Shown: positions 1-64,000 of the stretch, piece by piece | Layout: each line of letters begins with the position of its first letter | Position numbering within the stretch: position 1 is the stretch's first letter | Assembly: GCF_000424325.1 (NCBI RefSeq) | Contig: NZ_AUJR01000031.1 | Coordinates: forward strand, 1 to 64,000 | Direction of reading: 5' to 3' | Length of the DNA: 64,000 bases | Source of the DNA: [Clostridium] clostridioforme AGR2157 | GTDB taxonomy: Bacteria; Bacillota; Clostridia; Lachnospirales; Lachnospiraceae | The notes under the pieces: generated by a model | Database searches by the model: none | Seen by the model: the letters and a program-made list of their open reading frames with translations, nothing else | What the model was told of the DNA's origin: nothing | Made by a program: the position numbers and the translations under genes

Positions 1-253
1 CACAGTAAAAAATAAAAAGTCGTATTTCCATGCGCAGTTTATGCGCATCAGCGCTCACAGGGGAAGTAAGCGCGCCTATGTCGCAGTCGCCCATTCGATG
101 CTGATAGCCATTTACCATATCCTCAAAGACGGAGTAGCCTTCAAGGATCTTGGGGCTGATTATTACAACCAATTCAACAAGGAGCGCAAAATCAACGCGT
201 ACCTGAAAAAGCTAAAAGCGCTTGGCTGGGAAGTCCCGGCAGCTGCCACCTGA
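1..253 (+). CDS. IS110-family transposase, C-terminal part (5' end outside window)
   Basis: The reading frame is open from the first bases of the window, so this is the tail of a longer gene and the ATG at 41 is internal. The sequence resembles the C-terminal (transposase_20) part of IS110/IS116/IS902 transposases: an RGSKRA segment, then an AIYHILKDG helix, then DLGADYY and a closing LKALGWEV. IS110 enzymes are DEDD-type recombinases without classical terminal inverted repeats. The catalytic N-terminal part cannot be seen, so activity cannot be judged. Confidence 0.8.
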   Translation, partial: TVKNKKSYFHAQFMRISAHRGSKRAYVAVAHSMLIAIYHILKDGVAFKDLGADYYNQFNKERKINAYLKKLKALGWEVPAAAT

Positions 254-290
254 ATCTGTCAGCTAAGTTCATAATTCTTTAAAAAAACTT

Positions 291-354
291 GAAAAAGTTT
301 CAAGGGGGAAGTCTGCGCTTTTGAAAAAGTTTCAAGGGGGAAGTCTGCGCTTTT
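291..354. repeat. Perfect 32-bp tandem duplication downstream of the IS110 gene
   Basis: Two identical 32-bp units lie head to tail at 291-322 and 323-354. Each starts GAAAAAGTTTC and ends TGCGCTTTT. A small hairpin (CTTGAAA / TTTCAAG) straddles the start of the first unit at 288-304. The position just after the transposase suggests an element end or a duplication by slippage. No protein-coding role is seen. Confidence 0.85.
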
Positions 355-398
355 TTGGCTACCCGGAAGGTTATGTTTCACAGTAAAAACTTATATCT

Positions 399-1418
399 TC
401 AAGCGGCATATCCGCCATGGGCACTTTTGCCAGCTTCATTGCAGAGCTGTTCAAATTCTTTTAATTTCTGCTTTGCCTCTGTCGTCAGGTTCTTTGGAAC
501 CTGTACCTCTACTGTCACATACTGGTCGCCATGTACAGCTGGATTTCCTGAGGTCACAATGCCCTTACCCTTCAGACGAATCTGGCTTCCGGACTGTGTA
601 CCTGCCTTTATCTTGCACATAACATCACCATAAATCGTGGAAATCTTGACTTCACCACCAAGCACTGCTGTTGTAAACGGAATTGTAACGGTTGTATAAA
701 CATTCTGACAGTCTCTGCGAAATCCCGGTTTGTCATGTACTGTTATGTTCAGGAGCAGATTTCCAGGCTCTCCGCCATTGGTTCCGGCCATACCTTTTCC
801 TTTTAAACGAATTACTTTGCCGTTTGCAATGCCTGCCGGAATATTTACCTCCATTGACTGCACCTGTCCGTTTTCGTCCTGCAGACGGATTATTTTTTTG
901 CAGCCAAAGGCCGCTTCATCGAAACTGACTTCTATGCTGCTCTGAATGTCTGCCCCCTTTTCCGGGAATCCGTGTCTGGAATAGCTTTTGTTGAATCCGT
1001 TACCCCGAAATCCATTCGCTGTTCCTCTCTGAAAAGCACCAGAACCTCCGAAAATATGTTTCAGAATATCGTCCATATCCTCTCCGCCTACAAAATGATA
1101 TTCACGATAGCCATTATTCATATCTCCGTAGGCATAATGGGGGTTATTCTCAAAACCATTGCTTTCTGTGCTTCCATAAGCTCCGGCTGTCTCATCAAAT
1201 GCTGCATGTCCATACTGGTCATATAATTCCCGTTGTTTTTCGTCACCCAGTATATCATAGGCCTCATTTAGTTCTTTGAAACGTTCTTCTGCCTGGGCAT
1301 TTCCCACATTACTGTCCGGATGATACTTTTTTGCCAGTTTCCTGTATGCTTTTTTAATTGCTGCGGCATCTGCTGTCCTGCTGACACCTAAAACATCATA
1401 ATAATCTTTTTTCATCAT
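399..1418 (-). CDS. DnaJ/CbpA-like J-domain co-chaperone without zinc finger
   Basis: A J domain at residues 5-70 carries the HPD tripeptide (residues 33-35) that stimulates DnaK ATPase. A Gly/Phe/Asn-rich linker follows (about 75-150), then a DnaJ C-terminal substrate-binding domain (about 155-325). There are no CxxCxGxG zinc repeats, so this is a type II (CbpA-like) protein and probably not the main DnaJ. At 339 residues it has normal length. Two adjacent ATG codons (1418 and 1415) follow AAGGGGAGC; either could start. It is a single gene with its own long leader, promoter and a terminator-like hairpin upstream. Confidence 0.9.
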
Positions 1419-1454
1419 TCATGCTCCCCTTCTTTCCTTTGGATATTTAGATAA

Positions 1455-1488
1455 GAGAAAAACGGGAGAACACTTAAATGCTCCCCCG
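1455..1488 (-). terminator. Terminator-like hairpin inside the dnaJ-like leader
   Basis: Read on the minus strand, a GC-rich hairpin (CGGGGGAG ... TCTCCCG, with a GU pair or bulge) is followed directly by TTTTTCTC. It lies between the predicted promoter (1635-1663) and the J-domain gene (start 1418). It could therefore be an attenuator, or the end of a short independent transcript of about 140-170 nt. Confidence 0.55.
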
Positions 1489-1629
1489 CATACCTTCGCT
1501 ACTACATTATCTCCTGATTGTATTACACTTCTTTTTTTCGCTGCCGGTTCGGGTTCTTTCTTATAAAACAAACATTTTCAAAATGACAGTTTCATAGTTT
1601 CCCTTTGATCCATAACCCTATCTGTTATA

Positions 1630-1663
1630 TATGTGTTATAACACATACTAGATGTGCCGTCAA
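1630..1663 (-). promoter_or_regulatory. Promoter of the dnaJ-like gene with a perfect 18-bp palindrome on the -10 box
   Basis: On the minus strand, TTGACG (1658-1663) and TATAAC (1635-1640) are separated by exactly 17 bp. The -10 box is embedded in a perfect 18-bp palindrome TATGTGTTATAACACATA (1630-1647), a placement typical of a repressor operator. The regulator is unknown. The predicted start near 1628 gives a leader of about 210 nt. Confidence 0.65.
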
Positions 1664-1697
1664 GAGTAATTTACAATTATGGTAGCGTCAATTTCCC

Positions 1698-2230
1698 CTA
1701 TTTTACCAGGTTCACTACCTTTACTCTACTTTGGGCTTTTTCAAGGACCTCGCACCCTGCTTTAATCCAGGCAGATCCATCTCCTGCAATATAGATCTTT
1801 TCCAGGTATTCCAGGTCATAGGTCGCTCCGATATAATCTCTTACCTCTTCCCACAGCTCTTCATTCTTTTTTCCCGGATATAGTCCGCTGAAATAGTGTT
1901 TTCCCATTAGACGGTATCTCTTGGACTTGGACTTCTCTCCGTTTTCCTCTACAATATCCTCATAAACACAGATCAGCTTGGGCATCAGGGTATTGTTCTT
2001 TCGCCCCTCTCTATCCCGCTTCAAATCCCCCTTCTTCTCAAAAAACTGGGCTGCAACATGATCCTCATCTGCTTCGATATGCAGGTGCCGGATTCTTTTT
2101 TTCTCCTCCTGTTCCTGAATCGGCAGTTCAATTACTGTATCATGCACCAGGTTTTTCACCGTCTGCTTGCTTACGGAATCCATCAAACTGGCATGCTCGC
2201 CACCCTTGCGGAACGGGTATATTCGTTGTG
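1698..2230 (-). pseudogene. ISLre2-family (UPF0236) transposase relic
   Basis: The reading frame matches the middle of ISLre2 transposases: FRKGGEHASLMD, then SKQTV, IEADEDHVAAQF, KHYFSGLYPGK, LWEEV, and AGDGSAWIKAG. It is open upstream past the first ATG (2186) to about 2281 but has no N-terminal domain. It stops at 1698 shortly after the GSAWIKAG region, so the C-terminal half of the roughly 450-residue family is gone. It is an inactive fragment sitting between the dnaJ-like promoter and a damaged membrane gene. Confidence 0.8.
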
Positions 2231-2241
2231 ACGGGCCCCCT

Positions 2242-2666
2242 TTATCTGGTGTAGCTGAAATACAGAAAAATTGCCGTGGTTACCTGTTTGCAGAAAAATA
2301 CGAGCAGCAGATCCAGACCCAGAATGGACAGACTGTTGGCCGTTGACAGGCTTCCGTCCTCTGCCAGCTTCTTTTTCAGCTCCTGGTTCACTTCCTCCGC
2401 CCTGTCCTTACACCCATGAAAATCGAGGACTTCCCGGGTGTGTTTCCAGAACATTCGGTCTGCGATTTTCCCCAGTGGATAGAATTCCAGCGCCAGCATA
2501 ATGAGGATGAACAGAAATACATAGCCGGTATCATAAGGCAGAGAACGCAGTCCCGGATGTCGGATATCAGGTAACCGTCCAGCCGCGTAAGGGCATTGAA
2601 TAGGACTTCCAGATTTTGGAGGGTGTCAGGCACACTCTCTACATCCGGAAGTCCAAACTCTGTCAA
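2242..2666 (-). pseudogene. Frameshifted small membrane protein of unknown function
   Basis: I do not recognise the family. A TTG start at 2666 overlaps the stop of the upstream DUF4317 gene by 4 bp (TTGA). The first frame gives about 40 plausible residues and then turns cysteine-rich. From about 2575 the -1-related frame reads on as YDTGYVFLFILIM, a charged segment with KHTREVLDFHGC, and a second hydrophobic segment ending at 2242. This suggests one protein of about 145 residues with two membrane helices, broken by a frameshift near 2555-2600. A sequencing error cannot be excluded. Confidence 0.5.
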
Positions 2667-3286
2667 TTGATTCCCAAAAGCTTCAGTATTTCATTGTGAG
2701 GCTTGTCCGCATCCGCCTGAAACACATCAATGTGATTCAGATCCCCGCTCCTGTCCGTAAAGGCAGGGAATAAAAAGCCGCATACGGGTTTATCCGGCTC
2801 ATACTCCCCGCTCAGTGGGCAGACGGCGCAAATCATATATTCAAATACTTCTTCTGATTCCCACTGGCGTTCCTTGTCAGAACCTTTTGCCGGGATATCA
2901 TAACGGTCATGGAAAACCAGGATGGCATACTCCCTGTCTGCACGGTAATGCTCCATGACAACATCATAAAAGGTATCCATCAGGGCATCATTTTTCAGGC
3001 CGCATTCGTTCATGGCCATGAGCAGCTGCCACATACTTCCAGGTTTCCGTGCGCTTTGAGGATATTCATACTTTTTCAGGTTCACATTCGTGGCTGCAAA
3101 GGGGATTTCCTTAGCCAGCTTCAGTTTCTTTGTCCGTTCTGATGCTGATAATTTCAGAAAATTAATATTAAAACTTCCGTCAAAATCCCCATCCCTGTCC
3201 ACATAACATCCCGCAATCCTGGTAAAGGAGGTGCGGGAAAGGGTCATCCGTCTTGTAAGCTCCAGCATGTCTTCTCTGTTTATCAT
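2663..3286 (-). CDS. DUF4317-family protein, C-terminally shortened
   Basis: The 207 residues match the N-terminal half of DUF4317, a Firmicutes family of unknown function: FTRIAGCYVD, then LKNDALMDTFYDVV, YAILVFHDRYD, EVFEYMICAVCPLS, and GFLFPAFTDRS. Full-length members are usually much longer (about 380 residues). Here the protein ends soon after the FTDRS segment, so the C-terminal half is missing. The stop overlaps the TTG of the next (damaged) gene. Either a truncated remnant or a short variant; the former fits the decayed surroundings. Confidence 0.7.
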   Translation of the reverse strand: MINREDMLELTRRMTLSRTSFTRIAGCYVDRDGDFDGSFNINFLKLSASERTKKLKLAKEIPFAATNVNLKKYEYPQSARKPGSMWQLLMAMNECGLKNDALMDTFYDVVMEHYRADREYAILVFHDRYDIPAKGSDKERQWESEEVFEYMICAVCPLSGEYEPDKPVCGFLFPAFTDRSGDLNHIDVFQADADKPHNEILKLLGIN

Positions 3287-3360
3287 AATCTGTCAGTTAC
3301 CTTCCTGTCTTTTCTGTCATTCATAAACAGATTGTACCATATACTTCATGGACCAACAAC

Positions 3361-3640
3361 CTATTTTCCTACTGTAAAGGAAAGCACGATATCTCCGTCA
3401 GACGCAGATGCATTTATATTCCGTTTGGAACCATGGTCTTTCTCGTAATCCTCTTCCTGCTCAAAGTCAGTCTGTTTTAAATCAGCCTGTTTCAGGTTGC
3501 AGCTGCCATCTGACATTTCCAGGGAAAATCCGTCAGCAATCATCGCCTTGCCGTACCGACAGCCTTAGTCTGCTGTTGCGTGATACCTTTGGTTATCTGC
3601 TCTGCTTTCCTTCCCGTCAGGTTTACGTTTCCATAGGATG
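3361..3640 (-). pseudogene. Fragment resembling a DUF4097-type (putative adhesin) repeat protein
   Basis: A 60-codon frame (3361-3543) contains the repetitive beta-strand wording typical of DUF4097 proteins: SLEMSDGSCNL, LKQADLKQTDF, and a final SASDGDIVLSFT. Just upstream, in a different frame, LLTSSYGNVNLTG fits the same fold. The two parts are separated by a frame change near 3545, so this appears to be a broken gene end. The region 3640-3820 shows no convincing gene on either strand. Confidence 0.4.
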
Positions 3641-3820
3641 AGGTGAGTAAATGCCCAATCCCCTGACTGTAATAACGCCGGAGCATCCTGGAAGCCGCCC
3701 GGTCCATGGGATATGGCTGCGGACAGCTGGCAGGCCGTTATCTGCTAACTGCCTGTGACGGGTACCGCTGCGATTATTACGAAGCATGGCATGAGATATG
3801 GGACAATGGATGATGCTTTG

Positions 3821-5803
3821 TCAGCTGACGATTTTCAGATACACCCTGGATGTGAGTATATATACAGCCGCATAGATAACCGCGAACACTGCCAGGGTTC
3901 CGGTCGTGGTGGCTGCAAAAAGCCTTACATTGGTCAGGTTCATGGCTGACAGCAGCTTTGTAATAAGGGGAAAGGCTGCTGTGATGTGCATGGCTGCGGC
4001 AGCTAAGGGCAGGAAGAACATTAACAGTATCTGGGAACGTATGGACTGCTTGATTTCTGTTCCTGACAGCCCGACTTTCTGCATGATTTCATAGCGGCCC
4101 TTGTCATCATAGCCCTCTGTCACCTGCTTATAGTAGATAATCAGAACATTGGCCATTACAAAGAGGGCGCCCAGAAAAAGTCCAAGGAACAGCAGTCCGG
4201 CATTCAGCGAATAATAGGAGGCCCTCTGAAGGGCCGCGCACTCTCCCCGGAAACCTTCGGGAATAACGGAAGCCTTTGTCATGATTTCTTCAAAAATACG
4301 GATTTGCGTGTCTTTGTCCTGGTCTAAATCAAATCCGTAATGGTATTGGATATGGGACGCAAATTCCTCTGCCTGCGTCTGCTGGAGAGTCTCCAGAATC
4401 TGCATTTCCTCCATGTCAGGTACGATCAGATAATATACCACAGATCCAAATGTATCAGCTCCCTCCCAAAGCCCATAATCTCCGGCCGGCACAGTTTCAT
4501 AGGTTCTTCCCAAAAGGGTCAGATCATTTTTCTGATAGGTTTTTTCCCGGGTAATGACCATGCACTGGCCTTCTGTCAGCTTTGCGCTGTTTCCTGTTAT
4601 CCGGTTGTAGTCATCCTGGGTCATGACATACATGGGACTGATCCGCTCCAAATCTTCTGCGGTGTATAACTGGCGTACATCAAAGGCGCCCTCCTTGACT
4701 TCCATCACCAGAAGCGGCAGGTCCCGGTAGGCCAGAGTGTTTTTTTCGGATATGTGATTGGCTGACAGCACCTCTTTAACGGCAGATGTGATGACTTCCT
4801 CATCGCTGTCCGCGGCCTTATCCGCCTCCAGCATGATATTGCGCGGAAAGCGGTTCCTCAGGACATCGTCCATACCCACATAGAGGGCCACTGTGCTGGA
4901 CAGCATGACCAGTACGGAGGTGGACAGTATACAGATACCTGCCAGACCCGCGGCGTTCTGCTTCATGCGGTACAAAAGTCCGGATACAGATATGAAATGA
5001 CTGGTCTTGTAATAAAACTCCTTCCGCCTTTTCAGGAATTTTAAAAGTGCGATGCTTCCCGCGGTAAACAGAAGGTATGTGCCAATCATCACAAGGATGG
5101 ATGCCAGGAAAAACACACTGATTGCAAGGGCCGGATTTTTGGTAGTAATGGCCATGTAATATCCGCTCCCCAAGGCCAGGATACCGGCTATGGCAGTGAT
5201 GCCGTGAGTTTTCGGCTCCCTTTCTCCCATACGGCTGCCATGAAGGAGGTCCACCGGGCTGCTTATGTGTACCCTGGCCAAATTGACAGCGAGAATGACC
5301 AGGAACACCAATCCATATAAGAGAATGGATAAGGCGGCCGCTGTTCCGGAAAAGTAGAATCCCCACTGCACAGGCGCTTCCAGCAGGCCCAGCAGCAAAA
5401 GATAGACTGCTTTGGACAGGATAAATCCTCCTGCGATTCCGGCTGTAAGGCTTATGGCAGCAATGATGAGGGTTTCAAAAAACAGGATTTTCCCGATATG
5501 CCGCTTGCCCATCCCCAGTATGTTATACAGCCCAATCTCCATCTTCCGCCGTTTCATCAGAAAGCTGTTTGTATAGAACAGGAATCCCCCGGTAAACAGC
5601 GTGGTGATGAAGCATCCAAGATTTAAAATGGTCCGCATGTCGGAGCCGCCATTCATTTGGGCAATCTGTTCATTGGAGGCCAGGGTGAGAAGAATGTCAA
5701 ACATCATCACGGACCCGGTGCAGGTCAGGATATACGGAACATAGGTCCGGGCATTTTTCCGGATGTTCTGAACTGCCAGTTTTAAGTAGAATATACCATT
5801 CAT
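3821..5803 (-). CDS. bceB: BceB-type ABC transporter permease
   Basis: A 660-residue FtsX-like membrane protein of the bacitracin/peptide-resistance type. It starts with an amphipathic segment and TM1 (about 18-38), followed by a paired-helix FtsX domain (KMEIGLYNILGMGKRHI at about 87-105). A large extracellular domain of about 200 residues lies between later helices, and a final helix bundle closes the protein. BceB proteins sense and remove cell-wall-active peptides together with BceA and signal to BceS. The ATG overlaps the bceA stop by 4 bp, which indicates coupled translation. Length and layout are normal. Confidence 0.9.
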   Translation of the reverse strand: MNGIFYLKLAVQNIRKNARTYVPYILTCTGSVMMFDILLTLASNEQIAQMNGGSDMRTILNLGCFITTLFTGGFLFYTNSFLMKRRKMEIGLYNILGMGKRHIGKILFFETLIIAAISLTAGIAGGFILSKAVYLLLLGLLEAPVQWGFYFSGTAAALSILLYGLVFLVILAVNLARVHISSPVDLLHGSRMGEREPKTHGITAIAGILALGSGYYMAITTKNPALAISVFFLASILVMIGTYLLFTAGSIALLKFLKRRKEFYYKTSHFISVSGLLYRMKQNAAGLAGICILSTSVLVMLSSTVALYVGMDDVLRNRFPRNIMLEADKAADSDEEVITSAVKEVLSANHISEKNTLAYRDLPLLVMEVKEGAFDVRQLYTAEDLERISPMYVMTQDDYNRITGNSAKLTEGQCMVITREKTYQKNDLTLLGRTYETVPAGDYGLWEGADTFGSVVYYLIVPDMEEMQILETLQQTQAEEFASHIQYHYGFDLDQDKDTQIRIFEEIMTKASVIPEGFRGECAALQRASYYSLNAGLLFLGLFLGALFVMANVLIIYYKQVTEGYDDKGRYEIMQKVGLSGTEIKQSIRSQILLMFFLPLAAAAMHITAAFPLITKLLSAMNLTNVRLFAATTTGTLAVFAVIYAAVYILTSRVYLKIVS

Positions 5804-6564
5804 GCCCGATCACCACCTGTCGTTATCATAGTCAATGTATCTGCAATGTTCTGGTACAGCTCATCATTTGTTTTCTTTCCACGGTAGAGCTGATGGAATA
5901 CCTCACCGTCCTTTATAAACAGCACGCGCCCGGCATGGCTGGCTGCCCGGACACTGTGGGTCACCATCAGGATGGTCTGCCCTTCCCGGTTGATTTCCCC
6001 GAACATCCGAAGAAGTCCGTCTGCTGCCTTGGAATCCAGGGCCCCGGTGGGCTCGTCCGCCAGCAGGATGCCCGGATTGGTAATGAGGGCCCGTGCTGCT
6101 GCGGTTCTCTGTTTCTGTCCGCCGGATATTTCATAGGGAAATTTATTCAGCAGTTCGGACAGCCTCAGCTTTGCGGAAAGAGGCACAAGCCTGCGCTCCA
6201 TCTCCTCATAGGGAAGCTTTGATAACACCAGGGGCAGAAAGATATTATCTTTTACCGTAAAGGTATCCAGCAGGTTGAAATCCTGGAATACAAATCCCAG
6301 ATGGCCTCGCCTAAACTCCGCCATCTTGTGCTCCGGGATGCTGTTTAAATCAGTTCCCTTTAGAAAGACAGAACCGGAAGTTGGCCGGTCCAGGGCTGCC
6401 AGTATATTGAGCAGCGTTGTCTTTCCGGAACCGGATTCCCCCATGATGGCAACAAACTCTCCCTCTTCCACTGTAAAGCTGACATCCGCCAGGGCCTGGA
6501 CCCGGTTTCCGCCAAAGCGGGTGGTGTATATTTTTTTCAGGTGCCGTACATCCAAAACAGCCAT
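5800..6564 (-). CDS. bceA: BceA-type ABC transporter ATPase
   Basis: A 254-residue ATPase of the lipoprotein/peptide exporter (MacB/BceA) branch. Walker A is GESGSGKTT (residues 42-50), the Q-loop is FVFQDFN, the signature is SGGQKQR, and Walker B is ILLADEPTGALD, followed by the H-loop MVTHS. It pairs with the BceB permease immediately downstream. An ATG preceded by GGAGGAATAAAGC starts it. It has its own promoter with a likely BceR box, so it may be expressed apart from the regulator genes. Confidence 0.93.
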   Translation of the reverse strand: MAVLDVRHLKKIYTTRFGGNRVQALADVSFTVEEGEFVAIMGESGSGKTTLLNILAALDRPTSGSVFLKGTDLNSIPEHKMAEFRRGHLGFVFQDFNLLDTFTVKDNIFLPLVLSKLPYEEMERRLVPLSAKLRLSELLNKFPYEISGGQKQRTAAARALITNPGILLADEPTGALDSKAADGLLRMFGEINREGQTILMVTHSVRAASHAGRVLFIKDGEVFHQLYRGKKTNDELYQNIADTLTMITTGGDRA

Positions 6565-6627
6565 GCTTTATTCCTCCAATCTCATTTATCGGTCATTTCC
6601 AAGTGACATAAGATGTAATACACATGC

Positions 6628-6701
6628 ATTATACAAAATCAGGGAAAGGGCTGCCATGGCTGTATCTTACATTTTCCTTTGGAGGCTTACATTTTTGTAA
6701 G
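6628..6701 (-). promoter_or_regulatory. bceAB promoter with BceR-like operator
   Basis: On the minus strand a TATAAT box (6628-6633) lacks a good -35. Upstream lies the palindrome CTTACATTTTTGTAAG (6686-6701, plus-strand spelling) and a second CTTACATTTT at 6666-6675. The two direct copies are exactly 20 bp apart, two helical turns. This layout fits dimeric activation by an OmpR-type regulator, most simply the BceR encoded upstream. Confidence 0.6.
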
Positions 6702-6742
6702 ATTGGCCGCGGTATCTGTCAGGTAAAACAAGGTGAAGGGGG

Positions 6743-7780
6743 TTATTCCACCGGAAGGGATTCACTTCCAAGACGAATCCGGACCACGGTGCCCTTACCT
6801 GGTTCTGATTCAACCGATATGCTGTGTGACAGGCGCCTTAGAATTCTCCTGCACAGATAGAGTCCGATGCCGGAAGAACGCTTATCAGAATGTCCGTTAT
6901 AACCGGTAAAGCCTTTCTCGAAAATACGGGGCTGGTCTTCCCATGCAATTCCTATTCCGGTGTCCCGGATGACCAGGGTTGTTTCGGGATCTTCTTCCAC
7001 CCATATGGTGACTCCGCCCTGCCTTGTATATTTCACGGAATTGGACAAAATCTGTTACACCACAAACACCAGCCATTTTTCATCAGTCAGAACTCTGCGG
7101 TTAAGCGGTTCATAGGTTAATGACAGTCTTTTCCGTATGAACATTCCGGCATATTTGTGTACGGCCTGCCGCACAATGCGGTCCAGGTCATTCCACTGGA
7201 CAATCAGGTCATTGTGATTGTCCAGCCGCAGGTATTGCAGTACCATGTTCACATATTCCTCAATTTTAAACAGCTGTTCTGTAAGCTCCGGGGCTGATTC
7301 GCTCTCCTGCTTCTGCAGTAAAAGCCTCATGGCCGCAATGGGTGTCTTTATCTGATGGACCCACATGGCATAGTAGTCAGACATTTCATTCCGTTCCCTT
7401 TCAGCCTGGCTGCGGATTCGTTCCCTGTCCCTGCCGACCAATGTCAGCAGATTCTGGTATTCTGTTTCCAGCAATGAACCGGAGTCAGGATAGGACTCAA
7501 TGTAAGAATGGTCCGGGTCGCGCATGAAAGCAGATTCCATACGGGATAATAAGCCGGCCTTTCTGCAAAATTGCCTGTAATGCCATGCAACAAGCGGGAC
7601 CGCAGCGCAGATACACAGCAGGAATCCGTACAGGACTGCCTCCGCAGGCAGACGGTATCCATAAAATACAGCGCCAAAGATCGCGGTAAAAAGTAAAATG
7701 AGGCTGATAAACCCCCTGTACCGCTTCAAATATTCCATGGCCAGCGGCCCACTGGAACTATTTCTTGTATTCTCTGCCAT
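6743..7780 (-). pseudogene. bceS: BceS-type sensor histidine kinase interrupted by an in-frame TAA
   Basis: The kinase reads in one frame from the ATG at 7780 (SD GGGAGGT) to 6743, except for a TAA at 7055-7057. The first part has two membrane helices (about 25-65) with almost no extracellular loop, the intramembrane-sensing layout of BceS, plus the H-box VHQIKTPIAAMRL. The second part has the N-box (ILSNSVKYT), G1 (IRDTGIGI) and G2 (SSGIGLYLCRR) ATP-binding boxes. The stop falls where relatives have FVxEQILSN, so one base change from GAA or CAA could explain it. Without readthrough, no ATP-binding domain is made. Confidence 0.85.
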
Positions 7781-7794
7781 ACATGACCTCCCAA

Positions 7795-8466
7795 TCACTC
7801 AATCAGATATCCGCAGCCTTTTCTGGTCTGGATGAAATCAGACAAACCGGATTGCTCCAGCTTTTTTCGCAGCCGTGTGACATTTACGGTCAGTGTATTA
7901 TCATCCACATAGCTGTCGGATTCCCACAAACGCAGCATCAGGGTATCGCGGCTTATAATCCGTCCCTTATTTTCCATGAGAATCTGGAGGATTCTCTGTT
8001 CATTCCGTGTCAGGGTAAGCTTATTGCCGTCCACATACAATGCCCCGTCATCCACATCCAGCACAGCGCCACGGTGTTCCAGCAGACGGTTCTGTCCTGC
8101 AAATTCATAGGTCCTTCGCAGCAATGCCTGTATTTTAGCTGTCAGGACATCCAAATCAAAGGGCTTGGCAATAAAATCATCACCGCCCATGTTCATAGCC
8201 ATCACTATATTGAGGTTGTCAGAGGTAGAGGAAATAAATATGACAGGTACCCTGGAGCATTGGCGGATCTGGCGGCACCAGTGATATCCGTCATAAAAGG
8301 GAAGGGAGATGTCTAAAAGTACCATCTGCGGCCCAAAGGCCACAAATTCACCCAATACATCCTCAAAGTTCACTGCACACAAGGTTTCCCACCCCCATGA
8401 CCGTAAATGGTCTGCCAATACCCCCGCGATGACGTGGTCGTCCTCCACAATGAAAATTTTATACAT
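7795..8466 (-). CDS. bceR: BceR-type OmpR-family response regulator
   Basis: A 223-residue regulator. The receiver domain (about 1-115) has the acidic pair in FIVEDD, the phospho-acceptor Asp in VLLDISLPF, and a Lys in AKPFD. A winged-helix DNA-binding domain (about 130-220) ends with RKKLEQSG ... TRKGCGYLIE. I chose the ATG at 8466 because AGAGGAGC lies 8 nt upstream; the longer open frame has no fitting SD. Its stop overlaps a GTG that could also start the kinase. It probably controls the bceAB promoter. Confidence 0.92.
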   Translation of the reverse strand: MYKIFIVEDDHVIAGVLADHLRSWGWETLCAVNFEDVLGEFVAFGPQMVLLDISLPFYDGYHWCRQIRQCSRVPVIFISSTSDNLNIVMAMNMGGDDFIAKPFDLDVLTAKIQALLRRTYEFAGQNRLLEHRGAVLDVDDGALYVDGNKLTLTRNEQRILQILMENKGRIISRDTLMLRLWESDSYVDDNTLTVNVTRLRKKLEQSGLSDFIQTRKGCGYLIE

Positions 8467-8518
8467 AGGTCCGGCTCCTCTTACTGAATCTGTCTGGTAT
8501 GGCTGGGAAGATGGATGG

Positions 8519-9370
8519 TTAAACCGCAGCACTTCTCACAGAGGACAAATACCCGTATCCTCCCGCCCATACCCCCGTAATCGTATTATCTTCGGTATCC
8601 AGATTAACGTATATTCTGGAAATGCTGTTTAGATTATGCCCCTGTTCAAAGATATACTGGTCTTGTTTTGATGCGTACTCGTATAAATAGCAGGCCAGCG
8701 CACAGTTGGAGGTGCCGGTGGCGGATTCCTCATCTATGCCGTAAAGCGGGGCAAAATTCCTGCATATGGCGGTCAGGCCCGTCTCTTTTGCAGGGGAGAA
8801 CGCATGGATGCCGATGCATTCTTTCTCCCGGCTTAGCCTGGTGATGGCGGCAAAATCAGGCGTCATCCTGCCCAGAATCTCAGGGTCCGTCACCGGAACC
8901 ATAATATCCCTTAATCCCGTGGACACAATTTGCACAGGTAAGGTATCGGCGATGCCGTCCGGATTAAAACATGCCTCCACATCCCCCTTATCCAGCTTTT
9001 CATAGAATTTCGGGGTATTCTGCTCCATGAAAATCAGGCCGTTTTCATCCGCACGTATTCTCAATATACCTGATTTTGTCTCAATGGTATACTCCTGTTT
9101 TTTAAGCATCCCTAAATGCCGCAGCACAGTAAAAGTCCCTATTGTGGCATGACCGCACAGAGGGACTTCCCCCTCAGAGGTAAAGTATTCTAACTTAAAA
9201 TCAGCCAGCTCTGAATCATCCACAAAGGCTGTCTCTGAATATCCCAGCAGAAAGGCTGTTTTTGTTTTTTCTGCTTCATTCAGGCGGGCCCGCTGCAGCA
9301 CCACGCCCGCCTTATTTCCGCCCCTGTTATCTTTGCTGAACGCACTCGCCACATAAACATCCATCGTCAT
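8519..9370 (-). CDS. PhzF-family isomerase/epimerase-like protein
   Basis: A 283-residue member of the PhzF (diaminopimelate epimerase-fold) family. The first half has the GGNKAGVV segment and the family signature GEVPLCGHATIGTFTVL. The second half has the matching SATGTSNCALACYL, as expected for the two-lobed fold. Members act on varied small acids and their substrates cannot be read from sequence. It is not evidence of phenazine synthesis here: no other phz gene is present. It lies between nrdD and bceR on the same strand. Confidence 0.88.
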   Translation of the reverse strand: MTMDVYVASAFSKDNRGGNKAGVVLQRARLNEAEKTKTAFLLGYSETAFVDDSELADFKLEYFTSEGEVPLCGHATIGTFTVLRHLGMLKKQEYTIETKSGILRIRADENGLIFMEQNTPKFYEKLDKGDVEACFNPDGIADTLPVQIVSTGLRDIMVPVTDPEILGRMTPDFAAITRLSREKECIGIHAFSPAKETGLTAICRNFAPLYGIDEESATGTSNCALACYLYEYASKQDQYIFEQGHNLNSISRIYVNLDTEDNTITGVWAGGYGYLSSVRSAAV

Positions 9371-9454
9371 TCGCAGTCTCTCCTGTCATAATGCAAAAAT
9401 ACGGCCAGTTTGCCGGAGGTAAATATAAGATCCACGGTTATGGAACCGTCATTC

Positions 9455-11521
9455 TCAGATACGGAACATAACCCTGTTTTTAAACTCCTGTGCCTTGCCG
9501 TCGTTCCAGTCATGGACCGGCCTGTAATAGCCCGCAATCCTGCTGTAAACATCTGCGGTGCCTTTGCATTTCGGACAAATCTCCTGTCTGCCGGGCAGAT
9601 AGCCGCAGGTCTGGCAGATGGTGTAAACAGGAGACAGTGTGAAGCAGGGGATATGGTGCTCTGTAATCATGCCGCGGAGCAGGTTCCTTGCTTTTTTCCA
9701 GTCCTCCAGTTCCTGCTCCATGTACACATGGAATACAGTGCCTGTGGTGTAAAGGGGCTGCAGGGAATCCTGGTTTATAAGCGCATCCTGCAATGTGCCG
9801 TCATAATCAGCCGGCAGCTTGGTGCTGTTTGTATAATAGGGCTTGTCCCCTTCGCGGCCGGCTGTCCGGATCCCGGGGAAACGCTCCCGGTCCAGTCTGG
9901 CGAAGCGGAAGGTAGCTGACTCTGCCGGCGTGGCTTCCAGGCCGTAGAGATTACCGTACTCTATCTGGTATCCAATCAGCTTTTCACGCATATGGTTCAG
10001 GACAGAGACAGCGAACTTCTTTGTCTCTTCGAATTCCAGGCCGGCCTTCAGCCACGGTGCATTGAGCCCTGCTTCATTCATGCCGATGACGCCGATGGAG
10101 GAAAAGTGATTGTCAAAATCAGTGAGGTAACAGGCCGTATAGGGATAAAGCCCATTCTTTAACAGGGTGGAGATCACCTTCCGCTTAATGCTCAGGGAAC
10201 GGGCAGCCAGGTCCATCATCTGGTCCAGCCGGGCATAAAACTCCTTCTCGTCCTTTGACTGGTACGCAATCCGGGGAAGATTGACCGTGACCACGCCAAC
10301 GGAACCTGTATGCTCCCCGTATCCGAAAAAGCCGCCTGCCTTTTTCCGCAGTACATGGAAGTCCGGCTGGATTCCATCATAAGAAGTCCTTACATCTTCC
10401 GGTTTCATGCCGTTTCCCTTGTAATTGATGAAATACGGGGTCCCGTAATGGGATGCAAGGGAAAACAATAACCGGTTTTGTTCGGTATCCGACCAGTCAT
10501 AATCCGCTCCTATCCCATAAGCCGGAATGGGATACTGGAATCCCAGGCCATTGGCATCGCCTTCCAGCATGGTTTCCATGAACGCCCTGTTCACCATGTC
10601 CATTTCATTCTGGCAGTCCCCGTATGTAAATTCCATTCTCCTGCCGCCCACAATGGCCTGTTCATCCGCCATGTCTCCTGGCACCTTCAGGTCCATGAAA
10701 ATGTGGGAAAATGGGGCCTGGGTACCCCAGCGGCTGGGGGTGTTGACTCCAAAGACAAATGCCTCCATGCATTTCTTCACCTTATCGTAGGACAGGTTAT
10801 CTGCCTTCACAAAGGGAGCCAGGTAGGTGTCAAAGGATGAGAATGACTGGGAGGCAGCCCACTCATTCTGCATGATTCCCAGAAAGTTTACCATCTGGTT
10901 GCAGAGGGTGGCCAAGTGCTTGGCCGGGGATGCGGTGATTTTCCCGGTGATGCCGCCCAGGCCGTCCAGCAGAAGCTTTCTGAGGGACCATCCGCAGCTG
11001 TAGCTGGTCAGCATGGATAAATCATGGATATGGATGTCACCGTTTACGTGGGCATCGGAAATCTCCCTGTCATACACTTCCGTAAGCCAGTAATTGGCAG
11101 TCACTGCGCCGGAATTGTTCAGAATCAGCCCGCCAACAGAATATGTGATGGTTGAATTTTCCTTGACGCGCCAGTCCTCCACCTTTACGTAGTTATCCAC
11201 CACATCCTTATAGTCCAGGATGGTCTTATCTAAATTCCTGATTTTCTCCCGCTGTTTTCGATACAGTATGTAGGCCTTGGCCACATCGGTGTATCCGGAT
11301 TCCTCCAGGACCTTTTCCACGCTGTCCTGGATATCCTCCACGCTAATCCGGCTGTCTTTTATCTTCTTCTGGAAATCAGAGGTGACCCGGAGCGACAATA
11401 GCTCAATAATATCAGCCGTATATGATTTACCTGTTGCTTTAAATGCCTTCTTGATAGCCAGCGTTATCTTATCCAATTGGAATTCCACGGTTTCCCCGTC
11501 CCTTTTAGCCACTAAAAGCAT
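9455..11521 (-). CDS. nrdD: Anaerobic ribonucleoside-triphosphate reductase (class III)
   Basis: A 688-residue glycyl-radical enzyme that makes dNTPs without oxygen. An N-terminal ATP-cone (about 1-95) gives allosteric control and a PFL-like barrel follows. The C-terminus has the zinc site CQTCGY ... CPKC and the glycyl-radical loop RIAGYYRPV, with the radical Gly at residue 664. GAGGAGGAG precedes the ATG and a TATAAT box (11579-11584) lies upstream. The activase NrdG that usually follows is not in this window; the next gene is phzF. Confidence 0.96.
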   Translation of the reverse strand: MLLVAKRDGETVEFQLDKITLAIKKAFKATGKSYTADIIELLSLRVTSDFQKKIKDSRISVEDIQDSVEKVLEESGYTDVAKAYILYRKQREKIRNLDKTILDYKDVVDNYVKVEDWRVKENSTITYSVGGLILNNSGAVTANYWLTEVYDREISDAHVNGDIHIHDLSMLTSYSCGWSLRKLLLDGLGGITGKITASPAKHLATLCNQMVNFLGIMQNEWAASQSFSSFDTYLAPFVKADNLSYDKVKKCMEAFVFGVNTPSRWGTQAPFSHIFMDLKVPGDMADEQAIVGGRRMEFTYGDCQNEMDMVNRAFMETMLEGDANGLGFQYPIPAYGIGADYDWSDTEQNRLLFSLASHYGTPYFINYKGNGMKPEDVRTSYDGIQPDFHVLRKKAGGFFGYGEHTGSVGVVTVNLPRIAYQSKDEKEFYARLDQMMDLAARSLSIKRKVISTLLKNGLYPYTACYLTDFDNHFSSIGVIGMNEAGLNAPWLKAGLEFEETKKFAVSVLNHMREKLIGYQIEYGNLYGLEATPAESATFRFARLDRERFPGIRTAGREGDKPYYTNSTKLPADYDGTLQDALINQDSLQPLYTTGTVFHVYMEQELEDWKKARNLLRGMITEHHIPCFTLSPVYTICQTCGYLPGRQEICPKCKGTADVYSRIAGYYRPVHDWNDGKAQEFKNRVMFRI

Positions 11522-11647
11522 GTTCTTGTCTCCTCCTCGTTAGGTGTGAATCACTGTCAGTATAAGCAGATTTATTCCATTATATCAAAGACATGGGCAT
11601 AAATACAGCATCATTTCATCAGAATGCTTTGCCTCCCATCCAGGCGT

Positions 11648-12871
11648 TTATTGGATGTCGCCAATGGCCTGAATCACCCCTTCCAGGGAAAACCATTTAT
11701 CCCATTCATATCCCGGCTTCTCAGAGGATCTGTCATAGACAGCCTGGAATGCCTGATTGTATTCTTCCTGAGTCATCATGACACCCTCCCAATCATATTG
11801 ATAGATGGGATTACCCTCATCATCAAACTGCACATTGGAGTTATCCTCTGCCCCATAATACCCGGATGCAATGGGAATCAGGCGGCCGGACTCCATGCTG
11901 TACACGATATCGTAGTAGCAATCCATATTTCCCTCAGAGTTGCACAGAAGATTTCCGCGTTCAATATAAGAGAAAGAGAGTCGGGACAGCTGCGTTTCAT
12001 CGGCAGCCCCGTCTGCAAAACTAACTATATTGCAGCCCGTTGCCTCGTCGATTCCGATTTCCACCAATTCCGGGATGGCATCGTCATTGATGTAAATTAA
12101 ATTATACCCCTGCCACTGACCGCTGTCCTGGGATTGGAGAAGGTCGATATAGGCCTGTTTCCAGCCGGATGCAGATACTTTGGTCCCGCCCTTTCCCGTG
12201 CCCAGAAATCCCAGGACAGACTGTATGGTCTTTTCGGCAAGGGCCGAGTTGGCGTTCTCTGACAGATTTCTCTCCAGGGTAAAGCTGCCGTCAGCCTTCC
12301 CGCTGTAGATTCTCACCTCAGGATAGCCGGTGCCTGTCTCCAGCCCGGAGGCCGGTGAGTAGCTGCATATTATGATGATATCATTGAAACCATCGTTGTT
12401 ATAGTCAGGAAAGGACACTGCCTCCACCTTATTAAACGTCTCATTGCTCCGTATGTTGTCCTCGTACACGCCGTCCAGAAGGCACACCGTTTTTCCGGCC
12501 TTCTTTATCTCAAACAGGACATCTGCAAGAGGATTTTGACGGCTGTCCGGTTCATAGGATGAAAATGTGACGCTGCCCAATGGCTCCAGTGTCACATCAA
12601 AAGTCTGCTCCTTAATCAGCAGATATCCGGCCGTCCCCTGGTCTGAATCAGCCGGGGCTCCGGTGCTGTCTCCCTGCTGCGCCGATGCCTGGTCAGGCCG
12701 GGAGCCCGTTTGCGTGTCAATCCTGATTTCCGGTTCTGCCTCAGTGTTTTGGGTTTCTGTCTGTTCCGGGGACTGCACCTGGGATGGTTCCTTGTGTCCG
12801 CAGGCAGTCAATGCGCCGCACAGCGCCATGCAGAGTAAGGATGTTGTCAGTTTGTTAGAGATATGCCTCAT
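11648..12871 (-). CDS. Acidic lipoprotein with FG-GAP/VCBS-like calcium loop
   Basis: A lipoprotein signal peptide with lipobox LTAC begins at an ATG (12871) that has AAGG upstream; an in-frame ATG at 12892 is possible. A low-complexity Gln/Thr/Glu linker follows. A first domain contains QTFDVTLEPLGSVTF and a DxNxDG loop (FPDYNNDGFND); a second domain resembles cell-surface DUF repeats. The first domain is clearly paralogous to that of the lipoprotein at 16704-17744. Likely tethered to the outer face of the membrane. Function unknown. Confidence 0.75.
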   Translation of the reverse strand: MRHISNKLTTSLLCMALCGALTACGHKEPSQVQSPEQTETQNTEAEPEIRIDTQTGSRPDQASAQQGDSTGAPADSDQGTAGYLLIKEQTFDVTLEPLGSVTFSSYEPDSRQNPLADVLFEIKKAGKTVCLLDGVYEDNIRSNETFNKVEAVSFPDYNNDGFNDIIIICSYSPASGLETGTGYPEVRIYSGKADGSFTLERNLSENANSALAEKTIQSVLGFLGTGKGGTKVSASGWKQAYIDLLQSQDSGQWQGYNLIYINDDAIPELVEIGIDEATGCNIVSFADGAADETQLSRLSFSYIERGNLLCNSEGNMDCYYDIVYSMESGRLIPIASGYYGAEDNSNVQFDDEGNPIYQYDWEGVMMTQEEYNQAFQAVYDRSSEKPGYEWDKWFSLEGVIQAIGDIQ

Positions 12872-13126
12872 GTTTTTTACCTTCGTTTTCATATGTGTTT
12901 TGGTTCGGTTTATAGGATTCAGTCAATATAGTTCAGTAAATAGAGTGTTTTCCATCCCGCTACAAGTAAGATTTGGTCCGGCGACCATTCTTCGTCTTCT
13001 TCATCCGCTGATTCTATGAATTGTAGGAAGACGTGACTCTGATGAATTATGTACTGCTTGGCGGAAATCAGATACTTAACTCTCCTGTTGCCGGATTCCA
13101 TTACAGAACTGAAATTACAGACAGCA

Positions 13127-14440
13127 TCATGGAGTCCATGATAGAAGGTGTTCCATTGCATTGGCGGACATATGATAGCATTCATTAATACTTCTCATAT
13201 CGTTGGCAATATTATAGACAAAAGGAGCTGTCCAGATGACTGCTGTCTCTTCCTTTTGATAGCATGATACAAACACATCCCCGCCTTCCCTCCTGTAAAC
13301 AGACAGTACTGCGTCAGGAGGGCCTGGCGGCGGTTCCTGGTCTGGAAGAAAGGTCCAGTTCCTGCCGGACATATCTGTAAATAACTGGTCCATCATCCAA
13401 TCGGACGTGGTATAAAAGTGATTTCGGTTTTTTAATTGTACATTCACCGTATCCCCGGATAGGCGGGAAATGCAAAGCCGGGAAATGCCCTCTGTCTCCA
13501 TCCAGTTTTTTTGTGACATATACCTAATGGTTTCCTGCCCGTCCCATTTTCCTGTTGCATTCCATGAATCAGTAAAGAAGGAATTATCATGGTCCAGGGT
13601 AACCGGACGTTCCGGTGTGCTGTACGCCAGTTCGCCCTGGTCAGTACTTACCAGCAAAAGACTGTTCTTTATGTAGTTCTCTGCCGTATCCATGAATGCT
13701 GCAAGGGCGTCTGCGTCTCCGAAAAAGCCTGTCCTGTCCTCCTGCTGAAGTGCAAAGTCTGCCGTGTGGGAATGTACCTCCACTGTCTTGTTATCCGGAC
13801 CTATATAAAAGACCCGGAGACTGTATGCGCCATATCCCTGGTTCATATAGGGGGAGTATTCCAGAAGATAATCTGCCCCGTATTCCCTGTAGAGGTACAG
13901 CATGGACCAGCCTGCATGAGCCAGACTGTAGTCGTGCTTCCAGATGACCGGGGAATCAGCGGATTCTCCTGCCAGTACCTTAAGGGAGGAATCTTGTCCT
14001 CCCGATGCTTGGAGATCAAGCAGTCCGGCAGTGATGCGTTCCGGTTCTCCATCATGGTTTATATCCGCAAAGAATATAACATCCGTATCAGTCCCGTACT
14101 CCATGGGATAGAGAGCTCCTGCGTCCATCAGCTGTTCCGGTTTTACTGTGATTTCAGGCAGTTTATGTGATAAGGCGGAAATTGCCCTGGTCTGAGCTTC
14201 TGTGTTATCATCCATTCTGGTTCCGGTTTCGTACCGGGGTTCTGACACTGTTTCCGGCGGCTGCATCTCTGACGGGTATTCCGTGCTCTCCGGCAGAGTG
14301 GGCTCACGCACCACGCTGCTGGCCGCTGTGGGAGATACTGCGCTGCTGCATCCGCAGAGCAGTGCAGTCACTGCAAGTATAGTCACTATCGTCCAAGGCC
14401 ATATCATCCCATGACGCATCCCCCAGAGTTTTCTCATCAT
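13127..14440 (-). CDS. Lipoprotein with FG-GAP-like domain
   Basis: The signal peptide runs from MMRKLWG through a hydrophobic stretch to lipobox LLCGC. The frame is open to an ATG at 14473, but AAAGGATGG sits just upstream of 14440. A Pro/Ser/Thr-rich linker is followed by a domain with VIFFADINHDGEPE, again a DxNxDG-type loop, then a long C-terminal region with no motif I recognise. The same gene order and shared style as the lipoprotein downstream suggest a related surface function. Product predicted outside the membrane. Confidence 0.7.
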   Translation of the reverse strand: MMRKLWGMRHGMIWPWTIVTILAVTALLCGCSSAVSPTAASSVVREPTLPESTEYPSEMQPPETVSEPRYETGTRMDDNTEAQTRAISALSHKLPEITVKPEQLMDAGALYPMEYGTDTDVIFFADINHDGEPERITAGLLDLQASGGQDSSLKVLAGESADSPVIWKHDYSLAHAGWSMLYLYREYGADYLLEYSPYMNQGYGAYSLRVFYIGPDNKTVEVHSHTADFALQQEDRTGFFGDADALAAFMDTAENYIKNSLLLVSTDQGELAYSTPERPVTLDHDNSFFTDSWNATGKWDGQETIRYMSQKNWMETEGISRLCISRLSGDTVNVQLKNRNHFYTTSDWMMDQLFTDMSGRNWTFLPDQEPPPGPPDAVLSVYRREGGDVFVSCYQKEETAVIWTAPFVYNIANDMRSINECYHMSANAMEHLLSWTP

Positions 14441-14629
14441 CCCACGTTCCATCCTTTCCCTGCGCTGTTCCATTTTATACTAAAAGTATACTATAAGTGC
14501 AGGAAGAGAACTCTTAATTTTCCCTTGCAAAATTCCTAATATCGACGATTCTACTTTTGCTGCCGGACTTTCTGCCCGAAAACATGCACATAATCAGGGG
14601 GATGAATAAAATACCGGACAGAAAAAAGG

Positions 14630-14682
14630 GAACCCCACAGCCCCAATGATGTAATACTACAATCACCGGCACTGCGGGGTTC
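14630..14682 (-). terminator. Intrinsic terminator of the hsp20 pair
   Basis: On the minus strand GAACCCCGCAG pairs with CTGTGGGGTTC (one GU) around a loop of about 31 nt, and CCTTTTTT follows. It lies right after the stop of the second hsp20 gene at 14701. Confidence 0.75.
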
Positions 14683-14700
14683 GGTTTTGTTGTGTCATGG

Positions 14701-15162
14701 TTATCCTTCAATGGAGATATATTTCTTCTCCTCTGCCAGGGACTTTGCTTCCTTCTTGGAAATGGACAGTCTCAGGATGCCGTGCTTGAATTCACCCTTT
14801 ATATCCTCTTCAGTCACATCCCCGCCCACATAGAAGCTTCTCTCGCAGGCACCGGCATAACGCTCCTGGCGGATATATCTGCCGCTGTTCTTCTCCTGCT
14901 CATCCTTATCCAATCCTTTGGCAGCGCAGATGGTCAAATATCCGTCCTTGAGGGATACCTTGATTTCGTCCTTCTTAAATCCCGGCAAATCCATTTCCAG
15001 CTCATATCCTGTATCTGTTTCACGGATGTCGGTTTTCATCAGGTTTTTGCCTCTGCGTCCATATAATTTCTTCTCCAGCTTCATCATATCCCTGTCGTCA
15101 AAAAATGGATCCCTGAAAAATTCATCAAACATATTTTCACCAAAAATACTGGGCATTAACAT
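14701..15162 (-). CDS. Small heat-shock protein Hsp20 (second of pair)
   Basis: A 153-residue alpha-crystallin-type holdase. The N-terminus MLMPSIFGEN is shared with the upstream copy. The alpha-crystallin domain (about 45-145) has GYELEMDLPGFKKDEIKV, YIRQERYAGACERSFYV and the closing GILRLSISKKE. Compared with its neighbour it carries about 14 extra basic residues after the N-terminal arm (KKLYGRRGKN). It binds unfolding proteins without ATP and hands them to DnaK/DnaJ. An 86-bp gap separates it from the first copy, and the terminator at 14630 closes the unit. Confidence 0.93.
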   Translation of the reverse strand: MLMPSIFGENMFDEFFRDPFFDDRDMMKLEKKLYGRRGKNLMKTDIRETDTGYELEMDLPGFKKDEIKVSLKDGYLTICAAKGLDKDEQEKNSGRYIRQERYAGACERSFYVGGDVTEEDIKGEFKHGILRLSISKKEAKSLAEEKKYISIEG

Positions 15163-15248
15163 ACATCATTCCTCCTTTGTTATCTGTGCGGCTCCCGGAG
15201 ACAGTTCCGGGAGCAATGTATGTTTAGGTCTGTCTGTCACATATCAGT

Positions 15249-15668
15249 TTAACCTTCGATTGCAATATACTTTTTCTCTTCCACGGCCGGTTTTGCTTCT
15301 TTCTTGGGAACCAGCATCTTCAGGGTGCCGTCCTCGAATTTGGCCTTGATGTCCTCCTGGGTCACTGCGTCACCTACATAGAAGCTTCTGCTGCAGGAAC
15401 CGACATAACGCTCCCTGCGGATGTAGGTTCCGTTGGAATCCTTCTCATCCTTGCTGGAATCTGTTGTGGCCTGTATGGTCAGATAGCCGTCCTTGAGCTC
15501 TGCCTTTACATCTTCTTTTTTGACACCGGGCATGTTCATGGTTATCTCATAGCCATTTTCAGTATCCTTGATATCGGTATTCAGCATATCGAATGTCTTG
15601 TGGCTGCCGAATGAGTAATCAAAAAAGTCATCCAATAAGTTTTCTCCAAAAATACTAGGCATCAACAT
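15249..15668 (-). CDS. Small heat-shock protein Hsp20 (first of pair)
   Basis: A 139-residue alpha-crystallin-family chaperone with the same MLMPSIFGEN start as the copy downstream. Domain marks are GYEITMNMPGVKKEDVKAEL, YIRRERYVGSCSRSFYV and TLKMLVPKKEAKP. It is preceded by AAAGGAGAG. It is the promoter-proximal gene after the CIRCE-controlled promoter at 15795-15837, with a 5' leader of about 120 nt containing a hairpin (ATGAAAT/ATTTCAT at 15742-15762). Confidence 0.94.
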   Translation of the reverse strand: MLMPSIFGENLLDDFFDYSFGSHKTFDMLNTDIKDTENGYEITMNMPGVKKEDVKAELKDGYLTIQATTDSSKDEKDSNGTYIRRERYVGSCSRSFYVGDAVTQEDIKAKFEDGTLKMLVPKKEAKPAVEEKKYIAIEG

Positions 15669-15794
15669 ATGTCATCTCTCCTTTATTTAATAATCTATGT
15701 GGTTGTTATATATTGTACTGGAACTGGATGGGAAGGAACTTATGAAATACATCTCATTTCATCTTTTTCTTACCTCCTCCTTTGTTCTACACGT

Positions 15795-15823
15795 AATATA
15801 ACACGCATTATTAGCAAAGTCAA
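15795..15823 (-). promoter_or_regulatory. SigA promoter of the hsp20 operon
   Basis: On the minus strand TTGACT (15818-15823) and TATATT (15795-15800) are exactly 17 bp apart. The -35 box lies inside the CIRCE element, so repressor binding would block polymerase. Confidence 0.85.
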
Positions 15824-15837
15824 GAGGTGAGTGCTAA
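15811..15837. promoter_or_regulatory. CIRCE-like operator (HrcA site)
   Basis: TTAGCAAAG, a 9-bp spacer and GAGTGCTAA match the CIRCE consensus TTAGCACTC-N9-GAGTGCTAA. The right half is perfect and the left half has 6 of 9 bases with the exact spacer length. HrcA normally represses groESL and dnaK operons through it; here it controls hsp20. Confidence 0.85.
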
Positions 15838-15926
15838 TTTCACACTTTTTTCACATTTTCATATTTTCCCGTACGTTTTCACATTTTGGGCTTGGCAGAT
15901 TCTGTGAATGATTTAAAACATTCCTC

Positions 15927-16103
15927 ATGGAATCTTTATATTTTCCCCATGATTTGGATATGGAATCTTTAAACCTTATGGTGCTACTATAATGTCATCC
16001 AAAGATGCGGATTTAACGTTTTATTTCCTGATCTTCCTTAAATCAGGCAAAAAACGTGAAATATTACAGGAAATCCAAAGATCTTACCATGGAAAAATCC
16101 ATG
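15927..16103 (+). promoter_or_regulatory. Promoter with spaced direct repeats and structured leader of the HPr-like gene
   Basis: A TATAAT box (15988-15993) has no good -35. A 12-bp direct repeat ATGGAATCTTTA occurs at 15927-15938 and 15960-15971, 33 bp apart (three helical turns), and the second copy covers the -35 region, as expected for an activator site. The leader of about 185 nt can fold into an extended hairpin (AACGTTTT and CCTGAT pairing with ATCAGG and AAAACGT, 16015-16057) and a second one, CATGGA-AAAA-TCCATG (16088-16103). ATCCAAAGAT also occurs twice in the leader. Confidence 0.45.
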
Positions 16104-16186
16104 CAGGGCTCCTATACTTATAATAACACCATATGACAAATCCGGCGGAAAACAGAAGCCGGTGATATGCAAAGGAGTGTAAGATT

Positions 16187-16420
16187 ATGACAAGTATGTT
16201 AGTTAAGTTTGAACAGCCGGAACAGGTGGTAGATTTTGTGAATACACTGAGCCATTATGACTGTGATGCAGATATTAAGTATGGCAGCCGTATGGTAGAC
16301 GCCAAGTCCGTTCTGGGAGTTCTTTACCTGGCGGTATCCCGCACAGTGGAGCTGATTCTTCACATTGATGAGGATGGCTCCAGGGATATAAAAAACAGAC
16401 TTGCGAAATTTGCGGTATAA
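16187..16420 (+). CDS. HPr-like protein lacking the catalytic histidine
   Basis: A 77-residue protein with the HPr fold order: a first strand (SMLVKF), a helix (PEQVVDFVNTLSHY), strands, and the conserved VDAKSVLGVLYLA segment, whose Ser41 matches regulatory Ser46 of HPr. The GLHARPA loop with His15 is missing, so it cannot carry phosphate in PTS transfer. It may be a regulatory HPr relative (Crh-like in principle). AAAGGAGTG is 8 nt before the ATG. It is one of very few plus-strand genes in this half, with its own promoter region and terminator. Confidence 0.8.
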   Translation: MTSMLVKFEQPEQVVDFVNTLSHYDCDADIKYGSRMVDAKSVLGVLYLAVSRTVELILHIDEDGSRDIKNRLAKFAV

Positions 16421-16436
16421 ACAGAACAGGATTCGG

Positions 16437-16470
16437 AAAAGCAGCCGGCTATATTTTGCCGGCTGCTTTT
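16437..16470. terminator. Bidirectional terminator between the HPr-like and 33-residue genes
   Basis: GCAGCCGGC (16441-16449) pairs perfectly with GCCGGCTGC (16458-16466) around an 8-nt loop. Four A precede and four T follow, so it can end transcripts from either side. Confidence 0.85.
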
Positions 16471-16472
16471 GA

Positions 16473-16574
16473 CTATCTGATTATGATTGTGATGGCGGCG
16501 GCGAACACGGCTGTATAGGCCAGTCCGAGAATTGCCAGACGCCAATATTCCTTTATGGTTTTAAATGATTTCAT
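16473..16574 (-). CDS. Predicted 33-residue single-helix membrane peptide
   Basis: A short frame from an ATG (16572-16574) to TAG (16473-16475). It encodes a basic N-terminus (MKSFKTIKEYWR) and one hydrophobic helix (LAILGLAYTAVFAAAITIII) ending in Arg. GGGAGGTG lies 8 nt upstream and a TATAAT box at 16609-16614. The bidirectional terminator at 16437-16470 follows directly. These features argue for a real gene. I recognise no family; it could be a small membrane regulator or a toxin-like peptide. Confidence 0.55.
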   Translation of the reverse strand: MKSFKTIKEYWRLAILGLAYTAVFAAAITIIIR

Positions 16575-16703
16575 ACCGCACACCTCCCGAATTTCATTTT
16601 GTGATTTCATTATATAAAATCTCTGTAAATTCTGAGAGGCGTATTTTGTAAATTCTTTGTAAAACAGTGTTTGGATATTAGGTTTTATCTTTTCAGCCCG
16701 CGG

Positions 16704-17744
16704 CTATCTGCTCCAGTACAGTATCTCGCCGTCATACTCCATGGTCAGATACTCTTTGTCATCCTCAGATATCAGGTGAAGAGTCAGGCTGTTTTGGCTG
16801 TCTCCATGGTCTTCATAGGGAGTAATGGAGGCGGTAATGGAACCGCCTGATTCTGTGGAGCCGCCCGGCTCCGTGCACTGTCCCTTTCCGCCGATGCCGA
16901 TTCCGATATAATAACTGATCTCTCCGGTATCGCTGATTTCCAGGCCATTGCCCATATGCAATCCGGTTCCGAACATCTCCTGCAGGGAACCATATTGTTT
17001 GAGTTCGGCCTCTGTTTTCGGCCCGTTTAGGGTCCAGGATCCTGCAGCCTGCCGGATGATTTCTCCGGAAACCACATTGGTCTCACTGCTGCTCTCTTCT
17101 GCCGGTTGTCCGGTTGCTTTTGTGCTGCCTGAGGACTCATCCATGAACTTCTCTATCAGGGCAGACACCTCCTTATACTCTGCTTCCCCGTACATTACAG
17201 CCTCGTTTACCTGGCCGGTCAATGAATCAGCTGTATCGAAACCATCGCCCCTGTTCAGATAAATGGATATGACGCTGTATGGGATAGGGCTGTCCGCATT
17301 CTGAAACATTTTTCCCACGCCAACGATGACATCCTTTTTTCCGTCCTTGTCTATATCCGGAAAGGATACAAAACGGACGCTGTCAAAGATGCCGGGAGTT
17401 CCGGTACGGTCTTCCCAGGGAAAGGTATAGAGGACCTGATTATCCTTCATAAGGTAAAAATGGGGTGTGTCAAGGGAATCCTCCGGTTCACAGGACACAA
17501 ACCGTACCTTACCCCAGCCATCCAGTTCCACGTCAAAGGACTGGTCCTGGATGATGGCTCTGATGCCATTTGCAGCCGGGGCAGTTTCATGACCGGCAGA
17601 AGTGCCGGCCTGGGTGTCGGAATAAATATAAATCTCCTGGTCTGCCCCGGTTTCTGCAGCAGGCTCTGACTTCTGGCCACAGCCAGACAAAAGCATCAGC
17701 CCCAGCAGACTTGCGATGCAAAGTACTTTTCCTGAATTCCTCAA
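16704..17744 (-). CDS. Acidic lipoprotein with FG-GAP/VCBS-like calcium loop (paralogue)
   Basis: Lipobox LLSGC follows a short signal peptide. I favour a TTG start at 17744 because GGGAGG is 9 nt upstream; the ATG at 17762 has no SD. After an acidic linker, the domain QSFDVELDGWGKVRF ... FVSFPDIDKDGKKDVIV parallels the lipoprotein at 11648-12871, including the DxDxDG loop. A second, C-terminal domain (about 215-345) differs and includes EISYYIGIGIGGKGQ. It is probably exported and membrane-anchored; function unknown. Confidence 0.75.
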   Translation of the reverse strand: MRNSGKVLCIASLLGLMLLSGCGQKSEPAAETGADQEIYIYSDTQAGTSAGHETAPAANGIRAIIQDQSFDVELDGWGKVRFVSCEPEDSLDTPHFYLMKDNQVLYTFPWEDRTGTPGIFDSVRFVSFPDIDKDGKKDVIVGVGKMFQNADSPIPYSVISIYLNRGDGFDTADSLTGQVNEAVMYGEAEYKEVSALIEKFMDESSGSTKATGQPAEESSSETNVVSGEIIRQAAGSWTLNGPKTEAELKQYGSLQEMFGTGLHMGNGLEISDTGEISYYIGIGIGGKGQCTEPGGSTESGGSITASITPYEDHGDSQNSLTLHLISEDDKEYLTMEYDGEILYWSR

Positions 17745-17986
17745 TTTAAAATCCTCCCTCATGTAATCCGTCTTTTTCAGTTGTCGTGTCTGGTTTTATT
17801 GTAAACAAAAAGGATGCAAGTATCAACTTAACATCCCTTTCATATATCTTAATTTTTCCGAAGTATATTTGGCAGTGAGAACCTTCGGTCATCCGGCCGG
17901 CAGCGCGGATAAAAAAGAAAAGTTGACATAAAATTTTTATGTTAATCAAATCTTTTACGGCCAAATCACCCTGCCGCGCGGCAACA

Positions 17987-18859
17987 CTATTCAATGGGCG
18001 CCTGATAAAATCCGCCGTAAAAGTTTTCCGTTTTAATCATATTGACAATGACATGGGGATCCTGTTCCCGCATGAGATGCACAATATCGTTCACCTCATA
18101 GGAGGACACCACGGTGTGAAGCAGATACATCTTCTTATGACTGTAACCGCCCACTGCATCCACACAGGATATGCCGTGTCTGTATTGTTTTATGTACTGA
18201 TTTATGATTTCCGGCGCCTTGGTGGTGGTAATCTGCAGTGTAACCCGTTCATACCTGTGATGGAAGGCAGAGATGGCTTTGGTGGATACGAACTGGAACA
18301 GGATGGAATATCCTGCATACAGCCATCCGAACATGTATCCGAAGATGCAGAGAATCACGCAGTTGCCTGCAAACACATATTCCCATATAGACCGCCCTGT
18401 CTTATTGGAAACATACAGGGCAATGAAGTCCGTGCCGCCTGTGGAGGCATTTCCCCTTAAGGCAATGGCAATGGACAGTCCGTACAGGAAACCGCCGAAA
18501 ACCACATCCAGAAGCACATCGTTGAACAGGGGTTCAAAGCTGCATATTTTGAGAAAGAAGCTGGCCAGGAACACCTGAAGCATGGAATAAAAGGTAAAAC
18601 GCATGCTGATGCTCCTGCTGCAGAGGATGGCCACCGGTATATTGAGGACCAGCATTCCCAGGGAGGTGGAAATATTGTGCCCGTAGAGGGAGGCAATCCT
18701 GTCAATGAGGATAGCCACACCGGTAAATCCGCTGGACAGAAGGTTGGCCGGCCGTATAAATGCCTGAATCACATAGGTCTGCAGCAGGGCGGACGCTACT
18801 ACAGCCAGGATGGTTATGAGCCTTCTCACCAGTATGTTCTTTTTGTATTTTGCTATCAT
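17987..18859 (-). CDS. YitT-family membrane protein
   Basis: A 290-residue protein with about five to six membrane helices (YitT/DUF161 part, residues about 10-200) and a soluble C-terminal DUF2179 domain (about 210-285). An ATG at 18859 with GGGGAG 8 nt upstream starts it, 4 bp after the cutC stop. It is the last gene of the PTS-peptidase operon. The family is widespread in Firmicutes; its transport or regulatory role is not settled. A 224-bp gap without a gene follows downstream. Confidence 0.88.
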   Translation of the reverse strand: MIAKYKKNILVRRLITILAVVASALLQTYVIQAFIRPANLLSSGFTGVAILIDRIASLYGHNISTSLGMLVLNIPVAILCSRSISMRFTFYSMLQVFLASFFLKICSFEPLFNDVLLDVVFGGFLYGLSIAIALRGNASTGGTDFIALYVSNKTGRSIWEYVFAGNCVILCIFGYMFGWLYAGYSILFQFVSTKAISAFHHRYERVTLQITTTKAPEIINQYIKQYRHGISCVDAVGGYSHKKMYLLHTVVSSYEVNDIVHLMREQDPHVIVNMIKTENFYGGFYQAPIE

Positions 18860-18863
18860 GGTC

Positions 18864-19610
18864 CTATCTCCCCAACTCCCCAAGGCTGTCTAAGAGCTGG
18901 CGGACCAGTGTCTCTGACACCACGTCATAGCAGTTTGCATGGGGAGGTTCTGCAAAGCCGTAGGTCACTCCATTGGAAGTGGTGGTGGGGTCCGTCATCC
19001 AGTCCTTGCAGGAGCTGTGTACCTGCTTTATTCCGGTTTCTTCCATGAGCTTTCTGGCATTGGAGGCATTGATGCCGCTTCCGGCCAGGATTTCGATGCT
19101 GTTTCCATAAGCTGACTGAAGGGCTCCCAACAGAGCCTTTCCTTCCACTGCCTTTGGTTTTAAACCGCTGGTCAAAAGACGGTCAGCCCCCAGCTCAATC
19201 AGGGTCTCTATGGATTCATAGGGGTTGGAGGTGCAGTCAAAGGCCCGGTGGAATACTGCTTCCTTTCCATGGCTGTGGATAATGGAAATCATTCGGGCAT
19301 TCCTTTCCCTGTCAATGGAGGCGTCCTCCCTAAGACAGCCGAAGGCAATGCCGTCCGCTCCGTGGCGGACCAGATGTTCGCATTCCCTGAGCATTACATC
19401 AAAATCTTCTTCACTGTAACAGAATCCGCCGCCTCTGGGCCGGACCATGGCAATTACCTTCACATTGCAGTGTTCCTTCACAAGTTCCAGGGATGCCAGG
19501 GAGGGCGTGAGCCCGCCCATGTGCAGGGCGCAGTTCAGTTCAATCCGTCCGGCTCCACCGGACGCAGCCTGCAGGGCATCGTAGTAGCTGCCGCAGCATA
19601 TCTCCAACAT
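18864..19610 (-). CDS. cutC: CutC-family TIM-barrel protein
   Basis: A 248-residue barrel protein matching CutC throughout: EICCGSYYDALQAASGGAGRIELN, GLTPSLASL, VKVIAMVRPRGGGFCYS, HRAFDCTSNP, RLLTSGLKP and ILAGSGINASNA. CutC was named for copper tolerance, but a direct copper role is doubtful and many members sit in sugar or glycoside loci. Here it lies between a dipeptidase gene and yitT in one operon. An enzymatic role on the imported substrate is possible but unproved. Confidence 0.93.
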   Translation of the reverse strand: MLEICCGSYYDALQAASGGAGRIELNCALHMGGLTPSLASLELVKEHCNVKVIAMVRPRGGGFCYSEEDFDVMLRECEHLVRHGADGIAFGCLREDASIDRERNARMISIIHSHGKEAVFHRAFDCTSNPYESIETLIELGADRLLTSGLKPKAVEGKALLGALQSAYGNSIEILAGSGINASNARKLMEETGIKQVHSSCKDWMTDPTTTSNGVTYGFAEPPHANCYDVVSETLVRQLLDSLGELGR

Positions 19611-19660
19611 ATAAAAACCTCTCCTTCTTCCTGTCCATCAGCACAGTACCGGCCAAAGGC

Positions 19661-20836
19661 CTAAAGCTGTGCAAGACGGTACAGGGCCAGTGCATATATT
19701 TTTGCGTTGGTTACCAGGTCGTCCACGGTCATCCACTCATTTGGATTGTGGCTGATTCCCTTTTGGCCCGGAAAACTGGGACCGAATGGGACAATTCCGG
19801 GCATGGCCTTGGCATAGGTGCCGCCGGTGGTGGTCACGGGAGTGCCGTCCATGCCCGTGACCCGCTCATAGCTGTCCTGCATGGCTTTTACCATGGGCGT
19901 ATCCTTGGCAAAAACCACCGGATCATAGTTCTGTACCAGCTTTGCCTTCAGGCCGCAGCACTCTGCCTTTTCCGTTATGGGCTTCATGATTTCCCGGATG
20001 GTGATACCGCCCGGGTAGCTTAAGGTGGCGTCAAAGGATACCATGTTTTCCGTGTTTCCGTGGCCGGCGTTCCCATGTCCGGCGTTCCCGCCGGGCTCTA
20101 AACCCAGTCTGTAACCGCGCATTTCCATCATACCATATTCTTCATGGTAGTAGTCAATACCCAATCGGTCGCCTGTGTTTCCGGCGCCGATAAAATATTT
20201 GTTTACAAAGTCGAAAAATGTACCCAGGCATTCCCTTGTGCCAATGATGCGCACCACTGCCCTTCCTCGCTCACTGTATACCACAGGATATTTGCAGTCC
20301 GGCGTAAATCCGTAAACAGGAGGTTTTTCTTTTGACAGATAGTACCTGAGGTCCTCAAATCCCGTTTCCTCGTCACATCCGAAGATGATGCGCACCGGAT
20401 GCCTGAGGGTAAGCCCCAGCGCCTTGACAGCGGCCAGCCCGTACAGGCAGGCCATGACAGGCCCTTTATTGTCCAATACTCCCCTGCTGTATATGACTCC
20501 GTTTTCCATATAGCCGCTGAAAGGCGGCTCCCTCCAGCCCTCGCCCACCGGCACCACGTCCACATGCCCCATGGCGCAGACATAGTCTTCTCCCCTGCCA
20601 TAGAATGCATATCCGATGTATCCGTCCAGATTAACGGTTTCAAAGCCCATCTCCCTGCTGATGGAGAGGGCCAGGTCCAGGGCTTCCTTTACACCGGGGC
20701 CAAAGGGAGCCCCATCCCGGGCCTCCCTTTCCACGCTGTCAATGCGCACCATCTGACGAACATGTTCAATCAGCCGGTCCCGGTTTTCGTCGATATAGTC
20801 CAGAAGCTTTCTGTCTATCTGATTCTGCTCATCCAT
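19661..20836 (-). CDS. M20-family (Sapep/PepV-like) metallodipeptidase
   Basis: Zinc peptidase with the family marks MGHVDVVPVGEGW (first metal His), YSRGVLDNKGPVMA (bridging Asp) and CDEETGFEDLRYY (catalytic and metal Glu). The C-terminus has the second metal-site region TTGGTYAKAMPG and GISHNPNEW. It likely cleaves dipeptides in the cytoplasm. The ATG at 20836 lies 4 bp after the stop of the Ntn hydrolase gene. A short HGNAGHGN repeat near residue 265 is a local oddity. Confidence 0.9.
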   Translation of the reverse strand: MDEQNQIDRKLLDYIDENRDRLIEHVRQMVRIDSVEREARDGAPFGPGVKEALDLALSISREMGFETVNLDGYIGYAFYGRGEDYVCAMGHVDVVPVGEGWREPPFSGYMENGVIYSRGVLDNKGPVMACLYGLAAVKALGLTLRHPVRIIFGCDEETGFEDLRYYLSKEKPPVYGFTPDCKYPVVYSERGRAVVRIIGTRECLGTFFDFVNKYFIGAGNTGDRLGIDYYHEEYGMMEMRGYRLGLEPGGNAGHGNAGHGNTENMVSFDATLSYPGGITIREIMKPITEKAECCGLKAKLVQNYDPVVFAKDTPMVKAMQDSYERVTGMDGTPVTTTGGTYAKAMPGIVPFGPSFPGQKGISHNPNEWMTVDDLVTNAKIYALALYRLAQL

Positions 20837-20840
20837 ATTC

Positions 20841-21821
20841 CTATTCCTCAATGGGCGCCATGCGCGTCTTCATATAGTTTTCCATCCACTCATCCGATGC
20901 CTTTTCGTAGGTACAGCGGCCGTCCTCCTGGCGGGTCACCAGATACACGGTTGGCTCCAGGGCCTCTGTGACAACGGCAAAGGAAAATCCCTCTATGTTG
21001 GTGGCCACGCCCCACTCGCCCTTTGGGTTCATGGCTATAAGGGATAAATCACCTGCCTCGCCCCTGCGCTCCCTAAGCTCCGCGTCCAGGCGGGACACGG
21101 CGGTCTCACAGGCCTCCTGGGGATGCATACCCTCTCCCATGAGGCGAACGATTTCATAGGAAATGCAGCCCTTCATCAGGTCCTCACCCAGGCCGGTGGC
21201 ACTGGCAGCGCCCTTTTTGCTGTCAGCATAGAATCCGGAGCCGGATATGGGCGAGTCCCCTACTCTGCCCTTCTTCTTCATAAAGAGGCCGCTGGTGGAG
21301 GTAGCGGCTGTCATTTTGCCGGTTATGTCCAGGCAGGCCATGCCCACGGTATCGTGGCCGGAGTATGGCTTAAGCTTTTGGGAGGCGGTCTGGACGGCTG
21401 CCTGGGCGGACATCTCCTTTAAGCGTTTTCTGTAATGGGCCTTTGCCCGGTCTGTCAGCATATTCTTGCGCTCAAATCCTTCCTTGTGGGCGAATTTTTC
21501 AGCGCCCTCCGCCACCAGCAGGCTGTTGACCTTTTCATGGCTCAAGCGCCTGGCAATGGACACAGGATTGGCAAAGTCCCTGATGGCCGCAACAGCGCCG
21601 ATATCCAGGGTATTGCCGTCCATAAAGGCAGCGTCCATTTCCACTTCCATCTCCTCGTTGGGAAGTCCGCCGTAGCCAACGGATTTATAGTAAGGAAAAT
21701 CCTCCACTTCCCGGATGGCAGACTCGATGGCGTCTCCTGCGTCCCCGCCGTCCTTTAACATTTCGGCGCCCTTAGTGATTCCCTCCACTGCCATGCGCCA
21801 GGTTGCAATCATACCCCACAT
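20841..21821 (-). CDS. N4-(beta-N-acetylglucosaminyl)-L-asparaginase / isoaspartyl peptidase-type Ntn hydrolase
   Basis: A 326-residue Ntn hydrolase that should self-cleave before the Thr in GHDTVGMACLD to expose its nucleophile, the hallmark of aspartylglucosaminidase (human enzyme: HDTIG). Other marks are IATWRMAVEGI at the start, SVGYGGLPN, GRVGDSPISGSGFYAD and GAASATGLGEDL. This subgroup cuts the GlcNAc-Asn bond or isoaspartyl dipeptides. No signal peptide, so it acts on imported substrate. It starts 15 bp after the GrdB-like gene, with AGAGGAGG upstream. Confidence 0.88.
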   Translation of the reverse strand: MWGMIATWRMAVEGITKGAEMLKDGGDAGDAIESAIREVEDFPYYKSVGYGGLPNEEMEVEMDAAFMDGNTLDIGAVAAIRDFANPVSIARRLSHEKVNSLLVAEGAEKFAHKEGFERKNMLTDRAKAHYRKRLKEMSAQAAVQTASQKLKPYSGHDTVGMACLDITGKMTAATSTSGLFMKKKGRVGDSPISGSGFYADSKKGAASATGLGEDLMKGCISYEIVRLMGEGMHPQEACETAVSRLDAELRERRGEAGDLSLIAMNPKGEWGVATNIEGFSFAVVTEALEPTVYLVTRQEDGRCTYEKASDEWMENYMKTRMAPIEE

Positions 21822-21836
21822 CCTGCATATCCTCCT

Positions 21837-22361
21837 CTATTTGAAACAGAATTTATGTTCCAGTTCCGCTGTATCGCTGCCGTCAGCCAGTGCCTTTGCC
21901 AGTTCACACATGTTCTTAAGCGCGTCGTTCAGTCCCATGCCGCCCTTTTTCGGTGTTTCCACAATGGCCACCTTATCCTTGTAGGCGGCGATGGTATCCT
22001 TGTTCTCTACGGACATGGCTGCAAATGCCTTTGCCTTTGTGGTGGCGTTGATGTCGCATGCCACCTTTGCGCACATGGCCGCATAGTCAGCGAAGTTAAA
22101 GGCAGGACCGCACATGACCACATCCGGCTGCAGCTTATTTACCATGGCGCAGAGCTTGCGGCTTACCTCCTCCGGGTCAGCTAAGAAGGTTCCGTTGCCG
22201 CAGCACAGGCAGGCTGTCACATGGCCGTCCACCTTCTTTAAGAAGGGCTCCATCATGACTGCGGGACCGATGGGCTCCTTTTTGCCTGTAAGGGGAACCA
22301 TTGTGTCATCTTTTGTTCCAAGACCGGACTGAATCTGGTCGTATATCATAATAATTTTCAT
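21837..22361 (-). CDS. Stand-alone GrdB/PrdB-related protein
   Basis: The 174 residues resemble the N-terminal half of the B subunits of glycine/betaine/sarcosine and proline reductases: an opening KIIMIYDQIQSGLGT, CLCCGNGTFLADPEEV, VVMCGPAFNFADYAAMC, and KDKVAIVETPKKGGMGLNDAL. The C-terminal catalytic half with selenocysteine is absent, and no other reductase subunit is nearby. A Cys-x-Cys-Cys motif stands in the middle. The ATG at 22361 has GAGGTG 7 nt upstream. Its position between PTS IIC and the Ntn hydrolase suggests a role in the same pathway. Confidence 0.65.
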   Translation of the reverse strand: MKIIMIYDQIQSGLGTKDDTMVPLTGKKEPIGPAVMMEPFLKKVDGHVTACLCCGNGTFLADPEEVSRKLCAMVNKLQPDVVMCGPAFNFADYAAMCAKVACDINATTKAKAFAAMSVENKDTIAAYKDKVAIVETPKKGGMGLNDALKNMCELAKALADGSDTAELEHKFCFK

Positions 22362-22433
22362 TATCTTCACCTCATATTATTGTATCCCCATTGGGATTGT
22401 CAAAGGAAAGCCGGGCCGTCAATGGCAGCCGTC

Positions 22434-23768
22434 CTACAGGTCGTCAAAGGAAAGGTCATCAAAGTCAATGTCATCGTCATCTGATTTCTCAGAAGCCTTG
22501 GCCTCATCTTCCAGGTACTGCTTATCCATCATCTTAATGAACGGCATGTAGATAAATACTCCCAGTATGAGAAGCAGCAGCTGCAGTACGGCTCCCTGCC
22601 ATCCTGTTGCCAGGAATCCGGACAGCACCACAGGCATGGTCCATGGAATGGCAACGCCCGTACAGAGGGGAACCAGACCAATGCTCATACAGAAATAAGA
22701 AATCACGATGTTTATGGTCGGCACCAGCATAAAAGGAATGAGAATCATTGGGTTCAGCACAATGGGAAGGCCGAACACGATGGGCTCGTTGATGCCGAAC
22801 ACGCCGGGGATTAACGCCAGTTTGCCTAATTCCTTGATACGCTTGGAATGGCAGAATAAAAGCATTGCGATGAGCAGTGACAGTGTGGAACCGCATCCGC
22901 CGAAGGTTGCGAACAAATCCTGGAACTGCTGGGAAATGATATTGGGCAGTGCCTGGCCAGCCTGGAATGCAGCCAGGTTGTCGGCAGACAGGGTCTGAAG
23001 GATGGGATTGAACACAGCGCCTACCACGGAACCGCCGTTCACTCCAAAGAACCAGAAGAAGTGAAGGAATATATATGCGATTACCATGGCCGGAAGCGTA
23101 TTGCCCAGCTTTAAAAGCGGTGTCTGCAAAATAGTAAAGATAAAGTTAAATGCATTTTTATAAGGAGTCATTGCAAATACGATATTCATGATAAAGAATA
23201 CCAGTATGGAAACACCAGCAGGAATCAGGGCCGAAAACGACTTTGATACCGTAGGAGGAACGCCGTCAGGCATCTTGATGACCCAGCCCTTTTTGTTTAC
23301 CCACGCATAGATATGGACTGACAGGAAGGCTACGATGATTCCCACGAAGATACCTTTGGATCCCACCCAGTTTAACGGAATTCCGGTGACGCTGGAACCG
23401 CCGTCCACAAGAATCTCGTAGGGCATGATGAGGAACCAGCTTACCAGGGCAATGGCGGCTCCGAAAAGCTTATCTGCGTTCATCTGTTCTGCGAAGGAAT
23501 AGCCAATGCCTACAACGGCCAGCACTGCCATGATGGAGAAGGTGGCGTCAGTGGGCTTTGAAAAATAGGATGCCCAGTTGTCCCCGAAAAACCGGGCCCA
23601 GAAATCCGTCCATCCCGGTATTGGGAAGTTGGCAATCAGCAGGAAAAAGGACCCTACGATTAATAGCGGCATGGACAGCAGGAAGCCGTCACGGATGGCA
23701 ATGAGATATTTATTCTTTCCGATTTTCTCTGCCAATGGCATGAGTACGGACTCTAACTTATTTAGCAT
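22434..23768 (-). CDS. PTS system IIC component, lactose/chitobiose family
   Basis: A 444-residue permease of the CelB/ChbC type with about ten helices. It starts LNKLESVLMPLAEKIGKNKY, then RDGFLLSMPLLIVGSFFLL, and has the substrate-loop marks FFWFFGVNGGSV and GINEPIVFGLPIVLNP. It ends with an unusually acidic tail (DDDDIDFDDLSFDDL). The family moves beta-linked disaccharides such as diacetylchitobiose and cellobiose while IIB phosphorylates them at C6. It forms one transporter with the IIB and IIA genes just upstream. Confidence 0.95.
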   Translation of the reverse strand: MLNKLESVLMPLAEKIGKNKYLIAIRDGFLLSMPLLIVGSFFLLIANFPIPGWTDFWARFFGDNWASYFSKPTDATFSIMAVLAVVGIGYSFAEQMNADKLFGAAIALVSWFLIMPYEILVDGGSSVTGIPLNWVGSKGIFVGIIVAFLSVHIYAWVNKKGWVIKMPDGVPPTVSKSFSALIPAGVSILVFFIMNIVFAMTPYKNAFNFIFTILQTPLLKLGNTLPAMVIAYIFLHFFWFFGVNGGSVVGAVFNPILQTLSADNLAAFQAGQALPNIISQQFQDLFATFGGCGSTLSLLIAMLLFCHSKRIKELGKLALIPGVFGINEPIVFGLPIVLNPMILIPFMLVPTINIVISYFCMSIGLVPLCTGVAIPWTMPVVLSGFLATGWQGAVLQLLLLILGVFIYMPFIKMMDKQYLEDEAKASEKSDDDDIDFDDLSFDDL

Positions 23769-23836
23769 GATTCATGTTCCCCCATTTCAACTATGATTGT
23801 TTTAACCCAGGCCGGCTGCGATGCTGCGCCGGACTG

Positions 23837-24157
23837 TTATTTTGCTGATTTCATGAGCTTGATGGCTGATTTCAGCACCTTCTCACCGTTCATCATACCG
23901 TAATCCGTCTGATCGATGACCTGAATCGGGATGCCTTTGCCGCCGTACTTTTCCACGATTTCGCCGTAGCGGTATTTGACCTGGGGTCCTAAGAGAATCA
24001 CATCCGGGTGCTTCTCATCAATAATCTGACCAATCTTTCCGTCCGGGAAGGCCTCCACTTCGATGGGAAGGTCATGGGAATTGGCTACGCCCTGCATCTT
24101 GCTTGCCAGCATACTGGTGGACATTCCCGCGCTGCAAAATAAATATACTCGTTTCAT
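23837..24157 (-). CDS. PTS system IIB component, lactose/chitobiose family
   Basis: A 106-residue cytoplasmic protein with the phospho-Cys loop LFCSAGMSTSML (Cys8). It resembles ChbB/CelA along its length, including HPDVILLGPQVKYRYGEI. It takes phosphate from IIA and passes it to the sugar bound by IIC. The gaps to IIA (79 bp) and IIC (68 bp) are typical for one transcript. Confidence 0.96.
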   Translation of the reverse strand: MKRVYLFCSAGMSTSMLASKMQGVANSHDLPIEVEAFPDGKIGQIIDEKHPDVILLGPQVKYRYGEIVEKYGGKGIPIQVIDQTDYGMMNGEKVLKSAIKLMKSAK

Positions 24158-24236
24158 GATTAAATCCTCCTTGATATATATAGCTTCCTTTTATTGTTCC
24201 TGTTTTATACCGACGGGTAAAACACCGTATCTGTCC

Positions 24237-24575
24237 TTACCGATTTTCCAGCTTTTTCTCCAGTTCAGCGATTCTTTCGTAGCTGGCAATCATCTCTTCT
24301 GCGATAATTTTAAAGCCTTCCGCGCTCATGAGCTGGTCTTCTGCATGAACCAGAATCATGGAACCGCCTACCTGCTCTCCCTGGGCTTCCTTCTGAATCA
24401 GTTCAAAGTGGGCCTCATGTCCAACTAAGAACATCTCCTGTCCAGTCCTTATACATTCCCTGGCGCCCTCAAAGTCGCCCTGCTTTGCTTTCTGGATTGC
24501 TTCGATGTAGCTGGAACGCGCTCCTCCTACATTGGAGATAATTTTGAAGCAAATCATTTCTAATCCCTCTATCAT
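24237..24575 (-). CDS. PTS system IIA component, lactose/chitobiose family
   Basis: A 112-residue three-helix protein with phospho-acceptor His77 in SMILVHAEDQLM, as in LacA/ChbA. It accepts phosphate from HPr. AAGGAGG is 8 nt before the ATG. It is the first gene of the unit and is preceded by a 120-bp leader with a -10 box, an AATGCA/TGCATT hairpin (about 24610-24641) and the 19-bp operator. Confidence 0.95.
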   Translation of the reverse strand: MIEGLEMICFKIISNVGGARSSYIEAIQKAKQGDFEGARECIRTGQEMFLVGHEAHFELIQKEAQGEQVGGSMILVHAEDQLMSAEGFKIIAEEMIASYERIAELEKKLENR

Positions 24576-24658
24576 TTTTACTGCCTCCTTACTGCTTTTG
24601 AAACGAGAAAATGCAACAAAACCATTCTGTTTGCTGCATTTCTTATTAAGTTGCCTTA

Positions 24659-24715
24659 ATTATAAGACAGTTATTCACTTTTTTTCCTTAAAGGCATTTC
24701 CTAGCTGTTAGGAAA
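24659..24715 (-). promoter_or_regulatory. Promoter and 19-bp operator of the PTS-peptidase operon
   Basis: TATAAT (24659-24664) lacks a recognisable -35. The near-palindrome TTTCCTAGCTGTTAGGAAA (24697-24715) starts 33 bp upstream of the end of the -10 box. The identical 19 bp, inverted, stands before mupG at the same distance. The weak -35 with an operator centred near -54 fits activation, most likely by the LicR-type protein whose gene ends at 24717. Confidence 0.75.
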
Positions 24716-24716
24716 T

Positions 24717-26636
24717 TCAACCCATAATTCTGTCAATAAATTCCTCATAGCTGCATGGAGCCACTAATTTTGCCAGCTCCTCAGGCTGGTTTACCACATT
24801 GGATACCCAGTCAAAGAAAATTTTAATCATTCTGGCATCCCCCTCGTTGATGGCGAAAAGCATGACCAGACGCACCTCAAAGGCGCCCCATTTCACCGGA
24901 TTCTTAAGCTGCGCCACGGCAATGGTGGAATTTCTTGCAAAGGCGCCAAAGGCATGGGGAATGGCAAAGATGTTCACAAAGGAAGTGGGCGACATCTGCT
25001 CCCTCTTTAAGACCACTTCCGTGAATTCCGGCTCCACGATGCCCTCCTTTTCCAGGCCCGCGCACAGCATACGGATGATTTCCTCGGGCTGGTCCATGTC
25101 TACCTGGGAGTGATAATGCTCCTTTCGTATCAGGTTCCCTATATGGGATGTGAATTCCAGCCGGAAGCCCTTTTTGTCCAGGCGGTTGATGGCCTGGAGG
25201 ATTTTTGACTCCGTTTCCGAGTCCACAAACAGGTTGATGGAGACTGTCTCCACATCCAATCTGTGCTCCAGGGGAAAGGTGCTGAGGAGCAAATCCGGAT
25301 CCAGGGCCGACACTTCGTCCTCCTCGAAATAGCCGAATACCTTTAACACCTCCATCCGCTCACGGAACATGTCGGATATCTTCTTCACACACATGTCGGA
25401 GAAGGACTGGTTGTGGGGCAGAATCATCACAGCCCTGTATTTTCTCACGGAATTCATGCGTTCACTGGCAGCTCCCAGGTGAAGGGCAATATAACAGCTT
25501 TCCACATCTGATATGGGCCGTCCCAGCCGCTGCTCCAGAAACTCCAGCACATAGATTCCCATTTCAAATACAAGGGGATATTTGCGCTTGATTTCCTCCA
25601 CGAACACATCCTCCATCCGCACCTGGTTCTTAACACGTTCGATGAGTCCGTGAAAATGCATCTTAAGACCTGCCATCAGGTCGTCGTCCTGCCTGAAATC
25701 CAGGCCGAACAGGGCATAGACCTGTTCCAGGGCCTCAGCCACCAGCTTCTTGGTATTCATCCACTTCCCATTATAATTGACAAAATCGCTGGTGTAATTG
25801 GAAGCCCGTCTGCCCATGATTACCAGGGCAAACATGCCCACCTCGCCGTCGTGGACCGTTATGTGCAGCCGCTTGGAAATGCGGTCAAAGAAGGTCTGGG
25901 ATATCTGGTATTCGATGGTTTCCTCCAGCCCCTGCATCCCCTCCTCCATATTGATGTAATTAGCGCAGTTCATCCGTTCAATGCTGGTCCCCGCATGAAG
26001 AATCAGCATGGGAAACATGGACTCATGGATGGAATAATCATATTCTTCCAGCACATTCACAAAGATATCCTTGACCTCAATCAGGTTAAAGCTTCTGTAG
26101 AGATGGGCCAGGGTGTTCAGGTTAAGGAAGTTCTCCTGCACCTCAGCCACCAGTAAATCCCGGTAGAAACGGCGCTTGCTGGCCTCGTCTCCCTTTAAGG
26201 ATATGCATTCCTTGTTCCGCACCAGCTTAAGGCCGCCGTAAGGCTCCAGCATCTTGCGTATGCGCTTTAAATCATTGTCAATGGAATAACCGCTGACATA
26301 GATCTGACTCTGGAGCATGGTAAGGTTCAGCTCCTTTACCTCAAAAAGCAATTTTTGTATCATGTATGCACAGCGGGCGCCGGGAGTCTGGGGAATGTCT
26401 GCCTCCCTTGTCTCTGCCCCGGACGCCAGGGCAGGCCGTGCATCCTCGCACAGCCTGTATCCCTGACGCACATTGGACTCGATGGGCGGCGGGTCCATGC
26501 GCTTATTGATGGCCCCCACATCGGAGCGGATGGTCCGGTCCGACACCTGCAGAAGGCCGGCCAGCTGCAGGCTGGTCATCCAGTCCCCCCGCTCTGATAA
26601 TATGGCAAGCAGCTGCTCCTGTCTTTTATTCTGCAT
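24717..26636 (-). CDS. LicR-type PRD transcriptional activator
   Basis: A 639-residue multidomain regulator. An N-terminal HTH (about 5-55, LLQVSDRTIRSDV) and a second HTH-like region (about 90-170) are followed by two PRD domains, each with the phosphorylatable His context (LHAGTSIERM and ALHLGAASERM). A IIB-like domain (about 405-490) and a IIA domain (about 500-637, active His in FAIPHAFGAF) complete it. Phosphorylation by HPr and PTS proteins should tune it to substrate flow. AAGGAG precedes the ATG, 24 bp after mupG, with which it is probably co-transcribed. Confidence 0.92.
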   Translation of the reverse strand: MQNKRQEQLLAILSERGDWMTSLQLAGLLQVSDRTIRSDVGAINKRMDPPPIESNVRQGYRLCEDARPALASGAETREADIPQTPGARCAYMIQKLLFEVKELNLTMLQSQIYVSGYSIDNDLKRIRKMLEPYGGLKLVRNKECISLKGDEASKRRFYRDLLVAEVQENFLNLNTLAHLYRSFNLIEVKDIFVNVLEEYDYSIHESMFPMLILHAGTSIERMNCANYINMEEGMQGLEETIEYQISQTFFDRISKRLHITVHDGEVGMFALVIMGRRASNYTSDFVNYNGKWMNTKKLVAEALEQVYALFGLDFRQDDDLMAGLKMHFHGLIERVKNQVRMEDVFVEEIKRKYPLVFEMGIYVLEFLEQRLGRPISDVESCYIALHLGAASERMNSVRKYRAVMILPHNQSFSDMCVKKISDMFRERMEVLKVFGYFEEDEVSALDPDLLLSTFPLEHRLDVETVSINLFVDSETESKILQAINRLDKKGFRLEFTSHIGNLIRKEHYHSQVDMDQPEEIIRMLCAGLEKEGIVEPEFTEVVLKREQMSPTSFVNIFAIPHAFGAFARNSTIAVAQLKNPVKWGAFEVRLVMLFAINEGDARMIKIFFDWVSNVVNQPEELAKLVAPCSYEEFIDRIMG

Positions 26637-26660
26637 GGTTAAACTCCTTCTCCTACAGTC

Positions 26661-27755
26661 TTATACAATACGGAACGCGAACACCCTCCAGGGCTCGATA
26701 TAGTCTAACAGCACATGTTCATACTCCGGCAGATGGCCAATCACATTCTTGCGGCCGTCATTGGGCATATCCTTTGTGACGATGTGGAGCTCTCCTTTAT
26801 ATTTCAGGTAACCGTCATTGAGAATGGCCACATCGCCCTGCTTTAAATCCCTGGTGTTGGCAGCCGGAATGGACTGGTCCGCAAATGTCACCCTGGGCCA
26901 GGTGGAGCGGATCATGTATTCGCTCATATCCCCTCTCGCCACATGCTTTGGCTCATAGTCCAGGATCCGTCTCTCTGTGTCTGTCAGCTCCTTTTCCAGT
27001 TCAATGCCGAAGGTAAGGATGCCGGGATTGACAGCCGCGCAGGCATTGAGCTCCTCGTCCGTCGCATAGGCATTGGCAATCAGCACATCATCAATCATGC
27101 CCGTGGCAAACATATGGCGTACCTGGAAATCCAGCGGAAGGCCGCGGTGCATTTCCAGAGTACAGAGTCCTTCGTTTAAAGGCCATGGACCGTAAGCTCC
27201 GGGCGCATTGCTGGATACAAACGCAGCAACCCTGAGGCCCAGTGATTTCATCTTGTCATTGCACCGGTTAAAATGCTTCAGGCTCAGTCCCGTGTATGCC
27301 TGCGGATAAAAATTATGGCAGGTAATCAGTTTCTCACGGTCCGGATGGTGATCCATGATGTTCTCCACATACACCAGCTTGGTGCTGGCATTCAGCTCCA
27401 CCTTCAGCCCCTGTGGATTATAGGTCATAAGGCTTTCCTTCATGCCGTCAAATCCCTCGTCCAGCCGGATGCCGTCCACATGCATTTCCCGGAACACGGA
27501 CAGGTCCTCATAGGAGATTCCCAGCCTTGAAAATACAGCAGGGCTTACATCCGGAATGATTTCCATGCCGCAGGCATGGGCCTCATCAGCCAAGCGGCGA
27601 AACTGTCCGATGATTACCTCCCTGCTCTTTTCCCCAACACTTAAAAGACAGGTAAAGATCCTCTTATACCCCAGTTTACCTGCCTTTCTGATATACGCTA
27701 TGTCCTGTTCTTCTGTGGAGTGCTCCGGATAAATAGAAATACCTAATCTTGCCAT
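26661..27755 (-). CDS. mupG: MupG-family (DUF871) 6-phospho-N-acetylmuramidase
   Basis: A 364-residue TIM-barrel protein with a small C-terminal beta domain. Family marks are RLGISIYPEHST, CGMEIIPDVSPAVF, GIRLDEGF, LNASTK and CHNFYPQAYTGLS. The Bacillus enzyme cuts MurNAc-6-phosphate-GlcNAc after PTS uptake. The ATG has GAGGGG upstream. With the chitobiose-type PTS this points to beta-linked amino-sugar disaccharides as substrates. It is the first gene of the mupG-licR unit under the second 19-bp operator. Confidence 0.9.
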   Translation of the reverse strand: MARLGISIYPEHSTEEQDIAYIRKAGKLGYKRIFTCLLSVGEKSREVIIGQFRRLADEAHACGMEIIPDVSPAVFSRLGISYEDLSVFREMHVDGIRLDEGFDGMKESLMTYNPQGLKVELNASTKLVYVENIMDHHPDREKLITCHNFYPQAYTGLSLKHFNRCNDKMKSLGLRVAAFVSSNAPGAYGPWPLNEGLCTLEMHRGLPLDFQVRHMFATGMIDDVLIANAYATDEELNACAAVNPGILTFGIELEKELTDTERRILDYEPKHVARGDMSEYMIRSTWPRVTFADQSIPAANTRDLKQGDVAILNDGYLKYKGELHIVTKDMPNDGRKNVIGHLPEYEHVLLDYIEPWRVFAFRIV

Positions 27756-27807
27756 AATAATAACCCCTCTTTCCAGATTTGGACTGCAAAGCAGTTCTTT
27801 GACATTA

Positions 27808-27864
27808 ACTATAGCCTGTCAAGAGGGGATTTTGCGGTAAATCCTTTTCCTAACAGCTAGGAAA
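27808..27864 (-). promoter_or_regulatory. Promoter and 19-bp operator of the mupG-licR unit
   Basis: On the minus strand TATAGT (27808-27813) lacks a fitting -35 box. TTTCCTAACAGCTAGGAAA (27846-27864, plus strand) is the exact reverse complement of the site at 24697-24715 and again starts 33 bp beyond the end of the -10 box. A TTGACA between the two boxes does not have usable spacing. Confidence 0.75.
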
Positions 27865-27902
27865 CGGGTTGATTTTATCATGGCCGCCTGTCAAGAGCGT
27901 GT

Positions 27903-28160
27903 TTATAAAATGGTGCGCATGAGCCCCTGTAAGAAACCGGAGGCCTGGCCCTCGTCAGGCCCTTCTACCGTAAGCTCCAGGCTTTCTCCCTGGTGCACGC
28001 CCAGACTCATGAGGGCAAGGACATTCTTACAGTCCGCTGTACCCTTTTGGCTTTTAAGGGTTATCCGGCTCTCATATCCTGCGGCCGCCCTGCTCAGACT
28101 CATGGCATTGGTAGCATGAAGCCCCTGCTTGTCAGATACTACATATTTATAACTTATCAT
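27903..28160 (-). CDS. HPr-family phosphocarrier variant (His15 kept, Ser46 replaced)
   Basis: An 85-residue protein. The active loop reads DKQGLHATNAM: His15 is kept, but the Arg17-Pro18 of the standard GLHARPA loop are Thr-Asn. The regulatory Ser46 position is Asn (ADCKNVLALMSLG), so HPr kinase should not act on it. It may serve a dedicated PTS, such as the neighbouring one, free of catabolite control. AAGGA lies before the ATG. Its leader has a 33-bp palindrome, and its promoter overlaps the divergent ttcA promoter. Confidence 0.85.
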   Translation of the reverse strand: MISYKYVVSDKQGLHATNAMSLSRAAAGYESRITLKSQKGTADCKNVLALMSLGVHQGESLELTVEGPDEGQASGFLQGLMRTIL

Positions 28161-28182
28161 TTCATCATCATCCTTAATTTAT

Positions 28183-28215
28183 GTAACAGTTCAGACATCC
28201 GATGTGAACTGTTAC
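28183..28215. repeat. 33-bp interrupted palindrome in the HPr-variant leader
   Basis: GTAACAGTTC (28183-28192) is perfectly repeated in inverse as GAACTGTTAC (28206-28215). Between them ACATC and GATGT form a second nested inverted pair. It lies just downstream of the predicted start of transcription and has no T-run, so an operator or an RNA hairpin is more likely than a terminator. Confidence 0.7.
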
Positions 28216-28231
28216 TAATTTATTCTCCCCC

Positions 28232-28283
28232 ATTTTAACATAGTTAACTTTTCTTGACAACCAGGTGTGTGGACAGGTAGAAT
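28232..28283. promoter_or_regulatory. Overlapping divergent promoters of the HPr variant and ttcA
   Basis: Minus strand: TTGTCA (28255-28260) and TAAAAT (28232-28237) with a 17-bp spacer drive the HPr gene. Plus strand: TTGACA (28254-28259) and TAGAAT (28278-28283) with an 18-bp spacer drive ttcA. The two -35 boxes occupy the same bases, so only one polymerase can bind at a time. Confidence 0.6.
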
Positions 28284-28373
28284 AGAAAAAGCCGTGCAGC
28301 ATTCCGGTAAAGACGAAATACCGAAGGCACTGAACCGGCAAATAATGACCAGAAAGGATTAGTTGGAACCCAC

Positions 28374-29099
28374 ATGAAATTACAACGTCTTCTGAGCCTG
28401 ACACGCCAGGCTCTTGATACATACGGGCTGATTCAGGACGGTGACCGCATCGCCATAGGAGTGTCAGGAGGAAAGGACAGCCTGACACTCATCCACGCCC
28501 TTCATCATCTGAGGAGGTTCTACCCTGCAAAGTATGAACTGTGCGCCATTACCGTGGATTTGGGACTGGGCAACATGGATTTGGAGCCGGTGGCGGCCAT
28601 GTGCCGGGAATTTGAAATTCCATATGAAATCATCCGCACGGAAATCGGCGCTGTGCTCTTTGACATCCGCAAGGAAACCAACCCCTGTTCCCTCTGCGCC
28701 AAGATGCGAAAAGGCGCTCTCAATGAAAAAGCAAAGGAGATGGGATGCAACAAGATTGCCTATGCCCATCACAGGGATGATGTGATTGAGACTATGATGA
28801 TGTCACTGTTCTATGAGGGAAGGTTCCACTCCTTCTCACCCTATACCTATCTGGACCGCATGGACCTGACAGTCATCCGCCCCATGATTTTTGTCACAGA
28901 GGCAGATGTTATAGGGTTCCGGAATAAGTACCAGCTTCCTGTATGCAAGAATCCATGCCCCATGGACGGATACACAAAGCGGCAGTACATTAAGGAGCTG
29001 ATACATAAGCTGCAGGAGGACAATCCTCACATAAAAGACTGCATGTTCCGGGCCATATTGGACGGCAATATAAAAGGATGGCCCCAGGCGTTGAAATAA
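28374..29099 (+). CDS. ttcA: TtcA-family tRNA-thiolation PP-loop protein
   Basis: A 241-residue ATP-pyrophosphatase with the PP-loop GVSGGKDSLTLI (about residues 28-39). The CxxC in PCSLCAKMR and a further Cys near the end (CKNPCP) are typical of TtcA iron-sulfur proteins. HHRDD follows the core. TtcA makes 2-thiocytidine at tRNA position 32; close relatives modify other positions, so the precise target is inferred. A single plus-strand gene, convergent with the LCP gene. Confidence 0.88.
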   Translation: MKLQRLLSLTRQALDTYGLIQDGDRIAIGVSGGKDSLTLIHALHHLRRFYPAKYELCAITVDLGLGNMDLEPVAAMCREFEIPYEIIRTEIGAVLFDIRKETNPCSLCAKMRKGALNEKAKEMGCNKIAYAHHRDDVIETMMMSLFYEGRFHSFSPYTYLDRMDLTVIRPMIFVTEADVIGFRNKYQLPVCKNPCPMDGYTKRQYIKELIHKLQEDNPHIKDCMFRAILDGNIKGWPQALK

Positions 29100-29195
29100 T
29101 GCCTGAGGTTATCCTTTTGTATTTACTATACCGGGGGCGTCTTGCAGGTCGGGGCTGCCATACATGCCGGAGGCACCATACATACCGTAGGTACC

Positions 29196-31139
29196 TTACA
29201 TACCAGGGCCGCCCCCGCCCGTACCGCTCTGGGCCTGACCAGGGCCGTTGTCCTGGCCTCCGGGACCCTGGCTTGTGCTGTCAGAACCGGATCCGGGACC
29301 AGAGGTGGAAACGGAGTCAGGCTTCTCTGTTTCAGGAGCCTTTGCAGGATGGCTGCCGGAAGGCTCCCCGGCATCGCTGCCGCCTGGTCCGCTGGCTCCC
29401 GGTCCCTGTTCCTCATCCGGATTTTTAGTGCTGTCAGGAGCCTTTGTGGGTTTGTCTGAGACGCCCGGCCCCACTTCTTCGGTCTCTTTTGTTTCCTCGG
29501 TGCTCTCCTGGGTGGTCTCCTCTGTCTCATCTGTCTCCTCTGTACTCTCCTGGGTTGTTTCCTCAGGCGCTGTTATTTCGGGCAGAGGTGTCTCTGCCGG
29601 CACATTCCGGGCAGGCGCCTTATCGCCTGAGGAGCTGCCTCCTGAGGAACCGCCTCCTGAGGAACCGCCTCCGGAAGGAGCCGCCTTACCCTCCTCATAA
29701 AGCCCTGTTTCTTCCGATATATGGGCGCTGATTTTCTTGACAGAGGAAGATGGACTGTAGGATGTCTCCTCGCCGTACAGGAACTGATGGAGAAGGATTA
29801 CATTGCTTTCCAGGGTGGCGGGCACAACGCAGTCCATCTTTCCGATTTTCATGGTCTGCCTTGAGAATGGGAAACCGGCAGTCTCTCCGATGTGATACTT
29901 TCCAATATCCTTTGCCAGAGGCAGCACATCGCCTACTCCTACGCTGGTGGAAATTTCCTGTACCATGTAGCCTGCCAGTGAAGTCAAAGTTGAGAGGTCA
30001 GCCTGCTTTGCTTTTGCCAAGGCAAGCTCAACCACCTTTCTCTGACGCTCCGTCCTCTGGAAATCCGTATCCATGAGACGCAGCCGGCTGTAGGCCACGG
30101 CCTGAACACCGTCTAAATGGTTCATCCCGGCCTGTTCCAGCTGATAGGAGCCAATGCCGGTTGAATTGACGGTCTCTGTAATAAATCCGTTGATATACTT
30201 AAATTCCGCAGGCGTGATTTCCAGGTCTATGCCGCCCAGAATATTGATGGCCTCGGCCACTGACTTCCAATTAAAGGTGGCATAGTCATCAATTTTGATA
30301 TCCAGGTTTTCCTCCAGGGCAGACACAGCCTGCTTATGTCCCCCCTTAAAGTATGCTTCATTGATTTTATGATAGGTTCCCTCTGAATTGATTTTCAGGT
30401 AAGTATCCCTGTAAACGCTGACAAGGCGGATTTCTCCCGTGGACCTGTCAATGCTGCATATCATCTGTACATCTGCCAGGGCGTTCTTGGTATTGCCATC
30501 TCTGCTGTCCACGCCAAATACAGCTATATTCCAATATCCTGTGGGTCTGTGAAGGAACAGCCAGGCCCCATATCCTATGAATGCAGCCAGAAGGAGCAAA
30601 AGAATCCCCTTCCATCTGCCCTTTTTACGTCGTTTTGCCATCTGTCCCTGCTGCCGTCCGGCAGATGTTCTGCCCCTTTCCATAGTATCCCGCTGCCTTT
30701 TTCCGGCGCGCCCCTGATTCCTTGAAACAGACTGTGCCGCCCTGGCCCTGTCCGGATTGGAGGAGGCGCTTCCCGCCTGACGTGATTTCCCGCCCCGGGC
30801 CTGCCTGCTTCCCGCGGACTGTGCCTGGTGCCGGCCTTTTGCAGAACCGGACGAACCACGGGAAGACCTCAGGCGGCGGGCGGGCATCGGAGGTTCGTCG
30901 TCCAGATAGTCTTCCATGGGAAAATCAACCTCCCTGTCCCCTTCCACGTCGTATTCCTCGCCGTAATAGTACTCCTCGTCATACTCATCGTGACCATCAT
31001 AGGATTGCCTGGTACTTATGCGCTCCCTGGCAGGCTGCGCAGGCCTCTGGTATGACCTGCCGCCGCCCTGCCGGACGCCGTCCCTTCTGGCACGGGCCCT
31101 CATACGTTCCAGCTCATCGTCATTTTCTCTGTTATTCAT
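29196..31139 (-). CDS. LytR-CpsA-Psr (LCP) family cell-wall ligase with long disordered ends
   Basis: A 647-residue membrane protein. A charged, Arg/Ser/Gly-rich cytoplasmic arm (about 1-175) is followed by one helix (about 177-196) and the LCP catalytic domain (about 200-440): FGVDSRDG, SVYRDTYLKI, INEAYFKGG, GGIDLEI, YSRLRLMDTDFQRTERQR. LCP enzymes attach teichoic-acid or capsule polymers to peptidoglycan. The outer tail is low complexity, with GGGSS and EETTQESTEET repeats. The frame continues beyond the stop for 28 codons (29109-29195) in the same Gly-Met-Tyr style, so the stop looks recently acquired. An extended -10 (TGATATAAT) is at 31239-31244. Confidence 0.9.
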   Translation of the reverse strand: MNNRENDDELERMRARARRDGVRQGGGRSYQRPAQPARERISTRQSYDGHDEYDEEYYYGEEYDVEGDREVDFPMEDYLDDEPPMPARRLRSSRGSSGSAKGRHQAQSAGSRQARGGKSRQAGSASSNPDRARAAQSVSRNQGRAGKRQRDTMERGRTSAGRQQGQMAKRRKKGRWKGILLLLLAAFIGYGAWLFLHRPTGYWNIAVFGVDSRDGNTKNALADVQMICSIDRSTGEIRLVSVYRDTYLKINSEGTYHKINEAYFKGGHKQAVSALEENLDIKIDDYATFNWKSVAEAINILGGIDLEITPAEFKYINGFITETVNSTGIGSYQLEQAGMNHLDGVQAVAYSRLRLMDTDFQRTERQRKVVELALAKAKQADLSTLTSLAGYMVQEISTSVGVGDVLPLAKDIGKYHIGETAGFPFSRQTMKIGKMDCVVPATLESNVILLHQFLYGEETSYSPSSSVKKISAHISEETGLYEEGKAAPSGGGSSGGGSSGGSSSGDKAPARNVPAETPLPEITAPEETTQESTEETDETEETTQESTEETKETEEVGPGVSDKPTKAPDSTKNPDEEQGPGASGPGGSDAGEPSGSHPAKAPETEKPDSVSTSGPGSGSDSTSQGPGGQDNGPGQAQSGTGGGGPGM

Positions 31140-31353
31140 GATTATACTCCTCTTTATCTATTTGGTTCCTATACGAAAATCATTCCAGGATACGCCGGTA
31201 ATTTATCATTCATAAATCATATAATTGCACCGTCCCCCATTATATCACACAGGCAGGGGAATGAATAGAACAAAAGTCTTAAAGAATCTTTAAAATAGCG
31301 CCTGTAACAGGGATTATGCCGGGGTCCGGCAGGGCCGCTCACCCCAAATATGG

Positions 31354-31382
31354 TTGACGCATAAAATAGAGTGAGCTATAAT
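31354..31382 (+). promoter_or_regulatory. SigA promoter of glmS
   Basis: TTGACG (31354-31359) and TATAAT (31377-31382) are separated by 17 bp. The predicted start lies about 40 nt before the ribozyme cleavage site. Confidence 0.85.
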
Positions 31383-31422
31383 ATTCACAATCTGTCACAG
31401 GAGGGATAGGGACTCATAGCAA

Positions 31423-31613
31423 AGCTAAGCGCCATGCACCTTTTACCGGGAACGTGAACAGCAGGAAGGTCTGCTGCCGGTGGAAAGGTTAACGAGGTGG
31501 AGAGAGAATCGAGAAATTCGGCGGGTGCTCTCCCATGCTGTCCGGGCGTGTTGCATGCCGGAAAATATGCGGGTAACTGCAAAACAAAGCCGGCGTGACC
31601 GGATAAATCACAT
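31423..31613 (+). ncRNA. glmS: glmS ribozyme-riboswitch
   Basis: The leader contains the conserved glmS ribozyme blocks in order: the cleavage-site segment AAGCGCC (cut expected between 31428 and 31429), GGTTAACGAGGTGGAG, ATCGAGAAATTCGGCGGGTG, a CTCTCCC return strand, and 3' helices ending with GCCGGCGTGACCGG. Glucosamine-6-phosphate acts as cofactor for self-cleavage, which lowers glmS mRNA. The 3' border is approximate. A further weak hairpin with a T-run follows at about 31645-31680. Confidence 0.9.
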
Positions 31614-31744
31614 CATATAAAAATTGTTGATAAATGGAATGCTGAAAACTGCCTGTATAAGACAGCTTGGTTTTTTGTTGTCTTTTTCAGGAACGACACC
31701 GCAGTTTAAGTAACTGCAACTAACAAAGAAAGGCAGAACAAATT

Positions 31745-33571
31745 ATGTGTGGAATAATTGGATATACGGGCCCTTTGGAGGCCAGGGATGTATTGTTAAA
31801 GGGACTTGCCGGACTGGAATACAGAGGATATGACAGCGCCGGAATTGCTTACTTCAACCAGGATTCCCAGGTCAGGACCATTAAAAAGGTGGGAAAGGTG
31901 GCCGCCCTAAGAGAATGTGTAAAATCAACCGACGAGATATCCCACTGCGGAATCGGCCATACCCGCTGGGCCACCCATGGAGGCGTAACGGACGCCAATG
32001 CCCATCCCCACAGCTTCGGGCAGGTAACCTTGATTCACAACGGCATCATCGAGAATTACCGCCAGCTTACGCAGGAATACGGATTGGAAGGCCGTCTTGT
32101 CTCCCAGACCGACAGCGAGGTGGCTGCGGCTGTGCTGGATGCTGCTTACAGTGAATACGGCCGGGACCCGTTTAAGGCCATCGCTGCTTTTACAGGCAGA
32201 CTGGAAGGCTCCTATGGTTTCTGTATCCTTTTCGCGGACCGTCCCGGAGAGATATATGCCGTAAGGAAGGTAAGCCCCCTTGTGGCATCCTACACCCACT
32301 CAGGAGCTCTTGTGGCCTCAGACCTTACTGCCCTGATTTCCTATACCAGGGAGTATTTCGTGGTTCCGGAGGGCTGTATCGTGCGCCTGACGCCATACAA
32401 AGTCCGTGTATACGATATGGACTTTAACCGTGTGGAGCCGGAGGCACTGGAGGTCAGCTGGAACATGGATGCGGCCATGAAGAACGGATACCCTCATTTC
32501 ATGCTTAAGGAAATCCACGAGCAGCCGGAAGCCCTTAAGAATACCATTCTTCCAAGGATGGTGGACCGTCTGCCTGATTTTAGGGATGACGGCATTCCGG
32601 ACTCCATATTCGCAGAGTGTTCCCAGGTGCGCATCATTGCATGCGGTACTGCCATGCATGCAGGAATGGTGGCAAAAGCGCTGATGGAGCCAATGCTCCG
32701 GATTCCCGTCACCGTGTCCATTGCGTCTGAGTTCCGGTATGAGGCCCCGCTGATTGATTCCGGCACCCTGGTCATGGTCATCTCGCAGTCAGGGGAGACC
32801 ATTGACACGCTGGCCGCCATGAACCTGGCTAAAAGTCTTGGCTCTCCCACCCTTTCCATTGTCAATGTAAAGGGGGCCACCATTGCCAGGGAAAGCGATT
32901 ACGTATTTTATACCCATGCAGGTCCTGAGATTGCAGTAGCCAGTACAAAGGCATATTCCGTGCAGCTGGCTGCCCTCTACATGATTGGCTGCCGTATGGC
33001 CCTGGTCCGGGGGGCATTCAGCCAGGAAGAGGCCCGGGAATTCATGAAGGACCTGATGGATGTCATACCTGCCATGGAAACCATGATTGGACAGTCTGAA
33101 TTCATCCAGTCCTTTGTGCGCCACCTGATTCGTGAGAGGGACACCTTTTTTATCGGAAGGGGCCTGGATTACGCTTTTTCCCTGGAGGGAGCCCTGAAGC
33201 TTAAGGAAATCTCCTACATCCACGCGGAGGCGTATGCTGCCGGTGAATTAAAGCACGGAACCATTGCCCTGATTTACGACAATGTGCCTGTTATCGCCAT
33301 AGCCACCCAGGACCATGTCTTTGCCAAGACCATTTCCAATATCCGGGAGGTGAAGGCCAGAGGCGCTTACGTCATCCTTCTGGCAAAGAAACAGTCTGTG
33401 GTGGAGGACGGAGTGGCTGACATGGAACTTCGGATTCCGGACCTGGAAGACCGCTTCACCGTGTTCCCTATTGCAGTGGCCCTGCAGCTGATTGCCTACT
33501 ATGCTTCCGTCGGCAAGCATCTGGATGTGGACCAGCCCCGCAACCTGGCAAAATCCGTTACAGTTGAGTGA
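31745..33571 (+). CDS. glmS: Glutamine-fructose-6-phosphate aminotransferase
   Basis: A 608-residue enzyme that makes glucosamine-6-phosphate, the entry to peptidoglycan amino sugars. The N-terminal glutaminase domain begins MCGIIGYTG with nucleophile Cys2 and has RWATHGG and HNGIIENY. Two SIS sugar-isomerase domains follow (ACGTAMHAG, SQSGETIDTLAA, AVASTKAYSVQ), ending LDVDQPRNLAKSVTVE. Length is standard. Regulation by the upstream ribozyme is strongly indicated. A strong terminator lies 45 bp after the stop. Confidence 0.98.
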   Translation: MCGIIGYTGPLEARDVLLKGLAGLEYRGYDSAGIAYFNQDSQVRTIKKVGKVAALRECVKSTDEISHCGIGHTRWATHGGVTDANAHPHSFGQVTLIHNGIIENYRQLTQEYGLEGRLVSQTDSEVAAAVLDAAYSEYGRDPFKAIAAFTGRLEGSYGFCILFADRPGEIYAVRKVSPLVASYTHSGALVASDLTALISYTREYFVVPEGCIVRLTPYKVRVYDMDFNRVEPEALEVSWNMDAAMKNGYPHFMLKEIHEQPEALKNTILPRMVDRLPDFRDDGIPDSIFAECSQVRIIACGTAMHAGMVAKALMEPMLRIPVTVSIASEFRYEAPLIDSGTLVMVISQSGETIDTLAAMNLAKSLGSPTLSIVNVKGATIARESDYVFYTHAGPEIAVASTKAYSVQLAALYMIGCRMALVRGAFSQEEAREFMKDLMDVIPAMETMIGQSEFIQSFVRHLIRERDTFFIGRGLDYAFSLEGALKLKEISYIHAEAYAAGELKHGTIALIYDNVPVIAIATQDHVFAKTISNIREVKARGAYVILLAKKQSVVEDGVADMELRIPDLEDRFTVFPIAVALQLIAYYASVGKHLDVDQPRNLAKSVTVE

Positions 33572-33615
33572 CAGTGCTCTGCTTTGCATCCCAGTCAGTG
33601 AATATCTGTTACAGT

Positions 33616-33668
33616 AAAAATCAGATGCAGCAATACCGGTATAGCCGGCGTTGCTGCATCTGATTTTT
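33616..33668. terminator. Strong bidirectional terminator after glmS
   Basis: An 18-base arm ending ATCAGATGCAGCAA (33616-33633) pairs with TTGCTGCATCTGATTTTT (33651-33668). The 17-nt loop contains its own CCGG/CCGG pair. A-run and T-run on opposite sides allow it to serve glmS and the convergent kinase-like gene. Confidence 0.9.
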
Positions 33669-33706
33669 TAGTTACTTATGCCCTGTCCCCCTGCATTTCG
33701 CTGGGA

Positions 33707-34345
33707 CTACTTCTGTTTCCTCCACTCCTGCTTCACTTTTGCAAAATTCAGGATGACATCCACTGCGCCCTCCGGTCCTGTGACGCTGCTGTTGAGGCAC
33801 AAGTCATAGCTGCGGGGATCGCTCCACTTCTTGTTGGAGTAATAATTATAGTAGCTGGCGCGCTGTTTGTCTGTCTTAATCATGATGTCCTTTGCCTTGG
33901 ACGCGTCCACTTTGTACAGGTCCTGAAGGCGTTTCAGCTTGTCATCGTCGTTGGCCGTGATGAATACGCTGACTACATTGGGGTAGTCCTCCAGGGCGTA
34001 ATCCGCACACCGTCCTACCATGACGCAGGAAGCCTCGTCAGCCAGCTTTTTGATGGTGTCAAACTGTGCCAGGAATATCTTATGGTTAATAGGCATATCG
34101 GAATATCCCGATGCCGTATAGCCCATGGAATAGGAATCCATAACCAGTGAGTAGAGGAAACTGCTGGTGGGCCGTTCGTCGTGTTTCTCAAACAGCTCCT
34201 CGCAAAGTCCGCTGTGTTTTGCAGCCATGGATAACAATTCCTTGTCGTAGAACTTAACTCCCATCTTTTCTGCCAGTAATTCGCCAATCATCTTGCCGCC
34301 GCTGCCACACTGCCTTCCAATGGTGATAATAAGATTATTTGTCAT
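33707..34345 (-). CDS. Cytidylate kinase-like P-loop protein
   Basis: A 212-residue member of the cytidylate kinase-like (Cytidylate_kin2) family. The P-loop is IGRQCGSGGKMIGELLAEK, followed by FYDKELL, a VMVGRCADYAL segment and SVFITA. It differs from housekeeping Cmk, and the physiological substrate of the family is unclear. I use the ATG at 34345 with AAAGGGGA upstream; the longer GTG start at 34366 would cover that SD. The 170 bp upstream hold an AT-rich promoter region. Confidence 0.82.
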   Translation of the reverse strand: MTNNLIITIGRQCGSGGKMIGELLAEKMGVKFYDKELLSMAAKHSGLCEELFEKHDERPTSSFLYSLVMDSYSMGYTASGYSDMPINHKIFLAQFDTIKKLADEASCVMVGRCADYALEDYPNVVSVFITANDDDKLKRLQDLYKVDASKAKDIMIKTDKQRASYYNYYSNKKWSDPRSYDLCLNSSVTGPEGAVDVILNFAKVKQEWRKQK

Positions 34346-34536
34346 TCTACATTCCCCTTTCTGCACTGTCTGTCCTGTAGGTCATAAGTCATATTTTATC
34401 TATTAAGTATTATAACTCAAAAATTCAGAAAAGTATATAGAAATGTATAAAAAAGTAAAAAATAGTATAAAGCTTTGCGACAAAAGTGACAACTTGTCTA
34501 TTAAAGTATGTTTTTACTGCGCTTTTTCGCCCTGGT

Positions 34537-35448
34537 TCAGTTTAAGGTATGGAGAAGTTTATCAAAGTATTCCGGCAGGGGCGCTGAAAATTCCATATAT
34601 TCTCCCGTTCTGGGATGGATGAATCCCAGAACGCCGGCGTGAAGGGTCTGGCCGCTGAGACCGCTTATGGGACACTTGGCAGGCCCGTACACAGCGTCCC
34701 CCAAAAGGGGATGGCGGATACTGGCCATGTGGACGCGAATCTGATGGGTGCGGCCTGTCTCCAGCCTGCACTCCACATGGGTGTACTGTCTGAAACGGTT
34801 CAGAACCCTGTAATGGGTTACGGCATCCTTGCCGTTCTGGTAATTGATGCTCATCTTCTTGCGCTCCACAGGATGGCGGCCGATGGGAGCGTCCACTGTC
34901 CCCTCATCCTCTGAAATGACGCCATGGACAATGGCCTGGTATCTGCGGGTAATGGAGTGTTCCTTGAGCTGGGCTGCGATGGAGCTGTGGGCCATATCAT
35001 TCTTACACGCTATAATAACCCCGGTGGTATCCATGTCGATCCGGTGGACGATACCCGGGCGCATGACGCCATTGATGCCTGAGAGCTGGCCCTTACAATG
35101 GTACATGAGGCCGTTTACCAGGGTATGGCTGCAATGTCCGGCAGCCGGGTGGACCACCATTCCCTTAGGCTTGTTGATGAGGATGACGTCCTGGTCCTCA
35201 TAGAGGATGTCCAGATCCATGGGCTCCGCGTCGATTTCCGGCTCCACGGCCTCCGGTACCTCCAGCTCAATCCTGTCCTCTTCCTCCACGATATAGCTTG
35301 CCTTCACGCCCTGGCCGTTAACCAGGACCTGCCCTGATTTAAGGAGCTTCTGGATGTAGGAGCGGCTTAAATCAGGGCAGGCTTCGGCAAGGTATTTATC
35401 AATACGCACATGGTCTTCCATATCCGTTGGATAAAATTCCTGTTTCAA
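34537..35448 (-). CDS. rluD: RluD-type 23S rRNA pseudouridine synthase
   Basis: A 303-residue enzyme. The N-terminal S4 RNA-binding domain (about 14-75) reads RIDKYLAEACPDLSRSYIQKLL. The catalytic domain has the RluA-family motif GIVHRIDMDTTGVI with the nucleophile Asp, and RTHQIRVHMASIRHPLLGD. A TTG start at 35448 is supported by AGGAGG 9 nt upstream. The family modifies uridines of helix 69 in 23S rRNA. It follows lspA closely (31 bp). Confidence 0.92.
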   Translation of the reverse strand: MKQEFYPTDMEDHVRIDKYLAEACPDLSRSYIQKLLKSGQVLVNGQGVKASYIVEEEDRIELEVPEAVEPEIDAEPMDLDILYEDQDVILINKPKGMVVHPAAGHCSHTLVNGLMYHCKGQLSGINGVMRPGIVHRIDMDTTGVIIACKNDMAHSSIAAQLKEHSITRRYQAIVHGVISEDEGTVDAPIGRHPVERKKMSINYQNGKDAVTHYRVLNRFRQYTHVECRLETGRTHQIRVHMASIRHPLLGDAVYGPAKCPISGLSGQTLHAGVLGFIHPRTGEYMEFSAPLPEYFDKLLHTLN

Positions 35449-35479
35449 AGGGGTATGTCCTCCTGTCTGATGTTTTATG

Positions 35480-35989
35480 CTAATGTTTTTTCAATGAGAA
35501 ACATGCCATGTCCTCGTCCTTATAATAAAACATGATTAAAAGCACAAGGCAGGCAGCGCCGATGGTAACATAGCAGTCGGCCACATTAAAGATAGGAAAA
35601 TTAATAAGTTTAAAATACAGGAAATCCACCACATATCCCTGGCAGACCCGGTCTATCATGTTTCCCACAGCGCCTGCGCTTATCATCATCAGGCAGACGG
35701 CCAGGGGACGGTATTTGCCGTCTGACGGCATCTTACATATGAGGTAAGCCACTGCTCCCAGCACAAGGACCGCGATGAGAAAGAAGAAAAGCTGTTTTTC
35801 CTGCATCATCCCGAAGGCAGCGCCCCTGTTTTCCGAATAATAGAATTCAAATACCCCGTTCCAGATGACAAAGGGCTTCTGGCCTTTTAAGGATTGTACC
35901 ACCAGTCCCTTGGTCCACTGGTCCAGGCCCACCAGAATAGCGAAGCCGATCAGGAAGCTGACAATCAGGGATTGCTTTTGTTTTGTCAT
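35480..35989 (-). CDS. lspA: Lipoprotein signal peptidase (SPase II)
   Basis: A 169-residue aspartic membrane protease with four helices. The catalytic Asp residues are in GNMIDRVCQGYVVDF and FNVADCYVTIGA. ENRGAAFGM is also conserved. It removes the signal peptides of lipoproteins, of which this window has several. The ATG overlaps the aroB stop by one base (TAATG), indicating coupling. Confidence 0.96.
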   Translation of the reverse strand: MTKQKQSLIVSFLIGFAILVGLDQWTKGLVVQSLKGQKPFVIWNGVFEFYYSENRGAAFGMMQEKQLFFFLIAVLVLGAVAYLICKMPSDGKYRPLAVCLMMISAGAVGNMIDRVCQGYVVDFLYFKLINFPIFNVADCYVTIGAACLVLLIMFYYKDEDMACFSLKKH

Positions 35990-37083
35990 TATGCCTGTCC
36001 TCCTATCACGTCAAAACCAGCCTTCATCTCATCAGCCGTAACGGTCTTGTCCACATACGCCTGTCCAATGGCCTTAAGCAGGACAAAACGGATGACGCCG
36101 GCGTCAACCTTCTTATCGCTCTTGGCGGTTTTAAGTACCTGCTCCCACGCAAGGCCCGGCGCCGCGTCAGGAATTCCAAAGGAAAGGAAGGTATTCCTGA
36201 TATCCGCCGCCTCTTCCTCCGTAAGCATGCCTCTGAGCTGGGATATACGGGCAGCACCTATACAGCCCAGTCCCACGCAGTGGCCGTGGTGCATGGTGAA
36301 ATTCTCCAGCTTCTCAACCGCATGGCCCAGGGTATGGCCGAAATTCAGAAGAGCCCTCTCCCCCTGTTCCGTGGGGTCCTGCTCCACTACACGCTTTTTA
36401 ATCATACAGCTCTCGTAAACCATGGCCTGGCACAGATCCAGATTCCTGGCAGCAATGCCCTCACGGTTATCCTTCAGCCACTGGTAATACTCCTTATTCT
36501 TGATCAGGCCGTGCTTCACCACCTCCCCCATGCCGGAGGAGAACTGTTCCTCGGGAAGGGTTAAAAGGGTGCTCAGGTTCGCATAAACCAGCCGGGGCAT
36601 ATGAAAAGCGCCTACCATGTTTTTATAGGCATCAAAATCCACGCCGGTCTTACCGCCGATGCTGGAATCCACCTGTGAAAGCAGGGTGGTTGGAATCTGA
36701 ATAAAGTCAATTCCCCTGAGGTAAGTGGCGGCTCCGAAACCGCATAAATCACCGACCACACCGCCTCCCAGGGCAGCCAGCATGTCCTTTCTGTCAAAAT
36801 GCTCCAGAATCAGGTGCTCATACAGGTTCCGCACCGTATCCAGATGTTTATTCTCCTCCCCTGCCGGGAATGTAAAGACCGAAACAGCCTTGCAGCATCC
36901 GGACAGAATGGATCGCACCTCCTCCAGATAAAGGGGCGCCACATTGGAATCCGTCACAATGCAAATTTTGTGTTCCTTAACAGGAAGGCAGGATACTGCC
37001 TCCTTTAAACCGTCAAAGGATTGGGCCAGTACAATATCGTAGATAGCCTTCCCATCCCTGCATACATTTATCCTGTCAGCCAT
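35989..37083 (-). CDS. aroB: 3-dehydroquinate synthase
   Basis: A 364-residue enzyme of the shikimate pathway that converts DAHP to 3-dehydroquinate with NAD and a metal. Marks are the NAD loop ALGGGVVGDLCGFGAATYLRGI, QVDSSIGGKTGVD, FSSGMGEVVKHGLI, and the metal ligands in NFGHTLGHAVE and HHGHCVGLG. AGGAGG precedes the ATG. It heads the aroB-lspA-rluD run; other shikimate genes are not near. Confidence 0.97.
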   Translation of the reverse strand: MADRINVCRDGKAIYDIVLAQSFDGLKEAVSCLPVKEHKICIVTDSNVAPLYLEEVRSILSGCCKAVSVFTFPAGEENKHLDTVRNLYEHLILEHFDRKDMLAALGGGVVGDLCGFGAATYLRGIDFIQIPTTLLSQVDSSIGGKTGVDFDAYKNMVGAFHMPRLVYANLSTLLTLPEEQFSSGMGEVVKHGLIKNKEYYQWLKDNREGIAARNLDLCQAMVYESCMIKKRVVEQDPTEQGERALLNFGHTLGHAVEKLENFTMHHGHCVGLGCIGAARISQLRGMLTEEEAADIRNTFLSFGIPDAAPGLAWEQVLKTAKSDKKVDAGVIRFVLLKAIGQAYVDKTVTADEMKAGFDVIGGQA

Positions 37084-37178
37084 GCCAGTATCCTCCTGAT
37101 TTTATACAACAAATCGGCAGACACACCAGGTCTGCCGCATACTTGTCCCCTATACAGGGGCTTCCTTTTCCTTGTCAA

Positions 37179-37688
37179 TTACAAATGGATATTAAGTCCT
37201 GAAACATCCATGCCCATGGCGCCGCCTGCGGCCAGAATGTCCTGGAAATCCCCGGACAGTTCCACGGAATCAGGTGTTGCGATGAAGATATAATTAGATA
37301 TCTTCTGCAGATTGCCGTTCATGGAATAGGTGGCTCCTGAGGTGAAATCTATGATTCTCTGAGCCACTTCTGTATGTATACCCTCCATATTCAGTACCAC
37401 TGCCTTGCCTGCCAGAAGGTAATCACAGATGTCTCTGGAATCCTCCATGGATGTGGGTTTAATCATCGTCACTTCCATGCTGCGTCTCATAGGTACTACT
37501 TTGGGATTGGATCTTCCTAAAAACCGGGGCTTGTCCTGCTCCTCTTCATCATCATATTCCGTATTCTTCTTTGAGAACAGTCCCTTGCGCGGGGCCTCCT
37601 CTTCAAAGTCATCGTCCAGGTAGTAATCATCCTCTTCCTCATCAGGATTTAATCTCATGGTATCCATTAACTTACCTAACAGACTCAT
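37179..37688 (-). CDS. sepF: Cell division protein SepF
   Basis: A 169-residue protein that anchors and bundles FtsZ. A membrane-targeting N-terminus (MSLLGKLMDTMRL) and an acidic linker are followed by the compact SepF domain (about 78-160): IKPTSMEDSRDICDYL, AVVLNME, QRIIDFTSGATYSMNG and IFIATPDSVELSGDF. It lies 47 bp after yggS, the usual order in Firmicutes. Confidence 0.96.
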   Translation of the reverse strand: MSLLGKLMDTMRLNPDEEEDDYYLDDDFEEEAPRKGLFSKKNTEYDDEEEQDKPRFLGRSNPKVVPMRRSMEVTMIKPTSMEDSRDICDYLLAGKAVVLNMEGIHTEVAQRIIDFTSGATYSMNGNLQKISNYIFIATPDSVELSGDFQDILAAGGAMGMDVSGLNIHL

Positions 37689-37735
37689 CTTACACTCTCC
37701 AATCTCTATATGAAGTGCTTACTGGGGGAAACACC

Positions 37736-38416
37736 TTATCGTGCACCGAAAATACCGGTACCGACCCTGACCATGGTTGCTCCTTCTTCAATGGCAACCT
37801 CGTAATCCCCAGTCATTCCCATTGAGAGCACACTCATAGTAACATTATCAATGTTTTTGTCACCTATGTCAACAGCAAATTCAAATAATTTTTTAAAAAT
37901 TCCGCGATTTTCTTCTGGATTATCTACAAAAGGCGCAATTGTCATAAGCCCCTTAATATGCACATGGGAGAAATCCTTAATCTGCATGATGGCATCCTCC
38001 ACTTCCTCCATGAGGAACCCGTATTTGCTCTCCTCACGGGCCACATTGACCTCCAGAAGGATGTCCACATCCAGTCCCAGCTTTGCCGCGTCTGTCTCAA
38101 TCTGCTGCGCCAGGCGCAGGGAATCCACAGAGTGAATCAGCACGGCCTTGTCAATGACCTGATGGACCTTGTTGCGCTGCAGATGCCCAATCATGTGCCA
38201 GCGGATGTCTTCCGGAAGCTTCGGTTTCTTGTTCAGGATTTCCTGTACCTTGTTCTCACCGAACTCCCTGGCCCCTGCATCATAAGCCTCCATAAGCATG
38301 GAAACGGGTTTTGTCTTGCTGACTGCGATGAGAGTCACGTCCTCAGGATTTCTTCCCGCCCTGCGGCAGGCATCTTCAATATGCTTTCTTACTTCTTCCA
38401 GCTGATTTTTTATCAT
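37736..38416 (-). CDS. YggS/PLPBP-family pyridoxal phosphate homeostasis protein
   Basis: A 226-residue single-domain PLP-binding barrel. The PLP Lys is in TLIAVSKTKPVSML; other marks are FGENKVQE, WHMIGHLQRNK, HSVDSLRLA, and LSMGMTGDYEVAIEEG with VRVGTGIFG at the end. It binds PLP without known catalysis and buffers vitamin B6. GGGAGG precedes the ATG. The family usually neighbours sepF, as here. Confidence 0.95.
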   Translation of the reverse strand: MIKNQLEEVRKHIEDACRRAGRNPEDVTLIAVSKTKPVSMLMEAYDAGAREFGENKVQEILNKKPKLPEDIRWHMIGHLQRNKVHQVIDKAVLIHSVDSLRLAQQIETDAAKLGLDVDILLEVNVAREESKYGFLMEEVEDAIMQIKDFSHVHIKGLMTIAPFVDNPEENRGIFKKLFEFAVDIGDKNIDNVTMSVLSMGMTGDYEVAIEEGATMVRVGTGIFGAR

Positions 38417-38430
38417 ATTGTTTTCCTCCC

Positions 38431-39831
38431 TTACTGGTACAGCAGCTGTCCTTCCTCCACCATGGAGGCATCCAGCACGATATGATCGTACACGGACAAG
38501 CCGTATTTCATGTTCTTCCGCACAGTATAATATTCACTGTTGGAATCCAGTATATCAATTTGTTTAAAAATAGTATAGCCTTTATTAATATTGTAAACAC
38601 CCTTCAGGGAAGCAGTCCTCCCAATCTGGTAACGGTCCGGGGATTCGGGCCTGACCACATAATCCCCTGCCTTGAAGCCGTTTTCCTCGCCCATGTCCAC
38701 ATAATAGAATTCGTCGTCCGAATAGTAGACCGTAGTGGGCACGAAGACAATGGATGTGCCGTTTTCCGTATAAACTTCCTTATAAAAACCGTCTTCCGAG
38801 GAATCGCCGCCCTGGGTCATGTATTCCAGCGGTATAAGGTAAAAATTCTTGTCCGTCACTGCGCTGACAGGAATTTTAAGACCGTCAGCCTTATCCACTT
38901 TTATCTCGAAATCCACGAAACGGTCCGAGATAAACTGTTCCATATATTTTGAAAAATCCAGTTTCCCATAGGCGGCCCCATCCTTGCCCGTAAAGGTGGA
39001 ATAGGCAGCCGGTGTGCTGAGGGAATAGTCGCGGAATATGACACGAAGGACGGTCTTGTCATTATAAAGGGCCGCGTCCTCGTCGCTCAGCGGAAATACG
39101 ATGGACCATTTTTCCGAGGTAACAATCTTATAGGCCGGGGAGCCGCTGTCAATCAAATCCCCGGATTTATGTACTGTCTTGACGTAGGTGCTCCGGTCAA
39201 AGGCAGCTGCCTCCACGTCTGACGTTGTCATGGATTCAAAGGAGTCAATTCCGTAAGACACCACTCCGGACACATCGGATCGGACCTGTTCAAAGACAGC
39301 CCCGGACTGTTCCGCCAGCTTGTCTAACTGGTCCAGGGTGCTGAAGCTGGAATACTCCATCACCGAGGCGTCCAGGGAAATCCTGGCGTCATAGATGGTT
39401 CCGAAATCCTGGTTCTGAAAGGACAGCACAAAGGATGTAAGCTGCTTTTTCAGGTCTGACAGGCTGTCATCGGAAAGGGAATTGCCCTCCTCGGCGTTCT
39501 CTTTTAACAGTGCCTCCAGGTTCCCTGTCTCATCCAGGGAATAAATGCGGCTTCCCACGGAAGCACGTTTTCCCTCCCGCAGATAATAGTTGATATAGCC
39601 GGAGCGGTCTGCTGTGCGCACCTGCTCCTCCCGGAGAATCAGCCCGTTGTAGATTCGGTTATTGACGATTCCGCCGTCCACCACCTCATAAAACTGGATC
39701 TTCTCCCGTTTCAGATACGTATAAACGCTGAATACCAGGTAGATGAAAATGATAAAGAAGATAATCATTCCCACATTGATGTTGAGAGGCCTGCGGTAAC
39801 GTATGACTTTTTTGTTTTTCTTTTTGGCCAT
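38431..39831 (-). CDS. HlyD-like membrane-anchored protein of the sepF-yggS cluster
   Basis: A 466-residue protein. A basic start (MAKKKNKKVIRYRR) is followed by one membrane helix (about 18-40). A long extracellular part then has a barrel-sandwich-type opening (GLILREEQVRTADRSGYINYY, GKRASVGSRI), a helical middle (about 110-190) and C-terminal beta repeats. This resembles HlyD-type adaptor subunits, but no transporter gene is adjacent. In Lachnospiraceae such proteins commonly sit beside yggS-sepF, suggesting an envelope role. Function is inferred only. Confidence 0.7.
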   Translation of the reverse strand: MAKKKNKKVIRYRRPLNINVGMIIFFIIFIYLVFSVYTYLKREKIQFYEVVDGGIVNNRIYNGLILREEQVRTADRSGYINYYLREGKRASVGSRIYSLDETGNLEALLKENAEEGNSLSDDSLSDLKKQLTSFVLSFQNQDFGTIYDARISLDASVMEYSSFSTLDQLDKLAEQSGAVFEQVRSDVSGVVSYGIDSFESMTTSDVEAAAFDRSTYVKTVHKSGDLIDSGSPAYKIVTSEKWSIVFPLSDEDAALYNDKTVLRVIFRDYSLSTPAAYSTFTGKDGAAYGKLDFSKYMEQFISDRFVDFEIKVDKADGLKIPVSAVTDKNFYLIPLEYMTQGGDSSEDGFYKEVYTENGTSIVFVPTTVYYSDDEFYYVDMGEENGFKAGDYVVRPESPDRYQIGRTASLKGVYNINKGYTIFKQIDILDSNSEYYTVRKNMKYGLSVYDHIVLDASMVEEGQLLYQ

Positions 39832-39958
39832 AAATCCGGCCTCCTTTTACAAAATACGCATCACTTCACAAAAAGCTGCCCTCCATACCAGGCATTTTAA
39901 TCCCAGCAGGTTGGCAGCCTATAAATCCTGTCTGTATTTTATCACAGAATATGTATCA

Positions 39959-40378
39959 TTACAATGAAATAATCACATCGCCCTTAGCACACTCAGGAAG
40001 CTCCGCAGCGTCCATGGAAATACTTAACACAAAGGTTATATGATATTTTTCACCGATATTTTTCAATGTCATATATGTATCAGAAATGTCTGCTCCCTCC
40101 AGGCATGACAGCTTTAAAAAGCTATCCAGGTACATGGTCTCCAAATCGTGATCCTGAGAGATAATACCACAGATAAATCCTAAAAATCCATCGCTGTTTG
40201 AAAGTGGGAATTCATTGACATTAATGAGACGAATCTTGTTGTTTAACTCATACATATGCTGGGCACTCTTATCCAGATATACGACAGTGCCGTTGGCCCC
40301 CTTGATAGCTGCATTGGCCATATCTAACAGATGTTTGGTCTTGCCTTTACCTTTTTTTCCTGCAATAATCTGAACCAT
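39959..40378 (-). CDS. Small P-loop protein of unknown function
   Basis: A 139-residue protein starting with a Walker A-like loop: VQIIAGKKGKGKTKHLLDMAN (Gly-Lys-Gly-Lys-Thr, residues about 7-15). It has a hydrophobic strand near residue 31 (TVVYLDKS) and a Walker B-like ETMYLDSFLKL. I see no further family-defining motif; relatives are annotated as twitching-motility or ATP-binding proteins in Clostridia without evidence. GGAGGAGA precedes the ATG. It stands alone between the HlyD-like and carboxypeptidase genes. Confidence 0.65.
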   Translation of the reverse strand: MVQIIAGKKGKGKTKHLLDMANAAIKGANGTVVYLDKSAQHMYELNNKIRLINVNEFPLSNSDGFLGFICGIISQDHDLETMYLDSFLKLSCLEGADISDTYMTLKNIGEKYHITFVLSISMDAAELPECAKGDVIISL

Positions 40379-40467
40379 ACCAATCTCCTCCTTGAGTTAT
40401 ATATGTTGTATAAAAAATCAATTAAGATTACTTTAATTATAGTATAAATTCATAGAAAGCGCAATCA

Positions 40468-41445
40468 CTATTTGACGATTTTAGAAATTATATTTGTCAT
40501 GTTATCATATAGGCCGGGACGGCTGTCCGATTTCAGTACAACAGATATATATTCCTTATCATTCTGGTCCCTGGTAGCCATGATGAGACAATAGCCGGCT
40601 GCGTTTGTAGTGCCTGTCTTTCCCCCGAATACGGTCAGGCCTTCCGGCGTCTCCCGCTCCCTTGTCATGAACCAGTTTCCGCCTTTCCATGTCTTGGTGA
40701 CGGCCTGGCTGTCCTTGTCGTGGTAGTTGGCAGTATAGGATGTGGTACCCACAATCTGCCGGAATACCGGATATTTGAGGGCCTCATTGAAAATTAGATA
40801 CAGGTCATAGGCCGTGGTATAATGGTCCGGATCGTTGAGCCCGTGAGGGTTCACAAAATGAGTTCCGGTGGCTCCCAGACTGGCAGCCTCCTGATTCATC
40901 ATGTCAGCGAACTTATCAATGCTGCCCGCAATGTGCACTGCGATTGCAGCGCCCGCATCATTGCCCGAAGGGAGCATGAGCCCATATAAAAGCTGTTCCA
41001 ATGTCAGGGTATCACCCGGTTTAATGCCGCACAGGGTGGCCCCGGATTCCGTGATGACGGCATCATCCGTCACAACTACCCGGGCGTTCAAATCGCCGTT
41101 TTTAATGGCTACAAGGGCTGTCATCACCTTGGTGATACTGGCCGGATACAGCCGTTCAAAGGCTTCCTTGCTATAGAGTGTTTCCCTGTCGCTGACATCA
41201 AAAAGGGCAGCTGCCTCCGATGTCACATAACTTTCGTCAAAGCTGCCTTCATCCTCCACTACGCATAAATCCGAAGCAAAACCGTCTGCATAGCGCACGG
41301 TCCGGGACAGGCTGTCCTCCATGACCGGGATTCGATCTTCCAGGCTGTAGGGTTCCTTAACGCCTGAAAGACAGCCCGTAGTGGAAAGGGCGACAGCCCC
41401 CAGAAGAAGCGCACACAGAAAGCTGCGCGTCCGCACTGCCTTCAT
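40468..41445 (-). CDS. D-alanyl-D-alanine carboxypeptidase (DacF-like), lipoprotein-type signal
   Basis: A 325-residue penicillin-binding enzyme that trims pentapeptide side chains of peptidoglycan. The three active-site motifs are present: SxxK in PASITKVMTAL, SGN in LPSGNDAGAAIA, and KTG in GGKTGTTNAAG. The signal peptide ends LSTTGC, a lipobox. I use the ATG at 41445, which shares one base with the mgsA stop (TAATG); a start at 41466 is possible. The usual C-terminal anchoring domain is absent, in keeping with lipid anchoring. Confidence 0.9.
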   Translation of the reverse strand: MKAVRTRSFLCALLLGAVALSTTGCLSGVKEPYSLEDRIPVMEDSLSRTVRYADGFASDLCVVEDEGSFDESYVTSEAAALFDVSDRETLYSKEAFERLYPASITKVMTALVAIKNGDLNARVVVTDDAVITESGATLCGIKPGDTLTLEQLLYGLMLPSGNDAGAAIAVHIAGSIDKFADMMNQEAASLGATGTHFVNPHGLNDPDHYTTAYDLYLIFNEALKYPVFRQIVGTTSYTANYHDKDSQAVTKTWKGGNWFMTRERETPEGLTVFGGKTGTTNAAGYCLIMATRDQNDKEYISVVLKSDSRPGLYDNMTNIISKIVK

Positions 41446-41840
41446 TACCTGACTACCTCGCGCCATTCCATATCGCCTCTGTCAAGAGCCTTGATAAGCA
41501 GTTCGGCAGATGCCAGATTGGTGGCAAGGGGAATATTGTAGATGTCACACAGGCGGACCACGTCGTTTACATCCGGCTCGTGTGATTTGGGATTCTGCGG
41601 GTCACGTAAAAAGATGACCAAATCCATCTCATTGTGCTCAATCTGAGCTGCCATCTGCTGCATACCGCCCAGATGCCCTGCCAGATATTTGTGAATATTA
41701 AGGTTAGCCACCTCTTCAATCAGGCGGCCTGTGGTGCCTGTTGCATACAGTGTGTTCTTGCTGAGTATTCCTCTGTATGCGATGCAGAAGTTCTGCATCA
41801 GTTTCTTTTTTGCGTCATGTGCAATCAAACCAATTGTCAT
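41445..41840 (-). CDS. mgsA: Methylglyoxal synthase
   Basis: A 131-residue enzyme that converts dihydroxyacetone phosphate to methylglyoxal, a glycolytic overflow bypass. Marks are IGLIAHDAKKKLM, YATGTTGRLIEE, SGxxGG-equivalent GHLGGMQQMAA and the catalytic Asp region MDLVIFLRDPQNPKSHEPDV. It follows rodA after 21 bp. Its association with cell-shape genes is common in Clostridia. Confidence 0.97.
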   Translation of the reverse strand: MTIGLIAHDAKKKLMQNFCIAYRGILSKNTLYATGTTGRLIEEVANLNIHKYLAGHLGGMQQMAAQIEHNEMDLVIFLRDPQNPKSHEPDVNDVVRLCDIYNIPLATNLASAELLIKALDRGDMEWREVVR

Positions 41841-41861
41841 ATTAAATTAACCCTCCTTGGA

Positions 41862-42983
41862 TTAGATATGTCTTGTTTCTCTCTGAAGCCCCACATTGAG
41901 CACCAGCCCTATTCCCATGAAGATACTGATTAGGGAACTGCTTCCGAAACTGATGAACGGAAGGGGAAGTCCTGTATTGGGAAAGATGCCTGTGGCAACG
42001 GCGATGTTGGCAAATGCCTGGAACGCAATCAGTGTTGCCATGCCCACACAGATAAGGCGGCCGGATAAATCCCTGGCCCGTGCAGCCATCATAAGACATT
42101 CATAAATTATCAATAAAAATAAGGCGATGACCACCACGCAGCCGATGAATCCCAGCTCCTCGCCGATCACGGCAAAGATGAAGTCCGTCTGCTCCTCTGA
42201 CAGGAAATTGCCGTTCTTGACAGACGCTATGGTGGTATTGAAAAGCCCTTTGCCCTTTAGCTGGCCTGAACCGATGGCAATGATGGAGTTATTCTGCTGA
42301 TAACGGGCCTCTCCGTACTGGTCCGGATAAAACCAGGCCAGGATACGCCCTGCCTGATAATCCTTTATGAATGGAATCATACCGTGAAGCAGCAGGTAGA
42401 CAAAGGTGGACATTACGGGAATGGTAACAGCCAGTGTTCCCGCAATCCACTTATAGCTTATGCCGCTTGCAAATACGATTCCCAGTACCATTACCATAAT
42501 CACAAGACAAGTAGACAGATTCGGCTGTTCGAAGATCAATGCCGCCGGAATGGCAAAAAGTACGGCTGCTATGGCTACGGTACTGACCTGATTAATCTTT
42601 TCCTGGTATTTCATGAAATACCAGGAAAAGGTTATGATAAGGCCTATCTTAACAAATTCCGATGGCTGAAGCTGGCCGATGGCCGGAACCTCAATCCACC
42701 GCCTGGCGTTGTTCACCACATTGCCCCAAATCAGTACAGCCACAAGGCTTGCAATACACAGGCCGTATATGAGGGTACTGAAGTTCAGGATTTTGTGGTA
42801 ATCCACCAGGGAAAGACCAATGGCCACAGCCAGTCCTATGAACACTCCTAATAGCTGCTTGTTGACTGCATCCGCGTTCATGTTCGTAGCGCTGCGGATA
42901 ACCAGCACGCCGATGACGTTGAGTACAATCATATAAAATATCAGCCGAAAATTAAAATGTCTGAAATCATAATCCAAAAACAT
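41862..42983 (-). CDS. rodA: RodA-type SEDS peptidoglycan polymerase
   Basis: A 373-residue membrane protein with about ten helices. SEDS marks are GRRWIEV-like ARRWIEVPAIGQLQPSEFVKIG, ILAWFYPDQYGEARYQQNNSI (with the family Tyr-Gln), GEELGFIG, and FANIAVATGIFPNTGLPLPFISFG. It polymerises glycan strands for side-wall growth together with the class B PBP encoded three genes upstream. Its ATG lies 2 bp after the minE stop. Confidence 0.94.
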   Translation of the reverse strand: MFLDYDFRHFNFRLIFYMIVLNVIGVLVIRSATNMNADAVNKQLLGVFIGLAVAIGLSLVDYHKILNFSTLIYGLCIASLVAVLIWGNVVNNARRWIEVPAIGQLQPSEFVKIGLIITFSWYFMKYQEKINQVSTVAIAAVLFAIPAALIFEQPNLSTCLVIMVMVLGIVFASGISYKWIAGTLAVTIPVMSTFVYLLLHGMIPFIKDYQAGRILAWFYPDQYGEARYQQNNSIIAIGSGQLKGKGLFNTTIASVKNGNFLSEEQTDFIFAVIGEELGFIGCVVVIALFLLIIYECLMMAARARDLSGRLICVGMATLIAFQAFANIAVATGIFPNTGLPLPFISFGSSSLISIFMGIGLVLNVGLQRETRHI

Positions 42984-42985
42984 AT

Positions 42986-43270
42986 TTAATATAGCCCCTT
43001 GTTCGATATGGAACGAATCGGTATGTTGGCATGAAGCACAGGCAGTGTCCGGCAGCCGCCTTTTTGGGGACTGCCCTCTGTATCCATCTGTATCTGGACT
43101 TTGTCCTTTTCTATCTCCATATATTTGGAAATGGCGTGTATCACGTCATCTTTTATCATCAGTATCATCTCCGGTGAGCAGCCTGCCTTATCGGATACCA
43201 GCAAAAGCTTTAGCCGCATCTTAGCTGTCTCTCCGGAACGCCTGGTTTGAAGCCCCTGGAACCATCTCAC
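42986..43270 (-). CDS. minE: Cell division topological specificity factor MinE
   Basis: A 94-residue protein. The anti-MinCD region is near the N-terminus (SGETAKMRLKLLLVSDKAGCS) and the topological domain follows (MIKDDVIHAISKYMEIEKDKVQIQM). I choose the GTG at 43270, with AAGGGATGG upstream; the longer frame would overlap minD. The start gives a standard MinE length. MinE drives MinCD away from mid-cell. Confidence 0.9.
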   Translation of the reverse strand: MRWFQGLQTRRSGETAKMRLKLLLVSDKAGCSPEMILMIKDDVIHAISKYMEIEKDKVQIQMDTEGSPQKGGCRTLPVLHANIPIRSISNKGLY

Positions 43271-43286
43271 CTTGACACCATCCCTT

Positions 43287-44078
43287 CTATGCTCTCTTAA
43301 GTATTCCGCGCAGCCTGGCAAAAAAGGTTTCCGTCTCACCGGGATTTGTCATAGGTATGCTCTCTCCCAGTATCCTGCGGCAGATATCAAGATAAGCCTG
43401 TCCGGCCGTAGAACCCAGTCCCACCAGAGGTTCTCCCTGGTTGGTGGAAATGACGATATTCTCGTCATCGGGCACTGCTCCGATGATGTTTACTGCCAGA
43501 ATGTCCGTCACATCGCTTAAGGACATCATGTCTCCCCTGCGGACCATGTCGGCCCGGATCCGGTTGACAATCAAGTCAATCTCGTCTATCTCCGCATGTT
43601 CCAGCAGACCGATGATACGGTCCGCATCGCGGATGGCCGAGACCTCCGGCGTCGTAACCACCAGTGCCCTGTCAGCACCGGCTATGGCATTGTAAAATCC
43701 CTGTTCAATGCCTGCGGGACAATCTAACAGTATGTAGTCAAATTCTTCCCTCAGGTCATCAACCAGCTTTATCATCTGCTCCGGATTCACGGACGTCTTG
43801 TCCCGTGTCTGGGCCGAAGGCAGAAGGTATAGGTTCGGGTATCTTTTGTCTCTTATCAGGGCCTGCTTCATACGGCAGTTGCCTTCCACCACGTCTACAA
43901 GATTGTAGACAATGCGGTTCTCCAGTCCCATGACCACGTCCAGGTTGCGCAGGCCGATATCTGTATCAATCAGCACTACCCGCTTACCCAGGATAGCCAG
44001 TCCTGTTCCCACATTGGCAGAAGTAGTCGTCTTTCCTACCCCGCCTTTTCCAGAAGTAATCACAATGACCTCGCTCAT
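43287..44078 (-). CDS. minD: Septum site-determining ATPase MinD
   Basis: A 263-residue ParA-like ATPase. The deviant Walker A is ITSGKGGVGKTTTSANVG (about residues 7-24), switch regions are LIDTDIGLRNLD and YILLDCPAGIEQGF, and a C-terminal amphipathic membrane-targeting helix is present (FFARLRGILKRA). It binds MinC and MinE on the membrane. AGGAGG precedes the ATG; 16 bp separate it from minE. Confidence 0.98.
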   Translation of the reverse strand: MSEVIVITSGKGGVGKTTTSANVGTGLAILGKRVVLIDTDIGLRNLDVVMGLENRIVYNLVDVVEGNCRMKQALIRDKRYPNLYLLPSAQTRDKTSVNPEQMIKLVDDLREEFDYILLDCPAGIEQGFYNAIAGADRALVVTTPEVSAIRDADRIIGLLEHAEIDEIDLIVNRIRADMVRRGDMMSLSDVTDILAVNIIGAVPDDENIVISTNQGEPLVGLGSTAGQAYLDICRRILGESIPMTNPGETETFFARLRGILKRA

Positions 44079-44155
44079 GATGAAATCCTCCTGAAAATTA
44101 CTTTACCTTCCTATTGTACATTAAATTTCGTAAATTTACCAGTATTTTTTTGGCA

Positions 44156-44824
44156 TTAAGCAAAATTTAACATATTGTTTAGGAATGACTTTTTTAAAGA
44201 CCGCATAACAATGGCCCTATCTTCCACCAGGGCTATCATGGGTCCCCGCCCCAGACGCTTGTTTCTTTCGTTGAAACGGCTGCTCAGATCTCCGATGCGG
44301 ATTTGCAGGGGAGCCATGTCAAGGGCCATGACAATGGCCTGGGGATTGCCGGACACGCCGGCTGTCACCGTACCCTTCAGCTCTCCCAGCACAACGACAT
44401 TGCCCTTGGCCGTTACCCTGGCTCCGTGGTCCACATTTCCTATGAGCACGATGCTGGCCTCGGATTCCAGGCAGTCTCCCCGCTTCAGTGTACCCCGGTA
44501 GAACTGTCCTGTCTGGGAGTTCAGTTCCATCAGCTTATCGTTAAGTGCTTTCTCACAGCGTTCAATCCGTTCCGCATCCGTGTCCAGAAGACAGAGGACT
44601 TCTATCTGTGAGTTCTTCGTAATCGTATCGACAATTGCAAATTCCTGGGCCGCAGTCAGATCCCGGCCCTCCAGGGTCAGGGTCATCTGGACAGAACCCC
44701 AGAAACGGGCGCTCTCGCTGAACTTCTTCCCAATGGCCTCCAAAAGCTCGCCAAAGGGGAGTTCAGGGTCCAGGATGACAGTCATTCCTGCCTTGCTGCT
44801 CTTAATTACAACTGCATTGCGCAT
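44156..44824 (-). CDS. minC: Septum formation inhibitor MinC
   Basis: A 222-residue FtsZ antagonist. The N-terminal domain (about 1-100) has VIKSSKAGMTVILDPELPFGELLEAI. The C-terminal beta-helix domain (about 110-210), which binds MinD, has RGDCLESEASIVLIGNVDHGARVTAKGNVVVLGELKGTVTAG in two pieces of the repeated strand pattern. It lies 21 bp after the PBP gene. Confidence 0.96.
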   Translation of the reverse strand: MRNAVVIKSSKAGMTVILDPELPFGELLEAIGKKFSESARFWGSVQMTLTLEGRDLTAAQEFAIVDTITKNSQIEVLCLLDTDAERIERCEKALNDKLMELNSQTGQFYRGTLKRGDCLESEASIVLIGNVDHGARVTAKGNVVVLGELKGTVTAGVSGNPQAIVMALDMAPLQIRIGDLSSRFNERNKRLGRGPMIALVEDRAIVMRSLKKSFLNNMLNFA

Positions 44825-44845
44825 ACAATCACCTCTTTTGCTGGT

Positions 44846-47767
44846 TTAGTCACCGATTTTTACATTTGATACACCTAATGCACCGGAGCTTTCTATCTGC
44901 TCCAGGGTGGTATATTTATAATAATACTCGTACACCTTTTTGCCAAGGGTTGCGGCGTTAGTTCCCGCATAACCGTAAGGAATATTTACAGTCACGGCGA
45001 TTTCCGGATGGCTGTAAGGCGCAAAGGACACGAAGAAGGCATGGTTGGAACGGCTCTTGTCCTCCTGGGCTGTTCCGGTTTTGCCTGCCACCTCCACGGG
45101 GAGGTCGGAGAAAATGCTCTTGGCGGAGCTGTCTGTGATTACCCGGCGCATACCGGTCTGGACTGCGTCCCAGGTACTGTCAGCCGCGTCCACATGGGAG
45201 CTTATGGCAGGGGTATAGTCCTTAATCAGGTTGCCGTCAGAGTCGGTAAGTTTATCTAAAAGGCTCAGCTCAAATACATTTCCGCGGTTGGCAAGGGCAG
45301 CCACATAGCGGGAAAGCTGGACATTGGTGTAGGAATGGGTGCCCTGTCCCATGGCGGAACGCTCCGGGTCCTCAGATGATATCTGGGGCTCGTTCTCGGA
45401 AATCTCCACACCTGAGGTGTGGTCCAGACCGAAAAGGGTTGCGTATTTGCGCAGAGTGGCAAGACCCTGGTCCGGCGAATAGGTGCCGTCCGGCTTCATA
45501 CAGAGCCTGTGGGCCAGCTCGGCGAAGAAGTAGTTGCAGGAGTTCTGTATGCCTTCTTCGATGTTCTCGCTGTTATGGCGCCCGGGCCAGATCCAGCACT
45601 TGATGGGCTTGGAAATCTGGTCGTATATACCGGTACACTCGATGGTGTCCTGAAGCCCAATCACGCCCTCTTCCAGGGCTGCCACAGCCGTGATGGGCTT
45701 AAAGGTGGAGCCCGGAGCCTTCTGGGCCTGAGTCGCGTTGTTGTACAGTGGTCTGGACATATCGTCCTGGAGCTGGCTGAAATAAGCTGCGTCCACGCTG
45801 CCTGACATCAGGTTATTGTCATAGCTGGGGTATGTGACCAGGGCCCGCACCTCTCCCGTCTTTACGTCCGTTACCACTACTCCGGCCGTACACGGGTCCA
45901 GGGCCAGCTGTGCCGGCGTCAGCTCCAGGTTGGATATCTTCTCCTTGATAAACTGGTAGGTGTAGGTGGAATCCCCCATCTGGAGAGCTGCTATGGCCTG
46001 GGCGTCATAAGCCAGGACACCCTGGGCATAAAGGGCCAGACAGAGCTCACGGCCTGTTATGACCTCGTCATTAATCAGGTAACGGAACATGCGCTTTGTG
46101 AATTTGTTGTCGCTGCGCAGGGAGTCGATGACATGGTCCACCAGCTGGGTGAATATGTCGTCGGCATCGGAATATTTGCTGGTCACGTCCAGATGGGTGG
46201 TGTCCACCCAGTTTCCCGCGATTCCGCTGTAGATATAGTCCCTCAGGCTGATGGTGCCTTCTCTCCAAGCCTGGTATTCCGGCGAGGACTGATCAATCTT
46301 ATCCTTCTGTATGATACCTACGGACCCGTCAGACAGATAAGCATAGATATAATTCATATAAGTAGCCATGTCCTTGGGAAGATCGTTCATGGCCAGGGCA
46401 TGGGAGCTGAGAAGCTCGTTCCGTATCGCCGCGAGTATCTGTTCCCTGGATGTCTCGTATTTGCTGTAAATCTGTTTTTCAATGTCAGACGCCCCCTCCT
46501 GGGACATATCCATCAGGGACAGCACATTGTTGTTAATCAGCTGGTAATATGCGTCCTTCACAGGAATGGGTATCTTGGAAGGGTCATAGGTCTTATCAGG
46601 GTCCAAATCATCGTACTGGAGATGGTAGCTGATGATACCGGCCAGCTGCTGCTCAATCAGCTTGTAAACAGCAATCTGCAGGTCCCTGTCAATGGTCAGG
46701 TACACATCATCCCCGGCCTTGGCGTCCGTCTTTTCAATGATTTCGCGGGGACGTCCCATGTTGTCCACATACATCCTGGAGTAGCCTTTTTCTCCCTGAA
46801 GCTCCAGCTCCATGGATTTCTCGATTCCGATACGGCCCACAATATCGTTGAGATCGTATTTGTCCGGGGCGTCTTCCGGCAGGCCGGCGGCCTCGTCGGA
46901 CTGGTGCCACTGTTCGTTCAGGGAGGACAGCTGGTCCTCCTGAACCTTGCCGGTATAGCCGATGATAGGGGCGAAATAGATGCTGTCCTCATACCTGCGC
47001 ACATAGGACTGCTCCACCGTGACGCCCTTTAAGTCCGCGGCGTTTTCATTGATTTCCACCATGGTCTCATTGCTGATATTGGTGGCCACGGTGGTGGTCT
47101 CGTACTTCTGGTATTCGGTCAGCTTCATGGTGTAGATAATGTTTATCATGTCAAGGGCAATGTTGTCCGGTATGACCAGGGGATTGCCTTTTTCATCCTT
47201 CATCTTATCCAGCTCATAGTCCACCTTCTTGCGCTCAAAGGCCTCTCTGGCCGTGATGTTGGTGGGATACTTGCCCTTTGGGTCGTTGAGGCTTGCGGTG
47301 GAAGAAAGACCGTAAAAGTTCAGGAAGAAACGGGTTCTGGCGGAATCAGAACTGGATGTAAAGAACATCTCGCCGTTCTGATCAAGGGCAATCTCGAATT
47401 TGCCTTCCACGGTCTCCCCGCGGCGGTCCAGTATCCGTACCAGGCGGTAGAGCATCTGGTTGCGGGAACTGGGCCTGGGATAATCCCCCAAATCCTGTAT
47501 GGTGACGGAATAAGCCAGCTCATTATAAGCCAGCCTGTTGCCGTTCCTGTCATAGATGTTGCCCCTGGACCCCGGTGTCGTGACGCTTTTTTCCGTCCTC
47601 TGCATATAGGTTTCCTGGTATTCGCTTCCGTCCAGAATCTGCATCTGGAACAGCTTGCCTAACAGCCCGGCAAACATGACGGTAAATATCACGGAAAGTG
47701 CAAAGAGCCGTGAGCTGAACAGCTTCTTGAAAAATTCTTTTACTATTTCTAACAGTTCGTCAAACAA
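44846..47767 (-). CDS. mrdA: Class B penicillin-binding protein 2 (MrdA-like) with large insertion
   Basis: A 973-residue transpeptidase for cell elongation. One N-terminal helix (about 20-40) is followed by the PBP dimer domain (TPGSRGNIYDRNGNRLAYN). The transpeptidase domain has SxxK in APGSTFKPITA, SCN in IQNSCNYFF and KTG in VAGKTGTAQ. Between LTIDRDLQIAVYKLIEQ and the TAGVVVTDVKTGEVRALV strand there is an insertion of about 230 mostly helical residues, which explains the length (usual: 600-700). The start overlaps mreD by 8 bp. Confidence 0.94.
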   Translation of the reverse strand: MFDELLEIVKEFFKKLFSSRLFALSVIFTVMFAGLLGKLFQMQILDGSEYQETYMQRTEKSVTTPGSRGNIYDRNGNRLAYNELAYSVTIQDLGDYPRPSSRNQMLYRLVRILDRRGETVEGKFEIALDQNGEMFFTSSSDSARTRFFLNFYGLSSTASLNDPKGKYPTNITAREAFERKKVDYELDKMKDEKGNPLVIPDNIALDMINIIYTMKLTEYQKYETTTVATNISNETMVEINENAADLKGVTVEQSYVRRYEDSIYFAPIIGYTGKVQEDQLSSLNEQWHQSDEAAGLPEDAPDKYDLNDIVGRIGIEKSMELELQGEKGYSRMYVDNMGRPREIIEKTDAKAGDDVYLTIDRDLQIAVYKLIEQQLAGIISYHLQYDDLDPDKTYDPSKIPIPVKDAYYQLINNNVLSLMDMSQEGASDIEKQIYSKYETSREQILAAIRNELLSSHALAMNDLPKDMATYMNYIYAYLSDGSVGIIQKDKIDQSSPEYQAWREGTISLRDYIYSGIAGNWVDTTHLDVTSKYSDADDIFTQLVDHVIDSLRSDNKFTKRMFRYLINDEVITGRELCLALYAQGVLAYDAQAIAALQMGDSTYTYQFIKEKISNLELTPAQLALDPCTAGVVVTDVKTGEVRALVTYPSYDNNLMSGSVDAAYFSQLQDDMSRPLYNNATQAQKAPGSTFKPITAVAALEEGVIGLQDTIECTGIYDQISKPIKCWIWPGRHNSENIEEGIQNSCNYFFAELAHRLCMKPDGTYSPDQGLATLRKYATLFGLDHTSGVEISENEPQISSEDPERSAMGQGTHSYTNVQLSRYVAALANRGNVFELSLLDKLTDSDGNLIKDYTPAISSHVDAADSTWDAVQTGMRRVITDSSAKSIFSDLPVEVAGKTGTAQEDKSRSNHAFFVSFAPYSHPEIAVTVNIPYGYAGTNAATLGKKVYEYYYKYTTLEQIESSGALGVSNVKIGD

Positions 47768-48293
47768 GTTTTGTGTCTCTCCTTTTTCCTATATCCTCCA
47801 CGCGTCTGCTGGCGGAAAGGAACAGCCTGTAAATCAAAAGGGTGGTAACTGCGGTAAATATAATCTCCGGAAGCATGATGTTCCTGAAATAATAAGGAAG
47901 GTTCAGACGTCCGCGGATTAAGAAACGGAAGACGTATATATACATGCTGTACCAGATTCCGTTGAAAATGCTGAGTATCAGCGGAAGGGTGATGTAGTCT
48001 TCATAATAGTATTTGGTAAAGATGCCGTTGGCATAGCCGATATAAATATATATCAGGGTATAAAAACCAAAAGGCCCGCTGTAGAAAAGATCCAGTAAAA
48101 GGCCTGAAAAGACGCCGTAAAACATCCCCGCGTTCTTTCCGTGGATAAAACCAAAGGAAAACGTAAGGATTAAAAGCAGATTGGGCGTTGCCGACAAAAA
48201 CGGAAGCAAGGGAAATACGCAGTTCTGCACCGTAAATGCCAGCACGATAAACAATATATTGATAAGTACCTGTTTTATCTTTGCTTGAATCAC
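47760..48293 (-). CDS. mreD: Rod-shape protein MreD
   Basis: A 177-residue membrane protein with about five helices and little soluble sequence, including NLLLILTFSFGFIHGKNAGMFYG split over two helices and GLLLDLFYSGPFG, the conserved MreD segment. It works with MreC in the elongation complex. The start overlaps the mreC stop by 4 bp and its end overlaps the PBP2 gene, so the three are translationally coupled. Confidence 0.93.
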   Translation of the reverse strand: MIQAKIKQVLINILFIVLAFTVQNCVFPLLPFLSATPNLLLILTFSFGFIHGKNAGMFYGVFSGLLLDLFYSGPFGFYTLIYIYIGYANGIFTKYYYEDYITLPLILSIFNGIWYSMYIYVFRFLIRGRLNLPYYFRNIMLPEIIFTAVTTLLIYRLFLSASRRVEDIGKRRDTKLV

Positions 48294-49135
48294 TGGGCAG
48301 CCGCCTCTCCTGTATCTTTGATATCCGTAATGATCAGCACTTCCTGCAGATTATTAAAATCAGCCACCGGAATCAGGTAGCCTGACTGGGTCAGGTGATC
48401 CGGGTCAATGGAGACATCCGCAGCATATCCAACCAGGATTCCCGGAAGGAACTTGGTGCTGATGTTGGAGGTAACTATCTGATCGCCGTCCCTGAGGACC
48501 GCATCCTTTGAAAGATCCGTAAGCTTAAGACGCCCCTCCTCATAGAGGGTCAGATCTCCTGCCACAATACAGTTATAGGAGGAATCCAGCTTCATGGCTC
48601 CCACCCGGCTGGAATCGTCGATGATGGAACGCACCGTGGCGTAATTGGCGCCCACATCCGTCACAATGCCCACCAGACCGCCGTCGGCAACCACGTTCAT
48701 GTCCACGGCCACTCCGTCGGCAGAGCCCTTGTTGATACGGAACACCTGGAACCATTTTTCCGAGTCGCGGGCAATGACCCTGGCCCCGATTTTATCATAC
48801 TGCATATAATCCTGGTCCAGCTCGTAGAGCTTCCTTAAGCGGTCCAGTTCAAACTGTTCTGCCTGCAGACGGTTATTGTCCTCTGTGAGCTGTACAATCT
48901 GTGTCTTCAGCTCCTCATTTTCCCGCAGCGCGTCTTTTAAGCTGCCGTAATCCTTTAACTCGTTATAGATGCCGGTACCCACTGCGTTGACTCCTGTCTG
49001 AATGGGAATCAGAAAATATCCCACACCGGTGCGCAGGGGTTCCATGATGCCGTCCTTCAGGGATGTGATGCAGATGAGCAGTACGCACAGCACCGTAAGT
49101 CCTGCCAGAATATATTTACTGTGTTTGGTTTCCAT
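48290..49135 (-). CDS. mreC: Rod-shape protein MreC
   Basis: A 281-residue protein. One N-terminal helix (about 8-28) is followed by a coiled coil (about 65-105, LRENEELKTQIVQLTEDNNRLQ) and the double beta-barrel domain with KIGARVIARDSEKWFQVF, INKGSADGVAVDMNVV and GLVGIV. It scaffolds the elongation complex outside the membrane. The gene begins 14 bp after radC; the usual mreB between them is absent. Confidence 0.95.
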   Translation of the reverse strand: METKHSKYILAGLTVLCVLLICITSLKDGIMEPLRTGVGYFLIPIQTGVNAVGTGIYNELKDYGSLKDALRENEELKTQIVQLTEDNNRLQAEQFELDRLRKLYELDQDYMQYDKIGARVIARDSEKWFQVFRINKGSADGVAVDMNVVADGGLVGIVTDVGANYATVRSIIDDSSRVGAMKLDSSYNCIVAGDLTLYEEGRLKLTDLSKDAVLRDGDQIVTSNISTKFLPGILVGYAADVSIDPDHLTQSGYLIPVADFNNLQEVLIITDIKDTGEAAAQ

Positions 49136-49149
49136 GGATAAACTTCCTC

Positions 49150-49845
49150 TTACATTAAATTCTCTTCGCGGAAACTGAGATAGCGCCTGTCTCCGATGAC
49201 AACATGATCAATCAGTGTGATTCCCACCAGGTCTCCCGCTTCCTTCAGGCGTTTGGTGAGCAGCATGTCCGCTCTGCTGGGGGTGGGGTCTCCGCTGGGA
49301 TGATTGTGAACCAGCACCATGGACACGGCCCGGCACCTGAGCCCCTCTATGAGTACCTCGCGGGGCGTCATGACAGATGCATTTACCGTCCCTCTGGCCA
49401 TGATTTGATCACGAATCATGGCCTGCTTTGTATTCAGGAACATGACGCGGATTTCCTCCTGCTCCAGATGGCGCATATCTTCCATATAATAGTCAGATAT
49501 TTCCTCCGGATGCCCAAAGTAAAGGGCATGCTCGCTGGCCTTCCGCTTCCAGATTCGTTTTGACAGCTCTCCTATACAAAGCAGCTGGACCCCCTTTACC
49601 TTACCCACGCCCTTGATTCCTGTAAAGTCCTCCAGGGAGTGATGTAAAAGGCCCAGAAGGCCTTCTCCGGGGCTTCCAAGAGCCAGCAGGCTGTCTGCCA
49701 GGTCCAGGGAGTTTCCCTCCCTGCTTCCGGTGCGCAGGATGACTGCCAGAAGCTCTGTGTCGGACAGGCTGTCCGGACCCAGACGCAGACATTTTTCATA
49801 GGGGCGGTCCTTGTGGGGCAAATCCTTAATTCTTATTCTTTCCAT
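49150..49845 (-). CDS. radC: RadC/YsxA-family JAMM-domain protein
   Basis: A 231-residue protein with an N-terminal helix-hairpin-helix region (about 15-95, FTGIKGVGKVKGVQL) and a JAMM metalloprotease-like domain with HNHPSGDPTPSRAD. The ATG at 49845 with GGAGAGAG upstream is preferred over the longer frame to 49878. A direct DNA-repair role is not established for the family. It sits upstream of mreC as in many Firmicutes. Confidence 0.93.
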   Translation of the reverse strand: MERIRIKDLPHKDRPYEKCLRLGPDSLSDTELLAVILRTGSREGNSLDLADSLLALGSPGEGLLGLLHHSLEDFTGIKGVGKVKGVQLLCIGELSKRIWKRKASEHALYFGHPEEISDYYMEDMRHLEQEEIRVMFLNTKQAMIRDQIMARGTVNASVMTPREVLIEGLRCRAVSMVLVHNHPSGDPTPSRADMLLTKRLKEAGDLVGITLIDHVVIGDRRYLSFREENLM

Positions 49846-49889
49846 CTCTCTCCTAACTACGCACCTCTCCAAGCACAAAGTCAGGAAAA

Positions 49890-50141
49890 TTATATATACC
49901 GGTAAATGATGAGTGCCACTGCCACGCCGATGATGCTGGCCATGGTAATCTTGATGGTCAGTCCGAAGGTGATGACCAGGATGCCGAAATTAATTACCAG
50001 AGGCGAATCCAGCCCAAAGGATTGTCCGAAATTCAGCCAGTTCAGCCAGGAAATCCCTTCAGCCAGCTGTCCCATGAAGCCTCCTAGGACAATGCCTGCC
50101 AGCAGCATGATTAAAAGTATCCAGAAATTCTTGTAATGCAT
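49890..50141 (-). CDS. DUF4321 small membrane protein
   Basis: An 83-residue protein with two helices: FWILLIMLLAGIVLGGFMG near the start and a second, longer hydrophobic region after GLDSPLVINFGILVITFGLTIKI. DUF4321 is confined mostly to Clostridia and commonly stands between the maf/radC and mre genes. The ATG at 50141 with GGAGGG upstream is preferred over 50183. Function unknown. Confidence 0.85.
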   Translation of the reverse strand: MHYKNFWILLIMLLAGIVLGGFMGQLAEGISWLNWLNFGQSFGLDSPLVINFGILVITFGLTIKITMASIIGVAVALIIYRYI

Positions 50142-50203
50142 GTGTCTTACCCTCCGGTCAGTCAGGCCAAACCCCTGGGCCACAGGGCCTGGGTTCGGCC
50201 TAA

Positions 50204-51532
50204 TTAGTATATATTACCATAAGTTTCCTGGGGTGTCATCTTAAGATTTTCAAAAACCCCGTCATCCAACAGCTGCTGTAATGACTTGAGTATTCCCAGC
50301 TTGGCGTGGTACCAGGTCAGTCCTCCCTGGAAATATACGGCATAAGGCGGCTTAATGGGACCGTCAGCTGAGAGCTCGATGGACGATCCCTGGACAAAAG
50401 CGCCTGCCGCCATAATAACAGGGCTGTCATATCCCGGCATGTCCCATGGTTCAGGTGTCACATAGCTGTCCACCGGCGCCGCTGCCTGGATTCCCCTGCA
50501 GAAGGATATGACTCCCTCAGGCGTGCCAAAGGTGATGGCCTGGATAATGTCATGGCGGGATTCACTGCCGTTTGGCACCACTGCGTAGCCCAGGCGCTCA
50601 TAAATGTTGGCCGCGAATATGGCGCCCTTTAAGGCTCCTGACACCACAACCGGTGAAAGAAAAAGTCCCTGGTAGAGCTGCTGGTTTAACCCCAGGCTGG
50701 CGCCCACCTCTTTACCCAGTCCGGGAGCGCTTAAGCGGTAGGATGCCCGTTCAATACAGTCCTTTCTGCCCACGATATAGCCGCCGATGGGAGCCAGTCC
50801 GCCGCCGGGATTTTTGATCAGGGAACCCACAATCATATCCGCCCCCACATCGGTTGGCTCCAGGGTTTCCACAAACTCTCCATAGCAGTTGTCCACCATG
50901 CAGATGACGTCCGGTTTTATGTTCTTGATAAAGGAAATCAATTCCCCAATCCGCTTCACAGACAATGTGGGGCGGGTGGCGTATCCCTTGGAACGCTGTA
51001 TGGTCACCAGCTTTGTCTTTTCATTTAAGGCTGCCGCAATGCCTTCATAGTCAAAGGAACCGTCCTCAAACAGGTCCACCTGGCGGTAGACCACCCCGTA
51101 TTCCTTAAGGGAGCCAACAGAATCCCTGATTCCAATGACTTCCTCCAGGGTGTCATAGGGCTTGCCCACAGGCGACAAAAGCTCGTCCCCGGGACGCAGG
51201 TTGCCTGACAGGGCCACGTGAAGGGCGTGGGTGCCGCTCATGAGCTGAGGACGCACAAGGGCGCTCTCACCGTGGAATACGCTGGCGTACACATCCTCCA
51301 GGGTATCACGTCCCAGGTCATTGTAACCGTAGCCGGTGGTGGCTGCAAAGTGGATATCGCTGACACGGTTGTCCTGCATTCCCTTGATGACCTTCATCTG
51401 ATTGTATTCCGCCACCGCATCAATGGCCTCAAAGCGTTCCTTCAGCGCTTTTTCCGTTTCTGCCGCAAATTCCCTGACTTCCCGGCTGATGCCAAGGCTT
51501 TCGTACATCTGGTTCATTTCATTTATATCCAT
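50204..51532 (-). CDS. Methionine gamma-lyase family (YnbB-like, 'aluminum resistance') PLP protein
   Basis: A 442-residue fold-type I PLP enzyme. Marks are FAATTGYGYNDLGRDTLE, LMSGTHALHVALSGNLRPGDELL, VCMVDNCYGEFVE (PLP Asp) and VGSLIKNPGGGLAPIGGYI with the Schiff-base Lys. It starts at the ATG 51532, just after miaA, with GGAGGA upstream. Substrates of this branch are not established; the aluminum label is historical. The miaA association is common in Clostridia. Confidence 0.9.
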   Translation of the reverse strand: MDINEMNQMYESLGISREVREFAAETEKALKERFEAIDAVAEYNQMKVIKGMQDNRVSDIHFAATTGYGYNDLGRDTLEDVYASVFHGESALVRPQLMSGTHALHVALSGNLRPGDELLSPVGKPYDTLEEVIGIRDSVGSLKEYGVVYRQVDLFEDGSFDYEGIAAALNEKTKLVTIQRSKGYATRPTLSVKRIGELISFIKNIKPDVICMVDNCYGEFVETLEPTDVGADMIVGSLIKNPGGGLAPIGGYIVGRKDCIERASYRLSAPGLGKEVGASLGLNQQLYQGLFLSPVVVSGALKGAIFAANIYERLGYAVVPNGSESRHDIIQAITFGTPEGVISFCRGIQAAAPVDSYVTPEPWDMPGYDSPVIMAAGAFVQGSSIELSADGPIKPPYAVYFQGGLTWYHAKLGILKSLQQLLDDGVFENLKMTPQETYGNIY

Positions 51533-51561
51533 TGGTTTATAATCCTCCGTTTTCCGGTTTG

Positions 51562-52521
51562 TTATTGTAGCACGATTCCCTGCTTTGCGCAATCCTCTAA
51601 TATCCGCTCCAGGACTTTTGAAACATCCCCTCCGAACTCAGGCAGATTCAAAAAGCGTACATCCCTCTCACGTTTGAACCAGGTCAGCTGGCGTTTTGCA
51701 AAATGTCTTGTATCGCGCTTCAGTATATATACAGCCTCCTCCAGGCTGCATCTGCCCTCCAGATAGTCCAGAATCTCCTTATATCCCAGCCCCTGCATGG
51801 AGGTATGGCCTCTCCGGCAGCCCATATTCTTTAAGGCCTTTACTTCCTCCACCAGTCCCTGTTCCATCATCAGGTCCACCCTGCGGTCAATTCTCTCATA
51901 GAGCAGGGCCCGGTCCGTGTTCAGAACATAGTAGAGGAAATTGTAGGGGGATTCCTTCTCCCGCTCCTGCTGGTTATGGAGGGAAATCTTCTCCCCTGTC
52001 TGGCGGAAGTATTCAATGGCCCGGATGACACGCTTTATATTGTTGGCATGGATTTGAGCGGCTGCCTCCGGGTCCGCCTGGCGGAGCATGGCGTGAAGGA
52101 CCTGGGGCGCCCTCTCTCCCTCCCGCTCAGCCAGGGCTTCCAGTTCCCTGCGGACAGGGCTGCTGTCCTCATTTTCCTTAAAATCAATATCGTACAGCAG
52201 GGCCTGTATATAAAAACCGGTTCCGCCGGCAATGACAGGGATGCGGCCGCGGCTGTAAATCTCCCTCAGGGCCTCCTTCGCCATCTGCTGGAAGGTGACC
52301 ACGTTAAAGGACTCCTGTGGCTCCAGCACGTCAATGAGATAATGGGGAACGCCATCCATTTCCCCGGGAGTCACCTTGGCAGAGCCGATATCCATGTGTC
52401 TGTATACCTGCATGGAATCCGCGCTGATGATTTCCCCGCCAATGGCCTTTGCCAGCCGGATGGAAAGGGCGGTCTTTCCCACTGCCGTGGGTCCTGTGAG
52501 GACAATGAGCGGCTGCTTCAT
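51562..52521 (-). CDS. miaA: tRNA dimethylallyltransferase
   Basis: A 319-residue enzyme that adds dimethylallyl to A37 of UNN-reading tRNAs. The P-loop is LTGPTAVGKTALSIRLA (about 6-22), then ISADSMQVYRHMDIGSAK, HYLIDVLEPQESFNV, GGTGFYIQALLY and the C-terminal QGLGYKEI and TRHFAKRQLTWFKRE. It starts 11 bp after mutL. Confidence 0.97.
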   Translation of the reverse strand: MKQPLIVLTGPTAVGKTALSIRLAKAIGGEIISADSMQVYRHMDIGSAKVTPGEMDGVPHYLIDVLEPQESFNVVTFQQMAKEALREIYSRGRIPVIAGGTGFYIQALLYDIDFKENEDSSPVRRELEALAEREGERAPQVLHAMLRQADPEAAAQIHANNIKRVIRAIEYFRQTGEKISLHNQQEREKESPYNFLYYVLNTDRALLYERIDRRVDLMMEQGLVEEVKALKNMGCRRGHTSMQGLGYKEILDYLEGRCSLEEAVYILKRDTRHFAKRQLTWFKRERDVRFLNLPEFGGDVSKVLERILEDCAKQGIVLQ

Positions 52522-52532
52522 AAAAGCTCCTT

Positions 52533-54593
52533 TCAGACAATGCGTTTGAATTTTTTCTCCAGCTCATACTTGCTCATGGAGATGATGGTAGGTCTGCCGT
52601 GAGGGCAGGAATAGGGATTTTCCAGGTCCAGAAGCTGGTCAATGAGCACATTGGCCTCCTGGAAGGACATGGTATGATGCCCTTTGACAGCTGCCTTGCA
52701 GGACATCGAGGCCACCTTTTCATAGATGATGTCCGGGTTATGTACAGACATATCCTCCGAAAGCCCGTCGATCATCTCTGTCAGCAGTTCCTTCTTGGCA
52801 ATGGAAAACAGGTTGGCAGGCACACCGCGCACCGCGTATTCCCTGCCGCCAAAGGGTTCTATCTCAAAACCGATTCCCGTGAAATAATCCATGTATTTCT
52901 TCAGGAGAAGTTCTTCGTTCATGTTCAGCGTGAGGATAATGGGCGGGTCCACCATCTGCATGTCGTACTGCCGCGTCTTTAAAGACTTTATGGTATTCTC
53001 GTAGAGCACCTTTTCATGGGCGGCATGCTGGTCAATGATGAACAGCTGTTCGTTGTACTCCACCATCCAGTAGGTGTCAAACAGCTGGCCGATAAGCTTA
53101 TGCTTCAGCCTGGCCTTGGGGTCCAAAAGCTTGCCGTCAAACAGGTCCAGCTGTTCCGGCTCAGCGGCGCCGCCACCTGTACCGGCGGCGGCATGGGCAG
53201 AAGCGGTATCAGGTGTGTCAGAATTTCCGGTACCCGCACCTTTTTCTGTATCCGTATCCATACGCTCCTCCCGGACCGGAAGCTCTGTCTTGCGGTTTCC
53301 CTTCAGAGGATTAAGGGCGGCCGGGGAGACTAAACGGTTTTCCTGTTCCTTTCTTCTCTCCTTCAGCCAGTCAGGCATCAGCTCATTGACAAAGGAGGGC
53401 CTGGGCGGGGCCGACTGGGCGTAAACAGAACCGGCGCCGGAGGATGGGCCGCCGTGCTGTACCTGGTCAGGGCTGACGGCGGTTTTCCGGCTTAAGTTCT
53501 CCCGTCTGCGCACCTCGAAGGGCTCGGGGCGGGGAGCCAGCTTCTCTGCCAGCTGCCTTGCCTCCTTTTCCTGCCTGGCTTCCAGGCTTACCTGGGGAAT
53601 CAGTTCCTTGTGGGCCAGGGCATTGCTGACAGCCCTTAACACTGCATTGTACACCTTCTCCCCATCGGCAAAACGCAGTTCCATCTTGGTGGGATGTACA
53701 TTCACGTCCAGGGTATCCGGCTCAATATGGAAATGCAGCATGGTAAACGGGTACTTGTGCTGCATCATATAGGGCTTATATGCCTCCTCAATGGCCTTGG
53801 ATATGATGGTGCTCTTGATATAACGGCCATTGATGAAATAATTCTCGTAATTCCGGTTGGACCTGGCTATAACCGGCTTGCCTGTAAATCCGGTGACTGT
53901 AATCCAGTCCTCGTTGATTTCCACCGGGAGAAGGTTTCCCGCAATCTCCCGTCCGAATACAGTATATATCAGGTCCTTCAGGTTGTGGTTTCCTGAGGTG
54001 TAGAGCTTATTTTGATTGTTCTGTATGAAGCGGATGGAAATATCCGGGTGGGAAAGGGCAATCTTCTCCACCAGGGCCGCCACATGGGCTCCCTCTGTCA
54101 TGGGGGTCTTAAGGAATTTCTTCCGCGCAGGCGTGTTGTAAAACAGGCTGCGGGCAATGAGGGTGGTTCCCTCAGGGGCGCCTATCTCCTCCAGTCCCTT
54201 CTCAACCCCGCCTTCAATCTGGTACCGGGAACCGGTAAGGCTGTCTCCTGTCTTTGTAATCAGCTCCACCTGGGCCACGGCCGCTATGCTGGCCAGGGCC
54301 TCGCCGCGAAAGCCCAGGGAGGATATGGTGAATAAATCCTCCACTGTTTTGATTTTGCTTGTGGCGTGGCGCAGGAATGCCAGGGGAATCTCTTCCTTTG
54401 GGATGCCCCATCCGTTGTCAGTGACGCGAATCATGGAACAGCCGCCGTCCTTGATTTCCACGGTTACGGCAGTGGCATGGGCGTCGATGGCATTTTCCAG
54501 CAGCTCCTTCACTACGGAGGCAGGCCGCTCAATGACCTCGCCGGCCGCAATTTTATTGATAGTGCTTTGGTCTAAAACAGTTATGTTGGCCAT
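52533..54593 (-). CDS. mutL: DNA mismatch repair protein MutL with endonuclease motif
   Basis: A 686-residue protein. The N-terminal GHKL ATPase has KIAAGEVIERPASVVKELLENAIDA split across its two motifs, DNGWGI, TSKI and GFRGEALASI. A long, low-complexity Ala/Gly/Pro linker (about 345-480) leads to the C-terminal domain with the nicking motif DQHAAHEKVLYE and the zinc-site motif CPHGRP. This fits a methyl-independent, endonuclease-type MutL. mutS, its usual partner, is not beside it here. Confidence 0.96.
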   Translation of the reverse strand: MANITVLDQSTINKIAAGEVIERPASVVKELLENAIDAHATAVTVEIKDGGCSMIRVTDNGWGIPKEEIPLAFLRHATSKIKTVEDLFTISSLGFRGEALASIAAVAQVELITKTGDSLTGSRYQIEGGVEKGLEEIGAPEGTTLIARSLFYNTPARKKFLKTPMTEGAHVAALVEKIALSHPDISIRFIQNNQNKLYTSGNHNLKDLIYTVFGREIAGNLLPVEINEDWITVTGFTGKPVIARSNRNYENYFINGRYIKSTIISKAIEEAYKPYMMQHKYPFTMLHFHIEPDTLDVNVHPTKMELRFADGEKVYNAVLRAVSNALAHKELIPQVSLEARQEKEARQLAEKLAPRPEPFEVRRRENLSRKTAVSPDQVQHGGPSSGAGSVYAQSAPPRPSFVNELMPDWLKERRKEQENRLVSPAALNPLKGNRKTELPVREERMDTDTEKGAGTGNSDTPDTASAHAAAGTGGGAAEPEQLDLFDGKLLDPKARLKHKLIGQLFDTYWMVEYNEQLFIIDQHAAHEKVLYENTIKSLKTRQYDMQMVDPPIILTLNMNEELLLKKYMDYFTGIGFEIEPFGGREYAVRGVPANLFSIAKKELLTEMIDGLSEDMSVHNPDIIYEKVASMSCKAAVKGHHTMSFQEANVLIDQLLDLENPYSCPHGRPTIISMSKYELEKKFKRIV

Positions 54594-54637
54594 GTTTAAG
54601 TTCCTTTCTGTCTGTACTCAGCCAAAAAGTATCTCTA

Positions 54638-54674
54638 AAAGCCGGCCCCAATCTTAGATGCCAGGGCCGGCTTT
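54638..54674 (-). terminator. Intrinsic terminator of the YcxB-like gene
   Basis: AAAGCCGGCCC and GGGCCGGCTTT form a perfect 11-bp stem around a 15-nt loop. On the minus strand TTTT follows. It touches the stop of the gene ending at 54676. Confidence 0.85.
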
Positions 54675-54675
54675 A

Positions 54676-55311
54676 TCAGTTGCTTTTTACAGGTATATAA
54701 TCCCTGACCTGTATCCATTTCACCGACTTTCCGGAACGCTCTGAGAGAAACGTCCGCAGGCCGTTTATGCAGACAGCGCCCATCTGTCTCTTATCCAGCA
54801 GATAGCCGCCGTGGTCCATGGTATATAACACCAGGCAGCGCTGTGTCTCGCATATGTGGGATATCTGGCTGTATGCGTGGACTGCCCTGCCTCCGGAAGT
54901 CCTGAAATAATTCCGGTAAAATTCATAGGTCACCGTAAGGGGTTCTCCATTTTTGACAAGGAAACGCTTCCATGCAGTGTCCAGCTGCATCCGGTTGGAA
55001 CGGTCTGAATTAAAGAGGCCGCTGCGGACGAACCCTGGCCCCCCGGTGCGGACCAGATACGCCAGAATCAGGAAGATAATGGCAGCGGTCAGGGAGTGGA
55101 AAATGCCAAATATGCGCAGGAGAATGGAAATTACGCAGCCGGCGCGGCATGTCCATAAGAGAGCCGTGAATGTAAGCCACACCCAAAGGGGCGCAGACGG
55201 ATTCAAATGTTTTTCCACGGAAACCATATGGTACAATGATTCCTGGTTCATCTTCATGTCAACCGTATAGCAGACGGACTGCGTCTTAGCCTGCTGGTCT
55301 TCTGTTATCAT
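54676..55311 (-). CDS. YcxB-like membrane protein
   Basis: A 211-residue protein. Two close helices (about 40-60 and 65-85) in the N-terminal half are followed by a soluble beta-rich domain with LTVTYEFYRNYFRTSGGRAVHAYSQI in YcxB style and GGYLLDKRQM. The family has no established function. The gene stands alone between rimM and mutL. The ATG at 55311 has no strong SD; a start at residue 19 (MKMNQE) is possible. Confidence 0.65.
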   Translation of the reverse strand: MITEDQQAKTQSVCYTVDMKMNQESLYHMVSVEKHLNPSAPLWVWLTFTALLWTCRAGCVISILLRIFGIFHSLTAAIIFLILAYLVRTGGPGFVRSGLFNSDRSNRMQLDTAWKRFLVKNGEPLTVTYEFYRNYFRTSGGRAVHAYSQISHICETQRCLVLYTMDHGGYLLDKRQMGAVCINGLRTFLSERSGKSVKWIQVRDYIPVKSN

Positions 55312-55465
55312 ATCAGATTCCTTTTCCTTGCTGCACCGGCGGCCTTCCGCCCCAATACTGCATTACATGATGCAGTACGGTTTATCCCCTCTCTTTATAT
55401 ACAACAAAACCAGATAAAACACAAGCCCTTTTTACAGAACCATGGGCCTTACCGGGTCATGAGCA

Positions 55466-55978
55466 TTACAAATCCATGAGTCCCTCCAGAACATGGACCT
55501 CCATGCGCCCCTGTTCCAGGTCCACATTCAGGATACAGTCACCGATGGCGGGAAGCATCAGTTCCTTTCCGTCCTTCATGGCAACCACATACACATCATT
55601 GGCCCCTGTTTCCAGCACATCCTTAAGGGTTCCAAGCTCCACGCCCTGGTCAGATACAACGGTGAGTCCAATCAGGTCCGTGATGAAGTATTCATCGGGC
55701 TCAAGGTCCACGGCCTGATCCCTGGTAATCAGCAGGTCCTTGGATTTATACTTTTCTATTTCATTTATATTGTCATATCCCTTGAATTTGAGGATGACCA
55801 TGTTCTTGAAGAATTTCACATGTTCGATTTCCATGGGAATATGCTCTTTTCCAGTGTCAAGGATGACTTCCTTCAGCTCTTTGAAACGTTTGGCGTCATC
55901 TGTGGTGGGGAATACCTTTACTTCCCCTTTGATTCCGTGGGCGGAGGTTATGACTCCCACTCTCAGCATGTTTTCCAT
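55466..55978 (-). CDS. rimM: 16S rRNA processing protein RimM
   Basis: A 170-residue ribosome maturation factor. The N-terminal barrel starts [24 protein letters not shown] in usual style; a PRC-barrel follows (about 95-170) with [36 protein letters not shown] in consecutive strands. It helps assemble the 30S head through S19. It follows khpA; trmD and rplS, the usual next genes, are absent from this spot. Confidence 0.96.
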
Positions 55979-56092
55979 ACACCTGTCACCTTTCTGTGAT
56001 AAGTAATTTTACGGAGCAATATTTCCGGGACAATATTCCGGAGCAATAAATGAACCGCCAGCCCTGCGGCCAGCGGTCCTCAACTTGTCTGC

Positions 56093-56320
56093 TTACTGAA
56101 TCTCAACAATTACTTTCTTGTCTTCCTTGGATGCAGCGGCCTTGACAACGGAACGGATTGCCTTTGCAATCCTGCCCTGCTTGCCGATGACCTTGCCCAT
56201 GTCGGCAGGAGACACCTTAAGCTCAATCAGGGTGTCCTCGCCCTTCATTGATTCGGTAACAACAACTTCTTCTGGGTTATCGACCAGTGCTTTCGCAATC
56301 ACTTCGACTAATTCCTTCAT
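56093..56320 (-). CDS. khpA: KhpA (YlqC) KH-domain RNA-binding protein
   Basis: A 75-residue single KH domain: MKELVEVIAKALVDNPEEV, then LKVSPADMGKVIGKQGRIAKAIRSV with the GxxG loop (Gly-Lys-Gln-Gly). In Firmicutes it pairs with KhpB (Jag) to bind RNA and affect cell size. It lies 18 bp after rpsP. Confidence 0.95.
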   Translation of the reverse strand: MKELVEVIAKALVDNPEEVVVTESMKGEDTLIELKVSPADMGKVIGKQGRIAKAIRSVVKAAASKEDKKVIVEIQ

Positions 56321-56338
56321 CTTAACACCTCATTTCAA

Positions 56339-56581
56339 CTACTGAATGCCGGCGATTTTTAAGAGCTTTCCTACGGTCTCAGTTGGCTGTGCACCTGTTG
56401 CTAACCACTTCTTAGCTGCTTCCTCGTCAAATTTGATGACACTTGGTTCCCTGGTTGGGTCATAAGTGCCGATTTCCTCGATGAACTTGCCATCCCTTGG
56501 GGATCTGGAATCAGCAACTACGATTCTATAGAAAGGAGCCTTCTTCTGTCCCATTCTTCTTAATCTCATCTTTACTGCCAT
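56339..56581 (-). CDS. rpsP: 30S ribosomal protein S16
   Basis: An 80-residue ribosomal protein: [20 protein letters not shown] at the start, [21 protein letters not shown] and [21 protein letters not shown] precedes the ATG. It sits in the standard ffh-rpsP-khpA-rimM order, 100 bp after ffh. Confidence 0.98.
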
Positions 56582-56681
56582 GTGATTTCACCTCCTTGTG
56601 AATTGTTCTTATATTAGACATACAGGAGTATTCCTGTTTGACTAGCCTGGTCTGCGGATTGTTTTATCAGCATTCTGTGTC

Positions 56682-58058
56682 CTAAAAGGGCATCTTCATC
56701 TTGCCGCCCAGCAGTCCTCCCAGACCGCCGAATCCGCCTTTTCGCCTGCCGCCGCCCATAAGGCCCGGCATCTGCTTCATCATTTTCTTCATCTGGTCGA
56801 ACTGTTTTACCAGACGGTTGACCTCGCTGACCTCCACACCGGCGCCTTTTGCAATGCGCTGTTTTCTGGAAGGGTTTATGAGATTTGGATTGGCCCTCTC
56901 CTCTTTTGTCATGGAGAGGATGATGGACTCTACTCTGTGCATGGATTTTTCACCTTCATCCATATCCACACCGGACAGCTGGTTTCCCATGCCCGGCATC
57001 ATGGAAAGGATACTTCCCATACCGCCCATCTTTTTAATCTGCTGCATCTGGGTCAGGAAGTCATTGTAATCGAATTCCGCCTTGCGCAGCTTCTGGCTCA
57101 GCTCCTTGGCCTGTTCCTCATCCACCTCGGCAGCCGCCTTCTCAATCAGGGACTGGATATCGCCCATTCCCAGGATTCTGGAAGCCATTCTGTCCGGGTA
57201 GAACTGTTCCAGGTCGGACAGCTTCTCGCCCATACCAACATATAGAATCGGTTTACCTGTGACTGCGCGGATGGAAAGGGCCGCACCGCCTCTGGTATCG
57301 CCATCCAGCTTTGTGAGGATGACACCGTCAATACCTATCTTATCGTTAAATGTACCGGCCACATTCACGGCATCCTGGCCGGTCATGGCGTCCACCACCA
57401 GTATGGTCTGACAGACATCCAGATTGTCCTTTATCTCCACCAGCTCATCCATCATGGTTTCATCGATGTGGAGACGTCCCGCCGTATCCAGAATGACCAC
57501 GTTAAGGCCGTTTTTGGATGCGTGTTCCACGGCTGCCTTGGCAATGTCCACAGGCTTGTTTTTGTTTCCCATGGAAAATACCGGAATGCCTACCCGGTCG
57601 CCGTTAATCTGCAGCTGCTCTATGGCAGCCGGCCGGTAGATGTCGCAGGCAGCTAACAGGGGCTTACGTCCCTTTGCCTTCATCTTGGCTGCAATCTTGG
57701 CCGTGGTCGTGGTCTTGCCTGCGCCCTGGAGACCAGCCATCATGATGATGCTGATTTCGCTGGAGGGCTTTAAGGAAATCTCAGTTGTCTCGGAACCCAT
57801 GAGCTTTACCAGCTCCTCGGTCACGATTTTGATGACGGTCTGTCCCGGTGTCAGGCTTCCGAATACGTCCTCGCCCACTGCCCGTTCCTGAACGGACCCG
57901 ATGAACTGCTTTACCACGCGGAAGCTTACATCTGCTTCCAGAAGCGCCATCTTTACTTCCTTTAATGCGGCTTTTACATCGGCTTCTGAAAGACGGCCTT
58001 TACCGCGAAGGTTTTTGAATACATTTTGTAATTTATCGGATAAGCTTTCAAAAGCCAT
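56682..58058 (-). CDS. ffh: Signal recognition particle protein Ffh
   Basis: A 458-residue SRP GTPase. The N domain is about 1-85. The G domain has MAGLQGAGKTTTTAKIA, DIYRPAAIEQL, VILDTAGRLHID and TKLDGDTRGGAALS. The M domain (about 325-458) is methionine-rich with KQRIAKGAG and ends in a Gly/Met-rich tail. It delivers membrane proteins to FtsY and the translocon. ylxM lies 44 bp upstream. The 4.5S RNA gene is not in this window. Confidence 0.98.
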   Translation of the reverse strand: MAFESLSDKLQNVFKNLRGKGRLSEADVKAALKEVKMALLEADVSFRVVKQFIGSVQERAVGEDVFGSLTPGQTVIKIVTEELVKLMGSETTEISLKPSSEISIIMMAGLQGAGKTTTTAKIAAKMKAKGRKPLLAACDIYRPAAIEQLQINGDRVGIPVFSMGNKNKPVDIAKAAVEHASKNGLNVVILDTAGRLHIDETMMDELVEIKDNLDVCQTILVVDAMTGQDAVNVAGTFNDKIGIDGVILTKLDGDTRGGAALSIRAVTGKPILYVGMGEKLSDLEQFYPDRMASRILGMGDIQSLIEKAAAEVDEEQAKELSQKLRKAEFDYNDFLTQMQQIKKMGGMGSILSMMPGMGNQLSGVDMDEGEKSMHRVESIILSMTKEERANPNLINPSRKQRIAKGAGVEVSEVNRLVKQFDQMKKMMKQMPGLMGGGRRKGGFGGLGGLLGGKMKMPF

Positions 58059-58102
58059 GAAATAATCCTCCTAAGGCTGCACTGCGTTTAATGAATCACT
58101 CA

Positions 58103-58447
58103 TCAAAGTGTGCTGGTGATTTCCGCGGACAATCGCCGAATCTGGTCAATGAGGGCCATATCCCTGGTGCGTATGCATTCATCAGAGAGACGTTCCAGCT
58201 CACCGGCCATCTCCTTGACTTTCATGAACTTGGCTACCAGATGAAGCTTGGCCTCATAATCCTTTAGTATCTTGTCGCATCTTTTTATCAAATCGTGGAC
58301 ACCCTGACGGCTGATTCCCTGCTCTCCCGCTATCTCGCTGGGGGAAAGGTCACCGAACACCACGTCCTCGTATACCCTGCGCTGATGTTCTGTCAGCAGT
58401 TCTCCATAAAAATCATATAACAAACCCTGCTCCACAATCTTTTCCAT
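58103..58447 (-). CDS. ylxM: YlxM-family helix-turn-helix protein (SRP operon)
   Basis: A 114-residue protein beginning MEKIVEQGLLYDFYGELLTE. It has a sigma-70 region 4-like HTH (about 20-75, PSEIAGEQGISRQGVHDLIKR) and a C-terminal helix. Members bind SRP components or act as regulators. I start it at 58447 with AGGTGG upstream; the open frame further upstream covers the promoter. It heads the ylxM-ffh unit. Confidence 0.94.
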   Translation of the reverse strand: MEKIVEQGLLYDFYGELLTEHQRRVYEDVVFGDLSPSEIAGEQGISRQGVHDLIKRCDKILKDYEAKLHLVAKFMKVKEMAGELERLSDECIRTRDMALIDQIRRLSAEITSTL

Positions 58448-58463
58448 TTCAACCACCTGTGCT

Positions 58464-58512
58464 ATCATACACGATAGAAAAAGGATTGTCAAGCATTTTT
58501 ACTTGACAATCC
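58464..58512 (-). promoter_or_regulatory. Combined terminator (merR end) and ylxM-ffh promoter
   Basis: On the minus strand GGATTGTCAAG and CTTGACAATCC form a perfect 11-bp hairpin (58483-58512) followed by TTTTT, a terminator for the gene ending at 58576. The right arm contains TTGACA (58487-58492), 17 bp from TATGAT (58464-58469), a strong promoter. The start of transcription would lie only about 10-13 nt before the ylxM ATG. Confidence 0.7.
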
Positions 58513-58575
58513 AAAAAAATCAGCAGCAAGATACATCAACAAAATATGACAGCGGCAGTGGTACACACTTTCCTG

Positions 58576-59439
58576 TCACTGGTAATAGACATTTTTGTTT
58601 ACGGATATCAGCAGTATGGCAGCGATAAAGCATCCTATAATAAGCGTTCGGTATATCCCTGAAAAACGGGCGCCAACCTGGCTGTCAATGAGGCAGAACA
58701 GGATACTGCCAAACATCAGGATGGTGGGAAGCAGTACAAAAAACAGGTATTTTCCCTTGGAAACACTGTGGGGAGGCGGCGTGCACCGCACCAGCTTCAC
58801 AAGGGGAAGCCTGGCAAGGCGGAAGCTGGGACCGAATGTTAAGGAAGCCTGATAAGCGATTCCCTCCAGCCGGACCAGGGCACAGGTGGATTCCAGCCGG
58901 ATCGTCTCATAATTCAGATTCCTTCTGGCCGCGTAAAGGGCTGTCTCCCGCGCAAAGTCCTCCGGCGTCAGGATTTCCCCCTCAGGTTCAAAATAGATGT
59001 ACTGGGAGTGGAGTTCCTTCTGAAACATCTTCCAGTCTTTCCTGATATCCTCCAGCCAGGTGTTTTCGCCATCTTCACGGCTGATTTCCTCCAGACATTG
59101 TTCCACGACCGAGGGTTTCAGCGTCTGCTGTTCTTCCAGTCTGGCACACATCTGTTCCAGCTTCTTTAACTGAGACATTTCCCCATCAATCCGGTCCAGG
59201 CGCATGCGCATCAGTTCGCTTAAGGTCAGCCTACCCTCAAAAAGTCCGCGGATATCCCGGATGGGGATTCCCAGCTGCCGCAGAAAACGGATTTCCAGCA
59301 GACGCTCTATATCTTCCTCGCTGTAATCCCTGTAACGGTTTCCCTCCGTGCGCCGGGGAGCCAGAAGTTCCTCGCTCTCATAGTAACGTATATTCTTCCG
59401 GTCCAGGCCTGAACGTATTTCAGCTTCTTTCATCTTCAT
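58576..59439 (-). CDS. MerR-family regulator with C-terminal membrane helices
   Basis: A 287-residue protein. A MerR HTH (about 1-70) has AEIRSGLDRKNIRYYESEELLAP and YRDYSEEDIERLLEI. A coiled dimerisation helix follows (about 75-115), then a middle domain of about 100 residues, and two hydrophobic helices near the C-terminus (about 228-248 and 258-278). This makes it a membrane-tethered transcription factor. AAGGAGA precedes the ATG. Its own promoter has a 19-bp spacer, the MerR hallmark, so it is probably self-regulated. Effector unknown. Confidence 0.82.
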   Translation of the reverse strand: MKMKEAEIRSGLDRKNIRYYESEELLAPRRTEGNRYRDYSEEDIERLLEIRFLRQLGIPIRDIRGLFEGRLTLSELMRMRLDRIDGEMSQLKKLEQMCARLEEQQTLKPSVVEQCLEEISREDGENTWLEDIRKDWKMFQKELHSQYIYFEPEGEILTPEDFARETALYAARRNLNYETIRLESTCALVRLEGIAYQASLTFGPSFRLARLPLVKLVRCTPPPHSVSKGKYLFFVLLPTILMFGSILFCLIDSQVGARFSGIYRTLIIGCFIAAILLISVNKNVYYQ

Positions 59440-59468
59440 AAGCCCATCTCCTTTCTGTTTATGATTTG

Positions 59469-59499
59469 ATTATAAGGTATCCAGCAGCTGTACAGTCAA
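59469..59499 (-). promoter_or_regulatory. MerR-type promoter with 19-bp spacer
   Basis: TTGACT (59494-59499) and TATAAT (59469-59474) on the minus strand are 19 bp apart, too long for free SigA activity but standard for MerR-activated promoters, where the protein untwists the spacer. It lies 30 bp before the merR-like ATG. Confidence 0.7.
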
Positions 59500-59515
59500 G
59501 GGAAATTGTATATAA

Positions 59516-59543
59516 AAAGGGAAAACTGTTTAGTTTTCCCTTT
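59516..59543 (-). terminator. Intrinsic terminator of the citrate synthase gene
   Basis: AAAGGGAAAACT and AGTTTTCCCTTT form a perfect 12-bp stem with a 4-nt loop. On the minus strand TTTATATAC follows. Confidence 0.85.
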
Positions 59544-59603
59544 CAAAGTCAATCATCCGTCCTGATAATATCTTTACACCTATAGATTCAGGAATAATTC
59601 CTA

Positions 59604-60962
59604 TTATCGGTCGCAGAGAGGTTTGTAATTCTCTTCCTTCATAATGCTTGTATAGGCGGGACGGATAATCTTATCCATATTAATCAATTCCTCAATGCGG
59701 TGCGCGCTCCATCCCACAATTCTGGCAATTGCAAAGATTGGCGTGAACATTTCTTCCGGGATATCCAGCATGCTGTATACAAATCCGCTGTAGAAGTCCA
59801 CATTGGCACTGACGCCCTTGTAGATTCTGCGTTCCTCGGTGATAACCTTGGGGCCCAGCTCCTCAATCATGGAATAGAGGGCAAATTCTTCCATACGGCC
59901 TTTTTCCTCTGAAAGCTGGCGCACAAAGCGTTTGAAAATCTCGGCACGGGGGTCTGACTTGGAATACACTGCATGGCCCATTCCATAGATAAGGCCCTTG
60001 CGGTCAAATGCCTCTTTGTGAAGCAGTTTCTTCAGATAGGATTCCACCTCATCCCTGTCCGTTACATCCTTTACCTCGTTCCTTAAATTCTGCATCATTT
60101 CCACTACCTTGATGTTGGCTCCGCCGTGCTTGGGTCCCTTTAAGGAGGCCAGGGCCGCGGAGATGACGGAATATGTATCTGTGCCTGAGGATGTAACCAC
60201 ATGGGTGGTGAAGGTGGAGTTGTTGCCGCCGCCATGCTCCATATGCAGGATTAACGCCAAATCCAGTACATGGGCTTCCACCTGTGAGTACTTCATGTCG
60301 GGCCTCAGAAGGCGGAGCAGATTCTCTGCTGTAGAGAGATTCTCGTCCGGGCGGTGTATGTACATGCTGCCATCCCTCTCATAATGGTTATAGGCATGGT
60401 AGCCATACACAGCCAGCATAGGCATTACGCTGATGAGCATCATGCACTGTCTGAGTACATTGGGAACGGTAATATCCCAGGCCTTCTCGTCATAGGAAGC
60501 CAGGGTAAGAATACTCTTGCTTAAGGATATCATCATATCTTTTGTCGGTGCTTTCATTACTACATCACGGACAAAATTTGTGGGAAGTGTACGGCTGAAT
60601 GCCAGGCTTTCTTTAAATTTTGTAAGCTGATCTGCATTAGGAAGTTCTCCGAACAGAAGCAGGTATGCAATTTCTTCAAAACCATATCGGTTTTCTCTCA
60701 CTACCCCGCCAATCAAATCATAGATATTATAACCTCTGTAAAATAGTTTTCCTTCGCAGGGGACCTTTACTCCATCCACTACTTTGTTGGCTTCGATTTT
60801 GGACACCTTCGTCAGACCCGCTACTACGCCGTTTCCGTTTTTATCACGGAGCCCCCTCTTCACGTCGTACTTTTCATACAGTTCCAAATCAATCCTCTCA
60901 TCGCTCATACAAATGTCTGACCACTGGCTCAAGTTGTCCATAAATTCCTTTGTTTCAATCAT
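59604..60962 (-). CDS. gltA: Citrate synthase
   Basis: A 452-residue enzyme condensing oxaloacetate and acetyl-CoA. Active-site blocks are EHGGGNNSTFTTHV, GPKHGGANIKVVEMM and YGMGHAVYSKSDPRAEIFK. The ATG at 60962 with AAGGAGAGG upstream is clear; the frame open to 61061 is AT-rich leader. No other citrate-cycle gene is near, so it probably serves glutamate synthesis. A strong terminator follows. Confidence 0.96.
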   Translation of the reverse strand: MIETKEFMDNLSQWSDICMSDERIDLELYEKYDVKRGLRDKNGNGVVAGLTKVSKIEANKVVDGVKVPCEGKLFYRGYNIYDLIGGVVRENRYGFEEIAYLLLFGELPNADQLTKFKESLAFSRTLPTNFVRDVVMKAPTKDMMISLSKSILTLASYDEKAWDITVPNVLRQCMMLISVMPMLAVYGYHAYNHYERDGSMYIHRPDENLSTAENLLRLLRPDMKYSQVEAHVLDLALILHMEHGGGNNSTFTTHVVTSSGTDTYSVISAALASLKGPKHGGANIKVVEMMQNLRNEVKDVTDRDEVESYLKKLLHKEAFDRKGLIYGMGHAVYSKSDPRAEIFKRFVRQLSEEKGRMEEFALYSMIEELGPKVITEERRIYKGVSANVDFYSGFVYSMLDIPEEMFTPIFAIARIVGWSAHRIEELINMDKIIRPAYTSIMKEENYKPLCDR

Positions 60963-61092
60963 GCAGAACCTCTCCTTTCGACTGTTTGATTTTCTCTTAT
61001 AAAATTCCTCCTGTAAAAGTGATATTTTTACTATTTTATTCCATTTTAAGATTTTTTGCAAACTTTTTTTAGTTTTTTGTATAAATATAAGT

Positions 61093-62271
61093 TCAAAACA
61101 GGAAAGATTCCTGCTCTATCACCTGTTTTTCAGCACAGATTTTGTCTATGAGGGGCTGAAGGAGCGGTTCGGTGGTCCGCTGCAATTTTTCCAGTTTACT
61201 GGTTTCTATGGGTTCACCGTAAGCCTTATACTGTTCATGCGTTTGTGTATCCATGAGATACGGCTGCAGATTTGGGAAGATGCGTTTCTTAATATATTGA
61301 AATATCTTGACTCCTCCATAATCCAAGTCGCCGGTGTGGAGATAGGTCGTCCCGCAGGAAGTCCGGATGCTGGACAGAACCCGTTCCAGATGAATCAGGA
61401 ATGCACGCTCATCCGGTGAAAAGTATCCGTGTGAATATATGATTAGAGTCCCTTCCTCATAGGGCATGCTTTCATAATTCGCTTTATTCTCCACTGTAAT
61501 CACCTTGGTAACGGACTGTTCCGGTGGGATAGATGCTTTCCTGAGTGTCTGGTTGTTAAAGACAAACCCGCAGGGAAACAGGGAAAGATTTATCTTGTTT
61601 CCTTCCAGTTCAATGACCAGGTTTCCTTTCACGGCTAACTCTTGGGCATAGCCGTTAATCAGGAGCTGGTCCAGCACCTGACAGTCATCCATGTCATCAT
61701 TTACCGTGTCCAGATAAACCCTGGCGGCAGATAGGATTTTGGATTGCAGGTGATTTTCAAAGGCTTTGGAATTTCCCAGATATTTTTTGCTGAAAATCCT
61801 TTTATAGACTGGTTCCTGCAGACAATCTATGGCCTTGAAACAGGTAAACAGCAGTTCCCGCTTCGGGGTATCCAGTGCCTTTGGAACATCTCCTTTATCC
61901 AGACTCTGGAGAAAGGATTGGTAATAGCTGCGTATCCACTGGCTCTGTATCAAAGCAAGCTGTCGGTCCACCTCTTCTTTCAGTGCATTGACACGCTTGA
62001 ACTTCGGTGTTTTTCCCAGACGTTGGTATATAGTCTCCATCTGTTCCAGGCGGTACCATACCTTTTCTGCCTCGGTTCCGTACTGATACCATTTGACCTT
62101 CAGCAGCCCCTCCTTTTCCAGCTTCATAAGCTGGTTCATAAAGTCCTGTTTTCCTGTTTCTTTAAAATCCTGTTCCCTGAATATGACGGAGCGGTTTCCG
62201 CTCATGCCCTCCTTCCAGTCCACAGTGCTGTTCTCGCATTTTCGGATAATACATTCCAGCGGTGCGTTCAT
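61093..62271 (-). CDS. jetD: Wadjet system JetD nuclease (DUF3322/DUF2220, Toprim-like)
   Basis: A 392-residue protein. The N-terminal region (about 1-170, DUF3322 type) is helical. The C-terminal Toprim-like nuclease domain (about 230-380) has the metal-site pattern VITVENKANYES (Glu), IIYSHGYFSPDERAFL, and HTGDLDYGGVKIFQYI (Asp-x-Asp). In Wadjet defence the JetABC SMC complex extrudes small circular plasmids and JetD cuts them. It follows jetC by 39 bp, the normal order. Confidence 0.88.
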   Translation of the reverse strand: MNAPLECIIRKCENSTVDWKEGMSGNRSVIFREQDFKETGKQDFMNQLMKLEKEGLLKVKWYQYGTEAEKVWYRLEQMETIYQRLGKTPKFKRVNALKEEVDRQLALIQSQWIRSYYQSFLQSLDKGDVPKALDTPKRELLFTCFKAIDCLQEPVYKRIFSKKYLGNSKAFENHLQSKILSAARVYLDTVNDDMDDCQVLDQLLINGYAQELAVKGNLVIELEGNKINLSLFPCGFVFNNQTLRKASIPPEQSVTKVITVENKANYESMPYEEGTLIIYSHGYFSPDERAFLIHLERVLSSIRTSCGTTYLHTGDLDYGGVKIFQYIKKRIFPNLQPYLMDTQTHEQYKAYGEPIETSKLEKLQRTTEPLLQPLIDKICAEKQVIEQESFLF

Positions 62272-62310
62272 AAAAGGCTTCCCATCCCTTTCTCATAATG
62301 ACGTTCTCTA

Positions 62311-64000
62311 TTATGTATCCGCAAACTCATTCCTATCTTCTTCATCCTGCATCAGCTCCACAAAGCGCTCCCGTTCAAATTCCTGGATGGATATGGACTT
62401 CTTGTTGGGGTTTGCAAAGACAAAGGTCTTGTCCACGTTTTCCACGTAATTCTGGATTTTGTCATTGGTGGCACTGATGATGGCCTGGAACCCAAGTCCG
62501 CGGATCAATTCAATACAGCTGGCCACCTTCTCCCCGTCCATCTTGGAAAACGCTTCGTCCAGTACTACCAGCCGTATGGTTGGATTGCGCTCCACCTTAG
62601 AGGGAAGATTGATGCGGTAGGCCTGGGCAAAACTGGCCAGAAGGGCCACATACAGCGGGTTTTGGCCTTCTCCGCCTGAATTCTTCTTAATCATCTTGCT
62701 CAGCCGGATTTTGATAACCTCATCCTGATTCTGTATGAGCTGCTGCATGTCAAAGGACAGGTAGGTGCGGTAATCTGAATACTTATCCATGTTCCGCCTG
62801 GCCTCGTCCATCTGATCCGGGGCGGCGTTTTCCGGGGGGATAAAAATGCTGATGAGTTCATTCATCAAATCCCCATACTGCTTTTCATGCTCAATGGTAA
62901 ACAGGTCCATCTGGTTTTCATAGGAATAATTGAGGTCCGCCGGATTGATATCCAGTGAATCATCCATAAACATATCGTAGAATCGGCCGTCAGGTCCTTT
63001 GTTGCGGCCAATAATAAACTGGTACTTGTCCTTTCCGAAATCCAGGCGGCTGATGATGCGGTTCAGCTCATCCTTGCGGATCAGAGCCTCCCGGATTGCG
63101 CTGCGGATTTTATACATGAAGTCATCCCGGAAATGCTCTACCGCGGATTTGGCCTGTTCCGTGGCTTTCTGCTTGTATTCTTCCAGATTGTCGCATTTCA
63201 GGGCGCTTAAAAGGTGATCATAGACAGCGTTGTCTCTGGCGTTTACCGGGAAATTGCGGTTGGGATACGTCCGGATATAGCTGGTCCTGACCGTCAGAAG
63301 CTCCTGAAAGGCTGCTTCCCTGGCCTCAGACAGCTTGCTGCACCTGACAGTATAGGTTTCCTTTTCCCTGTCATAGCGCACCGTATCCCTGGAGGACAGA
63401 TAGGCTGTCAGTTCATTGTCATAGTCAGGATTTTGCGTTAACTCCCGTTCCTTTGACGTGAGAACGGACTGGCTGTCAATGGACTTATTCCGGTATCCTT
63501 CTATCTCCCGCTCTTTATCGCGGATGAGTACATTCAGGCTGTCCCTCTCCCTCTTTTTGCCGTCGCAGAGCGTGATGACCGCCTGGCGGTCCCGTTCTAA
63601 CTGGTCTACATTTTGCTCCTTTAAAAGCTCCAGCTTCTGTATCAGCTTTTTCTTTTCACGCTCCTTGGCCTTATAGCTGTTTATGTCCTTCAGCCAGTCC
63701 ATGTATTCCGGGGGCTCAGCCGAGAGCCAGGGAAGCGCCAGGATTCTATGGGCTTCCCTGACCGTCTCCTCCAATGGCTTTTTCTTTTCATCCAGGGCCG
63801 CCAGCTCCTGCTCCAAAAGACGGATACGTCTCCGGACGCTGTCCTTGCCGATATAGGCGAATTTAGTATAGTTATCCGGGTTGATGTGCTGCAGGCGGAA
63901 GGTGTGGTAGAGCATGCAGCCGCTGGTGATGCCGATACGGCATTCCCTTAATTCATCTATGGTATCGCACTTGATGACCCTGCCAAGGAGCAGGTCCATA
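62311..64000 (-). CDS. jetC: Wadjet system JetC SMC-like ATPase, C-terminal part (5' end outside window)
   Basis: The visible 563 residues are the C-terminal half of a MukB/SMC-like protein. Long coiled-coil segments (about 50-190) are followed by a hinge-distal region. The ABC signature is KKNSGGEGQNPLYVALLASF and Walker B is IRLVVLDEAFSKMDGEKV, then a D-loop and IISATNDK. The frame runs off the window at 64000 and the ATG at 63999 is internal, since JetC is about 1,100 residues. Walker A and jetA/jetB should lie just beyond. Confidence 0.88.
   Translation of the reverse strand, partial: MDLLLGRVIKCDTIDELRECRIGITSGCMLYHTFRLQHINPDNYTKFAYIGKDSVRRRIRLLEQELAALDEKKKPLEETVREAHRILALPWLSAEPPEYMDWLKDINSYKAKEREKKKLIQKLELLKEQNVDQLERDRQAVITLCDGKKRERDSLNVLIRDKEREIEGYRNKSIDSQSVLTSKERELTQNPDYDNELTAYLSSRDTVRYDREKETYTVRCSKLSEAREAAFQELLTVRTSYIRTYPNRNFPVNARDNAVYDHLLSALKCDNLEEYKQKATEQAKSAVEHFRDDFMYKIRSAIREALIRKDELNRIISRLDFGKDKYQFIIGRNKGPDGRFYDMFMDDSLDINPADLNYSYENQMDLFTIEHEKQYGDLMNELISIFIPPENAAPDQMDEARRNMDKYSDYRTYLSFDMQQLIQNQDEVIKIRLSKMIKKNSGGEGQNPLYVALLASFAQAYRINLPSKVERNPTIRLVVLDEAFSKMDGEKVASCIELIRGLGFQAIISATNDKIQNYVENVDKTFVFANPNKKSISIQEFERERFVELMQDEEDRNEFADT

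Follow-up and report, generated by a model that had tools for sequence, protein, structure and literature searches.

What does a cluster of ten genes that joins a phosphotransferase system (PTS) to a glycosylasparaginase (AGA) take up and break down? The cluster lies in the window, by which we mean the whole 64,000-nucleotide stretch of [Clostridium] clostridioforme AGR2157 that was analyzed. The cluster was confirmed, and every family that an earlier note had named was found in it, on the minus strand (Table 1).

Table 1. Genes and operator sites of the cluster, in positions of the window
Feature	Position	Strand	Basis
GH170 6-phospho-glycosidase family (MupG-like)	26661..27755	-	PF19200 301 bits, PF05913 123 bits
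HTH/Mga-PRD-PRD-EIIA transcriptional regulator	24717..26636	-	PF08279, PF05043, PF00874 (two stretches), PF00359
PTS IIA, lactose/cellobiose family	24237..24575	-	PF02255 105 bits
PTS IIB, lactose/cellobiose family	23837..24157	-	PF02302 60 bits
PTS IIC, lactose/cellobiose family	22434..23768	-	PF02378 236 bits; TIGR00410 460 bits, above the cut-off
GrdB-like protein without selenocysteine	21837..22361	-	NF041545 245 bits, cut-off 175
Glycosylasparaginase (AGA/AsnA2/EgaG-like Ntn hydrolase; Asparaginase_2)	20841..21821	-	PF01112 236 bits
M20 Sapep/PepV-like dipeptidase	19661..20836	-	TIGR01887 321 bits, cut-off 208
CutC family TIM barrel	18864..19610	-	CutC family by sequence and fold
YitT/DUF2179 membrane protein	17987..18883	-	PF02588 155 bits, PF10035
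HPr-family protein, directly upstream of operator	27903..28160	-	PF00381 72 bits; TIGR01003 63 bits, above the cut-off
Operator palindrome TTTCCTA-N5-TAGGAAA, upstream of mupG	27846..27864		exact site
Operator palindrome, second copy, upstream of PTS operon	24697..24715		exact site

Two starts were judged by eye: the GrdB-like protein was given the ATG at 22361 (the program's open reading frame begins with GTG at 22370) and the M20 dipeptidase the ATG at 20836 (TTG at 20851 in the program's frame). The MupG-like protein matches PDB entry 1x7f with an E value of 2e-115.

The nearest solved relatives of the hydrolase are bacterial glycosylasparaginases (E value of 3e-56), which rank ahead of the isoaspartyl peptidases (2e-37), so that its earlier description as an aspartylglucosaminidase was right in kind. 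Residues W8, T158, R186, D189, T209, and G210 align with the Flavobacterium enzyme and are invariant in seven aligned sequences, those of the window and of 6 of the 24 loci surveyed below. We take them to be the Thr nucleophile after HD, the N-terminal Trp, and the Arg/Asp and Thr-Gly substrate positions of a glycosylasparaginase (EC 3.5.1.26). As judged by this alignment, the predicted catalytic and Asn-binding positions of AGA are conserved.

We consider it probable that the cluster is a regulon for the uptake and catabolism of GlcNAc-Asn, the stub of an N-glycan. The PTS would import GlcNAc-Asn and phosphorylate the sugar at C6 to give GlcNAc-6P-Asn, and may also take up short GlcNAc-peptides, while the M20 dipeptidase would strip the neighboring amino acid from glyco-dipeptides. 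AGA would here cleave the GlcNAc-Asn amide, presumably in its 6-phosphate form, to Asp and GlcNAc-6P-1-amine. The amine could then yield GlcNAc-6P and ammonia unaided or with assistance (CutC being, speculatively, the best candidate for the assisting protein), and NagA and NagB would complete the breakdown of the sugar. Three NagA matches above the cut-off are present in the organism's own genome. By analogy with ChbE of Lacticaseibacillus paracasei, GH170 may be an optional extension to chitobiosyl-Asn or chitobiose, releasing GlcNAc-6P from GlcNAc(-Asn). No ROK kinase was found within 10 kb of any of 43 PTS-type loci, compared with 3 of 20 loci without a PTS, as would be expected if the PTS phosphorylates GlcNAc. 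A family search confirmed just one of those three matches, that of L081; the remaining two come from BLAST (32 and about 27% identity) and lie some 5 to 6 kb away, one of them on the opposite strand. A GH85 search of the own genome gave no convincing endo-glycosidase, its sole match adjoining an open reading frame that looks GH18-like by eye. At the level of sequence, the scavenging of an Asn-linked amino sugar or short glycopeptide through import and phosphorylation, a peptidase, and cleavage of GlcNAc-Asn, as proposed in the earlier note, is supported.

The same note had spoken of one regulon, and this is strongly borne out by the two exact copies of the palindrome, which are the only ones in the whole 4.94-Mb genome (the reversed control gave none). 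In 20 chosen relatives that bear the cluster, all 22 exact sites fall inside it, spread over 16 of the genomes; the other 4 have no exact site. Of 99 other genomes of this family, sampled as background, 2 have sites. One such site precedes an AGA-lacking GH4/PTS/PRD operon in a relative, so the operator is not exclusive, and we describe it as close to private to the cluster. The PRD/EIIA regulator is probably the reader of the palindrome, switching both transcription units. Neither the operators nor the HPr-like gene figured in the earlier account. The search of 71 loci gave an HPr-family gene at 6, each from a close relative; its product is a possible accessory of the cluster.

The gene set, whose conservation the earlier note had named as one point on which its reading could fall, is conserved in 24 loci of a GrdB-seeded scan (L056, a Nomurabacteria MAG with 25% identity whose neighborhood was unseen, was dropped, and one genome was added). 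IIC, GrdB, and AGA occur together at all 24. Within 10 kb we also found IIA, IIB, and M20 at 23 loci each, CutC and the PRD regulator at 22 each, YitT at 17, and MupG at 14, counts that are affected by loci ending at contig ends. The set remains together through rearrangement in the surveyed loci, and four mycoplasma-code loci retain the PTS and AGA plus a peptidase. At some AGA loci other peptidases (M42 and M17) replace M20 or stand beside it. Further steps to be expected of the pathway are also encoded near AGA: one AGA locus, L130, carries an aspartate ammonia-lyase (641 bits, cut-off 510) and a second lyase nearer to fumarase, and at L079 NagA (393 bits) and NagB (307 bits), both above their cut-offs, adjoin CutC; an unconfirmed NagA match of 409 aa at L129 was kept out of the evidence. 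As scored, 19 of the 32 AGA loci in the Bacillota survey have no PTS, some of them being cut by contig or region ends.

The earlier note had proposed a disaccharide carrying Asn or a short peptide as the substrate. The Asn-linked amino sugar stands, but the disaccharide form is the less likely core substrate, because many loci pair a PTS and AGA without GH170, which makes GlcNAc-Asn itself the more likely core. In the stretch read, these include the four mycoplasma-code loci, a plasmid locus of Enterococcus raffinosus, and five loci of the own phylum in which IIA, AGA, IIB, and CutC are present (IIC went undetected in L080).

The pathway is not of a new kind, since the ega locus of Enterococcus faecalis has been reported for GlcNAc-Asn use, and the alf-2 and chb clusters, in the parts of their reports available to us, supply other steps. 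As described in another paper, the ega locus (Combret et al., Res Microbiol 175:104169) shares with the window a lactose/cellobiose-family PTS clustered with a glycosylasparaginase and an adjoining dipeptidase. The same description includes an oxidoreductase pseudogene for which a GrdB paper is cited, a citation that places it, as we infer, in the same family as the GrdB-like gene of the window. The ega regulator is described as GntR, whereas the window has an HTH-PRD-EIIA regulator and the palindrome, which makes it a variant rather than the same type of locus. GH170, CutC, and YitT are present in the window but appear neither in the available ega description nor in the annotated stretch of the E. 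raffinosus locus, which has the ega layout and an AGA 56% identical to that of the window. In alf-2 of Lacticaseibacillus casei BL23, the glycosylasparaginase AsnA2, with activity shown on GlcNAc-Asn, likewise adjoins an M20 dipeptidase (PepV, which was dispensable in L. casei, a point that counts against our reading), but the accompanying genes as reported differ: an MFS permease, alpha-fucosidase, the kinase SugK for GlcNAc, aspartate decarboxylase, and a GntR regulator. A figure legend (Fig. 7) of the same paper places PTS genes near alf-2-like clusters in other lactobacilli (PMC6960285). The chb cluster of L. paracasei resembles the window in pairing GH170 with a cellobiose-type PTS; its substrate is chitobiose, it has the DUF3284 protein ChbD, and no glycosylasparaginase or peptidase is among the cluster genes listed (PMC12791066). 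MupG/MurP recycling in Staphylococcus aureus, in the account available, shares a GH170 enzyme and a PTS-phosphorylated disaccharide but has a MurNAc substrate and the MurP transporter (PMC6262408).

The unlikely but most serious alternative is that the main substrate is chitobiosyl-Asn or plain N,N'-diacetylchitobiose, which the PTS would turn into GlcNAc-6P-GlcNAc(-Asn), with GH170 cutting first and AGA finishing the Asn half. In the window, GH170 is the leading gene of the cluster, has a copy of the operator to itself, and may for that reason be central in this lineage. Besides the 14 GrdB-seeded loci that carry GH170, a MupG relative was found in all four genomes searched, three of which have none in the locus (one relative is part of the locus, another lies about 14 kb upstream, and the remaining two are on other contigs). 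In L. paracasei, the GH170 hydrolase ChbE, encoded beside the PTS, is reported to be required for growth on chitobiose (GlcNAc2), probably acting after its phosphorylation (PMC12791066). Against this, the stretch read lacks GH170 at every one of the 6 PTS-type loci in the own-phylum AGA survey and at 8 of 13 in the AGA-seeded Bacillota survey (5 carry it), and the ROK kinase that the second, unphosphorylated GlcNAc would call for is missing within 10 kb of all 43 PTS-type loci.

Salvage of peptidoglycan, in which MurNAc-6P-GlcNAc would be the substrate of MupG while beta-aspartyl or other muropeptide bonds would be cut by the Ntn hydrolase and M20, is far less probable, even though the MupG_N and MupG_C families are named after the S. 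aureus 6-phospho-N-acetylmuramidase and Asparaginase_2 takes in isoaspartyl peptidases. The hydrolase is nearer to glycosylasparaginases and retains, at the aligned position, the tryptophan of the bacterial enzyme. Profile searches of the ten cluster proteins gave no MurQ/SIS protein, and a GH170 MupG enzyme of peptidoglycan recycling would be expected to have the MurNAc-6-P etherase MurQ encoded in its gene cluster. On three Bacteroidota (Hymenobacter) plasmids the partners of AGA are N-glycan genes, namely GH92 and, in some, ROK, NagB, and GH18 (8 records opened of 40 listed and 130 in all, with an incomplete gene table). A muropeptide, which the earlier note had entertained, is unlikely because of these partners and the missing MurQ-like gene. 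Least probable of all, in our judgment, is a PTS for another Asn conjugate or an unrelated beta-glycoside, with AGA, CutC, and the peptidase as nitrogen-salvage genes that share its operon. The operator of the same form before a GH4/PTS operon without AGA would fit such a case, but the four mycoplasma-code loci keep the PTS and AGA with a peptidase, and GlcNAc-Asn itself is the reported substrate of ega.

Within the proposed GlcNAc-Asn regulon, the GrdB-like protein is short (177 aa, covering profile positions 2 to 163 of 347). It scores 53 bits against TIGR01917 (cut-off 602) and lacks the C-terminal half and the selenocysteine site, and is not a full-length glycine reductase selenoprotein B (GrdB). 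Its predicted model has a pLDDT of 93, and NF041545 also occurs at the AGA-PTS locus of L. curvatus.

The poorly understood CutC family has long been filed under copper homeostasis and is present from bacteria to humans. In a sample of 392 Bacillota genomes, 37 have AGA, and 36 of these also have CutC, compared with 77 of the 355 that lack AGA. CutC stands beside AGA in 21 of the 37; in the other 16 it is not within 5 kb but is elsewhere in the genome in 15. AGA and CutC genes overlap in the N-glycan loci of the three Hymenobacter plasmids. No annotated CutC was seen within 6 kb of AGA in Persicobacter, Sphingomonas, or Thermomicrobium, and none within 9 kb at the E. raffinosus and L. curvatus loci. 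Eight CutC plasmid regions were chosen by eye from 60 records listed of 67 (two without annotation): CutC lies amid unrelated genes in Parabacteroides, Cetobacterium, and Entomospira, and beside NagA in Sphingomonas, MurQ-ROK in Qingshengfaniella, and a BadF kinase in Asticcacaulis, the last three of which point to amino-sugar metabolism more broadly. The work on L. casei, in the part available, left the step from glycosylamine to free sugar to spontaneous decay (PMC6960285). We offer as a doubtful proposal that CutC is an amino-sugar enzyme that turns AGA's glycosylamine (1-amino-GlcNAc or its 6-phosphate) into free sugar, and that the GrdB-like protein assists this C-N chemistry in the branch that has a PTS.

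What is new is a clostridial variant with a PRD regulator, operator, GH170, CutC, and YitT, together with the CutC link. With it, GlcNAc-Asn scavenging reaches beyond Enterococcus and the lactobacilli, where it had been reported, into the Lachnospiraceae, Clostridium, Erysipelotrichia, and further anaerobes; the palindrome provides a DNA signature for finding the regulon. The tie to CutC matters more: CutC is so rarely missing from genomes with a glycosylasparaginase in the Bacillota sample that its enzymatic role can be tested directly.

All ten genes proposed in the earlier note were found on the minus strand with the families it had assigned, starting with mupG and ending with YitT. The hydrolase of the cluster (AGA) aligned with the glycosylasparaginase of Flavobacterium (Elizabethkingia) over 280 residues with an E value of 3e-56, a stronger match than that to isoaspartyl peptidases (2e-37). 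It retains the tryptophan, the threonine of the HDT motif, and the Arg/Asp and Thr-Gly positions of the Flavobacterium enzyme; we take the HDT threonine to be the nucleophile and assume the usual roles for the others. These key positions were invariant when the window protein was aligned with six relatives, taken from the 24 loci of the survey described below.

The earlier note had treated the cluster as one regulon, and this is strongly supported by a common palindrome before mupG and before the IIA gene, of which exact copies occur nowhere else in the 4.94-Mb genome (two sites, with none for the reversed control pattern). With up to two mismatches allowed, the window holds three matches against 0.21 expected.

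Positions of the cluster, operator matches and other genes in the window
Feature	Position	Strand	Remark
Ten-gene cluster	27755 down to 17987	-	
Operator TTTCCTA-N5-TAGGAAA	27846-27864		before mupG; exact match
Operator TTTCCTA-N5-TAGGAAA	24697-24715		before IIA; exact match
Third operator match	3365		one mismatch
HPr-family gene	27903-28160	-	directly upstream of the mupG operator
Tandem pair of small heat-shock-like proteins	14701-15668	-	assigned by eye

The active-site motif of the HPr-family protein, read by eye, is GLHATNA and lacks the arginine usually present in HPr; such a gene is present at 6 of the 71 loci searched (L034-L036 and L038-L040).

We then searched 20 further genomes with PTS-AGA loci, picked regardless of whether a site had been seen and excluding loci L032, L033, L043, L046, L048, and L053. 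Exact sites occurred in 16 of them, and all 22 sites lay inside the cluster, with a single site for the control pattern. The remaining four carry a site with one mismatch (three genomes) or two mismatches (one genome) before the regulator or IIA. At locus L085, where an ∼14-kb insertion splits the cluster, an operator precedes each half, one copy with one mismatch; the insertion (L085/L042) contains an AAA-ATPase/PD-(D/E)XK gene. When the rest of the family was sampled with one genome per genus (99 genomes), two were found to carry one exact site each (control pattern, five sites in four genomes), and the operator is therefore nearly, not wholly, private to this cluster. One of these background sites precedes a PTS IIC/PRD-regulator/GH4 operon without AGA (L192, about 1863-7400), hinting at an operator family common to PRD regulators; none of the ten cluster proteins was found near the other. 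The PRD/EIIA regulator probably binds the palindrome.

The conserved-neighborhood check called for in the earlier note showed that the set is maintained across relatives. A scan seeded with the short GrdB-like protein found 24 loci, of which 23 were retained, and one further genome brought the count to 24; the closest named relatives were Clostridium, Enterocloster, and Lacrimispora records, which probably places the window in that group of Lachnospiraceae. IIC, GrdB, and AGA were present in 24/24, M20 in 23, CutC and the regulator in 22 each, YitT in 17, and an RDD membrane protein and MupG in 14 each. Clostridium sp. OS1-26 has its M20 gene split in two (L043, from 11586). In the seeded scan, the GrdB-like protein turned up exclusively in this setting (23/23 retained loci), and among 295 genomes of the order only two exceeded the family cutoff, both with the cluster. 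It was also found at the AGA-PTS locus of L. curvatus. The protein has conserved cysteines and a common alpha/beta fold, which would be compatible with more than one role. E. faecalis OG1RF has a decayed copy, which suggests that the protein is dispensable, provided that this copy belongs to the same family. A second GrdB-like gene in the same genome as the window (G000:C9:31943-32437), contained in a 352-residue stop-free frame, lies outside the cluster and under the family cutoff.

Because GrdB seeding biases locus counts, AGA-seeded surveys were added. At 1e-20, AGA matches were obtained in 12 of the 398 genomes from the same phylum, and seven besides the source genome matched at 1e-130 or better; within 10 kb, their main loci contained a PTS in 6/7, CutC in 5/7, and MupG in 0/7, and in one of the seven a short contig (L089) carries an additional AGA copy. 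Four weaker matches are probably of the isoaspartyl type, and the regions of the two examined held none of the cluster genes. In the Bacillota sample, centered on genome G687, AGA matches came from 37 of 392 genomes, the match in G734 being a partial, interrupted copy. Regions were taken from 33 of the 37, with G687 and G688 counted among the earlier loci and G734 and G794 left out. Of the loci retrieved in this way, 32 reached a model score of 250 or more; within 10 kb, we found PTS at 13 of these, CutC at 19, YitT at 12, and GrdB-like and MupG at 8 each. Gene order is shuffled at some loci (e.g., L137-L140) with much of the set retained, and YitT frequently accompanies the set, also after rearrangement.

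Four mycoplasma-code loci combine PTS and AGA with a peptidase, which is M20 in L141 and an M17 aminopeptidase in L143-L145; GH170, GrdB-like, and CutC genes were not found nearby, CutC sitting elsewhere in those genomes, and L143 has a DUF3284 match under its cutoff. An E. raffinosus plasmid has the order GntR-dipeptidase-AGA-IIB-IIC-IIA. Since these loci have PTS and AGA without GH170, we regard PTS plus AGA as the core, to which GH170 is an extension. The expected next catabolic steps are found among the neighbors: NagA-NagB adjoining CutC (L079), aspartate ammonia-lyase (L130), and a ROK kinase near AGA at a PTS-less locus (L081). A ROK gene lay within 10 kb at 0/43 PTS-type loci versus 3/20 others, only one of the three confirmed by family search; in these small numbers, the distribution fits phosphorylation of GlcNAc by the PTS.

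CutC was present in 113 of the 392 Bacillota genomes, in 36/37 with AGA versus 77/355 without (Fisher P = 1e-20, kinship and genome size ignored; 34/35 and 1e-19 without G687 and G688), and lay no more than 5 kb from AGA in 21/37 (19/35 without those two). Arginine deiminase, a control family of similar frequency, showed no such tie (11/37 versus 127/355; P = 0.59). The pairing recurs in a second phylum: on three Hymenobacter plasmids, the AGA and CutC genes share a 4-base overlap near a GH92 mannosidase, with a ROK kinase on two and NagB and a GH18 gene on one; other AGA plasmids examined had no annotated CutC neighbor. On the alphaproteobacterial plasmids L163, L166, and L167, CutC adjoins BadF-type kinase, NagA/SIS, or MurQ/ROK genes. 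After CutC itself, the nearest matches to its predicted structure were phosphosugar TIM barrels. We read these results as good evidence that CutC participates in amino-sugar catabolism, and the boldest specific proposal is that it removes the glycosylamine. With 77 genomes encoding CutC but no AGA, its role cannot be limited to the proposed GlcNAc-Asn pathway. A limited search of the open-access literature found no paper joining CutC and glycosylasparaginase.

The E. faecalis ega locus, for which use of GlcNAc-Asn is reported (Combret et al., Res Microbiol 175:104169), is the direct counterpart of the window cluster. In the L. casei alf-2 system, AsnA2 is active on GlcNAc-Asn, PepV is dispensable, and 1-amino-GlcNAc was assumed to decay spontaneously (PMC6960285), and in L. 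paracasei chb a GH170 enzyme is required to use PTS-imported chitobiose (PMC12791066). The window cluster unites parts of all three systems.
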